Shown here piece after piece: positions 1 through 64,000 of a stretch of 64,000 nucleotides of DNA. Source of the stretch: Kappaphycus alvarezii (lineage: Eukaryota; Rhodophyta; Florideophyceae; Gigartinales; Solieriaceae); NCBI GenBank assembly GCA_002205965.3, contig NADL03000459.1:124001-188000 (forward strand). Reading direction: 5' to 3'. Each line of letters opens with the position of its first letter. Position 1 is the stretch's first letter. The notes below the pieces were generated by a model, which had not been told where the DNA came from, searched no databases, and worked only from the letters and a program-made list of their open reading frames with translations. Both the position numbers and the translations under genes were made by a program.

Positions 1-371
1 TAGGGACAAAATCGGAGATGTCTCGAACTTCGACACCGTTCCCGTCCCTTTTCTTGGCTCCCTTCGACTTGGTCTTCTTTCTCGTTTATTTTTTGCCTCC
101 GGGGGAAACCTTCTTCTTCCTAGATAGAAAAGATTGCACAGGAGCTACCAGTCATCGGTGCTTAGACGGCCCGGCCGATCGAGGGTTCAGTATCGCCTCA
201 ATCGGGGCTACTTGTACTCCACTAGCCAACTTACGGATGTGTTCCCCGTCAGAGTTACGTTTGACTGCGAGTATCTCTTCAGTATCCGAACCAATAACAA
301 CGGAGACAGTCTCCTTGTCTTCTTCATAGTACTAATCTTCCTCACTGGATCCATCCATTGCCACCGAAACC

Positions 372-1351
372 TTACCTCCAGTCGTTTCCTTTTAGCGCGA
401 TTCCACCAAGTAGCTTCCGAGTGTCCTTTCTTACCGCACTTGGGGCACCTGGTGTCGCGATGGGGTTTGTCGGGGCAGCAGTTAGCTTCATGCCCCTACT
501 TGTGACAAAATGAACAGACAAGATCACAGCCAGCCTGGGCGGCCCTTCCGACCCCAATGGAGGCTCCGTTCATCGATTCCATCTGCCTTTGCTGCTTATT
601 GATCATTTGAGAGAGATTTTCTGAGGCGGTGACGAGACCTTCGACCTTGCTTTCAACTTACGGTACACGAGAATCGGTACAAACAAGCAATTTTGGTGCA
701 TTTTTTCGTCAGGGACTGGGTTGGCTAGCTCTATCTCCCTATTTCATGAATTAAACTTGAGCCGATACCCCCGGAGGGATCGAATACAATTAAAGGTTTG
801 ACAGACTTCTTCGCCTACTGAAATGCCTTCTTCCCTTCGTCAAAATCAGCGATAATCGACACCATCGCCTGATAATCCTTAGAAATGCGATAAATAATAT
901 AAGGGACCAGATCTGAGTGGACCATCGCGGCCTTACGGAGAAGGACAACCCTGGCTTCCTCAATGAACTTAGCCGTAGCGAAGAGAGAATTCTTTTTCCG
1001 AATTGATTCCGTTAGACGGTTAGGATTGAGCTTAACGTTCATCGCACGGCGAGTAACCTCGTGCGGCTCATCCTTTTCTCCAAACGTATCCCATAGTGCC
1101 GTTTTGACAATGGAATAGTTCTTTCTATCCGGCAAGACATTACCGGTACCATCGGTGATAGTCTGGAATAAGAATTTGAACGCTTCGCCGTCAAGGTACG
1201 ACAGAAATTCAAGTGACTCCCCTTCGTCGGGCTTATCGCGCATAGCTATGTGTTCAAAGAAGAAAAAGAATCTCTTAATGTCGAAGTCCCTACGAGATAA
1301 GTGGGTCAATGTGGTCGCAGACGCATCTCCACACCTCGACAGAAGTACCAT
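372..1351 (-). mobile_element. LTR-retrotransposon gag fossil
   Basis: The minus strand carries a Gag-like open stretch (815-1351). Its spacing of FFFFFEHIAMRD, ESLEFLSYLDGEAFKFLFQTI-type text and a following basic helix resembles the retrotransposon Gag core. Farther along the same strand (about 420-520) two CCHC-type zinc-knuckle-like motifs appear, the second reading CPKCGKKGHSE. That order, Gag core then zinc knuckles, is what the family shows. The piece is broken and pol was not seen before the window edge. The class (Ty3 or Ty1) cannot be decided from Gag alone. Confidence 0.6.
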
Positions 1352-1379
1352 GTTAAGGGCGCAAAGGGGGTAGGTTGGC

Positions 1380-2320
1380 CTGTCGCGCGCGGGTGTGAGG
1401 GTTTGATAGGGGCGGAGAGCCGGTAAGGGGAGAGATAGGCGGATAGAAAGGAGGGAAGGTTGTTGGAGAGGGACTAGATGCGTTCTTAGGCTGCTAAGGT
1501 TACTGCCTCGTAGATACTAAATAGTCGCCCTTCATAGATAATGAATATTCTAAAATATACTACAGTATAGTGCACCACTTCTGGTCCTCAGAAACTTCTA
1601 GAAGCCGCGGGTATGGCTGGAGGGTGGCAGGATAGGACAGAGTACAGTTCGAGGTGCGTCCGAGCACAGTACTTGTACGTTCACTTCTCCTCCCCCATAC
1701 CCTTGCCAGCCCCCCCCTCCACTTGCAACCACAAACGCCACGACCCCGATACCACTTCACTCACCATCAACCGACCCTTGGGTATTGTACCGCCAGTACA
1801 GCACACCCCTCTCCAGCCACAGCAGAAGCGTAATGCGTAGGTGGCTACAGAGGAGAATTAACTTGTTTTCGCGACATGTAAAGTGTATATCAATGGGGTG
1901 CCTACTCAGTTTTTTTTGAATCTCTCTAGAGGGGGGGAGAATCTTTTAATGTCTGCAAAAACCTGAACAAATGCAGGCAGTGGATTTCTAAGCGTAATCT
2001 CTAAACTCATTTACAGCAAATAGTTTCTACGGTGTCCCACAACTCTAATGTGGACACCTGTTATAATGCCATAAAGTTTCATGTACAGGACCCTATAACT
2101 ACAAATGTTCAAAATCATGGCACTACTGTACCGAGCGGTATTACTGTACCGGGCGGTACAGTACATGTACAGTGTACAGTATGTTCGGATCATAACCCTT
2201 TGACATCGATTAGTCGTTACAGGGAGGGGCCTCGATTAGTGCCACTTTGCGTAGTGCCTCCCTCTAATTAGTGCTACCCCAAAGTACGTGGCACACCTAT
2301 AGTGTCTATCCGACCAAGTG
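1380..2320. other. Gene-free stretch rich in TGTAC/GTACAGTAC motifs
   Basis: No coding region is supported here. A purine-rich patch lies near 1390-1480. Around 2120-2185 there is a dense cluster of overlapping palindromic tetramers (TGTAC, GTAC, TACTGTACC), a motif type that recurs in most intergenic stretches of the window. Confidence 0.4.
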
Positions 2321-2321
2321 C

Positions 2322-2339
2322 TGTCCTCATATGAGGACA
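2322..2339. repeat. Left palindromic terminal repeat of the piggyBac-like element
   Basis: This is a perfect 18-bp palindrome, TGTCCTCATATGAGGACA, identical to the one at 5218-5235. Because it is self-complementary it serves as a direct and an inverted terminal repeat at the same time. Confidence 0.8.
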
Positions 2340-2462
2340 AAAAAATAGGAAGTACTGTACTGTGGTAGCCGAATAATTTTTTTTGTCCCAATAAATATTA
2401 GTAAAAAAGTTGCACTGTAAGTAGCTACTTACAGTAGTGTTCGACTGACCGATGTGATGTGA

Positions 2463-2522
2463 TAACTTTATGGCATCAGTAGAACGGGTGTCCGCTGCAG
2501 GATCCGACTATACTGCTAGCTA
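2463..2522 (+). repeat. 60-bp dispersed repeat (partner at 25,941-26,000)
   Basis: This block matches the reverse complement of 25,941-26,000 at about nine positions in ten, including TGGCATCAGT and CCGCTGCAGGATCCGACTA. The sequence directly following it (2518-2557) has a related copy near 37,345-37,383, sharing CTAACCGG and a CACGT-rich block. The three sites therefore sample one dispersed repeat family of unknown class. Confidence 0.6.
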
Positions 2523-2624
2523 AGTGCTAACCGGGTGGTCCACGTCGGCCACGTGCAGCGACGTACTGAAGATGCAATAGCTTCCAACTTTATATACTCC
2601 CAGTCACTTCCTCGCATCCATCAC

Positions 2625-2700
2625 TGGGATGGTGGCCTATGATGCGAATCGTAGGTTGCTGATCCAGAGATCGTGAGTTCGATTCTCGCTGAGGTTCTGT
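2625..2700 (+). ncRNA. tRNA-like Pol III promoter pair, probably a SINE head
   Basis: A T-arm (2673-2689, GTGAGTTCGATTCTCGC) pairs over five positions with one G-U and contains a near-perfect B box, AGTTCGATTCT. About 30 nt upstream an A-box-like TGGCCTATGATG (2633-2644) is present. No acceptor stem closes around it and the anticodon stem does not pair well, so this is not an intact tRNA gene. A tRNA-derived SINE or relic fits better. An inverted copy of GCTGCTGTCT near 2750 and 2835 may belong to the same insert. Confidence 0.35.
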
Positions 2701-2960
2701 AAGAAGTCCGAAAATTCCAACGGGAACTCGACTGGTTGTGAAAAAGCTGCTGTCTCAGTGCGCCATTAGGCATCCACTTGAACATGAGACAGAATACGGT
2801 GACATCTCATAAAGGGTTAATTCAGTACGCCATAGACAGCAGCTAACTTCTCAAGTCAGATGACGCAAGTACAACCAGTAGGAAGCTATAGAAATAAAAC
2901 TCATTGATCATTTTTTCTTTTAAAACAAAAAGTCACACTATTTTATATCAACTTGGAATC

Positions 2961-5032
2961 CTAATTGAGATCCCTATGGTGTTTCTCGCGCACGTGGTCC
3001 ATGAAGCAACACCTTTTTGTGCTCGCGTGACAGATATAAACATCACCAAGCCCATTGTCACGGCAAGTAGAACAAAGAAATTTTGACTTACTGACCTTAC
3101 AAACTCGACAGCGACCTTGGTAGGATGCGTTAGTATACTCACCGTTACTCAATTTCCTTTTCTTGTTAGTTGCAGCAAGATGAGTTCCAATCCCTGAATC
3201 AGGTTCCAATATATCACTGTCATCCTCATTTTGTAAGCAGTTAGATGCCCTACGTGATCTCGAATCAAACTTATTCTCAATAAGTTCTTCGGCAAGCATC
3301 TCATAAAACTTAGATTGTGATACGCAGAGTCTTGGACCAAAAGAATTCTTGTATAGTAAAAATGAATCAACAATTATGATCGATAGGAGAAAGGAATTGA
3401 CCCTGAGCGACCAATCTTTGACTTCCAATTTCTTCTCAATTCCAAGAGTATCTTGCCTACATCTGTTGTGGCGATCGACTTGGGAACACGTGTCGTAGTA
3501 CCTCTTCACAACATCTGGAACTGAAATCTCGAATTCCACTTTCCTTGTCTCGCCATCGGCAGTTCTCCATCTTTCCCTACAAATTGGGTTCCCTGATTGG
3601 TTCTATGGCAACTGCTGACGAAATATCTTCGTTCTCTATCTATCCACAACACAACCATTAAAGATTTGTTGGTATCAGGATTCTTCGAAACCATCGAGAT
3701 ATGATCTTCGCGCTCCGTGAGCTCCTGTGACGACAAATTTTGCATCGGAAATTCCTTAACCGCATTCTTAACCACACCAATAAATCTCGTTCCATATCTC
3801 ATCAAGGCTTCCGCAGTTGACACCGATGCAAAAAATGAATCCCCACATCCGACGCGACCCGTCTTCAGCCAAGGTTGAACAAGACGAAGTGTAAGGGCGG
3901 TGGTGTGACAGAATTGCTCTGTGAAGTCACGCCGAAGGCCAACCGTTTTCAACATCACGAGCTCAATCTCAACATTTTTCAGACTTGCCACATGCAGAAG
4001 CTTCAATTGGCAGCCATTTTCGGGCTTTCTGTCATAGGCAACGTAATGTGGGAGTCCTTTTTTGATCCAATCTCCCCCGAGACCATACCATCTGCTAATA
4101 CTTTCATCGACGCAGATATGCGAAGATGGCGTGACATATTGCCTGCGGTGGTCATTGATGGCCTTCAAAAATACACTTACCAGAGACTATCTCGAGTCAT
4201 CCAAGGACCTTTCCTCCCGTTCAGAAGTGTGGCTGAAGCAAATGTTTGCCAGAATCAGCTCAAACCTTCTACGTGACATGATCTTTCCAAAACTTGGTGC
4301 TGGAATGTACTTCGAACCAGATTCACTCCAGAGGTCGCGGCGGTTTGAAAATGAAAACCTTGTCATAAGTATGAGAATCCCAAAGAACTTCAATATTTCT
4401 CCTGACGAGACGGGATGATTTCCAATGGCATTCAATCAATCATTTGTAAGGTCACGCATGACGGTTAGGTGACGGAGCGGAAACATGCCTATAAATCATT
4501 CAAATGATTTATAATCTCGAGGAGCACAGCCATACGCGAGAGTATTACCAGAGTAGCCAATTATTTTGCAGCTTTTCTCTGATACACTTTCATTAATAGG
4601 TGTGAAAACCTCCTGATTGGTTCATGATAGTCCATGAGAAAAAACAGGTGCATCTGATTGATGCGCCGTGGAATCATCTGAATTCCCATCTGATGGCGAC
4701 GAAGACGGTTAAGGAGCGCCCAAACCTTCATTTGCCGCTTCGTTTGGCAATTGAGCGGTTCCTTCCTCCACTACGAGGTCTGTTGGAAGTAATGCCGCTT
4801 TGATGTTGACAATCTTCAACGTGACAGTTTTGAGACGGTCACGAATCTTCCAGCTTGCCTCTACTGACTTCCTCCTTCGACCGCTTACAATGTCGATGTG
4901 GACGGCAATAACGGTTCCAGCGAGTAATTTCGTCTTCCAAGCTGACCCATACAAGCGCTTACATTCTGCAGCTGACGTAACAAGGGAAGCACGGCAGTGA
5001 ATGGAATTTCCTGGAACAGTTCGTGGGTCCAT
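2961..5032 (-). pseudogene. piggyBac-like transposase, frameshifted
   Basis: This is a cut-and-paste transposase of the DDE_Tnp_1_7 family, readable in four minus-strand stretches. 5032-4709 holds an N-terminal region with YGSAWKTKLLAGTV. 4435-4187 gives the pre-catalytic region with MSRRRFELI. 4168-3506 carries the catalytic Asp motifs ICVDES, VGCGDSFFAS and VVLWIDRERR. 3539-2961 has VPDVVKRYYDTCSQVDRHN and a C-terminal Cys/His-rich zinc domain (CRVCKVSKSKFLCSTC). The reading frame shifts near 4180 and near 3540, so the protein is no longer made whole. The three Asp residues and the zinc domain are retained, suggesting fairly recent inactivation. Confidence 0.8.
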
Positions 5033-5217
5033 TTCTGTGAAAATTGAGGGGATAATCGATGGGTATCGCGTCAGGGAAAGTTGGTCCTGCGTTGAGCAGA
5101 GTGGTAATTCTCGAAAAGTTTGTTTTGATCGAGTATCTACATGTTTAATAGAGTACGTAGGAACTAAAAAAAGGCGGCTAAAAAAAATTTGTATTTAAAA
5201 AAATAGTTGGCAAAAGT

Positions 5218-5235
5218 TGTCCTCATATGAGGACA
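5218..5235. repeat. Right palindromic terminal repeat of the piggyBac-like element
   Basis: This is the same perfect 18-bp palindrome as at 2322-2339. It lies about 185 bp upstream of the transposase start region on the minus strand. Confidence 0.8.
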
Positions 5236-6086
5236 ATGGTCCAATAGACAATAGGGGGTCTCGAAACCAGCCAACCAGTTCAAACCTCCTCAAACCACGA
5301 CGACCTCTATTGTAAATGTGAAGGATAGTTTTCGTCAATGCTTTGAAGGAACTTTTGAATATTGCTTGATTCGATATAGTGCCAACTGTTTGCGTCTGGC
5401 ACAGGGTGGCACTATATAGAATACCCACCTGTATACGAATAAATGATACTGTAAGTACAGATACGGTACAGTATAACCCCAAACACATCGAATCCTCTAA
5501 AACCTCCCCAAACCCCTGCACTAAGAGCACTTCTGCTGTTACAATCATTTTCTCAAAGCAAACGAGGTCCACACGGCCAGAAAATGCGTCATTGCTTATT
5601 CGTAACTGTTCAGAACAGCTGTATTGTACAGTTCTCTACATGTGCACAGTACAGCGTAGTGAAAGTCTAATATTTTTACTCATAATGTAATTCTTATTCA
5701 TTATGTTGTATATGATACAAGTTACCCAACAAAATCCTATTTGGTGGAAATTCTGATCATTTCTCATTCCTTGTCCCTTGGCAACGAAACGCAACATAAG
5801 CAAAATTTCATAATACATTCGATGGGCCCTTCATTGTTATCTGGATTAATCATATAAGTATCCAAACTCACCTCACACATTAACCCAAATTTTCTCTCCA
5901 CAGGTTTATTCACATCCCTCCCCAACAAAACGCATTCCATTCCCCGCCCTGCTACAAAAATCTGCCAGTCCATCCTCGAAGTCAACATTGATAGTTGACG
6001 TCGAGCAAGACCTTATCCTCTCTCACCCGTTTACCCTCATGTCAACCGCATATTCTGCCAGTTCCTTCCGCTAACCTCAACCGACT
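5236..6086. other. Intergenic stretch before the SAMHD1-like gene
   Basis: No coding region is supported. GTACAGTA/TACTGTA motifs cluster at 5445-5475 and 5625-5655. The last 200 bp are pyrimidine-rich and C-rich on the plus strand, consistent with the 5' leader and promoter of the gene starting at 6087. Confidence 0.35.
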
Positions 6087-8196
6087 ATGCAGTCACCGCT
6101 CGCTATGCTCGATGACTTCCAATCTCTCGATGCTGGCACTCTCATCAGTTCTCAGACCGATACTAGAGAACGTGTCAAAGGTAAGAAAGTACACCCCCCC
6201 GTAGCAACCGATGTTCTGGCTCCGCAGTAACGCTGACACAAATCATCTTTCCCCTACTCACTCCCCGCCCCGCGTAGTAATTAACGACCCTATTCACGGC
6301 CACTTTCAACTCTCGGGACTAATTCTCAACGCCATTGACACACCCCACCTTCAACGTCTCCGTGACCTCAAACAGCTCGGCAGCACCTACCTTGTCTATC
6401 CAGGCGCCTCTCATAATCGTTTTGAACACAGTCTTGGTGTTTGTCACCTTTCCAGATCCCTAGTCTCAAGTCTCTACTCCAATCGTCGAGACCCCGACAC
6501 TCGCGCCGTATTCGATAATGAACGTCAGTATAAACACTCTATCAATCTAGTCTCTCTTGCAGGTCTTTGTCACGACCTCGGTCACGGACCCTATTCCCAT
6601 CTCTTCGACAACGGATTTCTACCAGCTGCGTGTAAAGCCAGGGGTCTTGACCCAGATTATACACCATTATTGCATCACGAGGCCCGCTCAGTCTCATTGT
6701 TTGAGCATCTTGTTGACCAATTCCATATTGATATCCATTCAACTGATATCCGTCGCATTGGAGACCTTATCACGGGTCCTAAAACTCACCAAAGCTTGGA
6801 TGATGGCGCTACTATACCCAATTTTCTCTTCGATGTCGTTGCAAACGCCAAGACTGGAATTGACACAGACAAGTTTGACTACTTGGCTCGTGACGTGTAC
6901 AATGTTGGCCTGCAAGGTGCATACGGCTTTGATCATCGACGCCTCATTCAATTCGCAAAGGTCGTGGGTAACGACATTTGCTACCATCGCAAGGAAATTT
7001 TCAATGTATATCACCTGTTTTTGACTCGATTCCAGCTGCACCGTAAGTTTGGCTACCGTGCCCAAACTCCGTCATATGTTCCTCCCTTGCTGCTGACAAT
7101 TCTACGCTGTCTTCATGCACTTGTGTCGTGCTTCCGCAAAATATCTCTGACCAACATTTTTTTTCTTATTGCGCGATGCTTCCTTGTGATAATCCAAAAA
7201 CGGCCCTCTCTTGTGCTTATTTCTCCTCCGCTACTATTTGTCCGTAACATGGTCTCTGTTCCACATAACAGGCACAGTGTACAATCACCCAGCGGCGCTC
7301 AGCATAGACGCAATGATTAACGATGCGTTTCTTGAAGCGGACAAGGCATTGCAGATTTCCCACTCAATCAACAATCCAGAAGCTTTCCTGACTATGACTG
7401 ATTGCCTAATTCCAATGATTGAGCGAAGCAAAGAATCATCTCTGACAAATGCACGGCACATTATTCGGAGGCTGCGGTGTCGTAGGCTCTATCGATTCGT
7501 TGACGAGCTCTTAGTACCAGCAGGTATGACATTAAGGATTTCACCAGAGGATATCACGACATGCCAAGATGCTTCGGGGACGGGTGTCAATCTAGAGCCC
7601 GGCGATATCCATGTTGCACATGTCAAACTGAATTTTGGTATGAAGGACAAGAACCCGGTAGACAAGGTGTTGTTCTTCCAGGACTGGTACGTTTGCATGA
7701 CATTTTTGATTCAACAGCTACTACGCGCGGTGAGTGACGTGATGCGCGAAAGCGATTTCTCAGGTATCGAAACATATGGCCAAGGACTGACCACATTCGC
7801 TTGCCTATTCTCCAATGCAGGGAGGACAGGAATCCCATTCACATATCCAGTGCCAAGGCATCGTACGTGATTCCAGCCCATTTCGAAGAGACTATAATTC
7901 GAGTATTCGTAAAGCGTGAAGAACAGCCTGGTGACGGGAATCGAGTCAAGAACGCAGTGAAGATTGCATTCCGAAGATTTCTGAAAACTATTGGGCTTGG
8001 TCCCTCTGTTGGCTCACCGTCATTGGTGAGGCAACGTCAAGAAGGCGAAAGTGGTTCGATTTCCGTATCTGATCAGGACGAAGGTCTGGACGAGTTGAAT
8101 CCCAACGACTCGACAGCGTGTCCGGGTAAGGGGGGAAGTAGATTGGGAACAACGGTAGACGATAGACTTGCAAAACGGAGGAGACCAACGTTGTAA
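6087..8196 (+). CDS. SAMHD1: SAMHD1-like HD-domain dNTP triphosphohydrolase (4 exons)
   Basis: The gene is predicted to hydrolyse dNTPs to deoxynucleosides and triphosphate, limiting the dNTP pool. I read four exons: 6087-6180, 6278-7042, 7272-7686 and 7821-8196. Every intron is GT-AG and all three junctions keep frame and restore family sequence: VKVINDPIHGH across intron 1, LHRTVYNHP across intron 2, FFQDWEDRNP across intron 3. The product is 549 aa. The metal-binding and catalytic set is present: SHNRFEHSLG (around residue 77-86), LCHDLGHGPYSH (around 128-139), LLHHE (around 162-166) and GIDTDKFDY (around 225-233). There is no N-terminal SAM domain, unlike the animal protein. The extra C-terminal tail (last ~60 residues) is Ser/Gly/Asp-rich and ends in a basic KRRRP cluster that could be a nuclear signal. 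The start was chosen as the first in-frame ATG of exon 1. An internal ATG six codons later is also possible. Confidence 0.88.
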
Positions 8197-8452
8197 TCGT
8201 AGCAGGATATGATTGTGACTTGACGGATGGTTTGCAATGATTGAGTCGGCGGCATTTACTACAAGCTTGCAGTGAATGCGTCGAGGACGAGATTCGGGAC
8301 GACACGCAAAACCATAACGGATTGGAACTGGCATCACAGAACTCGTAACACGGCAAAGACGAATTGAATGACGTCGAGAAGAAACCATTAGCCTCTAGCA
8401 GATGTATAGCATGCATAAAGGCACAGTCAGGCCAGTTACGAGAGACGCGTGG

Positions 8453-9208
8453 CTATAGAGGTCGACCACGGTTACCGTCCAGTGCCTGCTTCAAGAGGTG
8501 CTCGGCAAGCGGTACTGAGAAGCCCATGACGGCGCTGCGATGACCGACAATGCATTCCGTGTACTTGACGGCGAGTGGATGCTCAATACGCAAGGCACCC
8601 GCACTTTCCATAGATCCTCCGTTGGCGATCAGCTCATCAATGACGTGATCTGGCATCTCGCGGAAGTAGACCTCGGCCTCATCAACTCCAGTCCATGCTT
8701 TCTTGGTAGCAACATCGATGACAACAATCGAGCTTACAGTTGTAGCAGGGGCTGTGGCATAACTTTGGAGAAATTGACGGGCCTGAAGCTCAGATTGAGG
8801 TTTTTCGAGGATCTGGGATTTATGCTTGACGACGGAATCGCCGCAGATGAGGATTGTTTTTCCCGTGTGTAAAGGAGCTGGGGATATGAGAGATCGTGAG
8901 ATAATTGCTTTTGCCTTTGCTAGGGCGATGTCGAGGACGAGTTGTTGAGGAGAGTGGTGACGGATGGCGGACTCATCGATATCGGGGGTGACGATGTCGA
9001 ATGGGGGTACGGGAAGTTGGGAGAGGAGGGTGCGACGAGACCAGGATTTGGAACCAAGGATCAGTTTGGAGAGGTTGGGAAATTGCGTTGACGGGTTGGT
9101 TGGGGCGGACATAATTGGATTGGAGGCAGTTGGGGAGATCTTTTGCCAATGGGCAGGTCGTAAGAGTTGGCCTTTTCGAGATGAAATATGACAGCTTGCT
9201 TGCAACAC
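8453..9208 (-). CDS. Maf-like nucleoside triphosphate pyrophosphatase
   Basis: Maf/HAM1-fold enzymes hydrolyse non-canonical or methylated NTPs to NMP and pyrophosphate (house-cleaning). The 251-aa frame has the family order: LILGSKSWSRRTLLSQL (from about residue 49), the TPDIDES loop, ALAKAKAI, ICGDSVV, an ILEKPQSELQARQFL helix, SIVVID, and a C-terminal ALRIEHPL...SAVMGFSVPLAEHLL block that resembles plant rather than bacterial members. The first 32 residues have no acidic residue and contain several basic ones. They could be an organelle targeting peptide, with Met33 (MSAPTNPS) as an alternative cytosolic start. It is intronless and lies head to head with the PPR gene, with about 380 bp between the two starts. 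Confidence 0.8.
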   Translation of the reverse strand: MLQASCHISSRKGQLLRPAHWQKISPTASNPIMSAPTNPSTQFPNLSKLILGSKSWSRRTLLSQLPVPPFDIVTPDIDESAIRHHSPQQLVLDIALAKAKAIISRSLISPAPLHTGKTILICGDSVVKHKSQILEKPQSELQARQFLQSYATAPATTVSSIVVIDVATKKAWTGVDEAEVYFREMPDHVIDELIANGGSMESAGALRIEHPLAVKYTECIVGHRSAVMGFSVPLAEHLLKQALDGNRGRPL

Positions 9209-9591
9209 TTTTTTTCATGCTCCCGCTGGACAATTTACGTTTCCTGAAAACTTTACTACAATACAGCGCAGTACAGTACAGTACAGTAGATGGTGTGGCG
9301 TAGCTTACTGTTGCATTGTTTTGCAGTAAACTCTTACAGTAACGACTCGACACTGGAAATAGTTGCCTCGGACTGGGTGAAGCATACACACATTATGTGC
9401 GACCTTCTGTAAAGATGCTGCTGACAGTGACTTGTACAGCAAGGTACTGATTTGCTGTCTCTTCATCTGAAAATGAGGACCCCTGCGGAGATTTGCCAAC
9501 TTTTGACTCTGCTTGAAAGCACGGTTAAAATCAGGATTAAAATTACCGCATCCTTTCAGCAGGCATTGGGACCACACAGCGCTTCGTTTCG
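9209..9591. promoter_or_regulatory. Shared divergent promoter interval (Maf / PPR)
   Basis: The two coding starts face away from each other across this interval, so it must hold both promoters. It contains an uninterrupted GTACAGTACAGTACAGTA run at 9267-9291. No TATA box or defined factor site could be assigned. If translation of the PPR protein begins farther in, the interval would be longer. Confidence 0.35.
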
Positions 9592-12084
9592 ATGCTCCTG
9601 GTAGGAATACCCAAGTTTTCCCTTGACCTGTTCCCAACCAACATATACTTGGCTTTGGCTTGCCTCTATTCAGTCTGTGCCAGAACAACGCCGCCCAAAG
9701 TAACATCTAACCCTCTATCGCCACCCTCCTCCCGCCCACAGGAAATCCTCTCGGTCCGAAGAAAACTCTACTTCCGCAGCATCCGACCCGCACCTCCGCC
9801 CTCTCCGCCCGTCAGTCCCCACAATGGCCAGACCTCCTCAACTCCCGTATCTGTTCGCCAATTTTCCTTCTCAAATATCACACGCAACTTCACTCTCGAC
9901 TTTCCACTCCGCGCAGAAAAGCAATGTCTCCCGCCAGCCCTCCGTCCGCAAACGAGCCCGCGTCAACTTTCTTTCCCCTCCCAACTCCCCTCAACCTTCA
10001 AAGCCTCCCAAAACTATTGCCGCTGGTGTGAACGCCGCTATAACCTCCGGTGCCTATCTAATGCTACCCGCGTAATTAAGCGGGATGTTGGTACCTTGTC
10101 GTATGCTGAAATCCTTAGGGCCGCTAACGCACTTGTTCATAGTGGCCATTGGAGTGCTGTAATTGAAGTTTTTGACCTAGCAAGAAAGTCAAAGGAGTTG
10201 TACTCCAAGTTTACGCATCGTATATACACGGCTTTGTTTTACGCACTCATGAAAATTGGAGAGAAACATCACGCAAAGAGGGGGTATCGAGAGTGGGTGG
10301 AAATCGTCGAGAAAGAGCAGGATAAGTTATTGATGTCACCGAGGTCCTACAACTTTTTATCTGTCCTCATGAGTCGTGTTGGAATGGTTGATGAGGTCAT
10401 CGATGTCAGGACAAACTGTTTAGCCAACGGATACTACATGAACTTATACTCTTCCAACTCGTTTGTGAATGCCTGCACAAAGGCGAACCGAGTTGAAGAC
10501 GCATTTGAAACACTCCGTCAAATGGCAGAGACCAATGTCTCTCCAGACGTCATCACATTTAATATGTTGATATCGTGCTGTGTGCGCACAGGCGATCTGG
10601 AGGTCGCATTAGGAATCTTACATCGTATGAGGGACTGGGGGATCTCCCCAGATGTCTATTCCTACAATTCTATTATAAATGGCTTGAGAAAGTACAACAT
10701 GCTCGATGAGGCATTCGAGCTTGTGGCCCAGATGGAGATTGCCGCTAGTGGCGATTGCAAAATCACCTTGGTCACCGATATTCCAAGGGGGAACGTGTGG
10801 ACCGTAGGTTCTTCTGACGGTAACTCTTCGCCAGAGAATGATGCCGATGCTGCAGGAAGTGAAGAAAGCTACGTTGATAGGGAAAAGATTGCATCGGTGA
10901 TTAGAATGTTAGGATCCCCAGATACTTCACCCTATGCGGAGAAACGGCCTACAGAGTGTAATCAAGAAAGCATTGAAGATGTCCCTCCGTTTGTTGCGAC
11001 GCAGCTCGGCGACTCGAATGATAACAATGGGAAAGGTGAGGAACACCCAGATCCTTGGCCCGCCGTTATCTACCCCGATCAAGTTACCTATAACACTCTA
11101 ATTTCGGGGGTAGCGGCTCATACTACCCCTGACTTTGAGTGGGCGATAGGGGTGAAGAGGCACATGCGAGCTCGTGGCATCGTGTGCAATGAGGTTACCT
11201 ACCAATCTCTTCTGGGTTGTGCAGCCCGTGCGAACCTTCTGGATGAATCGTTTCTTATATACGAGGAGATGGTTTCATACGGTCTGAAACCATCGCGTGA
11301 ATTTTTCATATCCCTGATCACACTATGCGGACGCAAAAGAAATATGGAGAGGGCCGTCCAGGTCCACCAGGACATGGCAGCGTCAGGCATTGATCCGAGT
11401 GTAATAACATACAATTCTCTTCTTACCGCTTGCCGCTGCTCTAGGAGCGCTGATGCTGGTGACAAATGTTTGAATATACTCAAAACTATGAAGGAGGGAG
11501 GCTGTCTCCCGGACGTGGTAACATACTCAACTTTGATCGACATTTTAGGTCGTCTCGGGAGGTTTGGAGATGTTAGCGGGATTCTGGATGAAATGTCTAA
11601 AAATGGGATTGAGCCCAACCTTGTCACCTACACCTCGGTGATATCTGCTTTGACCAGAGCTGGTGATTTGCGAGGAGCCTTCCGTGTGCTACAAGACATG
11701 GAGAAACATGGGATAAGGCCAAATGTGTACACATTCTCGAGCTTGATTCACGGCGCCGGTCGCTCAAACAATATTGAGATGGTGTCTCAAATCTTGGATA
11801 TGATGGAATCACGTGGAGTTACACCAAGCCAGGTAACCTTTAGCACATTATTACAAGTCGCATTACGTACAGGAAAGCGTCAATTTCTTGAGGAGGTCCT
11901 CACTACGCTGGAGAGGGATCCCCGATTACGGGGAAGCCCGCAACTGCAAAAAATTCGCCAACTAAGCCAAAATCCAGATATCTTTTCCGAGAAAATGCGA
12001 AAGAAGGCCTACGACATGATGAACCGCAACCTATGTCAATGTCTCCCAGCGCACACTGAGCGTAAGCCTGCTATCCCATCGTAA
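9592..12084 (+). CDS. P-class pentatricopeptide repeat (PPR) protein
   Basis: PPR proteins bind organelle RNA sequence-specifically and act in stability, processing or translation. The 830-aa frame contains roughly twelve 35-residue helical pairs from about residue 190 to 790. Clear examples are SPDVITFNMLISCCVRTGDL, SPDVYSYNSIINGLRK, LPDVVTYSTLIDILGRLGRF, EPNLVTYTSVISALTRAGDL and RPNVYTFSSLIHGAGRSNN. All are P-type, and no E/DYW editing domain follows. An acidic low-complexity linker (about residues 386-495) splits the array into two blocks. The N-terminal ~170 residues are Ser/Pro/Arg-rich and acid-poor, as expected of a plastid or mitochondrial transit peptide. A second open frame (9824-10075) overlaps this leader, so the exact start is uncertain. 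Confidence 0.87.
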   Translation: MLLVGIPKFSLDLFPTNIYLALACLYSVCARTTPPKVTSNPLSPPSSRPQEILSVRRKLYFRSIRPAPPPSPPVSPHNGQTSSTPVSVRQFSFSNITRNFTLDFPLRAEKQCLPPALRPQTSPRQLSFPSQLPSTFKASQNYCRWCERRYNLRCLSNATRVIKRDVGTLSYAEILRAANALVHSGHWSAVIEVFDLARKSKELYSKFTHRIYTALFYALMKIGEKHHAKRGYREWVEIVEKEQDKLLMSPRSYNFLSVLMSRVGMVDEVIDVRTNCLANGYYMNLYSSNSFVNACTKANRVEDAFETLRQMAETNVSPDVITFNMLISCCVRTGDLEVALGILHRMRDWGISPDVYSYNSIINGLRKYNMLDEAFELVAQMEIAASGDCKITLVTDIPRGNVWTVGSSDGNSSPENDADAAGSEESYVDREKIASVIRMLGSPDTSPYAEKRPTECNQESIEDVPPFVATQLGDSNDNNGKGEEHPDPWPAVIYPDQVTYNTLISGVAAHTTPDFEWAIGVKRHMRARGIVCNEVTYQSLLGCAARANLLDESFLIYEEMVSYGLKPSREFFISLITLCGRKRNMERAVQVHQDMAASGIDPSVITYNSLLTACRCSRSADAGDKCLNILKTMKEGGCLPDVVTYSTLIDILGRLGRFGDVSGILDEMSKNGIEPNLVTYTSVISALTRAGDLRGAFRVLQDMEKHGIRPNVYTFSSLIHGAGRSNNIEMVSQILDMMESRGVTPSQVTFSTLLQVALRTGKRQFLEEVLTTLERDPRLRGSPQLQKIRQLSQNPDIFSEKMRKKAYDMMNRNLCQCLPAHTERKPAIPS

Positions 12085-12483
12085 AATGCAAGCTTGCCGT
12101 GGTTTTCGGGCGGTAGCTCATTCCGGCAAATTCACATCGTACCCTTCACCGGTGTCAAAGACGCAAGAAGTTTGCGCTTACGGCCACAGCAACTTGTCCG
12201 CCCGCTTTTGTAGCAGTAACAGGCCCAACCCCAATTGAATCTCTGTACGAAACCGCAGCTATAATTCGAGAAAGTTATTACGCGTCATATGTCAAAGCGA
12301 GGTGCAGCAAGTGAAGCCTTAGTTTACACGACAGCTGGTCGGTTCACGCGAAGGCATGTTGCGAAAGCTCGTAAGGTGTGCTGCCGATGTTAGATGTCTG
12401 GAGTTCCGACGGTGAGGTTTGCTACTGTGGCACAAAACGGGTACGCACGAGAAGTGGCTTGTATGGAGGGGAATCAACTACCG

Positions 12484-13370
12484 TCAGACCTGCGGTGTGG
12501 AACGGCCGTGTGTGGGGGCGGACGACCTCAGCGCGATGGCGGGGCCTGTTGAGAATTTCCTGCTCGCGTCAGCGGCATCGCCTCTGGTACCAATGCGGTG
12601 TTGAACGCGTTGGGAGATCTCTACGACACGATTCTTCGCGGCCACAGCACGGTTCTTGGCAGCTACAGCTGCATCCTTCACATTCTCCGCTCGTTGTCGA
12701 ATATTTTCGGCATGATCGTTAGCCTTGGATCGGACATCTTGTGCTTGTTTGCGAACTTGCCTCGCTGTGGTGCGAACGCGGTTGGCACTTTCTTTGGCAG
12801 ATTGGCGTACATCCTCAGCCTGGGAGCGTACTTGTTCAACGCGGGTGGCAACGAGATCAGAGGCGCGGCGGGCACGTAGACGAGCGTCCGCAGCGATTTG
12901 GGCAGCTGTGACGTGGCGGTTGGAGGACATTCGTCAGAGGGGTATTGTTCAACAAGTGCGTTGTAGCAAGAGTATTTGGAACGTACCATTTTTGGCGCGA
13001 CCCTCCCAGCGCATGGCTATAACGAGCCCTGCACGGAAAATACGGCGGATGAAAGATCGGGGGAAGGAGTGATATCCCTCATGGATGAGACGGGGACGAC
13101 GGCTACATGTGACAGGAGGTACGATAAGTAAGAAAAGCTGCCCTCTGAATGAGTATGGCGAAGAGAGGGTGAATGGATTACTTACATTCTTTGGCGGATG
13201 ACGCGTTCGCCTTTGAGGATAATACGATAGCTGTTTTTGAAGCCGCATACGGCGATCATGGTGGCGGCGGCAAGCTCAGAAAATACCTGGTGACGGGTGG
13301 CGTGGGGGTTAGGGGTGCGCCAGTTCTTGACGGGATCTGTGTTTGGGCAGGTGAGGAGCTGACTTACCAT
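12484..13370 (-). CDS. Four-exon gene for an Ala/Arg-rich long-helix protein, function unknown
   Basis: On the minus strand I infer four exons: 13370-13368 (only the ATG), 13286-13186, 13102-12987 and 12905-12484. The three introns of 81, 83 and 81 nt have GT-AG borders (GTAAGT, GTAAGT and GTACGT donors), and all phases match. The 213-aa product starts with a short mixed region (AAATMIAVCGFKNSYRIILK, then an Arg-rich stretch). It continues as a long heptad-like helix rich in Ala, Arg, Glu, Gln and Val (RVEQVRSQAEDVRQSAKESA, RQVRKQAQDVRSKANDHAEN). The helix looks like LEA, apolipoprotein or other amphipathic coiled proteins, but this is composition, not homology. A Ser/Pro/Thr tail follows. 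It lies tail to tail with the PPR gene (about 400 bp apart). Confidence 0.65.
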
Positions 13371-13430
13371 CTTGGGGCTGGCGGTGGCAGGAAAATGGAT
13401 GATGGTCAGAGCAAAAACAGGGCCAATTGA

Positions 13431-16400
13431 GGGCGTGAAGCTGATGGAATAGAGTGGTGACGAGACTGGGTGCTGTGCGATGAGGGAGATGCTTGTTGGA
13501 TCTACGGAGTTAGATAGCGTGTCGGAGAGAGCATGGGAGCGATCAGATAGTCAGCTTAGAATGGGACTTCAGCTTCGAATTGTCTTTATCACGGAATCAG
13601 CTGGTGGCACAGTAATTGGGCGGAATCGCCCACGGCGTCGTAGATGGTTGGCTCAGTTGGAACATGGATTTAGGAAACTCCGCCACCCTGTGATTTCATT
13701 GGGTAATGTGGTACAGTAATAGGTTCATGGAACAAGTGGTACTGTGCAGTCGTGAATTTGATAAGAATTTGCCAGCAGTGTTTAAGGTATCGGCACTGTC
13801 ACCCGCATTCCAGTTCCAGGCAATACAGTACTGTACTGTACACTATGGCATAAGCAGTACAAGATGCCGGCTCCTCACTGGGGCAAGCGCCCTATGAGTG
13901 CTGGTTCTTGTTAGACACTGGAAGGGGCTCTGGTTTTTTTCGCACCTCTATTTGAAGGCTTCTAGTTTTGCTTTGTTTCTTTTTCTTTTCTTTTTTTCTT
14001 TTCGGCTGAATAAAATACTCCAGTTACGTCCCTTATCGGTAAGAAAGAAAATTCTCCCACAATGCTTGTTACTGCGCCGGTGGGTCTCTAAGTCGGTCTC
14101 CTAGCGAAAGTGACATCGCACTGGGTACACCGAGGGGGATCCTTGCTCTCCTTTAGCTTCTGTTCTCCCTACTGCTGCTTCCCACCAGCCTCGCGGACAG
14201 TCTGTTGCCTGGAAGTGACAAACTCGATGTCGCAGAAGCGATGACGGATTCTGGGCTTTGTTTTTTTTCTTGTTCCTCTCCTTTCTATCCCGAATCGTTG
14301 CAACCTTGAAGTTTGTAGTACAGAAGATGTCAATGCGGGCCAGGGCCTAGGAAGAAGTAGCCGTAGAAGAATACTAAAATGCGTTTGCACGGTGAGAAGG
14401 ACAAAAGGAAGGCCGTGGAGAACGGGGGCTTCTCTGACTGGCTAGAAGCTTATGAAGAAGATCCAGCGCGGGGAGAGGCCTGTTCGGATTCTTCAGACCC
14501 TTTTTCGGCTTGGTAGTTAATGGAGAGGTGCCTTGGGTAGGCCGTGATGATAGATCTCTTCTCTTTGGTGGAGTTTTTGACAAGTCCTTCTCTTTTCTCC
14601 CGCTGACGTAGCTCTCTGTACCTTCAATGATCCTCCCATGTCCATAGTGGCCTCCTTATTTCTCAAACTATTCCTGTTGAGTACCAGGAAGGTGTAAAAT
14701 TTAGCAGTTGCTGAGGTTATTCCCCACATGAACTGCGGCCTATGCACGGAAAGTCCGCAGAGACAGAAGATACCCGCAGTGTAATTAGTGGTGCCCCGTT
14801 GATCTTCGTTATGCATACTATGAGTTCAGGGAGACAAGTAACACCACTCTGTTGAGGAAAATAGACAAGAAAATGAAAAAATGCAGTGGTAGTAGTGTTT
14901 TTCCGCTGTTTTTATGTGTTGTAGTGTGGGTGCTGTGGTGTGAAGGGAGTTTGGGTGTTGCCTGCCTCCTTTGGTCTAGACTGAATCCTCTCTCACCCCT
15001 TTTTATATCGAAAACTCAGAAGTTTCAAAATGCGCCAAGTAGTACTGAAAGTTTAGACTAAAGATACAAAGTAGCCTCTACAATACTTTAGAGCGCGGTT
15101 TTTGTGCTTGTCGTACTTTTTTTGTAATGTATTGTTTACCATATGTGGCCCAGATCCATGCAAATAACTATACATAGCTCGCGTGATTCAAATATTTAAT
15201 CCATGTACAATACTGTGCATGGCTTTCAAGTGCCAAATTTTTGGCCGAATATTTTACGCACTTTTGGCGGTACAGCAGTCCCCTACCTTGACCCCTAAGG
15301 CTAAACAAATCTCAGACAGCGCTACGGAGCTACCCGCACAAACATGGCCTGTGGAAGCAGTCTTGTACAGTAAATTTGTGTTTATTCGAACAACGTACTT
15401 ATTACTGTGCAATCACGTAATCCAGTATAAGCAATATTCGTCAACACAGAATCTAAACAAAAGATGGCCGTAAGTATAAAACAAACTAGGACCTTTAATC
15501 AATGACTTACACAGGCCAGCTTAACAGACTCACTGTGGCGTAGTCTGAACTGATGCCTATTCTAGCAAACGGGGCGGAATAAAATTCCCCTTATGAACTC
15601 ATCGGTAAGCGGAGGAATGAATGGATTGAAAAACTCCCATTGTAATTTTTTACATAAAGCGACGACAACAGCGACTTATCCTCACAGTGAGCGAGCGATC
15701 TTGAGTAAATACAGAAGGACAAGAATAGCTAGTAAATTGCGCATATTATGATAAAGACAGCAATAGTTGAGTGCTGCAGGGCAGATTGATCATTTCTGAC
15801 CCGGATCGAGGAGGGCGGCCCTCTGTACATACATTTCCCATATCGACCCAACATTCAGTGAGAACAAGGCATGATTATTGATGTGGTGAGAAACTGTGGA
15901 CAGCATTGCAGGGCACGCGTCCACAAATTTGGTTCTCCAAATTACTGTTTGACTACAGTACGGGCCATAAAACAGAGGGAAACCGGCGATTTCTCCAATG
16001 TAGTGGTCACTTTTTTTATCAAAATACTTTATTATATTACTGTTTTAAGTGGTTTCAAAATTTGCTGGAGTCTAAATAAACCTTGGTCGTGGGGTGTTTG
16101 AGCCTCGACCACCCCGACCCGACAGGCAACAACAATTCAATCAGCGATTACCTGGTGTGTGCCTAAAACCCCACACCCTTTATATCAAAAAACGTTTGTG
16201 TTTGTGTGTGCTGCAAGTTCTTCCAATCCGACAGGAGGACAAAATCTCTATTAGATTTGCCTTACTTTCCGATTGTACGCGGGGTATAATATTCTGTTTT
16301 ACTGTGACCCCTCGGGATAACGCCCAGTGCAGATAAACAAAAGACATCCACGGATCAAATCCCGTGGATCAATCTCAGTCAAAGACGTCATCTACCAAGA

Positions 16401-17270
16401 AAATAAAGGGGTGTCAAAGATCTGTCCGGCATCTACAGGGACGTGAGTTCCATACTCCAAGAATTTCGTAACCGCAAGTGCCGCGGCTCGAGCATCAACC
16501 CTAGCTGAGAATACCGTATCGTAGGCCGACCGAAAGGAAGAACCAAAGTGAAATTCGGAAACCGAGGACAGACATCGGTGATTGGGATCTAGAAGCTGAG
16601 TCTGCATACAAAAACCTGAGCTGTACCAACAGCGCGTCTTGTTTCACTCTGGGGTAGACATTTAATTAATCAAGGAGAGCTGTTGCATTAAAAAAATTAA
16701 AGTTTCACAGAAAGTGAACCCACCCGAGTCTTTCTATTTACCAGACTCTAAAATAATCAAAACAAAGCGGAGGGGTGACGTTCAAACCAAAATGCCCGGA
16801 CTGTACACAAAGAAGTTTCCCAAGCGAGGACCGGCGATCCGAAAGACTTCGCTAGGTCTTTTTGCCTCGGTTTCTGAGCCCATCAATGCCTGATAGCTGA
16901 TCTATGTGGAAGAAGTATTCGAGTAAACTATCCATAGAGGAAAAAAAGGTGGCAGGAGGGGAGAATCCTCAAAAAACTGTAAATACAATATAAATAATTT
17001 ATAAAACGCTGAGTAGGGCCATTTTACTAAGGTAGACGGGGCTGTAGGCGAACGGGAAGGGATCAAAGTAGCCGTGTCTGATCACATGCAGCTATTGTAG
17101 GGGATGTCAGGAAGGAATGCAAGGGCAGTGAGCACGCAAGTCCTCGGGCCGGCTTGTTCCGCCTCCGGTGTTATTGGGCGATTTGCTGGTGCTCGCCATA
17201 AAAAAACTGCCACTTGAAAGTATAAGACACGCTCTAACTCTTCTCAGGCTGGTTCAGCAAGAGGAACGGG
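13431..17270. other. Long stretch without a supported gene
   Basis: Only short open frames occur, none with a recognisable domain or paired evidence. GTAC-type motifs cluster at 13,705-13,865. T-rich tracts occur near 13,970-14,010. A 34-codon frame at 16,793 starting MPGLYTKKFPKRG is basic at its start but cannot be supported as a gene. Some of this is probably old transposon DNA that has lost recognisable coding sequence. Confidence 0.4.
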
Positions 17271-17280
17271 CAAGGGTTCA

Positions 17281-18076
17281 TTGACACGACGAATCTTGGG
17301 CGACTGCTCCAAACCCCCAAACCCGACCGCTTACAGCGACGCCGTCGTTCGCCATCGCATCCAGTGCTTAGCGTTCCGCCGCAGCCCCGCTGCGGCCGTT
17401 CCATTTGCCCATCCTACGGCAGCAACTACGGTGCACAAAACACACTGGGCAGATCATGCTCCGCCGTCACCTTGGACTGCCAGTGTACGATGAATCGATG
17501 CACCTCAAGTGCCACAACTGTGACCACCCCTTGGAAGCCCTCAGGTATCACGCTGAAGACCTCTACTGCACTGGTTTTGGCAGTCTTCACCGCCATGACT
17601 CTTTTGTTATTCTTTCACGACACACGTTACCCGCGCCGCGGGTACAGATATTCAGCACGAGGTTCTGCTCCTCGTCCACGGCACTAAGATCCTGCCCGCC
17701 GATATACTCGTAGAACCCCTCCCTAACCCCTAAAGGCACAACGTCGCGCCTCATTACGTGTTACATCACTGTCGTCTAGCCGTTCGAGGTCGCAGTTCGC
17801 ACCAAAGCGACCCAGGTTGCCGGTGGCGCTGCTGAAGTGGCGGCCCGAGACAAGGTTAGAACCCTGGATCGCAACCTCGCCCGACACTTCCTAGCTCCCC
17901 CAACTGACCCACTTTCTGCGCCATACACGCAGGATTTCACGTTTCATCTTCTGGCATTTGATTCTCTGGGTGCCCCTTCCCCTGGTACTTTTGCATTTAT
18001 TGAGCAGTTAGTTCCGCGGATCGCTTCCAAGTGTCACTCAACACCTTGGTTTATCCGGCACCATACCTACCAGTGA
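17281..18076 (+). mobile_element. LINE (non-LTR retrotransposon) 3' fragment
   Basis: Several plus-strand frames match the region after the reverse transcriptase in algal and protist LINEs. They show an LRRHLGLPVYDE block, a zinc-like CHNCDHPLEALRYHAEDLYC (17,495-17,560), an RH-containing helix, then PADILVEP near 17,698. Next comes AARDKVRTLDRN, then an aromatic FHLLAFDSLGAPSPGTFAFI segment (about 17,940-18,000). The frame changes repeatedly, so the piece is decayed. The RT domain itself is absent, as expected of a 5'-truncated insertion. Related fragments lie at 37.7, 38.4 and 39.4 kb. Confidence 0.6.
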
Positions 18077-18213
18077 CGGAGTTGCACCCTCTGGTCATCC
18101 ATCGCTCAAGCTATCCTGTCCCGAGCCCCGATGCGCGTGGACGACGAGGTACATCCGGTTAGATCTTAGCCGAATATTTGGTAGCAGGGTTTGGAGATAC
18201 GTATCACTAAGCC

Positions 18214-20760
18214 GATACATAAACAAATATGTACATGAACAAGTACATGGCACATGTACAGTACTTTTTCCTACAAAATTTTCGTTGTGGTACTGTAATT
18301 GTATCGCAGTACATTAAAATTGACTTTTTAAATGCCCAGGCTTGTACCGTCAAATTTGACACAGATTTACCAGCCAACTGAAAAAAGACAAATGTACCAA
18401 TGAACCAGCCACAATTGATTACTCCTCGTTCTTGATATTTACAGTTAACACAAAGAGCTGTTGTGGTCGCTTTCACCACTGGTATCATAGCTGCCGACGC
18501 ATCCAGAACACGAAGGTTCCTTCCAACCCAAATACGCACTCCCAACACAAACAACAACACGAAAAAATGTCAAACGAAACTGCAGACTGTGAATCAACAA
18601 GGCACGACAATACGCAACCTGCCCAAGACAATGAACTACAAGCGCCGAGTCAACACAAGATATCACCGGATATTTTGGACTTTGCCCAAAGCACATAGAA
18701 GTCAAACTTACTTAAAGGGAAAAGCAATTTTGTGGAGGCTCTACAAGCCGCTAGGAAATGCAAATTAAGCGTCTATTGTATGTTCACCCAACACTACCGC
18801 TGCCACATTCATTAACAGAAGATATCGAAAGGGGCTTTTAACTTTTGAGTCCAACGCAAGAACCAATTCATTCCTTCGATACTTGAAAGATCGTGATTTA
18901 GAATTGATGCAGCAGTTTGAGATGGAAAATTCCAAGCTTGAACAATCCCCTGCCAAAAAGCAGAAAACTTTGCAGAAAGTGTTAATGGCACATCATAAGT
19001 ATGACCCAAGATCCATTAAAACAAAAGAAATCAAAAGAACCTCTTGCATATGGTAAAAGAGCAGGTCTTCCCTTTTCTTTCTTCGTTGGGCATCGAGATT
19101 CCTTTCGGTTCGTCCACAACATTAATCCAAGGGTTTCCATTCCGAACTAGAGAATGTTCACGTATGAACTTATTCCATCGTTCACGAGAGATGTTGAAGA
19201 AAACAATGTTAAGCCCAAGCTTCCTTCAGTGGATTTAGTTTCAATATCAGTCGATCTTTGAATGGGCAGAGATTGCCAGGATATTTTCGACCTTATTGCG
19301 CGTGGAGTCAGTAAAAGATATGAGCAAGTGGAAGTTCATCTTTCTTTAATTGAATGCGACAACACGAGTGGTCACGAGCTAAGTGTCGTTTTTTCGATCA
19401 ACTGGAAAAATATGACCTAAAGACCGAAGGTGTATCATACGTCAAGGATAGTGGTTCAAATCTCAGAAGATGCACAAAGGCATTACGTTCTAAATCATCA
19501 TTTGAAGTCTTCGGCATCATTGGTTGTTTTCATGCTACCTGTTTCGCACACGTTGTTTCCAGTGTCTGAAATGTGTAAATGTCTAGAGAAATAACCACTT
19601 GTTTCCTTCTTATATCATTAACTTCAATTAGGAAATCTCTTCATAATTGCATCACCTGGACAAAGAAATCAGCAAAAGGAAGAAAGGCTCGGGATGAGGA
19701 AAATCAGAGAGACTTATGCCTACTCCTGTCAAGACCAGGTTTGTGAGCGTATTCGTAAATATGAGAATTATGTTGAGGTACAACGATGTTGTGGCAAGAT
19801 GCTTTGGATCTCAACAGGACCGCAATTTGATAAAACAGGTCCAGGCAGAAGAAAATTGGGAGGTTGTCCAATGGATCGTCGAGTTGTTGGAGCCACTTGC
19901 AATTCTGACATGGAAAATTCAAACAAAGTGTTGGCCATTTAGTAATGCTATGAACGAATTAGTTTCTGTGTACACAGAACTTCAGATGAGCTGCCAAACT
20001 ATCCACCCAGTTGCAGGTGATGATTTTGATGCACAACTCAAAATGTAGTCCAAAATGTCATCTGTAGTTTCCCAGACATTTCATGAAGTGCTTCATCCTT
20101 TCCATAAAGTTCTGAAATCGGACGGAATGTATGCTAATCATTATATGGCTGTCGTCTTTGACCCTCTTTTGAAAGATATGAAGTCGACATTAATGACTTT
20201 GTACAGTGATCCGACCAAAGCGAGTGCCATTGCCAAGAAATATGACGAAGAGGCTATCGTTCCGCTGTTGTTAAACTCAAAGAAGAAGTCTGAACGTTTG
20301 AATCAAACGGTATCTCCGGTTTCAGAAATGGAAGCTCAATCCGAAGACGTCGACAAAGCTGAGTATTGTTTTTTCAATATGGAATCAGAAGCAGAAAACA
20401 ATAACATTTTCGACTTAATCCGAGCTGAACCTCGGGTTTATAAGATGAAGATAAGAAAGTCCAGTGGATACAGGCGCGAGATTCTTTGTTTCCTTCAGCT
20501 GCAAAGTTACCAAGGAGAACGCATCTCTCCCAGCTGGAGCGCGGAAATATTTGTTGTACAAGGAAGAAGGCCTCAGTACTTCAGCGATTTCAAAGAAGGT
20601 GGGGAGAAGTAGAAATACCTTGTAAAGATTTTTGGATAGCCCGCAAAGTTATGGAGAAGCCTAAAGATGCGGTAGGCCACGCCAAATTTCATAGAAAGAA
20701 GAGAGAAGGATGGTTCAGGCAGCGGGGAGCGGAGAAAAAACATCAAAGAAAATAAAGGAT
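18214..20760 (+). mobile_element. hAT-family DNA transposon, degenerate (copy 1)
   Basis: The left side opens with a GTAC-rich subterminal region (ATGAACAAGTACATGG near 18,234) that also begins copy 2. The coding remains run plus-strand: a pre-catalytic part near 19,040-19,270, DCQDIFDLIARG, DNTSG, then DSGSNLRRCTKALRSK and CFHATCFAHVVS (19,449-19,569). WEVVQWIVELLEPLAIL (19,860-19,910) and a C-terminal block (20,055-20,612) with YMAVVFDPLLKDMKS follow. This order is typical of hAT transposases. Multiple frame breaks are present. Copy 2 matches block by block. Confidence 0.7.
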
Positions 20761-20859
20761 GAGCTCAGTTTGGACCTATAGGTGCCCAGGACCCCCCATT
20801 ATCTAAGAAGCAATTCTAATATTCGTTTTAAAAAAATGCAGAGCTCCCCACATCTTACT

Positions 20860-21420
20860 GATGCTTAAAAAATTGTTCGACTGAAGTAGAATCAAGATTG
20901 CGTCAAATGGGACTTGAAAAAATGGTCCACTGTTATCTTTTCTGATGAAAAAATGTTCTCTTTGGATGGGGTAGATGGTATACACAGCTAAGAGCATGAT
21001 CTGAAGTCTGATTATGAGCTCCTAACTAGTCGCCAGCAGGGCTAGGCTGGTATTAATGTTTGGGTTGAAGGGATTTTTCTGGTGATTTTATACGGGATTT
21101 GTATGTTTTAACAGGATAGCAGATTTCAGATATTTATGTTGAGGTAATAAAAGAGGCATTAGTACCGAATGCGGGCGAATGTGTCCCAAATACGTGGATT
21201 TTTCTGCAAGACTTGCTCCGACTCATGTGAGCATGAAATCAATAGACTGATTTACGGCAGAAGGAATACGACTAATGAAGTAGTCAGCTCGCTTGCCTGA
21301 TCAAAAACCAATCGAGAACCATTATAGTGCGCTAGAGAGGAGTTTTAATGCCAGTTAGGGGCATATTTCTTCTATTAATGATCTTTAGGACTGTGCTTTG
21401 AGTAATTGGAAGGAACTACA
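20860..21420 (+). mobile_element. Tc1/mariner transposase remnant
   Basis: The plus strand reads WSTVIFSDEKMFSLDGVDG (about 20,924-20,980), a SRQQG-AGINVWVEGI block (about 21,030-21,075) and DQKPIENHYSALERS (about 21,300-21,345). These correspond to the catalytic-core DEK.F, GG..VWG and SPDLNPIENLW blocks of Tc1/mariner transposases, in correct order and spacing. Several stops and frame changes interrupt it. Inverted repeats were not found. Confidence 0.65.
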
Positions 21421-22950
21421 GGTATTGCTTCGGCAAAACCTAGTGGCATCCACGCAAAGCCGTGCTGTTGAGGTTATTGTCAAGCGGGATATCCATATGC
21501 ACTATTAGTCTGGCCCTTAATGTGGTTTTAATGCTTCACTTGCTTTTCGTTTTCAAAAAGTCGTATACTTTCAGTCGGGTCATTTATTTCTCCTTAATGT
21601 GTTCAGCAGAATATAAAACATTTCCCTTTTCCTACATTACTTTGTACTGCTGAATCTACTTACATAATATATTTTAAATTGCACCAATAGATTTTGAGAT
21701 TGTCCAAATCAGTACCCTGTCGTATAATTTCAAGCGGTGCATGTACCCGCGCATTGGACCATTGCAGTATCCTGCATGCGCAAGACAGCGAAAGCGGCGC
21801 TCAACTGTAATTCAAATAAAATTTGGCGCACTAGGCCTCAACTCGTCACACTTAGCGCTTACACAAACCACAGTACTTAAGTAAAGCAGTAAATTTTTCA
21901 ATTTTTTCTGTACGATTATTTCAGTAAAAGTCGATTTTACACTATTTTTAATAGTTCTGATTATAAAAACTCCTAATTCTACACCTTTGGACAAAAATGT
22001 AAACAATTTTCGTTGCATTGATTTCAGGTGCGAAATGAGAAGATATTTGGAAATCTTTGCACTTCAAATGGGTATAAACGCCCTCCATAAAAATCATTTA
22101 ATGCTGCAAGATAGGTGATACTACCTATTACGACAATCAAAGGTTGCCGGAAGTGGTTCAGCGATGAGGAGAATGGAAGACTTTGAAGTTCATGCTCTTT
22201 CCATGGTTACCGCAGGACATTTCTGTGGGGCTGGACAGAAGTGCAACAGGAGTCCACAGCTTTCTACGACACAAAAATGACTACGAAGGAAAAGGGTTTG
22301 CCGGGATGACCGAGTAAATTGTTGCTTTTGGAGAATAATCGTATCATAGGATAAGCAGAATCGTCAGGGAAAGGTTCTTAATGCATTAAAAGGCCAATTT
22401 AAAAGCTTTTATCACGGCTAAAATACGTAAATTATTGCAAGAATAGGAATCCATGCGGTTTAATAAATTTCCAACTACTACAGGGATGAAATAAAGACAT
22501 TTTGTGGCAATGTATAATTATAAAATAGAAAAAGAGGGCTCGCAGATACTACTAATTGTATCCTTTCGTTTGATATGGCGAAAAAATCAATCTTAGCGGG
22601 CCTGTTGAGTTGGCCCTCGAAGGGTAGGATTAAGAGGTACTGTAGGTTTCCTTCCCACAAGAACATAACGGTATTGGGAGCGTTACGGTTTAGAGAACAT
22701 TTGTTGGAAAAAAGAAAGGGCTACTTGTTGTCCTAGGTGAATTTGGTGATTTGAACGTATATATTTAGAGTGTGAAGGATTTTAATGCTTTACTTAAATT
22801 CGAATTGGCCTTTTAACCGGAATTCAATGCAAGATAAAGCACCTTGGCGTCGATCGGGTTTGGTTACGAAACTATTGTGGGATAAGTACGTTGATTTACT
22901 TAGTAACCTGCGAATAGTCCTGGTTTGAACCAAGATTTCAGGAAATGTGT
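21421..22950. other. AT-rich stretch without recognisable gene
   Basis: Nothing coding is supported. Short fragments on either strand show no domain. It lies between a Tc1/mariner remnant and hAT copy 2. Confidence 0.35.
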
Positions 22951-22954
22951 TGGT

Positions 22955-25940
22955 TCTCGGTATATGAACAAGTACAAGAACAGGTACATGGGACCTTTAC
23001 TTGTTCCAAAAAAAGTACTTGTTACTGTACTTGTACTCAAAAACATTGAAAATAAAAATATTAATGCCCGGACTTGTATTTGTGTTTCTTACTATATACG
23101 TGCCCTGGGCATGTACTTACCCCACTAACTAATAAAAAGACTACCCGTGTACCATATATAGACTATTCCCGATCAACGTATAAATGCCCGCCGATGATGT
23201 TCTTTGGCAGCTGACAAACTCTTCTCACACCTGCACATTGCTGCAACAGTAGAAGCAGGTGCAGTGACAGCCGGCGAAACTACCCTGGCACAAAACATCT
23301 CAATTCAAACAAATCACGTAATGGCTGAGACCGTTAACGAAACTCAAACGTCCCCTGCTTCATACTCAGAATATAATGCCGTTGCATCCGGATCATAGTC
23401 CCATAGCGACGCAAATGGGTCCAAAATTATTGAAATTGCCACTGAAACATGGAGAAAAAACAAGAGAACTGACAAAAAAGCTTTATTCTGTGGATTCCGC
23501 AAACCTGTTGTGGATTCTAAATTTGCATTAATTGTTTGTTCCCCAGATCCATGCAAAATTTCTGCCTTAAATAAGACGGAAAGAAACCTAGTACTTTCAT
23601 TAAAGGTCAATACAGGAAAGAATTAGTTTCGACGCCATTTAAAAGAGTACCATAGCGAATTAATGACAGAATTTGACAAACTGCACAACAAAGAAGAAAC
23701 AGTTAGAAGAAAACAGAATACGATTCAGGCTATCTTTGCCACACACCAAAAATAAAATCCAACGTCAAGCACAGCAAAAGAAATTGAACAAGAATCTAAT
23801 GCTAAAGCGGGTCTACCATTTTCATTAGTTGAGCATCCTGACTTTCTTCGCTTTTTACACAGCATCAGTACGTGGGTTAAAAGTCCGGAAAGAACCATAT
23901 TTAGGGAGAAAATTATTCCTGACTTCACAAAGAATATTGAGGACGGCATGGTAAAGCCAAGATTGTCTACTCTGGATTCTGTGAGTATTAAGTTTGATAT
24001 TTGGATGAGTAGAGGATACCAGGACATTTTTGATCTTATCGCCCATGATAGTAGCAAGAATTTCAAAAACGTGCAGGTTTGAGATGGTTCGATTGAATTT
24101 GATAACACAAGTGGTGAAGACATGAGCAGGTTACTATTGGAAAAGCTTGGTCAATATGATTTGACTAACAAATTCATTGCTTGTCTCAAAGATAGAAGCA
24201 TTTATCTAAAGGTATTCACTTAGGCTCTTTGAACTATGACTTATTTCGAACCTGCAGATACAAAAGGCTGTTTCTGTCCTACATATTTTTCCCATGTTGT
24301 CTCTGGAGCTTGCAATGCGGCCTTGTCCAAAAATATTTGCAAGGAATCCCTCTTATTTCGTTTTATACAATCAGAGTTTCACTAAATATATGTATTACTT
24401 GGACAAAGAAGTCTTCGAAAGGAAAAAAGGTATAGTATGAGGCATGCATGCAAGAAGGTCGTCCTCACAGGCTTATTCAAACTCCTGTTAAAACAAGTTT
24501 TGTCAGCGTCATTTTTATGATGTTATGGGACAAGAAAGTTGTTTCGAAATGCTTTGGTTCCAAGTCTGATATAAATATTCGTAAACAGGTTCCAACGCAG
24601 TAGACATGGGTTGTTGTTCAGTTTATTGTTGAAACTTTTGGAACCACTGATTCTTCTCAGCTTAAATAGTCAGACGATTTTATTGGTCTGTAAGTGAGAA
24701 AATTAACGAAATAGTTCAACTATATTTGGTTTTAAAAAATATTTTTCAAACTATTCAGCCTGCTCTTAGCGATTATATTGACAGTCAACTTCAAATGATG
24801 AAGTAAAAGACATAATCAGTTGCATGTGATTCGTTTGCAACCAGGCTGAATCCATTATTTTAATTTCAAGATCTCCACGGAATATAACTGCATCAATAAA
24901 TAGCGGTCTTCTTTGATCCAGAGCTAAAGGACATGAAAGGTACATTGATGACTCTTTCGAAGTCAGAGCCAGCTACAGCAAAGTCAATAGCGAAGCAATA
25001 TAACGAAGAAGTCATTTTACCATCAATATAAGTTGTCACAAAACGGAAAAATGTTCTATCTAATATCGAACATACAGCTAAAACCAAACCGATACAATCG
25101 CTACCTAATTGTCAAATCGAAGATTGCTTCATTGACCATCAACAAGACGGTGAAGGCAATTCAGATATCCTGGATTCGATGAACACGGAGCTTCAAATGT
25201 ACAGAGAAGAGGTTTTTACTGAACCTAACATGGAGCAACTTAAGTGTATACAACAGAAAGTGTCAATGTTCCCAACTGTTGCTACCCTAGTTCGTTTTTC
25301 TCCTCGGTATACCTGCGATTCAAATTGATAACGAGCGTTTATTCAGTCTCGCAGGTAGACTTGCAGTTCTCAAAGAAACAAAATGTCTATTACATGTATC
25401 AAAAATGTCGTCACTAATGCCAAGAATTTTACATCATTTGCGAACGGTCAAGATTCTTTTTAGACTGTGGACGAATTCAGCGACTTTCTTTTAGACGGTG
25501 AGGAATCTGAGATAAGTAAGACTTTTTTGGAGCGATAAAAGAAGTGTGATTAGCCGCCAGAGGAATCCCTATCGCATAGTTACCGGTGCTGCCAATTGGC
25601 CATTGAAATCAACGAATGAAGTCTAGATACTAGCCCTCGCTTACTGAGATATTGGCTTCGAAATCTGTTCCCAATGCTAGGGTGGGGAAGATGTAGCTCC
25701 AAGTAAAACCAAGACGGGCCATCAGTCTAAAACCAGACTCCAAACGGTAGTCCCTTGTTTCCTCTGAACCACAAGATGAATCGTGTGGTTTTAGCATACG
25801 CGCTCCGGATTTGAACCCATGGTTTTTTCAGTGAGGTACCACTTGTACCCACCAGGCTGTAGGGCCTTGTGTTTTGGTACAAGTACACGCTTGGATTTTT
25901 ATTGTATTTACATTGTACTTGGTACAAGTCTGTTTTCACT
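22955..25940 (+). mobile_element. hAT-family DNA transposon, degenerate (copy 2)
   Basis: It starts like copy 1 (ATGAACAAGTAC near 22,963; ATTAATGCCCGGACTTGTA near 23,060). The order is an N-terminal region with WRKNKRTDKKALFCGF resembling a BED-type finger, then FLHSISTWVKSPERTIFREK, SVSIKFDIWMSRGYQDIFDLI and DNTSGEDMSRLLLEKL (to about 24,160). Near the end is a hAT dimerisation block, IDNERLFSLAGRLAVLKETK (25,326-25,385). The right end has inverted GTACAAGTAC motifs (25,878-25,930). It is broken in many places and older or more drifted than copy 1 in the middle. Confidence 0.7.
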
Positions 25941-26000
25941 TAGCTAGCAGTGTAGTCGGATCCTGCAGCGGAAACTCGTTTTACTGATGCCATAAAGTTA
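25941..26000 (-). repeat. 60-bp dispersed repeat (partner at 2463-2522)
   Basis: This is the reverse-complement copy of the block at 2463-2522, with the same TGGCATCAGT and CTGCAGGATCCGACTA text. It directly abuts the right end of hAT copy 2. Confidence 0.6.
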
Positions 26001-26100
26001 CTACAGCATTGAGGCCCCGCCGGGTTTTTATTCGTTATATTTTCTTGGTACATTTGAAATATCTAATATTCATGCCCATTTTTCGGATTTTTTAGATGTG

Positions 26101-26153
26101 TTTAAAGCCCAACCCTACACGTATCACAATACGTGTAGAGGTTGGGCTTTAAA
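26101..26153. repeat. Near-perfect 53-bp hairpin
   Basis: The left arm (26,101-26,124, beginning TTTAAAGCCCAACC) pairs with 26,129-26,153 with one single-base bulge and a CACA loop. The arms look like two inverted terminal repeats fused tip to tip. A shorter hairpin with the same GGGCTTTAAAA outer edge lies at 63,366-63,391. Confidence 0.75.
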
Positions 26154-26189
26154 AGAAATATTTACAAGTACCGATGTCCTGCCCTACTC

Positions 26190-26465
26190 GGACTTCAATC
26201 GGTCCCCTTTGTTCCTCGTGGCTTGCACAAGTGTTACTTACATGCCCACTGCAACCTTGGTTTGAACCACATTGAAAATCTGTGGGTCCTTATCAAGCCT
26301 GTTTGGAAGAATTGGGGAACGTTTTATGGTGTATATTCCCTTGTTAAATCCATCCAAAAGGCGTGGGAGAGAATAGGCGAAGGTACCCTCTACATTCTTT
26401 TGGCTTCAATTCCGAAGCAGTCTATCCTGATCCCGAAGTTCAATGGGATGGTGAACCCATACTGA
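26190..26465 (+). pseudogene. Tc1/mariner transposase C-terminal fragment
   Basis: The frame reads LNHIENLWVLIKPVWKNWG, then VKSIQKAWERIGEGTLYILL and ASIPKQSILIPKFNGMVNPY before a stop at 26,465. This is the standard C-terminus of Tc1-type transposases (last catalytic block, then an AW..I helix, then S.P.R....I...G....Y). Only the last ~90 codons are present. It is open to the natural end, so it may be younger than the remnant at 20.9 kb. Confidence 0.7.
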
Positions 26466-29216
26466 AGTGTATTTTTATCTCTTTCCTCCTCATATTTCTA
26501 CATTGCATTTAATAATCACTAATTAACTGGTTAGTTGTGGAAAACATTAGAAATAACATCTTCAGAAGTATTAAAGATGGTTTCAACTCTATTGTTTTAC
26601 TGAATTTTTTTGCATAAAAATTAATCAAAAACGCCTTTTAAATCTACTTTTTGTAGCTCTTGTGTGATCTTAACCATTTATTTTTATTATTTACATTTAC
26701 TTCCATCGCAGTCTTACATATTTAATTAAAATTTAATCTTTTTTGTTAGAATAGGCTTATTTCTCACATAGGGAGTGAAAATAATTGGGTAAATGTGATT
26801 TTTTTAGTGAACTCTTTAGTTAAATTCTTTTTGGGGACATTTTTTCAACGTGTAGAGAAATTTTTCGGTAACTACATTCATACAAAATATGTCATTTTGA
26901 AAGACGCGCTACCCTCTCTTATAGAAAAATTGTTGATTACCTTCGCCCAATTCACCAAACCCCACTTCGCCGTCCAAGACACCATCCTAAATATCTCTCC
27001 AATGTGCGACAAGAAAGGCTCAGTATCTACAGTGCAAGGACATATTTCCACTTCTCTATGGGGAAGACAAGATATTGCACGAAGCTTACAGCGCGGACAA
27101 CTGAAACCTCAAACGTCAAGGGGCCACAGAATTATTTTATATATCCAGGTATGAAGGAATCACGACTTGTTTTAGAGAGATCGCAGGAATGAAAACTCAA
27201 GGAAACTCTTTCGATACCTTAGCCATAGCAAAGAGCTTTTAAGTCGAACATATGAAGATTAGAGATCTAATCGAAAAGAAAGACGCCGCAAGTGATGGGT
27301 TTTACATGTTTGAAGCGGGATACGTAGAGCGCAGGATTGCTCAGCATGATTGCAGAAGCTCAAGATGAAATAAAAATGGAAAAGACATTCGTTAAAGAGT
27401 CCGAAGTGCAAAATTAAGTGATTATTGGCTTACAAAATTCTCATACCAGGTCAAAAAAAAAGAAACATGGCAGTTCATTTATTTTCATTGCATCTTTCAT
27501 ATCCCTACAGTACTTATTCTATGCAGATTGCTTGAGATGGTTGAATAGGGGTACGTTTGTTTTATATAGGCAACTAATTCGAATCTTGAGATTTATCCCT
27601 ACCTAAAAATGAATCGTAAAGTTCCATCGCATGTGAGCACTTCTTGAAGGGTTAGCAAGTTGCAGTTTAGGTTTTTAATAGCGGTGGCAGTACGAGGCCC
27701 GTTCTGCTGGGAGCCACGACGGTGAGTACTAAATATGTTGTGTCTGCTTTAAACACCTACATTTTAAGAATTTTAAAATGCTTTAGTGTCATTTGCTGGA
27801 TAAAATTCCCGCTATTACATACAGCCTAATTTATTTGTTTGTTGTTCCGAAAAAAGGGTAAAATATGCTACAGGAAAAGTATTATGATGAGAGGATAGAA
27901 GGAAAAAAATTTGACCCTCAGCTCATTGAACACCCAATAAGCGCACAATACGCTGAGCTATAACTAACGTCTAAGTTTATCGTAGCTTTACAGTAGAATA
28001 TAAAAAGAGCTCTATGAAGAATTCTGTGCTGTGGAAAAGCTGGAGATAGCATACCGTCCATTTTTTGACATAATCATAAAATAGGTATTTCTAATCCATT
28101 GGTGGCTGATAATTTGAATCCATGCTGTTAAATTCTGATATTAATATTTGGAACAGGATTGAAGAGGATTTATTTCCTCTTTTGTTTCTATTGCAAGAGT
28201 TTACTCTGAAATTCATGATTTTTCAATCAACGAAGATCTAAAAACTACTCAACAATTATTAAGTGAGAAAAATAGAAGATTTATTTAAAAAATGTTATGT
28301 TTTCTAATTTTTCCATTACAATTCACTATTTTAATTGCTCATAGCCCTGAATGTAAGCGCATTTTTCGGAAATTCATTTATCATGCTAATATACATAAAG
28401 AATACTTGTGTCTAATTTTGACGTTGAAATATAAATAACAGAAGTTGTTATATTACATATTAAAACATGTTTAGCATAGTTTTTGATGTTTCATGTAAAC
28501 CGATTGCACCCATTTAATATGAGTAAAAACCAAAAAATTCCCCATCTTGACCTCGGAAATGATTTCGCAGGGGCTTAACTGGTAATGGGACTGCTTGCAA
28601 AGAGGGAAGCTGTATTGAATGTACATGAAAAACTTCTGAAGTATTTATGAACCCAAATATTACGTAACATTTCAATATGGGGATTTCCAAGTGTTTCTAC
28701 TTTAGTTTCAGTTGGAAAACAACATCGATGTTTTGAAATCGAATAAGGTGATAAATGCATCAATTTATCCCATAAATATCTTTATTTATTTAATGAATCT
28801 AACGAGTTCACTATTTGTAATGGGTAACATTACTTATTTTTTGACTAATTTTCATTCATGAAAGTTGATGTGCGCAAATTCGCACACGAAAAAAATCTAG
28901 ATGAGGACCATAATTGTATACAGTATCGGAATTGGGAAGATATTTTTACAGTTTCTGAATTTGCAAGATATTTTTAATTTTGATGAGTGTGGCAAATTCA
29001 TCAGTTGATTTTTTTATTTTAGGACACGCTGTCGTAATAGATGTCAGTACAGTTCCAGGTTCTGGGTGATACTACGAGTGACACTGAAAGGTATATATAA
29101 TGGCCACATTAATTCCCACCACTGGCCGATGGGTAGCTGGCATGGGTATGACACCTAGATATTTACATTGAGGAAATATCTTCTAATAATCTCTCTGGTT
29201 CACACGATTCCCGTGA
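26466..29216. other. AT-rich stretch without supported gene
   Basis: Fragments such as the open stretch at 26,795-27,154 have no recognisable domain. Base composition is far more AT-rich than the 6-13 kb gene island, as in the neighbouring transposon relics. Confidence 0.35.
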
Positions 29217-29586
29217 ATGCATTTTATGGTTATTAGTATGTTGTTTGAGACTTTTAGGGTAGCCAAAAGTCTATATAAGCCGAGTAAACTGCTTCCTTTA
29301 GTGGAGGTCAAGCAAGTTGGCAGACAACTTCAAGCCCAGTCCCAAATAGTTAGGAAGTTGAGAGTCAACTTCAGACCCAAGAAGCGTTTATTTTACGCTA
29401 GTCAATAAGCATAGGTGGTAGACCCTGTCCCTTCCATACTTGCTTGTAGCCCTTTAGACTGTCTTCCCTATCCATTCCTTTTTGTTCGTTCAACTATACC
29501 ACGGTAACACTTTTGTCGCTTGTAACACCTCCTTCTTGGGGTAATTGGTTCTGAGGATCTCTTCCCCTGCTTATTTATCCCTATCA
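29217..29586 (+). repeat. LTR-like terminal repeat, family 2, copy a (solo)
   Basis: It shares with three other sites a TATATAAG promoter-like box (29,272), AGTCAACTTCAGACCCAAGA, TTTATTTTACGCTAGTCA, ACCACGGTA and ACACTTTTGTCGCT. The copies all end at ...CCTATCA or close to it. No partner lies nearby, so it appears to be a solo repeat. The left border is approximate. Confidence 0.55.
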
Positions 29587-29868
29587 AAAGTAACAGAATT
29601 TTACAGAATTTTCTGTTTCATACTTCCTTTTTCAACAATTTTTTTAAAAAAAGTAAATTTATTGAATAAGCTGTGTTATAGTGTACTTGTGCTGTAATTT
29701 GGGGGATAACTTGAATCAACGAGCAATGATAGTTGCTATCTACCTATAGTAGCTCCAATTAAGTACTTATACATGGAAGTGGCACTAATTGTATGGTATG
29801 TGCTTCGAATAATAGCTACAGACCATTTCACTTTCCCCTACGCTTTCACATAATCTACACTCGTTATA

Positions 29869-30165
29869 TTACCTGTAAAACTGAAGCAGGGGACCCTTCA
29901 ATCTTTTCACTGCAATAAGTGCTTGGTGTAATTGCAATCTGCATGCTTTTAAGGACCACAAAAGCAACAAAAAACGAACAACGAACTTCTCACGTTCAGC
30001 AGAAAGCTGTCCAAAGCAGCCCTCTATATTTTTCGTTACACCATTCATAAAATCCGCCCATCGATTCAGCAGGAGTGAAAAGCGGAAATCTTTATTCGAC
30101 AAGAAATTTAAACGATTGAAATAAAACATTGTAGCATAGGGCAACCTTTTCAATTCAGTCTCCAA
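29869..30165 (-). pseudogene. DDE (Harbinger-like) transposase fragment
   Basis: The minus-strand frame reads FSLLLNRWADFMNGVTKNIEGCFGQL, with following Leu-rich helices and a basic KAC..Q.H segment. It resembles the last catalytic (E) block of DDE_Tnp_4 transposases (RKDVE.FG.LK.RF). Only about 98 codons remain. Assignment rests on one motif. Confidence 0.35.
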
Positions 30166-31300
30166 ATTGATGCATCAACAATCGCCTGGTTGACTGTATT
30201 ATAGAGTTGTTTATTTCTATGGAAATTATTTTTGGCTATTGACCTTCTCATTTAAAGATCACAGGTAGTGCGTGATTATCAATAATTCTCATTTTAATGA
30301 ATATTTTGTCTTTGTTTTCAACATCATATACAGGGTGATTGCATTTATAGATGATTTCAACACCACTGCGCGTCAATACATCTATTTTAAATGTCCGATT
30401 AGTTCTATCATCTCACTTAATAATTTTCTGCAGGGGTCTGTCTAAAACGTAATCTAAAATTTACTGAAAAAAGAACCTGTAAAAACAAATTAATGAGCGT
30501 GCACGAAACATCTCTTATCTTTGCTTAAATAGTTCGATAAATGATGAATATTTCCCAAAGTACTAGTAATGAAGTACAAGTTAGTATTTTTATAGCAATT
30601 CCTTGATTACATCTTTGCTACGTTTCAAAGTTTTTGATCTAAATGAAATAATAACTCAATTTTGGAGCATGATCCAAACATCTAGCATTATTTCTGCATT
30701 TTCATGAGACTTGTAATGCAGAATAATGTAACTTAATTTATGAACCAGAGCTTACAAAAAGAAAATAGAGCGGTTGTTTTGTAACTTTCGTGTAAAGTGT
30801 CTCTCTTGTATGCTAATATAATCAACTTGATGACTTTAAAGTGTACAATGGCTATAACTTTGTAAATTTCTCTACGAAGGCGTTTATCGAAGCCGTGTAT
30901 TAAACATTTTTATTTTTCGGCAGATGAAAATGATATAATAACAATTAACAGGTTTTAGTTGATCCATGATACTATTCACTTCAATTAAAGTATTAACAAC
31001 TTGGTTATAAACCCGGTTTACGTATATCAAGTGGCTTTTTTATAGATAAACGGTTCATATATGTGTGGGATATACAGCCATTTTACCTCTTACGTAGCAC
31101 GAAAATAATTTATCCTCTCAGATGTGCTGCCTAGAATTTGATCTTGATGGGTTCTTGCGCCATTATGCAGTATTGTTCATAAAACTGAACATTTCCTTGT
31201 CAGGCTTTCTAAACGGATTATTCAAATCCATTTTTTCAGCCTGTCCAATCTGGACGCAAAATAACTACAAAACCAATTATTTCGTCCTTGCAGACTGGAA
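30166..31300. other. AT-rich stretch without supported gene
   Basis: No domain, RNA gene or clear repeat was seen here before the Ty1/copia fossil begins. Confidence 0.35.
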
Positions 31301-31319
31301 GGACTAAACTGCATTTGGG

Positions 31320-34300
31320 AGACTGCAACTGCCACTCTCTTGCAGGAGTACGAGGATCAGTTCCAACATGCTGATGGCTCAAAACTATCGAAATCTGACA
31401 ATGGACACGCACTTATAGCAAGTGGAGGTAGTAGCAAGCGTAGATCCGGCAGAAAGAGCCGCTCTCCATCGAAACTTGAGATGCTTCGTTGTTTCGACTG
31501 CGGCAATGTGGGATGCCTTGAATCCAACTGCCCACGAAAGAGAGATAAACCACAACGGATTGTGTCCTTTACTGAGGAAGGTATGAATGGTTTGGAATAT
31601 GAAAGTGCAAATCCAGAAACCCTCCTGGTTACCGGCTGCAATGGGCATGTGCGAACTGACTACGAGAGGGAAATTTCCGGCATCTTAGCTGAAGCTAAGG
31701 AAGGGCATTCGGACAACGACTTTATTATGGACAGTGGAGCTTCGGACCATATTTTGTGGTGATTAGACTTACCTTATGACACTGAGGAAGTTCCCCCACG
31801 CCCATTAGTGTTGAGAGATGGTAACAGGCTATTTGCCACCCACTGAGGCACGTTTAGTTTACGCACTTATTTTGGCCCTGCAAATGATTATTGCTCGCGT
31901 ATTATGGTCTTCCGGGGCGTTTTGTTCGTTCCTGAGCTTCGATGCAGCCTTTTTTCATGCTCAAAGTTATGTGATAGTGGTTATCGGATCAATGTTAGTC
32001 GAAATGGATGCAGGTGATTTTTACATGGTGAGCTCATGTTCCGAGGCATATTGAATCGAGTTGATTACTGCATTAATAGAAAGGCCATTGGGCCCAATAC
32101 AGCAGCCGCTGTAATGTTTTCCCGCGCAAAGCCAACACACCGAAGTCTCGGAGGAACCCCTGACACAGATGAATGCAGCAACATTCCGTTTTCTAGCCCC
32201 GAACTAGAGCTTTGGCACGAATGGTTCGGCAATGCCAGTACTGTAACCATCCAGAGGCTACAACGTAGTGGCGTGGTGTCAGAGCTTGATTCAAACCCAA
32301 ACAGTAACTCAAATTCATTCAAATTCATGCAAGGGATGCATGAAAGGCAAACAGACCAAGGAGCGACTCCGCCACAGCAACAGTCGTGCTAAGGAGAGGT
32401 GTGCAGTTGAGCACTCTGATGTTTGTGGCTCGATGTCAATGCTTTAGTGGCTCGATGTCAATGCTTTAGATTTCTGTTTTACGATACTTCGTCACTTTCG
32501 CAGACGATTATTCTGGTATATAGTGTTTGTACCCACGAAGTCCAAGTCTGATATACATTCTGAGTTTACGACTTATCAGGCATGGCTGGGACGCCAATTT
32601 GGATACAAAATCTAGACGTTTCATACTGACGGCGGAGAAGAATATATTACACTTCAAAAATACTTAGCGGGGCAGGGAATCGAGCAAAGTTTTATTCCAC
32701 TATATTCCCCGGATTTGAAATGTATCGCATAACATTCAAAGAGGACCCTCGTTAAGAACGCTCGGGCGATGCTCGATCATGCGGGCTTGGCAAAAAAAAA
32801 TTGGACAGAAGCAATTGTGCATTCGGCCCGTATCAGGAGCTATTTCCTCTGCCCTCGAAACCACACTGTCTCGTTTTATGAGTTAATGACTGGGATAAAG
32901 TCCAATGTGTCACACTTTCGTGTGTTCGGATGTCAAGCGTGGCATCAAATTTGGAAACAACAGCAGATGAAGCTTCACTAAAAGTCTGAGGAGGGGGAAA
33001 ATGTAGGGTGATTTAATATTTGAAAAATATGGTCGGTTGTGGCCCGAAATATCCTACAGGGTGCCTAGTAGGTATTAATACCTCTAAAATTACCCTAGAA
33101 AGCCGGCTCAAGTCTGAGGAGGGCTAAGTGATTTGGTTTTTCCATAACAGCCAATGAAAACTGAGGGCAACGTCAAGGAAGACATCTCTGATATCGAAGG
33201 ATGTCAACATCTTTGAGAATAAGTTCCCGGCTATGATTGGGGAGATTTGTGTCCCTAAGTCTAATTAACGACTGATTATTTCTGAGTCAGAGCTGAATTC
33301 ATTATCGGATGATGGCAATCAAGAGCCATCGAAGGCTCAATTATTCCCAGATGGTACCCATGCAGAGCCACTAGCGACACTACCCAATGCTGCCGATAAT
33401 GATCTTCAGGTGGTCATTCCCGATGACAATGATCAAGAAACAGTGCCTGACCGGCATTTGATCACTTAATTCCACCTATGCAGCTCAATGAAGAAAAGGA
33501 TGAGGAAAACTGCAGAGTCAAGTCTGACTCCCGCTATCCAAGACGAGCGAGCAAAAAGACTTCGTTCTATAGTTGTAACAATGTCTCTGTTACACCACTG
33601 TGTGATAGAGACTTGTTCGCTGTCGCTTTTTCAGTTCTCTATTACACAGCGGTGTAACAGGGAAACTGTATCGTCTTGAATGATTTTAGAAATTTGATTT
33701 TCCTTCAATGTTTTTATTTGACGTGGAGCCCCACTTTATTTACGTAGTTATATTCTAGATAGTACAATTCTATAGTTACACCTCTACTTTCTAGTAAGTT
33801 CTACTGAGCTAACAGAGTATAAAATTTCTAGAGTAGAGCTACCGTACTGTCTATAAAAGGGGGGCTCATCTGGATTCTTGTGGGAATCCAGGTACACTCC
33901 ATACACCCTTTGCCCCTAACTTTCTGAGACCCATTACAATCGCCTCTACAGTTCTTTAGCAGCGCCCCGGCTGCCTCCCTCTCTGTTTCAATAGTCGTGA
34001 AGAATCAAAAGGTCACCTATCCTTAAGAATGGCCAGTATTTTTGAATCTGAGCCTATTTCAGTGAGTGACGCAATCTCACAGCCATACGCGGCTTCATGG
34101 AAAGAAGCAATTAGATCTGAGCTTTACTCGTTGAAAAAGCGCAGCACCTAAACAGTTGTGAATCGGCCATGCGACACTAAGCCAATCGCAAGCCGCTTTG
34201 TATTCTCGCGCAAGCGACATAATGCAGGCAAGGTAGTGAGACATAAGGCAAGGGTTGTGGCCAAGGGATTCCTGCAGGGAAACGTGCACCGGGCCTTCGC

Positions 34301-34960
34301 GCCGGTGCTTGACTTCATCACAGTGCACATTTGCCTTTCAGTAGCGGTCTAGAGGGGGTACTTCATTCGGTAGATGGATGTGCGCAGTGCTTTTCTTCAA
34401 GGTAAGGTCGACGGTGATGTCATGTGACGGGACTTAAGGGTCTCAAACTTTGCGACGATAGCAAAGTAATGAAGCTAAATAGAGGTTTGTATGGCCTTAA
34501 AATTGCAGGGCGCCTCTAATTTGATAAGTTGGGAGTACTCATGGAAAAGATTGAAATCTTTGTGGTGGAAGCGGACATCTGCGTATACCGTCGCGCCACT
34601 GTATGGATCTTGCTCTACTTCGATGATATATTTTTGATGAATTCAAGTACGAAGGATGTTTTTCTGTGAAGTCCGAGCTCACAAAACATCTCGATGTCAA
34701 GGATTTGGGCAGCCTCAGCTGTTTGCTTGTTGCGAAATTTACTTTGGGCAGTAACGTTGCATGGATGCCCCAGCATCATTACGTGATGCAGACGCTTGAA
34801 AGGTTTGGAATGTCAAACTGCAGCGCAGTTTCTACTCTCATGTGTCAAGGAGCCATGAAGAAGTTTGCGGAAACTAGCGAGGCCGTCGAGCCCACTACAC
34901 AGGAAAGGAAGACCAGGACCGCCTTCTATGGCCTCATAGCTCAGATGTTAGGCTCATGAT
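31320..34960 (+). mobile_element. Ty1/copia retrotransposon fossil
   Basis: Parts in order on the plus strand: a Gag end with a CCHC zinc knuckle (CFDCGNVGCLESNC, about 31,492-31,533), a protease with the DSGASDHI motif (about 31,733), an integrase region (about 32,200-32,980) and a reverse transcriptase region (about 34,090-34,960). Integrase before RT defines Ty1/copia. The element is broken in many places and clearly old. An unrelated solo LTR (33,574-33,990) inserted between integrase and RT. Its own LTRs were not identified. Confidence 0.8.
33574..33990 (+). repeat. Solo LTR, family 1, with target duplication ATAGT
   Basis: The sequence begins TGTAACAATG and ends CTGTTTCA. It is flanked on both sides by ATAGT (33,569-33,573 and 33,991-33,995). 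Its 417 bp match 57,906-58,328 in reverse orientation along the whole length. No internal retrotransposon region is left, so it formed by LTR-LTR recombination. It sits inside the Ty1/copia fossil and so is younger than that element. Confidence 0.85.
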
Positions 34961-35400
34961 GGGAGGTTTTCAACCGATGTTAGAACATAAATGCTATCTT
35001 TTCCCTTGACATCGGCTCCCGCTTTTCTTCTGGACCACAATTTTTGGCGATCCGTATCGTCGGTCCCACCTTTTTCTGTCCTCTCCCACTGAATGGATCA
35101 AATTCAACGACCATTGCAACTGCCAGCTTCACCACTAAACCATATGTTCAATTCTCTAGATTCGGATCCGTATACGAAACAAACGCAATGAAGCGCGCTT
35201 TGCACGTCGAGTCGTGTCTGGGCTCCTGTTCATAATCAATTTCGTGTGATCTGCATAGGACCAAAATGGTCGCCCAATGCGTGAATTCCCAGTTCTCTGT
35301 ACTACACTTTTGGGTAGATCAAGAAACATCATTTCTATTTACATTGTAACCGAGCCCGACAAATACCGTACCCTGGTATCCTGTCGACCCGTTCTACAAG
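34961..35400. other. Intergenic, nothing recognised
   Basis: This stretch lies between the end of the Ty1/copia fossil and the 3' end of the transporter gene. No coding region or repeat could be supported. Confidence 0.35.
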
Positions 35401-35402
35401 AC

Positions 35403-36991
35403 CTATCCAGAATCTTTCTCTTCTAGCTGTCCTTCCACCAAGATGCGCTCGCTAGTGGCAAATGACAAAAACAAAACTGTCATTACTATATACCAGACAC
35501 TTAGTGAACCGAATGTGAACCGCCATGAGTTGCCCGACCATTCCAGGATCAGAGTTGAAAATGGAATCGCAACAAACCCAGAGAACGACCCTAGGGTGTT
35601 TGCGGTTGCCTTGAACATTCCAGTCAGCTCTGGTGACGACATGTCAAGGTACGAACTCTCAAAACCCCAGTATTGAAGCTCATAAACGACATGCTCAGTG
35701 AGATAAACACCAGTGCCGCTGGAACAGTCTTTGCCAAACTGAACAAGACAAGTGTCAACGCCGCTCCAGTATTAGCTACGAACGTCATGCCCTTCCGAAC
35801 TTTTGTGGTTGAGACCCCATTGCTGACAAAACGATCAGCGATAGTACCACCAATGTTGGATGCAATGGCCATAGAGAGATATGGCGCGAAGGTGAAAGAG
35901 AGGGACTCGGTTTTCTTATTGTACACTTCTTGAAAGTAAGTAGGCAGCCAACTAAGGATGATGTAGTGAATTAGGCCAAAAATGCATTGGCTTAGACAAA
36001 TAGTCAGCGTCTTCCGATTTGATAGTACAAAGCCAATGGCGCTTATCTCAATGGGATTAATATACGCGGATAGCGGGCCGAAACAGTTTGGTACGCAGTT
36101 GCGACGTTGGCATCCAAAGCGCATTCCAGATTCCAAATCTGCAACAGTGTCCCCTTCTTCCTCGAAAGATTCTCCAGACGAATCTTGATTCGATTTCCAC
36201 GAACCACTCGAGTCCAGAAACGGCACTTTATCTTTTCGGGTGATTTGCGTCGAAGATATTGCCGATCGAGACATGGACGAGGAGTTTGTCCACTTTAAGT
36301 CGTCGCGATCATATGCGATAAAGCTCCACGCAATAATCCAGAGCAGCCCTGCTGATCCAAACGAATAGAAAATGAAATGCCACGATGACACCCTAATTAT
36401 AATTGGTGAGACAACCAGGGCGACCGTGGTGCCAATGTGGGCACCTGTGAGAAAGACAGAGGTTGAGAAACCTCGTTCACTTGAAGGAACCCAAAATGAC
36501 AGAAAGTGAAATACCGATGGGAAAGCCACGCCTTCGGATAGGCCCATGAAAACACGGCATATCAACAAAGGACCTAGTCCGAGCCAACATGCAAGCGGGG
36601 TAAGGATGGTGAAAAGGCTCCAAAAAAAAGCGCCGTATGTGAGCACTTTTTTCCCTCCATATCTGCGGCAAAGCACAGCACCACCGAGCTGCATAGGAAT
36701 ATACCCCAAGAAGAAAGAGCTCAAAATAATACCACGTTCTTTGGTATTATACCCAAACTCATCACCAATGGCGATAACAGCAACGGACATGTTGACGCGG
36801 TCCGCGTAATTGATAAAGCAACAAACGGCACATAGCAGGACCATGACATAACGCTCAGGGAGCATGCACAATTTGCGGCTTACATCCAGCTCGTACTCAG
36901 AGTGCTCCGTATCTTGATTATACGAGCTGTTTCGGGAAACGGTGTCCTTAGACCCGGTGTCGCCTTCCAACATAATTCCTTGGCCGTGCAT
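35403..36991 (-). CDS. SLC17/PHT4-like MFS anion (phosphate) transporter, one frame break
   Basis: This is a major-facilitator transporter of the SLC17/PHT4-ANTR group, whose members move phosphate or organic anions across plastid or plasma membranes. After a short hydrophilic N-terminus come the family signature MVLLCAVCCFINYADRVNMS and a first helix bundle with SSFFLGYIPMQLGGAV and RVFMGLSEGVAFPSVFHFLS. A Ser/Asp-rich central loop follows, then a second bundle (LPTYFQEVYNKKTESLS, SNIGGTIADRF). The last part, PELTGMFKATANTLGSFSG to the stop, is in another frame starting near 35,668. The frames meet at a run of four G (coding strand, 35,665-35,668), where one more G would make the family sequence continuous. 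A ~31-40 nt GT-AG intron is a less natural reading. Either a sequence error or a recent pseudogene is possible. Total length (~529 codons) is normal. Confidence 0.8.
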
Positions 36992-37680
36992 GGATTAAAA
37001 GCTTCGACTGTTTGTTCCTAGATCATTCGCCGCGAACGGATATCCACGAGGCGCTCTTGAATGCCCCAACTCGAGTTAAATAGACAAGGCCGCCAGTTTC
37101 CTTGGTTTTGTCAGCTGCGGACTTGCGTTGATCTGTGAAAGCGGGACCCAGTGACCTAATGCATGACCGCAAAGCTGAAACTTGCGAAGTAACAGTACAG
37201 TACCGTTATCCACTTACAGTCGATACGTACGGCAACATCGGGTTCCGCAAAGGCGAAATTGCATTTACATTACATATACCATCCCTTGAAGAAACTTTAC
37301 TTCATTGAGTATCTATCATGTACACTGCAGGCCTGCCTATACGGCTAAGAACTAACCGGATGTTCCACGTCAGGCACGTGCACTGGGGCTCGCGATAGAG
37401 TCACCATTACAACAAAAGACCACAGTGTGCAACGTATGCGCTCATAAAGACGTCTGCGGAAGACGTCTGCGGAGCACTTCTGTGGTTGTGTTCAACTTCT
37501 CCGCGATGCGCGGGATGAAGTCTTCTAGGAACAGAATAGAGGCGGAGGATGGGGCACCCAAGGAATCGAAAACCAGGGGCTGAAACTTGAAGTTTGGTTC
37601 CTGGAGGGTGTTGTTGGGAGGAGGCGGGATCGGCGTACAAGTTTGCGCTCCAAGTCTTTGACTTTGTGTCGATGGGCAAT
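36992..37680. other. Intergenic with a dispersed-repeat copy
   Basis: No gene is supported. 37,345-37,383 resembles 2518-2557 (CTAACCGG and a CACGT-rich block). An exact short duplication of GACGTCTGCGGA occurs at 37,448-37,471. GTACAGTAC lies at 37,194. Confidence 0.35.
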
Positions 37681-37689
37681 GTCGGCGGC

Positions 37690-38190
37690 GCTGCCGGCCA
37701 TTTGCGTGGCCCTTGTGCCCACGCCTTGTTCACAGTACCGATATCAATGTCGACGTTACTGTTGCCCACCCCTCCGCACGCCGCCACATTTCGCCAAGTA
37801 CGGTTACCGCAGGCGCTGCCGCAACACTCGCTGAGCGCGAGAAACATCGTCATTACGGCACTTTCTGCAAGCAAAACGATATCCTCCTCTCCCTCGTCGG
37901 GATTCATATCTATGGCGCCTTGGGCGACGACGGCTAGGGTTTTTTCCGCCGCCTTGCTTCCTCCGCTGCTTCCCGTCGCGTTTCCTCCCCTCAGCAGGAG
38001 CTCCGTGACTTCGTTACCCGTTTTGCGTTTAGTCTCCAACTAATGCAGACGCGACAGGTTTCTACCCACCGCCCGCATCCGTAGTTAATTTATGATTACC
38101 ATCCGCACGCTTCTGTTCAACATTGTACAACACATAAAGATTTACTACCACCACACATTGTTTGAACGGAGAGACAACGGTAAGGTCGCA
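37690..38190 (+). mobile_element. LINE 3' fragment
   Basis: The plus-strand frame from 37,713 reads STDINVDVTVAHPSARRH, then GAAATLAEREKHRHYG and LSLVGIHIYGALGDDG. This is the post-RT domain of the same LINE family as at 17.3 and 38.4 kb (compare LDVTIAHP, GAAASMAERAKHTPYG, LLPVGIDVFGALGAEG). The 3' tail after 38,040 shares GACGCGACAGG...TAATTTA with the next copy. The overlapping minus-strand frame 38,039-37,407 is a shadow. Confidence 0.6.
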
Positions 38191-38369
38191 GGCTATGGGG
38201 CGGACCAGTTGGCCTTGGCTTCTTGCCCTAGGGTCGAAAATTTACAATAAAAAATTGAAACATTGTTTCTGCAGTGAGAGTCAGCAGTGACAGGTTTTCT
38301 TATTTTTCATTGATTCGTTGATCTCTGTATCAAAGTCCTCCCCTTCCTTCTTCGTCCTCTCCCTCGTCC

Positions 38370-38900
38370 GCCCTTTGCATAGATCTTTATATCCCGGGCG
38401 CATACGGCCTCGACCCGAAGGGTATCGTCTTGGATGTCACCATTGCCCATCCACAGGTCACCTCTCGCGTTTCCCAGTGTGCCCTATCTGGCGGCGCAGC
38501 TGCCTCTATGGCTGAACGTGCGAAACACACTCCCTACGGTCTAGTCTGCCACACGAATGACATACGGCTTCTTCCTGTTGGTATTGATGTGTTCGGTGCC
38601 CTTGGGGCCGAGGGCGCGACTTTCTTCCGGCGCCTTTCTACGTTCGCTGCTGCCCGTCGAGGAACCACTCCCCAATGGAAGCTGCACCTCCTAATCACGC
38701 GCTGTTTTCTGCTTGCATGGGTTGCAAGCGCGTCAGGTTCCTACCAGACGCATTTCCGATTAATTTCTCTCTCATCCCCCTTCGCATGTTAGTTTCTCTG
38801 TCATCCCCCTCTGCATGTTCTCCCACATGCTTTTTCCACATCCCGTAAAGATTCCGCACACAATCAAAGTCACACTTGAAATTTTCATACGCTGTACCAT
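38370..38900 (+). mobile_element. LINE 3' fragment, second copy
   Basis: The plus-strand frame from 38,430 contains MDVTIAHPQVTSRVS, GGAAASMAERAKHTPYG, LLPVGIDVFGALGAEG and FFRRLSTFAAARRG, parallel to the copy just upstream. A ~26-bp tandem duplication (TTTCTCTNTCATCCCCCT) lies in its 3' tail near 38,766-38,815. Both copies start at nearly the same point, which suggests 5' truncation or a head-to-tail duplication. Confidence 0.6.
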
Positions 38901-39048
38901 CGTACTGTACGGTTTTTTGATAAAAAACCAAAAGCCCTCTTTCCATCAGCCCTGCCACAGATCCCGCTCAAAAATAAGACTTGTCTCATATCAAACTCAT
39001 CTGCACGTGGTGCGCCCACCGTACTCAAATCCATACCCACACCAAAGA

Positions 39049-39355
39049 TGAATACAGATATCGAAGTCCTCTCCGACAGCCTCAGTCGTCTGGAGGCACT
39101 TCTTGGGCCTCTGGGCCTCTCCCATCAAGTACAACCTATCTCCTCGTAGATATAGACCCTCTCCAAACTCGCCTGCCCTCCGTGATTCCCGACGAGGCGG
39201 CTGCCGCGACGCAAGCTGTGGAGATGCTCTCACAGACATGCACATCCCTGCGAGAGTTGTCTCCTACATGCCGCAATGGTGCGCTACGTGTTGGTAAGCT
39301 TGTAGATGCCACGGGAGCGGGTTTATTGGAGGTGGAGGGGTTGAGGGCTGCATAA
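39049..39355 (+). CDS. Possible small host gene, unknown, frame broken
   Basis: A leader resembling a 5' UTR (ACACCAAAG before ATG) is followed by MNTDIEVLSDSLSRLEALLG, a helix with coiled-coil look. The downstream continuation that stays open is in a different frame: LLVDIDPLQTRLPSVIPDEA, then an Ala/Glu/Leu helix, and GLLEVEGLRAA before a stop at 39,355. No intron with normal length joins the two. Both halves look protein-like in composition. I do not recognise the family. It may be a relic of a ~100-aa coiled-coil protein. Confidence 0.3.
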
Positions 39356-39640
39356 AAGTATCTGCGGGCCGCAGCTCGATGCTTGGGACGAGAAAGGGGG
39401 TCTCGAACTCGCACTCACTTCCGGCAGCACGGATCAGATGTAACGCAAGTGCGTTGCGAACATAGTTGTGGCGGTGCGGTCTGCCTATCCCAGGCCGATA
39501 AATGTCAGCAGCGTGGTCCGCGAAAACATCCATCTGTTTGTGGTAGGGGTGGTAAGTGAATAGCGGATTTCGCGGAAGACCGGGTGGCCTAAGTGCTGCT
39601 TGAGCATCACCGTCCTTTGGGTGATGGGGATAGTGGTGGT
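39356..39640 (-). mobile_element. LINE 3' fragment, minus strand
   Basis: The minus strand reads HKQMDVFADHAAD, RHNYVRNALALHLIRAAGSE, CEFETPFLVPS and RPADTF (39,371-39,369 starts the last). In LINEs with this C-terminal region the order is a zinc-like HA..C block, RHN.VR..L, an Ala/Gly helix, E...L, then RPAD. The match ends abruptly at RPADTFM, close to the stop of the small plus-strand frame. Confidence 0.55.
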
Positions 39641-40528
39641 GTAGACATAGAGGGCGGTAAGGAGGGAAGATGCATGGTTGTAGTGAAAGGCGAGTCTCGC
39701 AATTGTGGATGCATATGTTCTTACATGTTCCTATTACTGTGTTGGTTGGGTATGGGAGTGGTATTCCACTTGTCCTTGCGGTGGGCCCGGACCGTGTCGT
39801 TCTGCCACATCCTAGAACGTGGCAAATAAGAGGGGCCGAAAGAGGGTCAGGAGAGGTCATAGGGAGGGGTCGGAAGAAGGGGGAGGACCGGACGTCAAAA
39901 CAGGAGAAAGGAAGTGAAAAACAATTAAAACATATGAGGTAAGCAGCAAGTGTGGAACGGTGGAATAGGCGTTACGAGGAGTGACGGATGATTCTGATTC
40001 ATGATGCCGTTACTGGCACAAGTGCGCAGGTGCTACCATGCACTAGTTCCGATGCTCTGAGCATGCTTGGTCAGTGCTTCTGCCATTGACCACCGCGACA
40101 ACTCCATTCAGTCGATTTTTAAGAGGAAGTTGATCGGCGCCAGGACGCTAAATTCTCATCATATGTAAACCAAAACGACAAGTTTGACGTATTCGTATGT
40201 AGAGATATGGTCACTGATATAATGAAAATTGCAGATATTCCTTGGCATGCTGCGCTAGCTGAGTTGGCTGCGATGGCTGAGTTGGCATGCTGCGCTGGCT
40301 GAGCTGTCACTGTACTTACAATTACATTTTTAATTATTTTTAGAGGGATGCTTTGCACTGTACTGTGGCAGTGCAGATTTGACACATAGGTACTGTATAG
40401 GTGCTACAGAATGTGAGGGTTGAAAATTCTATATAAGGGGCTGTTTGCATGAAATGGTAGGACTACGTGGGAGCCAGCATACCCGAGCGGGGCGCTCAAC
40501 AAGTTAAGTCAAACACAAAGCATAAAGG
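39641..40528. other. Gene-free stretch with short tandem repeats
   Basis: At 40,241-40,304 a ~20-bp unit (GGCATGCTGCGCTRGCTGAG, with a TTGGCTGCGATGGCTGAG variant) repeats about three times. GTAC/TACTGTA motifs lie around 40,305-40,400. No coding region is supported. Confidence 0.4.
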
Positions 40529-40801
40529 AAGTAGGCAGACAACTTCAAGCCCAGTCCCAAATAGCTAGGAAGTTGAGAGCCAACTTCAGACCCAAGAAGA
40601 ATTTATTTTACGCTAGTCACTAAGCATAGGTGGTAGACCCTGCCCCTTTTATACTTGCTTGTAGATTCCTCGACTCTCTTCTATATACACTCCCTTTTGT
40701 TCGTTCAACAATACCACGGTAGCACTTTTGTCGCTCGCAACACCTCCTTCTCAGGGTAATTGGTTCTGAGGATATCTTCCCCCGTCGATTTACCCCTATC
40801 A
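40529..40801 (+). repeat. LTR-like terminal repeat, family 2, copy b (partial)
   Basis: This copy matches the others from AGGCAGACAACTTCAAGCCC to the end CCCCTATCA. The upstream part with the TATATAAG box is not homologous, so this copy is truncated on its left. It is in the same orientation as copy c, about 2 kb downstream, and the two could flank one element. Confidence 0.55.
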
Positions 40802-40846
40802 GTCACCATGGCAAAAAGGGTGTTGTAGGTCTACTACTATACTGTA

Positions 40847-40864
40847 CTCTACAGTACTGTAGAG
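40847..40864. repeat. Perfect 18-bp palindrome
   Basis: CTCTACAGTACTGTAGAG is an exact palindrome built on the GTAC/ACTGTA motif that recurs through the window. It may form a small cruciform. No binding factor can be named. Confidence 0.5.
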
Positions 40865-41594
40865 TTGTCTGAAGTAGTTTCAGAGTGAATAAAGTAAAAG
40901 GAAGCTGTAGAACAAATAATTACTCTGCAGCATTGGCCACTGTCACGTCATTGCCATGGCCAAATGAAAACTGCCCAACTCCGCAGTCCTTGCTGTCGAA
41001 GTACACGAACTTCGGAATCTTTAACAGCTTCCTGAGTGAATTTTTAAACCGAGATGCTAGCGTTTTTAGGATATTACCAATCTGCTTACCTTCGTAATGG
41101 AGAATGTGGGCCATTCCAATCAAATGGCGTTGACTGCGATAGAGGAATGTGCAAGTCATGCCTGTGGGATCAAAGAAGGTAACTGACATCAAGGAGATGC
41201 ATGTCTAGGGAAGCGAATGATAGTGTGGTTGTTGACATCTTGGTTGAATACAGCAAGCTGTTTGGAGTCAGTAGTTGAGCCAATTTCGCATATTGGAAAT
41301 CTACAAGTTGCTATGTATGTGAAGACACAGTCACCACAAGAGGAGAAAATGCTGCATAAGATTATGAGAACTGCAATTAAGGAGCCTGAGGGAACTATTA
41401 GAAATGGTGGGTGTGTTAATCAAAATGGCAATGCCATAAATTATGGAGTTCGTCGGGACGAAAAAGGTCCTCTTCGCATCTTGAAATCCGTCCTTTACCA
41501 ATCGTCCTGCCTTTGTCTTTCCAAAACAAATTCTGAATATCTTTTTCCTTTATGAATCCAAATTCACTGTACAACTCCATTTTCTATTTTATGT

Positions 41595-41786
41595 TTGAAT
41601 ATTTGGTCCTCCTCCTTCAAAGAAACGCCTTTCAATTTGTGGTCACTTCGCCTCCCAAATTCAGTTCCGATATTTTACCGCGCAGATTTTTATGTAGCCT
41701 CCGAATTCATGCAAATCCAAGGCCGCAGTATCGCCTATTTATTTTACCAAGACCATGATGATTACCAAAGACATGCCCCTATTTAA
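41595..41786 (+). other. Short open frame conserved in the duplicated segment
   Basis: This 63-codon frame (MNIWSSSFKETPFN...) is also open at 60,619-60,428. Almost every difference between the two copies changes the residue. It therefore looks like duplicated leader DNA rather than a selected protein. It lies about 100 bp upstream of the acidic-tail frame in both copies. Confidence 0.3.
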
Positions 41787-41893
41787 AGTGCTATAGCATT
41801 GTCGCTGAAGCATCACTCCTACCACCAACAATTCGATAAGCTGATTACCCTTTCTGTCAACATCCGCAACCCGCTCGCCCCTTTTCCAGAAAT

Positions 41894-42415
41894 ATGACGT
41901 CAAATCGACCCTCTGTTCCTATTTCCAAAAACCGCCCTTCCCGTCCCATCAATGGCCTCCGTCTCGCCGCCTACGGGCCAACCGATGCCGACGACTACAT
42001 CCGGCGGCAAACTAAGAAGAAAATCATCGAGTTCGTTCGCCGCCTCTTCCCAGAAGAAGAGGCGAGGGAGGTAAGTGAGGATGAGACTGAGAAAGTCGAG
42101 GATGAGAGCGGGGACTCCATCGAGGAATGGGTAGCCCCTGAGCTGGTTTACGAGACTCAGGAGAAGGATGAGGAGAACGGAGATGGGATGGAAGATCGGT
42201 CCATAGGGGAGGAGGTGAAAGTGCAGGAATTGGACCGGAGCTCCCAGAACTTTGGGGCGGGACGGGAGCTAAGAATGGAGGACCAGGTGGTATCGGTCAT
42301 AGAAGTGGATAAAGATATCTTCAGTGGTCTAGAGATTTCAGGAGAGGCCACAGGAAGCTGCGAACCGCTCGACGGGATATGTGTGGACTGTATGGGTAGC
42401 ATGGATATTTTGTAG
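41894..42415 (+). CDS. Unknown acidic-tailed protein of a duplicated repeat-flanked element (copy A)
   Basis: A basic N-terminus (MTSNRPSVPISKNRPSRP, then RLAAYGPTDADDYIRR and KKKIIEFVRRLFPEEEA) is followed by a long Glu/Asp-rich tail and a Cys-containing end (CEPLDGICVDCMGS). The same protein is encoded at 60,320-59,662. The first ~45 codons are identical in protein but differ at silent sites, which points to selection on that part. Family 2 terminal repeats lie upstream and directly downstream. A perfect splice donor, GGAGGTAAGTGAGG, is conserved in both copies near the EEEA coding sequence. I recognise no family. A passenger gene of a non-autonomous retroelement is one reading. The element is treated as a fossil. 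Confidence 0.4.
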   Translation: MTSNRPSVPISKNRPSRPINGLRLAAYGPTDADDYIRRQTKKKIIEFVRRLFPEEEAREVSEDETEKVEDESGDSIEEWVAPELVYETQEKDEENGDGMEDRSIGEEVKVQELDRSSQNFGAGRELRMEDQVVSVIEVDKDIFSGLEISGEATGSCEPLDGICVDCMGSMDIL

Positions 42416-42514
42416 GAGCTGCTCGGTTCTAGCCTTGAGAATGAAGATTGTGAGGAGTAGATGTAGATATTTATTGGATATGTCTTATTGCTAGTCTCTA
42501 TCGTCCGCATGATT

Positions 42515-42883
42515 TTTAGAGCATTTTATGGTATTCAGTAGGCGTTTTTGAGACTTTGGGATTAGCTGAAAAGTCTATATAAGCTGAGAAAATTGCTTCC
42601 TCCTTGAAAGCAAGTTGGCAGAGAACCTCAAGTCAGTCCCAAATAGTTAGGAAGTTGAGAGTCAACTTAAGACCCAAGAAGCATTTATTTTACGCTAGTC
42701 ACTGAGCATAGGTGGTGGATCCTACCCCTTTTATACTCACTCATCGCCCTTGAACTGTCGTCCTCATTCACCTCCTTTGGTTCTCACAACTATACCACGG
42801 TAGCACTTTTGTCGCTTGCAACACCTCCTTCTTGGGGTAACTGGTTCTAAGGATCTCTTCCCCCCGCCGATTTATTCCTATCA
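42515..42883 (+). repeat. LTR-like terminal repeat, family 2, copy c
   Basis: This copy shares the promoter-like AGTCTATATAAG (42,571), AGTCAACTTAAGACCCAAGA, TTTATTTTACGCTAGTCA, ACCACGGTAGCACTTTTGTCG and the end CCTATCA with copies a, b and d. It begins about 55 bp after the end of the acidic-tail frame. The same distance relation is seen in the copy at 59-60 kb. Confidence 0.6.
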
Positions 42884-42987
42884 GGGTTACGAGTGTTTTA
42901 TCAAATGTTACGAGCTCAAGGCCTACTGTATATCTGAGACCGACAACATTTACCAATAACAGGACCCAGAACATAACTATACAGGAA

Positions 42988-43095
42988 GCTAGTGTCCCGC
43001 CCGGTGACCAGGACGATAACATCCCAGCTGCTGTCCAGGGGGCCAGCATCCCACCGGGTGTACAGGATGCCAACGTCACACTCCCTGTATATCAC
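42988..43095 (+). repeat. 27-bp tandem repeat, four units
   Basis: Four degenerate 27-bp units (42,988, 43,015, 43,042 and 43,069) carry a GCYAGYRTCCC...CAGGA core. In one plus-strand frame each codes nine residues of the type ASVPPGVQD. The same ASVP text is produced by the palindrome copies elsewhere in the large element (WDASVP at 44.5 and 49.7 kb). Confidence 0.65.
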
Positions 43096-43399
43096 GTACC
43101 GGAGCAAATTGTCGCCTTTGGAATATCTTTACGAATGGATACATCAGGGGTATCATCTCATTGTAAACTGTTAAACCTTCCTTAATTGAGACTTTTAGTG
43201 ACGGTATTGCTGAAGATATAGTAACAAAGTTTTTCAACAATTTCAAGAACCACTGTACCGAAATGGGTGAGTCTGTGCATGGACAGCAGTTCAAAAGTCT
43301 GATACCACCTTTGTTGAAAAATAAGAGTATATCAATAGCAACCGGTGCTTTGAGGAGGAATGAAGAGAAATCGTACAAGGTATTACCCGGAAGAATAAT

Positions 43400-46300
43400 T
43401 TGAGAAATGGGGATCGGGAAGAAGAGCAAGAATTCTAGATTTGGGAATGTCGCATTGATTCTCGCCTTATTGGAGAACGAACCACAAGGTGTCAATGTCA
43501 GAGGTGTTCTGAAGAAATTTGCGAAAGGGGTATTCGGTGCGAAGAAATGTGCTTTATTTAAAAGAGATGACCTCTCCTTTTGCAAAAGAGAGCGTAATAC
43601 CTGTAACTTTTATGAACCAAGCCATCATTATCCTGTGAAATGTATTTGGAAAGGAAATTTAGACCCTTTCATGACATTTCTCATGGGCAAGGACGTCAAG
43701 CATGGTGATATTGCGTTTTTTTTGTAGTGAGGGAAATATTTAGTTCAATAATTGGTGTACCCCCCAGCGAAGCATTGGGAAGACCTGTTGCGGTACCTAA
43801 GGCATTAATAAGTCGGGTTCAGGTACTTGGGGAATATGATGCTGTATTAGGAAAGGACATCATTGTGGAAGAAATGTTCTTCCCCAAACTAGAGGTTTCT
43901 CGGAATACGTCAACTTTGGATATTGCACACTGCAGTTTGTTATGTGACTTCAAGTGCAGTTATTTACAGGCAAAAGAAATACCCGAAGATATATAGAATA
44001 TTGAACTCACTGTATCGGATTGGGGTAGGCATAGAGTAGCGGCGAAATACAGGAAGCAACATTTTGAAGGAAGGAGCCCTAATAAAGTGGAGTATCTGGA
44101 ATTATGTATTGGGTTTTTCTGGCAGAACAAACACATAAGAGCATAGTGGGATATGCGAAATTTATCGAATGGTGGTGATTTATTCACTTGCAATGGCGTG
44201 TTTGGATGGAAATGGTTGATCTGTAACGATTAGAAATGTCACGAAAAAGTTTTGATATTACCGTGGTCTGCAACGAGAATTATTCCTACGTTATCTGTTA
44301 CCCAATTCTGGTCGCTCCGGAATCGGAATATAATTTCTTCAACTGCAATCAGGACTATCAAACGTTAAGCATACAAAGTTCGTCCTCGGATTCTTACTGA
44401 GATGTAGGAATACCGGAGTGATTGTGACCAACAAGAATGTGACACAATATCATGCATTATGACGCAATTTATTATACAACCGCAAGAAAAACGACTGGAC
44501 GATAATAGTATAGTTGAAGATGTTTGGGACGCCAGCGTTCCAGGAACCGAACTGTCGCAATTGGTAACCAAGCGTGTAAGTCGATGTTCTCTGATTCAGA
44601 CGTGGAGTGAATGGTAAGAAAATTGACTTCATCTTGCTTCAGACGCAACTAAGTTCTCGATCGGGAAATGAATCTAGAGATGTGTTCTGGTGGTCTCTTT
44701 ACTACAGAGCAGAGCAGAGTAGGTCCTGGGCATGGTTTGGGGGGTCGGAAGAGGGGAAGGAGAGCAGTTCAAAGGAAAATTGAAATCCGCAAATGGACCA
44801 AGACATTAAGTGGAAGTATTTGTTGGTATTGGTGGTGGGGACGTCCGCAGCTTTGTGCCCAGGTTTTCTCAGAGCATGGGAACAAATGTGAACCTACCAA
44901 GAAATTGGGAGGAGCAAATTGAGAAACACTTTACCAAGATCCTCCGTATTCTACGTTCAACATGGGAAATGTTTCATGTGATCACAGACGTACCGTTCTT
45001 CTCTATTTGCATGGTGATGCCGTTTTCTCAGGTCAGTTTGACGGCAACTGGTACGAATAAAAACGTAATATCATTATGGATTCAATCGGATAGCGTGCTT
45101 AATGGTCACATGTGGGTCGGACGAGGTTTCTTATTGCTGGGTACTTGGAAGAAGAATGCATTCATGTTACGGCGGCCTTTGACCTATTCACAGATCTCGC
45201 TGCTAAATTGCAAATGTCCAGTCTCCAGATTGGATGATACCTGGCCGAGGCTTATGCTCTTCGTAACATCTTCACTCGAGAAGAGTTCATCCAGAAATGT
45301 CCCACGATAACGAAATTTCATGACAATAGTACGATCATACTTTTTACAACCGTGAAGATTAGAGCACATATCGACGCGGCACTAATTCCTGTGCGTTACT
45401 TTGAGAGGCGTAGAATATTTTTCTGTGCTTTCTGCGATACGAGAAGAAGTGGATGCTGTGCAAAAATTAATGAGGCGCAGAGGATCCGCTCCGAGGCATA
45501 AGTGGATCAGGTTGCTCATTTCCTGAATGGGGACGATGTGTTACAAGACTCCAACATAGAAGAACAAGAGCAGGGCGTTATTGTCCTGGTTATGGAGGAC
45601 CTAAAACCAAACGGCAATGAGCATACTACGATAGGGAGGGTTAGTTATCAAACTCAGTCGTATCTTGCTTTAGAGTCGGTTAATTATATACGATATATTG
45701 AGATCGACACGGCAATTTGCCATTCTGTTCGGAATCGTAATCCTTATATCATAAGAGCACCTTCGCGGTGCTCTACGTGTGGAAAAGAACCCCTGGAAAG
45801 GAGAGAGGTGCAAAGCACTAGGTTTATATTATGCACTCTGGGTCCATGTGCATTCCATATTAAATATTACACAATTTCCGACTGTTCTATAATGATGGCG
45901 CCCAAAAGGCGTGATGAATGCATTCTATTTCTAACTTAAACGACTTACGCATGTTTTTTACAGGTGCAATTGGAAGCTGTTTCAATGGGTAACGGAATGA
46001 TATCTGGAAGACTCAAGGAGTATCATCCTCATGTTATATCGCTGATGCACTCAGGTGTGCTACCAACTGCACCTTTTTGCCGCTCAGTGAAATCAATGCG
46101 GAAAATATGCAATTTGATGCTGCGCTTGATGACGAAAGAACCTGACCAGAACTTATTAGAATGATCGAAATGCAAGAAAAGGGGCAGGATTCTCGCAATA
46201 TGTGTCGATGGAATATTACAGTGATTCTCGAAGAAAAAACAATTCCCTTTCTCGATTGTGACCGGGCCATATGGTCCTATTCCACCTTTCTGTACCGTTT

Positions 46301-46745
46301 ATAACGGAAGCATGTACCATCCCAAGGCTAGGATCATCAGGCGGAAGAACACCGCCGTATTATTTCTGAAAGTATTGTGCGGTAAACACATAACTGAGGC
46401 GAGGGAAAAACTTTGGGATATAGCCTCATCCATGCGCATTATCAAAACTGCAATTTTACCGCCTCAGTTCTGCCCCCTATCTGTTTGTGGTTGCACACCT
46501 GGAGATTCCCTTAACGATTTAGGCGTTGCTGTTTTCCTTGTCTCCCTCCATTCTGTCACAAACTATCTCTTCCACAGGGCGACAATGGAAATTCGATTCC
46601 TCTTACCCCTTCAAGAACTTGTAAGTACGCTCGCTGCAACAACCCATGCTGATCTGTGTAATTTGAGAGTCCTTTCGCAATTCCGTTATACTTCTATTGC
46701 TGAAACCATACACTTTAGGCTGCGTCATTTACAAAAGGCTTACTA
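43400..46745 (+). pseudogene. Degenerate plus-strand coding region of the large element
   Basis: A chain of open stretches (43,407-43,727; 43,727-43,996; 44,810-45,310; 45,502-45,939; 46,258-46,746) has coding-like composition. Two Cys-rich sites (CAFCDTRRSGCC near 45,423; CSTCGKEPLERRE near 45,769) could be zinc-binding. KDZ transposases carry long N-terminal regions with Cys-rich domains, so this may be the N-terminal part of the transposase or a separate gene. No family assignment is made for it on its own. Confidence 0.35.
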
Positions 46746-46999
46746 GAGCATTATTCTTAACGGTATTCCGAGGGTTCTTACAGTGAAAAACAATACTGGT
46801 CGATTCACGGAGGGAACTCTTTGAAATGTTCGCCATGTTTTTCCAAGTAGCTATCACACAGTTTGTTCGGAAGACTGACGTAATATCCTTGGAGGTGATA
46901 GGTATGATTTGTACAGAAGTATAGGGACCTGAAATTCTCGTCGATACCATTCGGAACCAATCGTCGCCCTCCTCCAGACTTGAGTCTCATCAAACGAAT

Positions 47000-47955
47000 G
47001 TATTGGTGGTACCACGCTGTTTAAAAGCGCGCTTATACAGCGTATCGGCTATTGAATTAGACCATGCGATGGCTGGATCAGCAATTCGAAAGATATTAGG
47101 GACCATGTTCCTCACTGAGGTTTCTTTTTTGCGTTATTTCTGCTTGCACTATGATGCATCACTGCGTCGAGGATCTGCTGTTGAGTATTCCAAGACATGG
47201 AAGAGTACGAAGCGATAATAACTGGTACACGTCATGCAGACAAAACACAGAACCACAGCATCCCCATCCAACTGAGAATTGGATAGAGCTTTGAAGACAG
47301 GTAGTTTATTTTCTGGTCGCACCCAATTTTGTCTATTGCCGTTTAACAAATATGAGGTGCTGGACTCGGAAGATGCTGGACTCGGACCCTGCTCCAACAA
47401 GTACTTGCATACACAGAACTCCTTCACGCTAGGTGAACTTACAGGTACGTGTTTTTGTGCAAATACGATTTGTTTCGGGTTCAAGGTGTTGTATAGAAGG
47501 GAGAGACCGAAAGTCGTAATGCCCATGTTAATTGCACACTTTCCGGAATTAACTAGATACGTAGTGTACGATTTCGCATGCGTAATTTATGCCTCTTCTG
47601 TTCACATCCTTTGCTGGGCTTTATAAGGCACTATTTGATGTCAGAAAGGTTTAACGTTGGGAACCACAGTTCACGTTCTCCAAGTTTCATGCCTGCTGTG
47701 CACGTTGGACTGGACTCATGTAATTCAGTTTCACATGAACAAAGGAACAGGGGTGTAAAATTTGTATGCAGGACGCTACATAACAGTGGTTTAGAGCTGT
47801 ATGCATCTATCCTAGCGTACAATTCTATGGTATTCAATATCATGGAGAAGTCGAAAACCACGGAAGTGTACCAAAATACTTCGAAGTCCTTCCATGAATA
47901 TGATTTGCTCTGGTTCTATTTCACTTGTCTTAACAATAAACGTCTGTGCTGCTGA
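47000..47955 (+). pseudogene. KDZ-like (Kyakuja-Dileera-Zisupton) transposase core, degenerate
   Basis: Plus-strand stretches show CSNKYLHTQNSFTLGELTG, CFCANTICFGFKVLYRRERP, AHFPELTRYVVYDFACVIYA and then FNVGNHSS, with EQRNRGVKFV farther on. In KDZ transposases the same order occurs: C.K.......TPG.....C.HGI..GF..L...E, then FP.....V.YD.AC, then a D.FH...H..C segment and an EQ.N motif. The order and spacing agree, but the frames are broken and key positions differ. KDZ elements are known from fungi, algae and fish. The function would be cut-and-paste transposition. Confidence 0.45.
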
Positions 47956-48159
47956 ATTTGAGGTTAAAAATGGGAACAACCACCATTAAAATGTAAAAAG
48001 GTTCCTTAGAAGGTCATCTTCTACTACGGCTACGGTAGCCTGTTTTATCTTTAGCTGAAAAATATGTCAGAGCGACCCAACACGAAACTATTAACTGAAA
48101 ATGGGCGGGAGAACCATTAAAAACGATACATTGGTGCTTTCCAAGTGATCTAAAACGGG

Positions 48160-49735
48160 ATAGATTTAATTTATATCATGAGATAGTGAAAAGTATCCAC
48201 GAAGCGACACAGATGCCCCTACAGTCAATTCCCTGCCCCCGCGACACATGATACACCACTGACTTTCAAACCTCTGAAAACAGAGAGCAGCTAAACCGAA
48301 TAGCATTGCAACGAGTGATGAATGCGTTTGATCCGATACAAGAGAGGACACTTGCATTGGCATGGAACGGAACTTCGTTAGCTCTATGCGGTGGTGCTGG
48401 TAGCGGGAAGACGTAAATGTTGACACAAATACTGAATGACTCTCTCAAGTGCCTCGAGCAGTTCCCTGTTGTCGCTGTATGTGCGGTATCGAATAACGCG
48501 GCCGGGCGAATTGGGGGATGTACTATCCACTCTATGTTCGGTAACCCTCCTCATTGGACAATTCTGAATGAAGAGCTGTCATAAATCACGCTTCGAAGTG
48601 AGACACGATCGTCTCAAATTATAAAGATGAAGATTCTCGCAATTGAAGAGTGTAATTTGCTAAGCTCTGGTGTTATGGACTCCATTGATTGGGTGCTAAG
48701 GGGATTTTCTCCCTGTGATCAAAGTGCAAGGCTGCAGTTTGGAGTGCGACAAGTGATTTTCTCAGGAGATACATTTCAACTGGAAGCTATTCAGCAGGAT
48801 GATGTAACAGGAGAGGACAACAGAAAATGTATCTATTCGGAAGCTTGTACTTGAAATTTGGGACTTTCGGATCTGGTATCACGCTGGTAATGATAAACGA
48901 CTACCGTCACAAATCCGACCCATCTTCTTTTGTCTTCTGGAGCGAGTTCGCATGGGTCTAGAAACCGTTAAAGACTTGAATCAAGTTAATTAGAGGATTA
49001 TTAGTAATGCAGACTTTCGAATTCGCAGTCGACCGTGTCTATACGTTCGGCAAGTGCGTGACATTAACAATTCTATAACATCACGCCTTCCAAGTCGGAT
49101 GTATGTATCCAAGGCTGTGGGCTGTTACAAGTTTCGCACTGATAATGTCGAGAGGAGGCTTCGCCACGCGGCGGAGAGTACTGACTTTGAAAGTGGGCTG
49201 TGTTGTGATCTTGACTCGGAGGATTGGCGTATGGGCACCGGGGTGTCAATGCATAATCAACTGCTTCGTCATTGAAAGGGGTCTTAGGGTGGTGATTATG
49301 TGCACTCCTACCTCTATTGAAGGGTCCTACATTTCTCAATACCCCGTATTACATTCTGTTCGTGGTAGACGTGATGAAAGTTTTGCATCTCGACTGCAAT
49401 TCCCCGGTATCCCTGTGTATGCATTGACGATTCATAAGTCACAAGGAATATCAATACCAAGGTTGGCAGAGCAATTCAGCCGTGATTTGAAATGGATGCC
49501 TCCAGGTATGATAAACGTTGCACTTTCCAGATGCATATCTCTCAGTGGATTGTGGGTGCGGGACCTCTCCCGCGAACTTGTGCGAGTGAGTCCATATGCG
49601 TTACAGTTTGAAAAGAGGATTACATACCAGCGCCTGAAGAATCCACACGGAGTTCTTGGGAAAAGATTATTTGTGGATGGGAAACGGAAAAAGGTAAAAA
49701 GAACCCGCAAGAACATGGAAAATGGAAAAGTATGA
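48160..49735 (+). pseudogene. PIF1-family DNA helicase of the large element, degenerate
   Basis: The ATPase motifs occur in the correct order on the plus strand: Walker A LCGGAGSGKT (about 48,382-48,413), a second block AVSNNAAGRIGGCTIHSMFG (about 48,481-48,540), Walker B ILAIEECNLLS (about 48,633-48,665) and VIFSGDTFQLEAI (about 48,752-48,790). At the end come ALTIHKSQG (about 49,421-49,447) and INVALSRCISLSGLWV (about 49,511-49,560). This is the SF1B PIF1 signature. Breaks interrupt it between the N-terminal and C-terminal halves. The C-terminal stretch (49,103-49,735) is open for 210 codons. PIF1 helicases are common cargo of large eukaryotic mobile elements. Confidence 0.75.
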
Positions 49736-49744
49736 ATCAACTCT

Positions 49745-49760
49745 GGGACGCTAGCGTCCC
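49745..49760. repeat. Perfect copy of the 16-bp palindrome
   Basis: GGGACGCTAGCGTCCC lies just after the helicase frame ends. It is the only exact copy. Variants occur at 44,526, 50,049, 50,505, 55,224, 55,275 and 56,097. Confidence 0.7.
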
Positions 49761-50159
49761 ATCTGCACGGAAAATGTCGATCAAATCTAGGACACTCTCG
49801 CCTCATCCGCACCGACAATCTGAATCTCTCGGGGAGACTCGAGTCCCATCTAACACAAAAAATCTTGTATGGGTCCCTATAATACGAGATTACGAGATGC
49901 TACCGTATGTGTACCGGACAACAACGTAATATGAAAAGACGGGGATACAGTGTCCTGGTGTATGTTCAACTACGTAAATTATGGAACTTGACAAATTTTA
50001 AACCGCCAGTTTCTCAGTGATAGCACACCTATTACAGAGTACATTCCCGGGACGTTAGTGTCCTGCGTTTTTACACTAGAAACTCTCATATACAGTGATC
50101 TGCAGTGCGCAAAACCCAAAAAGCTTCTTTTAGGATCAGTCACGAATTCACGTTTCATG

Positions 50160-51269
50160 AATAAAAATTGGCTTCATTTGCCTTCATCGCCGCCATAGCT
50201 TTCATAACTCCCATCATCACTATCTTCACCACCCTCCTCATCGCCTTCGTCGCTCTCTGAATCGCCCTCCGAAATATCTTCATCACACTCCTCATCGCTA
50301 TTTTAATATTGCATCTCATCCTTTTGCGCCGTGGGAATACCTTTAATGTCGTCAGTGTCATATTTCTCTCCAGACGCAGGGGTTTCTGACCTGTCTTTTT
50401 TGCGTTGCACATCTATGTACCCCACAGAATCATTGGATTCGGAATCAACTCTCTTCGGGACGGCGGTCGGATCAACAAATTGCGCATAAAAGTCGCTGGT
50501 TTGTCGGACACCAGCGTCACAGATGCAGGGATGGTAACTTCAATAATATGATTGCGGTTCTCCACAACATTACGGATTTCAAGAGCTTCGCATAGCGTAG
50601 TTTTGAAGCGCATGAGTTCAAATGATACTTTCTCACCAGGAAGGAGCTCTCACTCTGAATCTCACTCATTTCCGACATGTAAAATTCCAAGGCTTATAGA
50701 TTCTGAGCAACATTCCTGTGAACTGCTAGAATACACTCCAGATGCGGCTTAAGCATTCAAATTCCATTATTTGCTTCTTCGCCGCCACATTCAACGTCAA
50801 AAATGCACCAAGTACCCATTCTTGAATCAGGCCTGACTAACTCAATTGGAAGGTTCACAGTAAAAGCCAAGGTACCTTCGACAATTAGAATGTCGCCACT
50901 ATGCATCCTGAAACTCGTCTGTTCTTCAGTGTACAAGGCACCACTAATGCAGTGTATTCCTATTGATACAATGCATTAGTGGTGCCGTGTTTAGGGTGTG
51001 TAAGTCTTGAGAACTGGCGACCGTGATATATGCGAGTTGACTTTTCACCCCTTCGTCGAAGGGGTCTTCACCGCTTGAACCAATATAAAAGAATTCGCGA
51101 AAGCATGACATCGGTACATCCCTGAAGTAGCTGTTTGATAACCCGCCGTTACCATTCACGATGAAGTTAGGCACAGAAGTGCAGAATTTCCTATCAATTC
51201 CCCCTCAAATAACCTCATTGACGGTTCCCATGGTATAGACGAGGGTGATTCCTTCCAGTGAAGGGTATC
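50160..51269 (-). pseudogene. Minus-strand gene with acidic tail in the large element, unknown
   Basis: Minus-strand stretches with coding-like composition run through here, for example FIVNGNGGLSNSYFRDVPMS, a segment with MGTWCIFDVECGGEE, and a long Asp/Glu/Ser tail (DEECDEDISEGDSESDEGD). A further stretch of similar type (55,240-54,915) lies on the far side of the inserted Harbinger element. The original gene therefore probably spanned the insertion site. No family is recognised. The frames are broken. Confidence 0.35.
50937..50986. repeat. 50-bp hairpin
   Basis: GGCACCACTAATGCA pairs perfectly with TGCATTAGTGGTGCC. After one mismatch the pairing continues with TGTAT/ATACA, leaving an 8-nt loop. 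It lies inside the minus-strand coding remnant, which argues for a late insertion or an expanded structure. Confidence 0.7.
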
Positions 51270-51510
51270 TAAGAGCATCCGCACCCGCAGTCTAAAAAAC
51301 CCTTCCAACAGCCCATTTGGAATTGAACCTCAGAAAAACTCACGCACCCGTAAATTTTCAAAAAATTTCCAACTAAAAATAGTTAGATTTAGAACATGAT
51401 TTTAAAATTCGATGTCCAACGAATGGCTCATTGCACATCGATATCCAAACGGGAAACTAAGAAGTAATCGACCCTAAGTCGCGCTATTCATTTCCTGCCA
51501 ATATAATGGA

Positions 51511-52569
51511 GTGAAATGCTGGACATACTTCTTTGCACAGATGATTCTGTTGAACCGAACGTTTATTCTCTTGAATCACACTTTGGCCTTCGAGTTCGCT
51601 TCTTCAGAAACAAGCGCTGAAAAATGGGCACATGGAAAGGATAGTCGTCGGAGGAAACTGTCGCAGCATGAAAAGCATATGTATCGGCTTCCGAAGATCC
51701 TCGCTCAAGCAGCGAAAAGAAGAAAGAGATCTTCCATAAGCAAGTGCAGGAGCTATATACGGAGTTTATAGTGAACGTCAAAACTAGGAATGCTGAAATG
51801 GACTATGTGGAGAGGACGGGTGATGCCATAGTTCAACGCCATCGCAAAGCTCGTTGCGAATGCATCATGTTTGAAGGAATAATACGCTCAATAAAGGCAA
51901 AAAAAACAACGGGAAGTCCGACAGAAGAAGAATTTTTCCGGGATGCGACGGCTGCGTACAATGGGGATGCTTTAATATCTAATAAGTACACTTTCCTACG
52001 AGATGTGAGTGAAACTATCGTACCAATGTTCAAGTTTATAGAAATTTTTCATTTCTTTCGATCTACTGAGGCCTGGTCGTTGGTTGTAGCATCCAGAAAC
52101 CCTGCGGACACCACCAATCCTGGAACTAATAACTCATCCGTAGGCCCGGTTAATTCAGGCAATACCTATGGTTACGGAAAGGTTTTTTGGTGGTAATGAA
52201 GATAATAGCGCTCTGGAAAGGACAATTCATGCAAGCAGAAACTTTTTAAGTGGTTCAACTGCCAAAAAGGAACATCCTGTTGGGAAGAGGAGAGCGCTGG
52301 AGATATCTTATCTGGTGTCCGCACTCCGATAAGGGGCGGATAGAATTGAAAAACTTACTGTAGCTTCCGAGAAACGAGTGAAGCTGCAACAGAGGATATT
52401 GGAGATTGAAGAGAAGAATTCCATGATTAATTCGTTCTCCATGCATGGTACTGACGTCGATATCAGAGCAACGTTCATTCACTTAGCCCAGAAAAAAGCG
52501 CTGCAGTCCATTGAATACAAGCTTAAAACCAGGGAACTCGAGGCAGGAAAAGAACAATCAAGGAGTTAA
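51511..52569 (+). pseudogene. Accessory (Myb/SANT-type?) protein gene of the Harbinger element, broken
   Basis: Plus-strand stretches at 51,511-51,771, 51,744-52,196 and 52,378-52,569 give EEEFFRDATAAYNGDA, an Asn/Gly/Ser/Thr-rich linker, and a final coiled-coil with KLQQRILEIEEKNSMINSF and a Lys/Glu-rich end. A DNA-binding head, a flexible linker and a C-terminal coil match the layout of the Myb-like partner protein that escorts Harbinger transposases. No Trp-containing Myb repeat is clear. The assignment is mainly positional. Confidence 0.45.
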
Positions 52570-52899
52570 TTGTTGCAAGTAATACCGTGTCGCCTCCAAG
52601 ATAACAAGTTAAAGTCTCTTCGGAACATTTCTGTCCCTCCGTTGTAAGCTTGCTCAATTAGAAATAAGAAAGAATTATAAGAAAGAAACCCAACTTGGCT
52701 CTCCTGTGGTGCACGAAGTGTAGTTCATGTAGGCTAGGTGTTGCCTTTCACATCCTAGAGGTGGTCAAGGAGGGCCTTTGTGAGCTTCGTTTTTAAGCCA
52801 ATAAGCTTAATGTCGTCAGAAATGACATGCTTCATGAATCACAACGCCATTTCCAATTCGCCTAAGGGCTTTACAACAATTTCCGTTGTGTCCTGAGCA

Positions 52900-53902
52900 A
52901 TGTAGAATGATTCGCGTATTCCGCCAACCCAATCACTCCCTTAACTTTCTCTTCTAGATTCCACAACCATGTTGTGCAACACGATCGCAGCCTGAGCAAC
53001 TGACTTCATGATAGCGACAGACCAAAGCTCGCTGGGTACAAACATAATTTTGAATCTACAGAATGGGATACCGAACAAAAGTTCAACTCACTTCCGCGAT
53101 CCTTCCTTCCTGGCTTTGAACCAGTTCAAACGCGTTGTACCGACCTCTGGAACCGACTTGGTGAATATTTTCCATGAGGAAGAGATATTGTCAGTAAGGG
53201 AGTAGTACCAATGAAAGGCCTTCCCGATATAGTGTAGCTCGGCTTGACCTGAGAGAACTCTCCTTCCAGTACGCGGTTGAAGTGATTACCCACTTCCAGT
53301 ATAGTGAGATCATTAAATGCCCCAGGCAACCCAAAATGAAAAGACCAAACCCATAGACCTAAATAGCATATTGCCTCCATTCAGACAGTTGGTTCCCCGT
53401 CCTTGCGTTTCATGATTCATTGTAGGACAGTGGGACAATTCATCCAAGACCAACTAGCACAATCTAAACATCCGATGCATCCTGGAAAGCCGGCCCGTTC
53501 AAACTGTCTCTCGACTCGTCCCAAGTCATCAGCGTTTTGCTCCCTCAGATAGAAATTTCCAAAGAAAATAAGCACAATTTTACAGAAATCCTGAAGGAAC
53601 TTACGCCCAGTAGTTTCCAATTAATTAAAAAAGTCTTCAGACAGGTCGTAAGGAATTCAATTCGCGATTTGCCGCAGAGCGCACATAACTATAACCAATG
53701 GTGAGATTCCCATCCTCCCAGCAGCATACAGTTTTAAGCCCTGACGCACGTAAGCAGATTGGGCAGCTAAGTTTTCAAATATCCTGTTGAAGACAGACCG
53801 AGACATGCGAAACCTCCTCTCAAAAGATTCTTCGAACTGCTCAGGGCCCACTTGAGAAGTTTCGGGCCTGCATTTGTCGTGCGGCCAGAAATATTTTACC
53901 AT
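52900..53902 (-). pseudogene. PIF/Harbinger transposase (DDE_Tnp_4), frameshifted
   Basis: Minus-strand stretches in order: FRMSRSVFNRIFENL (53,902-53,657), RAGFPGCIGCLDCASWSWMN with the first catalytic Asp (53,620-53,417), then LGLWVWSFHFGLPGAFNDLT with the second Asp (53,380-53,126). Near 53,075-52,960 comes VELLFGIPFCRFKIMF with the catalytic Glu, followed by SVAQAAIVLHNMVVES. This is the DDE_Tnp_4 layout (GS.DC..W.W, then LW.W...FG.PGS.ND, then VE..FG.L..RF, then ILHNM). At least three frame changes or stops separate the pieces, so it is a pseudogene with all catalytic blocks still visible. Confidence 0.75.
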
Positions 53903-54059
53903 GTAGTTGTAGTGCGCTCCTTCAAAGTTTCGCTGAATATTTCCAGATTTCCCGGGAAGTTATCCGCCCCTCTGGTGCTTCCTGGCTGTCAACAATGCCA
54001 TGGAAGCCATATGAAACCATAGTTCAGTACTAAGTGCTTCGCTGTTGTCCTCCTCAGCT

Positions 54060-54885
54060 GCCTTGCAAAAATCAAACAAAGCAGACATCAAGAACTCCTG
54101 TAACAGGACAGATGACCTCCAAGTTAAGGGAGAAGGTCAAATGTTTTAAAAACATTTTGGTCCGAGCTTGAAATTTTGTTCCTTGAGAGACCGCGCTTCC
54201 CCTATCCTGCAGGAGCCTTGAAAAACTCTTCCTAAGCAACGTAGTGCGCGTCTGTTGACGCAGAAAGCAGCACGGGACGAGAATGGCGCCGGTATCTAGG
54301 GTATAATTGGCCTGCACAAGTATCAACGGATTGTTTTTCTTCTTGACGGAGCAATACACTCACGATGTTCACGTGCGCGTCCAAAATCTCTGTGTTTCCC
54401 TCCCGAAGAAGCTTCCTCTACGCGAAGAGCAAGCGCGAGAGGCCCAAATGTTGCACAGAACGGAGTGAAATAGGAGGGGTTGGGCTTCGTATTTTGGGGC
54501 GAAATGGGAAGGTGAGCAAAGGGGGGCTTGAAGGGGACTGTACAATCGAGAGTGGCGAGAGTATGGTTTGGAGGGAGCCAAAGGGGATGGGGGACGCAAT
54601 TAAAGATAGGGAGAGAAGAGGGAGGGGGCGATGACGCGGCTTGAGAAAATGAGCGTGTCGAGGAAGGAGGTGAGCGCGGCTTTGTCCTATGCAATATGGA
54701 GTGGCGGTCGCATGGGGGCACTGTCCAGCTACTCTGTGATAGAAAGTGTGCGGTTTTGATTGCGGGTGCGTCGAAGCGATTTACAACTAAAACTATTGAC
54801 AGAGACAATGCACTGAAAAATAGAATGCGTTTCAAGATTAAATTTGTCCAATGAACTCAAAATTCTTGGCATTATAAGAACGCGA
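54060..54885. other. Harbinger right flank, no supported gene
   Basis: The minus-strand frame 54,835-54,323 is Pro/Ser-rich and C-rich. It lies upstream of the transposase and probably represents promoter and leader sequence rather than a protein. Nothing else is supported here. Confidence 0.35.
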
Positions 54886-55223
54886 TTTTAGAATGCGGGC
54901 GCGGATGCTCTAATCATAAACAATGTCGCATCGGGGTCAGTGCTCAGATGAGAGACGTAAGGATATCTCCACGCATTTCCCAAAGCCGCTTCATGTTCCC
55001 AATCGCGAGTGACAAGAAAACTGGCGAATGGATCCGTGTCATTCTGGAACAGCTCAGACTCCGAACTCAAACATCCCCCAACGCTCTCCTTCTCCAAATC
55101 TTGAAACCGTTTGCATTGACTTTCCGGGTCGTAAATATTGAGCCCAACTCTTTTTTCTTCTTATTGCCTATAGAACGCATCAACTCATTGAAAACTGATA
55201 TCGAAGTCACGATGATGCCGCAA

Positions 55224-55290
55224 GGAACACTAGCGTCTTACGATTGAATGGCCCTCGAATAACTAAAAGGGAACTGGACGCTAGCGTCTC
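55224..55290. repeat. Two variant copies of the 16-bp palindrome
   Basis: GGAACACTAGCGTCTT (55,224) and TGGACGCTAGCGTCTC (55,275) lie 51 bp apart, just beyond the minus-strand coding remnant. The core CTAGCGTC is kept in both. Confidence 0.5.
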
Positions 55291-55299
55291 GGAATACGG

Positions 55300-56450
55300 A
55301 AGTGGTGCGGGTGGAGCTTAGGACAGCCACGCAACAGAGAGCAGCGTATGTAAGGCTGCGGGAGGCTGTAAGAAACGATGGGCAATGACGTGGAGGGAGT
55401 CGCAAAGAGCACTGGAAAAATTTGAGAAGCGGATTATTGTGACCTTAAACGTAGGTAGGAACGGAGGGCGGTCAGAAAGTCGGAAGTTAGTTAGGGAATG
55501 GGTGACAGTGAGGAAGTGAAAAGATGAGGGAATTGGGGTGGGTGTGGGGAAGATGGGGGGGTCGTACGTTAGATGCGGTGGGTGAATCAGAAAGTCACAG
55601 ATAAGTGGCAGGGGTGGCACTACTGTGGCAGGGTACAGTTACAAAAACTATGGCGCTTGTTCGAGAAGATTGCACGCCGCTAGTTAGTACGCATTGTTTT
55701 TCGCCCTTTCAGATATTCTGCTCAGCTCTTGTCCTCATGGTCCAGCTTTATATCTTCACAATTTTTTAAATTTTTTTGTTGTACACCTCACAGTACAATT
55801 ATTGCCCTCAGGGCGAGGGAATAGCTTTTCACGGCGAGGAATGACTCAAAAAACTCTGTAAACCCCCATATCGTCATCAAAAAACCTCCTCCCTTATTCT
55901 GCACCTCAAGTACTGCAGGCTACACTCCCTTGAAATTCACCACTCATCTGCCAGCTCGGCTCACATCACACAGCCAAAGCCCTCAGATGCCCTACTCACT
56001 ACCTGCTCCAACACTCTCTCTCACATTCCCATCACTCTAGACCGCTCTCCACCACACCCTCACCTATCTTCACGCAGAAATAATCCCCCATATTTCGGGA
56101 CGCGAGCGTCCTTCTCTCCATCTGTCAACCTAATTATAGAAACGAGCTTCTTTCCTTTCTTTCATCCTTAGCATCTACCCATTCCATGATGTTACATCGT
56201 CCAAAAACCAACTGGAAGCTCATCATGAAGCGCGCCCGAGACGAGCATGACGGAAAGATTGGTGTCGGACCAGAGGAACGCCCGAGGAGGCCATTGAGAG
56301 TGGAAGTGATTGAAGATTCCAATTCGTAAGAGGACATTACCGCAGTTGTTGTACGTCGTTCAGGTCAGGGTATTCGATCGGGTGAGTTGGGTCACGTGGA
56401 CAAAGTACTACTCCTATTATCTCCCTGATAGCGAACGATCCTGATATGGA
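55300..56450. other. Right part of the large element, little coding evidence
   Basis: A GGGACGCGAGCGTCCT palindrome variant lies at 56,097-56,112. The plus strand from 56,185 reads MMLHRPKTNWKLIMKRARDE, a basic start of a ~50-codon frame with no recognised domain. The minus-strand frame 55,620-55,318 is Pro/Phe-rich and unlikely to be real. Confidence 0.3.
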
Positions 56451-56455
56451 AGTGG

Positions 56456-57005
56456 GTGGCGTTTTTTTTTGAGTGCTTTCCATCTTTCAGAAGACTCATT
56501 GAATCGAATCAAGGACCCGTGGGATTGCTTGAAGACATAACATTGGACGTCTTCAGTTGTTTGTTGAAGAAAAGGAACAAGAATCGGTTCGACACAGAGG
56601 GAGGTCTTCGTGTGCTCATTTGTTCATCCATTTCATGGAAATGAAACCATACGTTTACGGAAGAGTAAGAGGGTGGATGAAAAAAATCAATCTTAATATC
56701 GTAGAAGTAGCCGTATTTGTGTTCCCAATGATATTTAGTTACTTGCATTGGGTAGCTGTGATGATGAACGACTCCAAACGTGTTATCATTATTCCGCAGC
56801 ACAGAAAGCATTTTTTCTCTGAAAAGCTGTAAATAGTTCGTCGATCCTTTCTTGACGATGCCAAAGATTGGAATCAACATTAAGAGGAGAATTCTGAGTC
56901 GGCGATATGAGGCGTTCATGATATTGACGATTGGCCTGTTTTTGTCCAGGCTGGGTATCCCAAACGAACGGACGATGGTTCACGTGGAGTTTTTGTGCTG
57001 TAAGT
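56456..57005 (+). pseudogene. Ulp1-like (C48) cysteine protease remnant
   Basis: Plus-strand pieces give SYLHWVAVMMNDSKRVIII (about 56,739-56,796) and, near the end, VQAGYPKRTDDG...GVFVL (56,945-56,998). In Ulp1/SENP and adenain-type proteases an HW..... block with a following acidic position is succeeded by a Q/PGYPKQ.D...CGVFVL block at this distance. The frames are broken and the gene is dead. Ulp1-like proteases ride in several classes of large DNA transposons. Confidence 0.45.
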
Positions 57006-57905
57006 AGTAAAATATCCAGAGAGAGGTGCAACCCCAACTTTTAAACAATCCTACATAGGGCTTTTACGCAAGCGTACGTATTTATTCCTCCGTGGGTACG
57101 ATCATTATGGAAACTGCACCCCGCCGGCCGCCAAGGGACGCAGTGATTGAAACGAAGCATCATCCAGGAATAGTGTTATGGAGGAGATGGGGATATGGAG
57201 GAAGTAGGGAATATAGAGGAAGTGGGTGGTAACAGTAATAGGGCTCAGGAAGAAAATGGCGGAAACACAGACAAAGTGGGAAAGTCGAACATGCGGGTTT
57301 GATTCGTTGTCCAGTCGGAAGCCCCGAGTTTACGTCTCCCACGCGCTCAGTGTACGCTGTAAAATCGACTTCGAACTTTATTAGCCCTGGCTGAGATGCT
57401 CCTTCGCGACTGGGAACCTGGATGGTGTTCAGAATGCCGTACGACGACATGACGTTTCAGTCACTTCCTTTTACCCTTTGAGGTACCAAAGCGCTTTTTT
57501 GTTCAGGTTAGAGTGGTAGAGAAACCCTAGTCCCTCGGGCGTAGTCGCTGTCTGGACGAAGCACAAAATGGGCACAAGAACCCAGAAGTCCCTCCGGGAT
57601 GCACCCTTTCTCCCTCTTCTACTCGGGGAGTCGGGTATTTTTTTAGGTAATTTTCTGGTTCAGACGTGTCTGTCGACACCCTGGACCTGTGCTGCCTCTC
57701 TCCTGCGGTCAACAGTTGTTGTCGATATACAAATCAATAAAAAAATTGATTACCACACATACGTATTATTGTTGTACTTATCCAAAGCTTTGTGACTCTT
57801 TGAGGAGGCATGAGTTATTTGGAAAACACGTGCAATAACGTAAGTGTGTCACTATTAACATTCTCCCAAGACTCCAATCTTCCGGCCCTATTCCGTCTCC
57901 CTTTT
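57006..57905. other. Gene-free stretch
   Basis: The minus-strand frame 57,450-57,160 (MSSYGILNTIQVPSREG) and the frame 57,712-57,527 have no recognised domain. Part of this may be repeat DNA, but no second copy is present in the window. Confidence 0.3.
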
Positions 57906-58328
57906 TGAAACAGAAAGGGAGGCAACCTGGGCGCTGCGAAAGGAGCAGTAAATACGATGGTAGTGGGTTTCAGAGAGTTGGAGGCAAAGGGTGTGTGGAG
58001 TGTACCTGGATTCCCACAAGAATCCAGAAGGGCCCCCTTCATATAGAAAGTACTGTAGCTCTACTCTAGAAATTCTATACTTTTTAGCATAGTAAAACTT
58101 ACTAGAAAGTAGAGTTGTAACTATAGAATTATACTAACTTGAATAGAACTGAGCAAATAAAACGATGACATGGGGCTCCACGTCAAAAAAAACATTGAAG
58201 GAAAATCAAACTTCTACATTCATTCAAGAAGATTCAGAGTCTCTGTTAAACCACTGTGTAATAGAGGACTGGAATAACAAAAGAGAAAAGTCTCTATTAC
58301 ACAGTGGTGTAACAGAGACATTGTTACA
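57906..58328 (-). repeat. Solo LTR, family 1, with target duplication CTTTT
   Basis: This is the reverse-oriented match of the solo LTR at 33,574-33,990 over its full length. It has the same tips (TGTAACAATG at the right, TTTCA at the left) and CTTTT on both sides (57,901-57,905 and 58,329-58,333). There is no internal region. An inverted repeat near the 5' tip (GTCTCTGTTACACCACTGTGT and its complement) is shared by both copies. Confidence 0.85.
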
Positions 58329-58608
58329 CTTTTGATCTGTTTATCAATTATCCACACTTCGCTCTTCGGCCACATGGTTACAATGTAACCATAATCAGCT
58401 CGCATTCTACACCTTTCAGTAGATCGTAGTCTATTGGTCCCTTTTCTCTCCTCTCATGAACCGTACAAGCCAAAAGGACGATTCCCAGCTCTATACAATG
58501 TACTAGAAACGGATTTCCATCAAATGCGGGGGAATGATGGGATAGTTTACTTCGTCGTCTGACACTTCTAGCGGGGGGAGTCAAAACGAAGTTTGGACAT
58601 CAAATGGT

Positions 58609-58651
58609 ATTGAGCAGTGGATCAAATGGTATTTGATGTCTACTGCTCAAT
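58609..58651. repeat. Nested inverted repeat
   Basis: ATTGAGCAGT (58,609-58,618) pairs with ACTGCTCAAT (58,642-58,651), and inside it ATCAAAT pairs with ATTTGAT. ATCAAATGGTAT also occurs as a direct repeat just to the left. The function is unknown. Confidence 0.5.
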
Positions 58652-58964
58652 CGAGCCCGATACCCAATCCGGCCTCTACCATATGTCTGAATACATGGCC
58701 TTTCGTAAAGGAAATAGGCAAACTGCAGAACGCCATCGACTGCTTCTAATTCTCAGCTCTTGGCACAAAAGCGAACAGCGATGGCGATAAATCGCAGAAA
58801 ATGTCATCAGAATGAGCTTTGATAGTTATGTTTCTTACCGAAATAAAATACCTCTTCTCTCTCATATACTGTCAACTACTGCTCTTCTCCAGTACCTTGC
58901 TGAGGTCGCTCAGACATCAAGGGGCTTAAGGAGAACGGGGGCATAGACTGCTATGACGCAACCG

Positions 58965-59216
58965 TCATTCATGCCTAGACCCTTGCTCACGTCCCTTGCA
59001 CGATATTCGTTCTAGCTCACAGTTCATCGCTTCAATCCATTTACTTCCTTGAATGCAGCCAAATCTCCGATTTGCAGAAGGTACAAAGCGTTCATCACCG
59101 AGAATGCCAGGTCCCGGCTTGTCTCGGTTCCCGTACTTATTCCAGACTGGTGGCACCGTGATGCATGTGAGGCTGTGAACGACGTGGCCAGGCATGGCGC
59201 TGTGAGGGCCGTGGAG
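58965..59216 (-). mobile_element. Ty1/copia pol fragment fossil
   Basis: The minus strand contains a GSKWIEAMNCELERI-type segment that corresponds to the opening of the Ty1/copia reverse transcriptase region. It is a short broken piece that directly abuts family 2 terminal repeat copy d. Confidence 0.4.
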
Positions 59217-59218
59217 AC

Positions 59219-59600
59219 TGATGGGGATAAATCGGCGGGGGAAGAGGTCCTCAGAACCAATTACCCCACGAAAGAGGTGTTGCAAGCGACAAAAGTGCTA
59301 CCGTGGTATAGTTGAACGAACGAAAAGGAGTGGATAGAGAAGACAGTCGAATAGGCTACAAGCAAGTATGGAAGGGGCAGGGTGTACCACCTATGCTTAG
59401 TGACTAGCGTCAAATAAACGCTTCTTGGGTCTGACGTTGACTCTCAACTTCCTAACTATTTGGGACTGGGCTTGAAGCTGTCTGCCCACTTGCTTCATCT
59501 CTCCACGAGGAAGCAGTTTACTCAGCTTATATAGACTTTTGACTACCCCTAAAGTCCAAACAAAACTACAGAAGGTACCAGGAAATGCATACAAACAATT
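59219..59600 (-). repeat. LTR-like terminal repeat, family 2, copy d
   Basis: This is the reverse orientation of copies a-c, with the same ACCACGGTAGCACTTTTGTCG, AGTCAACGTCAGACCCAAGA and TATATAAG blocks, ending CCCCATCA at 59,219. It lies directly downstream of the second acidic-tail frame, as copy c does for the first. Confidence 0.6.
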
Positions 59601-59661
59601 TGTGTGGATGATACACTCTAAACAAAAGATACTTAAGAAACTAACAATCAATGAGGTCCTC

Positions 59662-60320
59662 TTATTTCCCATTCTCTAAATCAGATCCAAACAACTCTTC
59701 TAAAATATCTATGCTGTCCAAGCAGTCCCCACAAATATCTGCGAACGGCTCATAGCTCTCTATTCCCCCCTGGGAGATATTTAGACTGCTAAAGATATCT
59801 CCATCCGGTTCCATCGCGGGCTCAACTTGATCCCTACTCTCCATCACAGGCCCCACCAGTCCAACACTTTCCATGCCCCCTGTTCCGTCATCCTCCTTCT
59901 CCTCCTCCTCCACCACCACCACCTCCTCCTCCTCCTCCTGTTCCTCCTCCCCATCCTTCTCCTCCTCCTATTCCTCCTCTTCCTCCTCCCCATCCTTCTC
60001 CTCCTCCTCCCATCCTCCTCATTTTCCTCCTGTTCCTCCTCCCCATCCTTCTCCTGAGCCTCGTACACTAGCTCAGGGGCTAACCATTCCCTGAAGGACT
60101 CCCCGTTCTCCTCCTCGACTTTCTCAGTCTCATCCTCACTTACCTTCCTCGCCTCTTCTTCTGTGAAGAGGCGGCGAACGAACTCGACGATTTTCTTCTT
60201 TGTTTGCCGCCGGATGTAGTCGTCGGCATCGGTTGGCCCGTAGGCGGCGAGACGAAGGCCATTGATAGGACGGGAAGGGCGGTTTTTGGAAATAGGAACA
60301 GAGGGGCGATTTGACGTCAT
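59662..60320 (-). pseudogene. Unknown acidic-tailed protein of the duplicated element (copy B)
   Basis: The N-terminal half (60,320 down to about 60,060) matches copy A (41,894-42,415) almost residue for residue. The C-terminal end near 59,790-59,662 corresponds to the Cys-containing end of copy A. Between them lies a tract of CTC/CCT repeats (about 59,885-60,050) that is absent from copy A. It may have grown from the Glu/Asp codons of the tail. Homology with copy A extends upstream to about 60,770. The copy is broken. Confidence 0.45.
59885..60055. repeat. CTC/CCT-rich low-complexity tract
   Basis: Long runs of CTCCTC and TTCCTC triplets are present on the plus strand (GAG/GAA on the minus strand), broken by CACCAC and CATCC. 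The tract is a trinucleotide expansion inside copy B of the acidic-tail frame. Plus-strand frames over it are artefacts. Confidence 0.7.
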
Positions 60321-61196
60321 ATTTCTGGAAAAGGGTGAGCGGGGTTGCGGATGTTGACAGAAAGGGTAATCAGCTTATCGAATTGTTGGTGGTAGGAGTG
60401 AGGCCTCAGCGACAATGCCATAGCACTTTAAATAGGGGCATGTCTTTTGTAATCATCATGGTCTTGGTAAAATAAATAGGCGATACTGCGGCCTTGGATT
60501 TGCATGAATTCGGGGGCATCATAAAAATCTGCGTGATAAAATATCGGAACTGATTTTGGGAGGTGAAGTGACCACGAATTGAAAGGCGTCTCTTTGAAGG
60601 AGGAGGACCAAATATTCAAACATAAAATAGAAAATGGAGTTGTACAGTGAATTTGGATTCATAAAGGAAAAAGATGTTCAGAATTTTTTTTGGAAAGACA
60701 AAGGAAGGACGATTGGTCAAGGACGGATTTCAAGATGCGAAGAGGACCTTTTTCGTCCCGACAGAGACCTGCGGACGAGTAAGATCCATCCTAATGCAGA
60801 GGTACCCAGCCGTCTCTTCCAATGCCGCGTGCCTCACGGCTGGCCTTACGCCAGTCCTGTAACAACGTCCCTATCCTGTCCGCTCTTCATGCTTAGGTAC
60901 ACTCCTTTCGGTTAATAACCGCCACTGTCTCTAAATTAAGAGGGAACGGTTTGGGTGTTTTACTCTTGGAAGATATATCCGATCTAAATTAATAAAGCAC
61001 CAAAGCTTTTCCCCCCTTGACTCCTTATCGAAGTCCCCATGTGGGCCGAAAATTACAGCCATACACTGATACGTAGCATAGCTCAGAAATGAGCAGCAAA
61101 ACTGAATGGTATTTCATAATTCTTTACGGAGGCTGGAACAGTGAGCTCTAGATGAAGGCTAGCAATAACTGTATCCCTGGGTAGATGGACTAATTC

Positions 61197-62770
61197 TCAT
61201 GACCTAAGTATCAAGTAGCTAAATACTCGGTTAGGATCGGTCAGAATGAAAAGTGGCCCACTCTCCACAAACTCGGTTGTAAGGAATCCGTAATATCGAA
61301 CAAATTCCTCGTTTCTACTGGTCTCAAAATCGGATAAAACAATCCGAAAATCACTGGGGTCATCAGTCCGTGGATCCCCACTTATGAATCGGGAGGAAAC
61401 TCGCTGTTTCCCATCGAAGAAGAATGTCCAATACACTTCTGGGAAGACAAATTCTCCTCCATCCCCCTGAACAGTAACCCTTGAACCTGGCAAGGCCTGC
61501 TGCTGTATACTCAAAAAGTTCTGAGTCACTGCAACAAGCACTGCAACTGTATTTGTAATGGGAAGTTGGCGCAGGGCGATATTCGTCCCCACACGGCCAG
61601 GAGATTGCGGGGTTGGCAATGAAACCAAAACCGGACGTCGAAGTCCACTGCTCTCCCCGGTCTCCCAGTCCACTAAATTCAATTTCTCCACATCAAACCT
61701 GCGTACGAGAAGTTCATGGCTTGCCTGCTGGGGATTGTCAAAACTAAAATTGAAAGCTCTCTCGTATGCGACGTATAATGAAGGAGGGCGATCCCTGGGA
61801 GGGTCATTCTCCATTTCCAGTAAACTTCCCCTGAAGAAGGTTGCGCCCGATCCATCGACTTGGCTTGAAACTGTGCGCGACCTGCCAAAGACTCGCCTGC
61901 ACTGCACAAGAATGATCTCGCCGCGTGTCAAAATGCATACAACAGGGCCGCCGACTCTGGGTCGACGATCGACGACGGCGCCAAAGTCAGCGACGTCCAT
62001 ACCCGCCGGATCGAAATTGCGGGGGGGCGAAACCGTCGAATGTTGAGAAACTCACCGGTAGCGGCACTAAATCTCATAAAGCCTACTAACCGGCGGCCTC
62101 CAGCTGGATTGTAGAACGCGGGAGCCACCAAATTTCCTGGGGGGACAAAGAACAGAGAGTTTTTTCCATCATCCACCGGGGCGAATCTGAATTCTGCCGA
62201 GGCGAAACCGCCGAAGAGAGTAGGGGAGGTAATAGTTTCATATATCCTTTCACCAGAGAAAGAATACTTGATAACAGCGATCTGTGAAAAGGTGTCATCC
62301 AAAGAAGCATGTCGACGAGAGATTATGTAAACATTTCCATCTTGGTCAATGGTGATGCCAGCATTAGTCTCGATAGTAGTCAGGGCAGTTGCCCAGATAA
62401 TGGTCTGGTTTCTTGGATGGACACGGGCAAGAAGAAGCGTCTCAGTGAAGTTCGGTGGCGGGGATGGTACAGTAACGATAGGGTTGAGGGAAAGCTCATC
62501 CACTCCAAAGGATGACACTGCAGACACCAAGTTTGTTTGGTCGGGGAAGGTGAGAATGGTGGTTGGGAAGAATCGATTATCGGTTGTGTTGGAAAGAAGA
62601 GAAAGTGGGACAGACTGGATTGAGGGGCATAAGATGAGGCCAACAACGAGGACAAGGAACAAGACCATTGCTGAGGCGCTGAAAAAATCACTTGATGCAC
62701 AGATGCAACTGGGTTCGTTGGTAGATGTACGTAGTAGAGGGGACGGAAATTGTTCCTCTGCGTGATTCAC
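61197..62770 (-). CDS. Secreted beta-propeller-like protein, unknown, one frame break
   Basis: Two overlapping minus-strand frames (62,770-61,928 and 62,000-61,197) form one gene of ~525 codons. The likely start is the internal Met at 62,668, because MVLFLVLVVGLILCPSIQS is a clean signal peptide. The preceding 34 residues are hydrophilic. The body has beta-rich repeats such as NAGITIDQDGNVYIISRRHA and KYSFSGERIY, the text style of SBBP/NHL propeller blades, and several N-glycosylation sites (NTT, NFTE, NQT, NFS). The frames meet at a run of seven G (plus strand, 62,021-62,027). One additional base there would join them smoothly (RFRPP into NFDPAGMDVADFG). This may be a sequencing error or a pseudogene. 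The function is unknown. An extracellular or cell-wall role fits. Confidence 0.65.
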
Positions 62771-64000
62771 GACGATTATATAGAGATGACTTGAGGTGGG
62801 TTAATGAAAGGGGATGTGTTATTTATGGGAAGATTCGTTCTGAACAGCTCAGCCCCAGCTTGATTTGTTTTCATGTAATGGACTTTTTTGTCCAACTAGG
62901 AATTCTGATTAGAAAACTAACATGTAGCTGAATGGCGTCTCCAAACCGCCGATGCCCTCGCTAGACTTTGCAATCGGAACTAGTCATCATCAAAATATTG
63001 TGTTGTTCTGCCTGAAAGCAGAATTTCGGAAGAGACTGGCGGTTTCTTTTTATGTTCTTCACGAGATCTGCAAAAGGTTGACAAGTACTGAATCTACTTA
63101 CTATTTTTTTTGGATATACCCACGAAGAACCAGACCAATTACTGGACCAGTGGCAGTTTGAATTCACCGTATCGGTCTTAAAACGGGGAGAGGTTTTGGT
63201 AGTTTAACAGCGGGAAAGTAGTGTCATTGCCTGGTTGGGTTGTTTAATATTTGATAGATGTGAGCGGCTGTGTCCTGGATATTCCGTCAGGTGGTAAAGC
63301 CAGATTTTCCATTTGGGATTTAGCCGAGTAAGCGTAAGGCTTAGACACTTAGCGCTTAGCAGCATGCCCACTTTCACCCTTGAAAGTGGGCTTTAAAATG
63401 TATCGTGGTTGGAGGGGGCAGTGATCGAGCACCAGATCAAAGGTCCACAGGGTCTAATTTCTGGTAACAATGCGCTCTCGTATGACATGTTCTAGTTGCG
63501 AGACCGCTTCTATTTTCAATAAGAAAGCAAGTTTAATGCATTCAGTATCTACTAGAATACTTTCTGAAACCAAAACAGAGGCTGGCATTAATTCATTGTA
63601 CTGTACTGTACATGTGTCTCGATTAAATAGCGTCTACTATTGCCTATAACTTTTGGAACATGAGAATCAAATGGACTTTTGCGTATATAGTTTTGCTGGA
63701 TAGATTTTATCTCCAGGTGGAAGTAAATAGAGTACTACTGCCATTGGTCAATGTTCAATGCTTCCGTTCAGCGCACAGTATCCCTCTCACTCTTCGTATT
63801 ATTCAAGTTGGCAAAATCCTAAAATATTGTGTGGGAGGGGAACTGACTTTCAATTAAAGATTATAATAGGTCTGCCCCGACATACCCCGGCAACTGCTCT
63901 AGCCATGCCCACACCCGCAGGCTGTAGCTATATTAAAAGAAATAAATCTGATGTCAATTGCAGTTGCCAATTACAGTACAGTACGAAAATTAAAAAATCG
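62771..64000. other. Terminal stretch without supported gene
   Basis: No coding region is recognised. It contains the hairpin at 63,366-63,391 and TACTGTAC-type motifs at 63,598-63,612 and 63,972-63,986. Confidence 0.35.
63366..63391. repeat. 26-bp hairpin
   Basis: GCCCACTTTCA pairs with TGAAAGTGGGC around a 4-nt loop. The right arm is followed by TTTAAAA, giving the same GGGCTTTAAAA edge as the larger hairpin at 26,101-26,153. Confidence 0.6.

What the first reader, a model, noticed from the sequence alone, without database searches (positions are those of the whole stretch)
42984..57005. A giant decayed element combining a KDZ-like transposase, PIF1 helicase and Ulp1-like protease
Seen: motif series of PIF1 (48.2-49.7 kb), a CFCANTICFGFKVL...VVYDFAC series typical of KDZ transposases (47.3-47.9 kb), an HW...QAGYPKR...GVFVL series (56.5-57.0 kb), and a minus-strand acidic-tail gene. 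All lie in an interval marked by one palindrome family. Known: KDZ transposons are large and widespread in fungi, algae and fish, and PIF1 and Ulp1 occur as cargo of other large elements. Inference: these belong to one element class of ~10 kb (without the Harbinger insert) that may not have been described in this lineage.
Basis: partly seen in the sequence, partly recalled or inferred. Interest (0 to 1): 0.8.

Follow-up and report, generated by a model that had tools for sequence, protein, structure and literature searches.

The report
Decayed large transposon with helicase, protease
A stretch of a eukaryotic genome holds the ruins of what may be one large jumping gene that carried a DNA helicase and a SUMO-type protease, but the claimed transposase type could not be confirmed, so it is an interesting fossil rather than a proven new element.

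Summary
Two of its three labels hold. A broken PIF1 helicase lies at 48.2-49.7 kb (Pfam 1.6e-14). A broken Ulp1/C48 protease lies at 56.53-57.12 kb (Pfam 2.3e-4, above the curated cut-off); its catalytic Cys position reads Arg. KDZ is not confirmed: no KDZ or CxC family was listed in six frames at E<=1 or in targeted pieces at E<=10. What remains is a motif resemblance known only from recall.

The palindrome family is real: 11 of 12 sites with at most 5 mismatches lie in the interval, none in the Harbinger insert. The insert has TAA target duplications and interrupts a minus-strand frame. The large inverted repeats flanking the region look like two solo LTRs, each with its own 5-bp duplication, not element ends. 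No ends or relatives were found, and no genome is held, so unity of the element rests mainly on the palindromes.

Most likely: one decayed DNA transposon, roughly 10.6 kb without the insert, with an unclassified, possibly KDZ-like transposase.

The parts
42982..43080 (.). Four units, 27 bp apart, each carrying a degenerate copy of the palindrome TGGGACGCTAGCGTCCCA
   Evidence: Sites 42982, 43009, 43036, 43063 with 5, 5, 6 and 6 mismatches; a period-27 tandem repeat at 43020-43072
43167..44617 (+). Decayed reading frame(s) of unknown family upstream of the transposase-like region
   Evidence: Frame 43167-43727 has 2 stops in 187 codons; 43709-44617 has 6 in 303, end stops counted. No Pfam match for P0002/P0003 at E<=10 (a Bcl-2_3 hit at 0.03 for a longer stretch is taken as noise); no PHROG match at E<=1
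44525..44542 (.). Palindrome site, 2 mismatches
45238..46746 (+). Decayed long frame with cysteine pairs (CAFC...CC, CSTC, CTLGPC); possible N-terminal half of a transposase (inference)
   Evidence: 5 stops in 503 codons against about 6% expected (frame picked after looking, and stop-poor stretches are common in the window). No Pfam match. AlphaFold pLDDT 33.7, not usable
47276..47955 (+). Transposase-like series CFCANTICFGFKVL...VVYDFAC...NSVSHEQRN, split over two frames; KDZ-like only by recalled motif
   Evidence: Motif coordinates; only noise in Pfam (DUF7789 and TMEM208_SND2, E about 0.03); no meaningful PDB relative (one lectin at E=0.054)
48225..48857 (+). PIF1-like helicase, N-terminal half (Walker A, GCTIHSMF, VIFSGDTFQL), interrupted by stops
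   Evidence: PF05970 1.6e-14; PDB PIF1 5o6b 1.2e-10
49079..49735 (+). PIF1-like helicase, C-terminal half (ALTIHKSQG, INVALSRC)
   Evidence: PDB 8bnv (named AAA family ATPase) 6.4e-7, PIF1 7otj 5.4e-6
49744..49848 (.). Perfect palindrome TGGGACGCTAGCGTCCCA (49744-49761) and two degenerate ones (49788, 49831) just after the helicase frame's stop
50048..50065 (.). Palindrome site, 5 mismatches
50174..51269 (-). C-terminal part of a decayed minus-strand gene of unknown family, in several frames, ending in an acidic tail (50207-50299)
   Evidence: Readings. The joined reading (55160 down to about 50560 kb, acidic tail not included) has no Pfam, PHROG or PDB relative; 50140-51271 with the tail gave only LAX at 0.67
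50504..50521 (.). Palindrome site, 4 mismatches, inside the minus-strand gene
51273..54910 (-). Nested PIF/Harbinger element: TIR GAGCATCCGC..., TAA target duplications at 51270-51272 and 54911-54913, broken transposase
   Evidence: Inverted pair 51272-51297/54886-54911; PF04827 in two frames; flank letters and empty-site reading
54914..55160 (-). N-terminal part of the same minus-strand gene, in frame with the other side once the insert is left out
55223..55291 (.). Two palindrome sites (55223 with 5 mismatches, 55274 with 4)
56096..56113 (.). Palindrome site, 4 mismatches, upstream of the protease frame
56533..57120 (+). Ulp1/C48-like protease, one frame with stops; catalytic Cys position reads Arg (GSRGVFVL)
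   Evidence: PF02902 2.3e-4, 21.5 bits against cut-off 20.7; SENP5 alignment
41451..42883 (+). Left neighbour: solo-LTR-like unit (1433 bp) with imperfect 5-bp duplication GAGTT/GGGTT; not counted as part of the element
59219..60763 (-). Right neighbour: solo-LTR-like unit of the same family (1545 bp) with exact duplication GTCTC/GTCTC; not counted as part of the element

Best explanation
The interval holds one old, inactive class II (DNA) element, roughly 10.6 kb without the later Harbinger insertion. It carried a DDE-type transposase of unsettled family (possibly KDZ-like), a PIF1-type helicase, a SUMO-protease-like (Ulp1/C48) enzyme and a minus-strand accessory protein with an acidic tail. 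Inferred working: the transposase cut the element out and pasted it in. The PIF1 helicase helped unwind or re-synthesise DNA during excision and gap repair. The C48 enzyme removed SUMO or a similar modifier from the transposase or from host repair and silencing factors. The repeated 16-18 bp palindromes, spread across the element, were binding sites for a dimeric element-encoded protein, either the transposase or a regulator. Shown: the helicase, the protease, the palindromes, the Harbinger insertion and the decay. Inferred: the single-element reading, its length, the transposase identity and every functional step.
For: PIF1 and C48 matches. The palindrome family exceeds shuffles at <=5 mismatches, is nearly confined to the interval (11 of 12) and is absent at that level from the Harbinger insert; 8 of 9 clusters within 13.1 kb, 6e-4 of uniform draws. 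With the insert left out, the minus-strand frame runs open from 55160 across the junction to a stop at 51205 and is open again from there to 50944, which modestly supports that the two sides were one gene. A former long reading frame at 45.2-46.7 kb has 5 stops in 503 codons. The large inverted repeats on both sides are independent LTR-like units, which leaves the block between them without a recognised boundary.
Against: No KDZ, CxC or other transposase profile match outside the Harbinger. No terminal inverted repeats: best score 24 against a shuffled mean of 23 and maximum of 31. No second copy in the window. No relative in viral contigs or in the prokaryote genome contigs, though these scans need exact 8-residue matches and hold few eukaryotes. 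Little but the palindromes and proximity ties the protease at 56.5 kb to the helicase at 48 kb. Some palindromes lie inside reading frames (50504; 42982-43080), and left-one-out matrix scores of several sites are no better than the null maximum.
Confidence: 0.45

Rival explanations
1. Two or more unrelated decayed elements or pseudogenes lie side by side: a helicase remnant, a transposase-like remnant and a protease remnant from different sources. The palindromes belong to a separate short repeat that inserted several times.
For: The region is repeat-rich, with LTR-like units, a Harbinger and other dispersed repeats on both sides. No ends or copies define one element. PIF1 and C48 domains occur in many kinds of element (general knowledge).
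Against: At <=5 mismatches 11 of 12 palindromes lie in this interval, on both sides of the insert. Their flanks as printed share no longer repeat, apart from the four 27-bp units.
Confidence: 0.25
2. A giant EnSpm/CACTA- or Plavaka-type element of the sort reported in red algae, with PIF1 and C48 as accessory genes and a transposase too decayed to recognise.
For: PMC12477816 (passages) states that giant EnSpm elements with several accessory genes are reported in red algae. A PPR gene in one open frame and a Maf gene nearby would fit an alga (inference, weak).
Against: No EnSpm-type or Plavaka family listed in six frames. No terminal repeats. The organism is not identified.
Confidence: 0.15
3. 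A Helitron that lost its Rep endonuclease, with the PIF1 domain as the Helitron helicase.
For: Helitrons encode a PIF1-related helicase and can carry proteases (general knowledge).
Against: No Helitron_like_N match in six frames. The N-terminal half scores higher against canonical PIF1 structures (44.7 bits) than against the Helitron Helraiser (23.8 bits); the C-terminal half likewise (PIF1 5.4e-6, Helraiser 0.03).
Confidence: 0.05
4. The remnant of an integrated DNA virus or Polinton-like element: helicase, Ulp1/adenain-type protease, genes on both strands and palindromic signals.
For: The gene kit (helicase plus Ulp1-like protease) and genes on both strands.
Against: No integrase, polymerase B, packaging ATPase or capsid family listed above noise. 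No relatives in viral contigs. The protease aligns to a SUMO protease, SENP5.
Confidence: 0.07

Closest known systems
KDZ (Kyakuja-Dileera-Zisupton) DNA transposons
   Same: Large size, accessory genes and, by recall only, a YDxAC-type motif with cysteine clusters upstream. KDZ elements up to 30.3 kb, with nested insertions of other elements, are reported in Ectocarpus (PMC12477816, passages).
   Different: No KDZ or CxC profile match here. No TIR or 7-8 bp target duplication found (7 bp for Kyakuja, 8 bp for Zisupton and a Dileera family: PMC12730594, section 9 part 1 and passages). PIF1 or C48 cargo is not mentioned in the passages read.
Giant EnSpm/CACTA and Plavaka-type elements
   Same: Large elements with accessory genes in algae and fungi (PMC12477816, PMC12730594, passages).
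   Different: No EnSpm or Plavaka transposase match and no recognisable ends here.
Helitrons
   Same: A PIF1-related helicase.
   Different: No Rep domain found; the helicase is nearer canonical PIF1 than Helraiser.
Other DNA transposons with Ulp1 cargo (Ginger; plant cut-and-paste elements)
   Same: A C48 protease near a transposase. A Ginger paper and a grapevine paper mention Ulp1 (search listing only; the rest is recalled).
   Different: Those carry other transposases, none of which was detected here.

Membership tests
KDZ transposons | KDZ transposase domain (PF18758) | tested here: not met
   Not listed in six-frame Pfam scans at E<=1 or in targeted pieces at E<=10; HMMER's filters and the decay limit what a miss means
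KDZ transposons | KDZ-associated cysteine cluster (CxC families) | tested here: not met
   Cysteine pairs are present at 45.42-45.85 kb but no CxC profile matches
KDZ transposons | YDxAC motif with downstream NS..EQ.N series (recalled) | tested here: inconclusive
   VVYDFAC and NSVSHEQRN are present, but the motif comes from recall and no reference sequence was obtained
KDZ transposons | Element ends with 7-8 bp target duplications | tested here: inconclusive
   No TIR above chance between the candidate end regions; ends unknown, so duplications could not be checked
PIF1 helicases | PIF1 domain with Walker A and C-terminal motifs | tested here: met
   PF05970 1.6e-14, PDB PIF1 1.2e-10 and 5.4e-6; broken by stops and frameshifts
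Peptidase C48 (Ulp1) | C48 profile above the curated cut-off | tested here: met
   21.5 bits against 20.7 for 56533-57120; a longer stretch, 56188-57150, scored 19.5, just below it
Peptidase C48 (Ulp1) | Intact catalytic triad (positions recalled) | tested here: not met
   His retained (LHW); Cys position is Arg (GSRGVFVL); the YDS Asp of SENP5 aligns to no Asp
Helitron | Rep/HUH domain (Helitron_like_N) | tested here: not met
   No match in six frames
PIF/Harbinger (the insert) | DDE transposase, TIRs, 3-bp target duplication | tested here: met
   PF04827, TIR pair, TAA duplication

The most novel reading that the evidence does not exclude
An undescribed class of roughly 10-kb eukaryotic DNA transposons that couples a divergent KDZ-like transposase with its own canonical PIF1 helicase and a SUMO-type protease, and is marked throughout by a palindrome bound by its own dimeric protein.
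Probability: 0.2. Interest if true: 0.6.

Novelty: new variant of a known kind. Interest (0 to 1): 0.4.

Why it matters
If the helicase, transposase-like gene and protease do belong to one element, it would be a DNA transposon that brings its own PIF1 helicase and a SUMO-type protease, which would make testable how large elements survive excision and host silencing. The palindrome gives a concrete tag for finding intact copies. As it stands only a fossil is seen.

Tried and rejected
Giant terminal inverted repeats: the 724-bp, 94% inverted pair at 41452-42175 and 60039-60762 looked like the ends of a 19-kb element. The full units start TG (CG in the left copy), end CA, and each has its own 5-bp duplication (exact on the right, 4 of 5 letters on the left), so they are read as solo LTRs.

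Helitron: thought unlikely because no Rep domain was found and the helicase is nearer canonical PIF1.

Fungal RIP: no TpA excess or CpG loss in the region, so decay by RIP is not indicated. An early guess at a truffle was dropped; the organism stays unknown.

Relatives: none with the KDZ-like piece in viral contigs (6 pattern matches, none confirmed) or genome contigs (18, none confirmed), none with PIF1 (no pattern match; 32 pattern matches, none confirmed) or C48 in viral contigs (1, not confirmed). These scans need exact 8-residue matches, so they would miss distant relatives. Two recalled KDZ motifs as DNA patterns gave 3 matches, all short chance-like frames, and 0 matches.

Structure: AlphaFold on single window frames gave pLDDT 43 and 34, not usable, so no fold search was run.

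The first palindrome scan had too strict a rule, listed 1 hit, and was replaced (42 hits). A first cluster count (1e-4) left out the outside site 36100 and the site 48599; one search puts both back (6e-4).

Literature: 0 papers held 'KDZ transposase' and 'PIF1' and 0 held PIF1, Ulp1, transposase and fung*; 0 held Rhodophyta, transposable elements, PIF1 and helicase. One paper holds both KDZ and PIF1, as separate expanded gene families in a fungus (PMC6396904, passage). PMC7473861 (Agaricus; KDZ and helicase) was listed but not read. One search, aimed at Academ elements, returned nothing to the point. Only open PMC papers are held; the founding KDZ paper, the Bostrychia red-alga paper and a Chlamydomonas paper are not.


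Full report
Observation. The strings named in the finding lie where stated. Six-frame Pfam scans of 42.9-57.3 kb with stops read as X gave PIF1 (2.5e-12), Plant_tran/Harbinger in two minus frames (2.6e-15, 4.6e-20) and a weak Peptidase_C48 (0.054). They listed no KDZ, CxC, EnSpm, Plavaka or Helitron Rep family at E<=1. Targeted pieces gave PIF1 1.6e-14 and C48 2.3e-4, the latter above its curated cut-off for 56533-57120 and just below it for a longer stretch. In the PDB the N-terminal helicase half matches PIF1 (1.2e-10). The C-terminal half matches an AAA family ATPase (6.4e-7) and PIF1 (5.4e-6). The protease matches SENP5 (0.0016). In that alignment the His is kept and the Cys position is Arg, so the protease copy is dead.

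KDZ. The 47.28-47.96 kb series, split over two frames, gave only noise at E<=10 (DUF7789 and TMEM208_SND2 near 0.03). The long frame at 45.24-46.75 kb gave nothing; it has 5 stops in 503 codons, but stop-poor stretches are common in this window, so openness alone proves little. By recall the VVYDFAC...NSVSHEQRN series and the upstream cysteine pairs resemble KDZ transposases. No reference KDZ sequence could be obtained, so this stays a lead. The decay, and reliance on one family model, make it a weak refutation.

Palindrome. A palindrome scan of the whole window listed 42 palindromes, among them TGGGACGCTAGCGTCCCA at 49744. With that core, 5 sites have <=4 mismatches, all in the interval, and 12 have <=5, of which 11 lie in the interval, 1 outside (36100) and none in the Harbinger. 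Shuffles give means of 0.12 and 1.05. At <=6 mismatches there are 25 sites (shuffle mean 8.7, largest 16), 14 in the interval and 2 in the Harbinger, so the signal is in the better sites. A symmetrised matrix trained on 11 sites gave left-one-out scores above the largest maximum of 60 null sequences (19.6) for 4 of 11, while 2 of 11 fell below the mean null maximum (13.1). All 12 sites joined into 9 clusters: 8 fall within 13.1 kb, reached in 6e-4 of uniform draws. The sites lie before the first frame, after the helicase stop, upstream of the minus-strand gene and upstream of the protease frame, but also inside frames (50504, 42982-43080).

Harbinger. The insert runs 51273-54910 with TIR GAGCATCCGC and TAA duplications. 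With the insert left out, the minus-strand frame is open from 55160 across the junction to a stop at 51205, and again to 50944. This modestly supports that the two sides were one gene. That gene ends in an acidic tail and has no relative in Pfam, PHROGs or the PDB.

Surroundings. The large inverted repeats on both sides are two solo-LTR-like units of one family, with duplications GAGTT/GGGTT (imperfect) and GTCTC/GTCTC (exact). They are not the element's ends. No inverted repeat above chance joins the candidate end regions: best score 24, shuffled mean 23, maximum 31. The left unit may have split the element, so it could extend left of 41.45 kb; palindrome-like sites at 41050 and 40141 (matrix scores 12.0 and 12.9) are within the null.

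Identity of the host. No genome is held. A PPR gene in one open frame of 847 codons and a Maf gene lie nearby, and CpG is not strongly depleted. An alga is a guess, not a result.

Mechanism. The most likely reading is one inactive DNA transposon with a DDE-type transposase, a PIF1 helicase acting in excision or gap repair, a C48 enzyme stripping SUMO from transposition or silencing factors, and a dimer-binding palindrome. The domain identities and the palindrome are shown; unity, transposase identity and function are inferred. The main rival is a chance cluster of unrelated remnants.

Literature. PMC12477816 (passages) describes giant KDZ and EnSpm elements with accessory genes and nested insertions in Ectocarpus and cites giant EnSpm elements in red algae. 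PMC12730594 (outline, section 9 part 1 and passages) gives 8-bp duplications for Zisupton and for a Dileera family and 7-bp for Kyakuja. PMC9297572 (passages) used PF18758 to place Zisupton elements. PMC6396904 (passage) lists KDZ, CxC2, Plavaka and PIF1 as separate expanded families in a fungus. PMC10045372, PMC8226300 and PMC11244446 were seen as passages. No held paper was found that joins a KDZ transposase with PIF1 in one element (open papers only). Large DNA transposons with accessory genes are thus known; this particular set would be a variant if proven.

Noticed in passing
41451-42883 (+) and 59219-60763 (-): Two solo-LTR-like units of one family with 5-bp duplications; further partial copies of the 3' part at 29156-29586 and 40522-40812. 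The right copy holds a TCC-rich tandem array (59891-60055) absent from the left.
   Followed up: yes
33574-33991 and 57905-58328: A second dispersed repeat, 84% identical and inverted, beginning TGTAACAATGTCTCTG; the right copy holds a 28-bp inverted repeat.
   Followed up: partly
18769-20609 and 23525-25214: Two diverged copies (34-67% protein identity in pieces) of an unidentified coding region in the AT-rich part of the window; a weak HTH_23 match (E=0.0068) lies at the end of the first.
   Followed up: partly
2961-4186 (-): Decayed transposase (DDE_Tnp_1_7, 6.6e-11; the piggyBac label is recalled).
   Followed up: partly
31.2-32.4 kb (+): Retrotransposon remnant (Pol_BBD 1.9e-9, weak gag_pre-integrs), Copia-type by recall.
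   Followed up: no
50933-50990: A 25-bp, 92% inverted repeat with an 8-nt loop inside the minus-strand gene, near where its reading frame shifts.
   Followed up: no
6205-12084 and 35403-36994: Likely host genes: an HD-domain protein, a Maf-like protein, a 847-codon PPR protein in one open frame, and an MFS transporter spread over two frames.
   Followed up: partly
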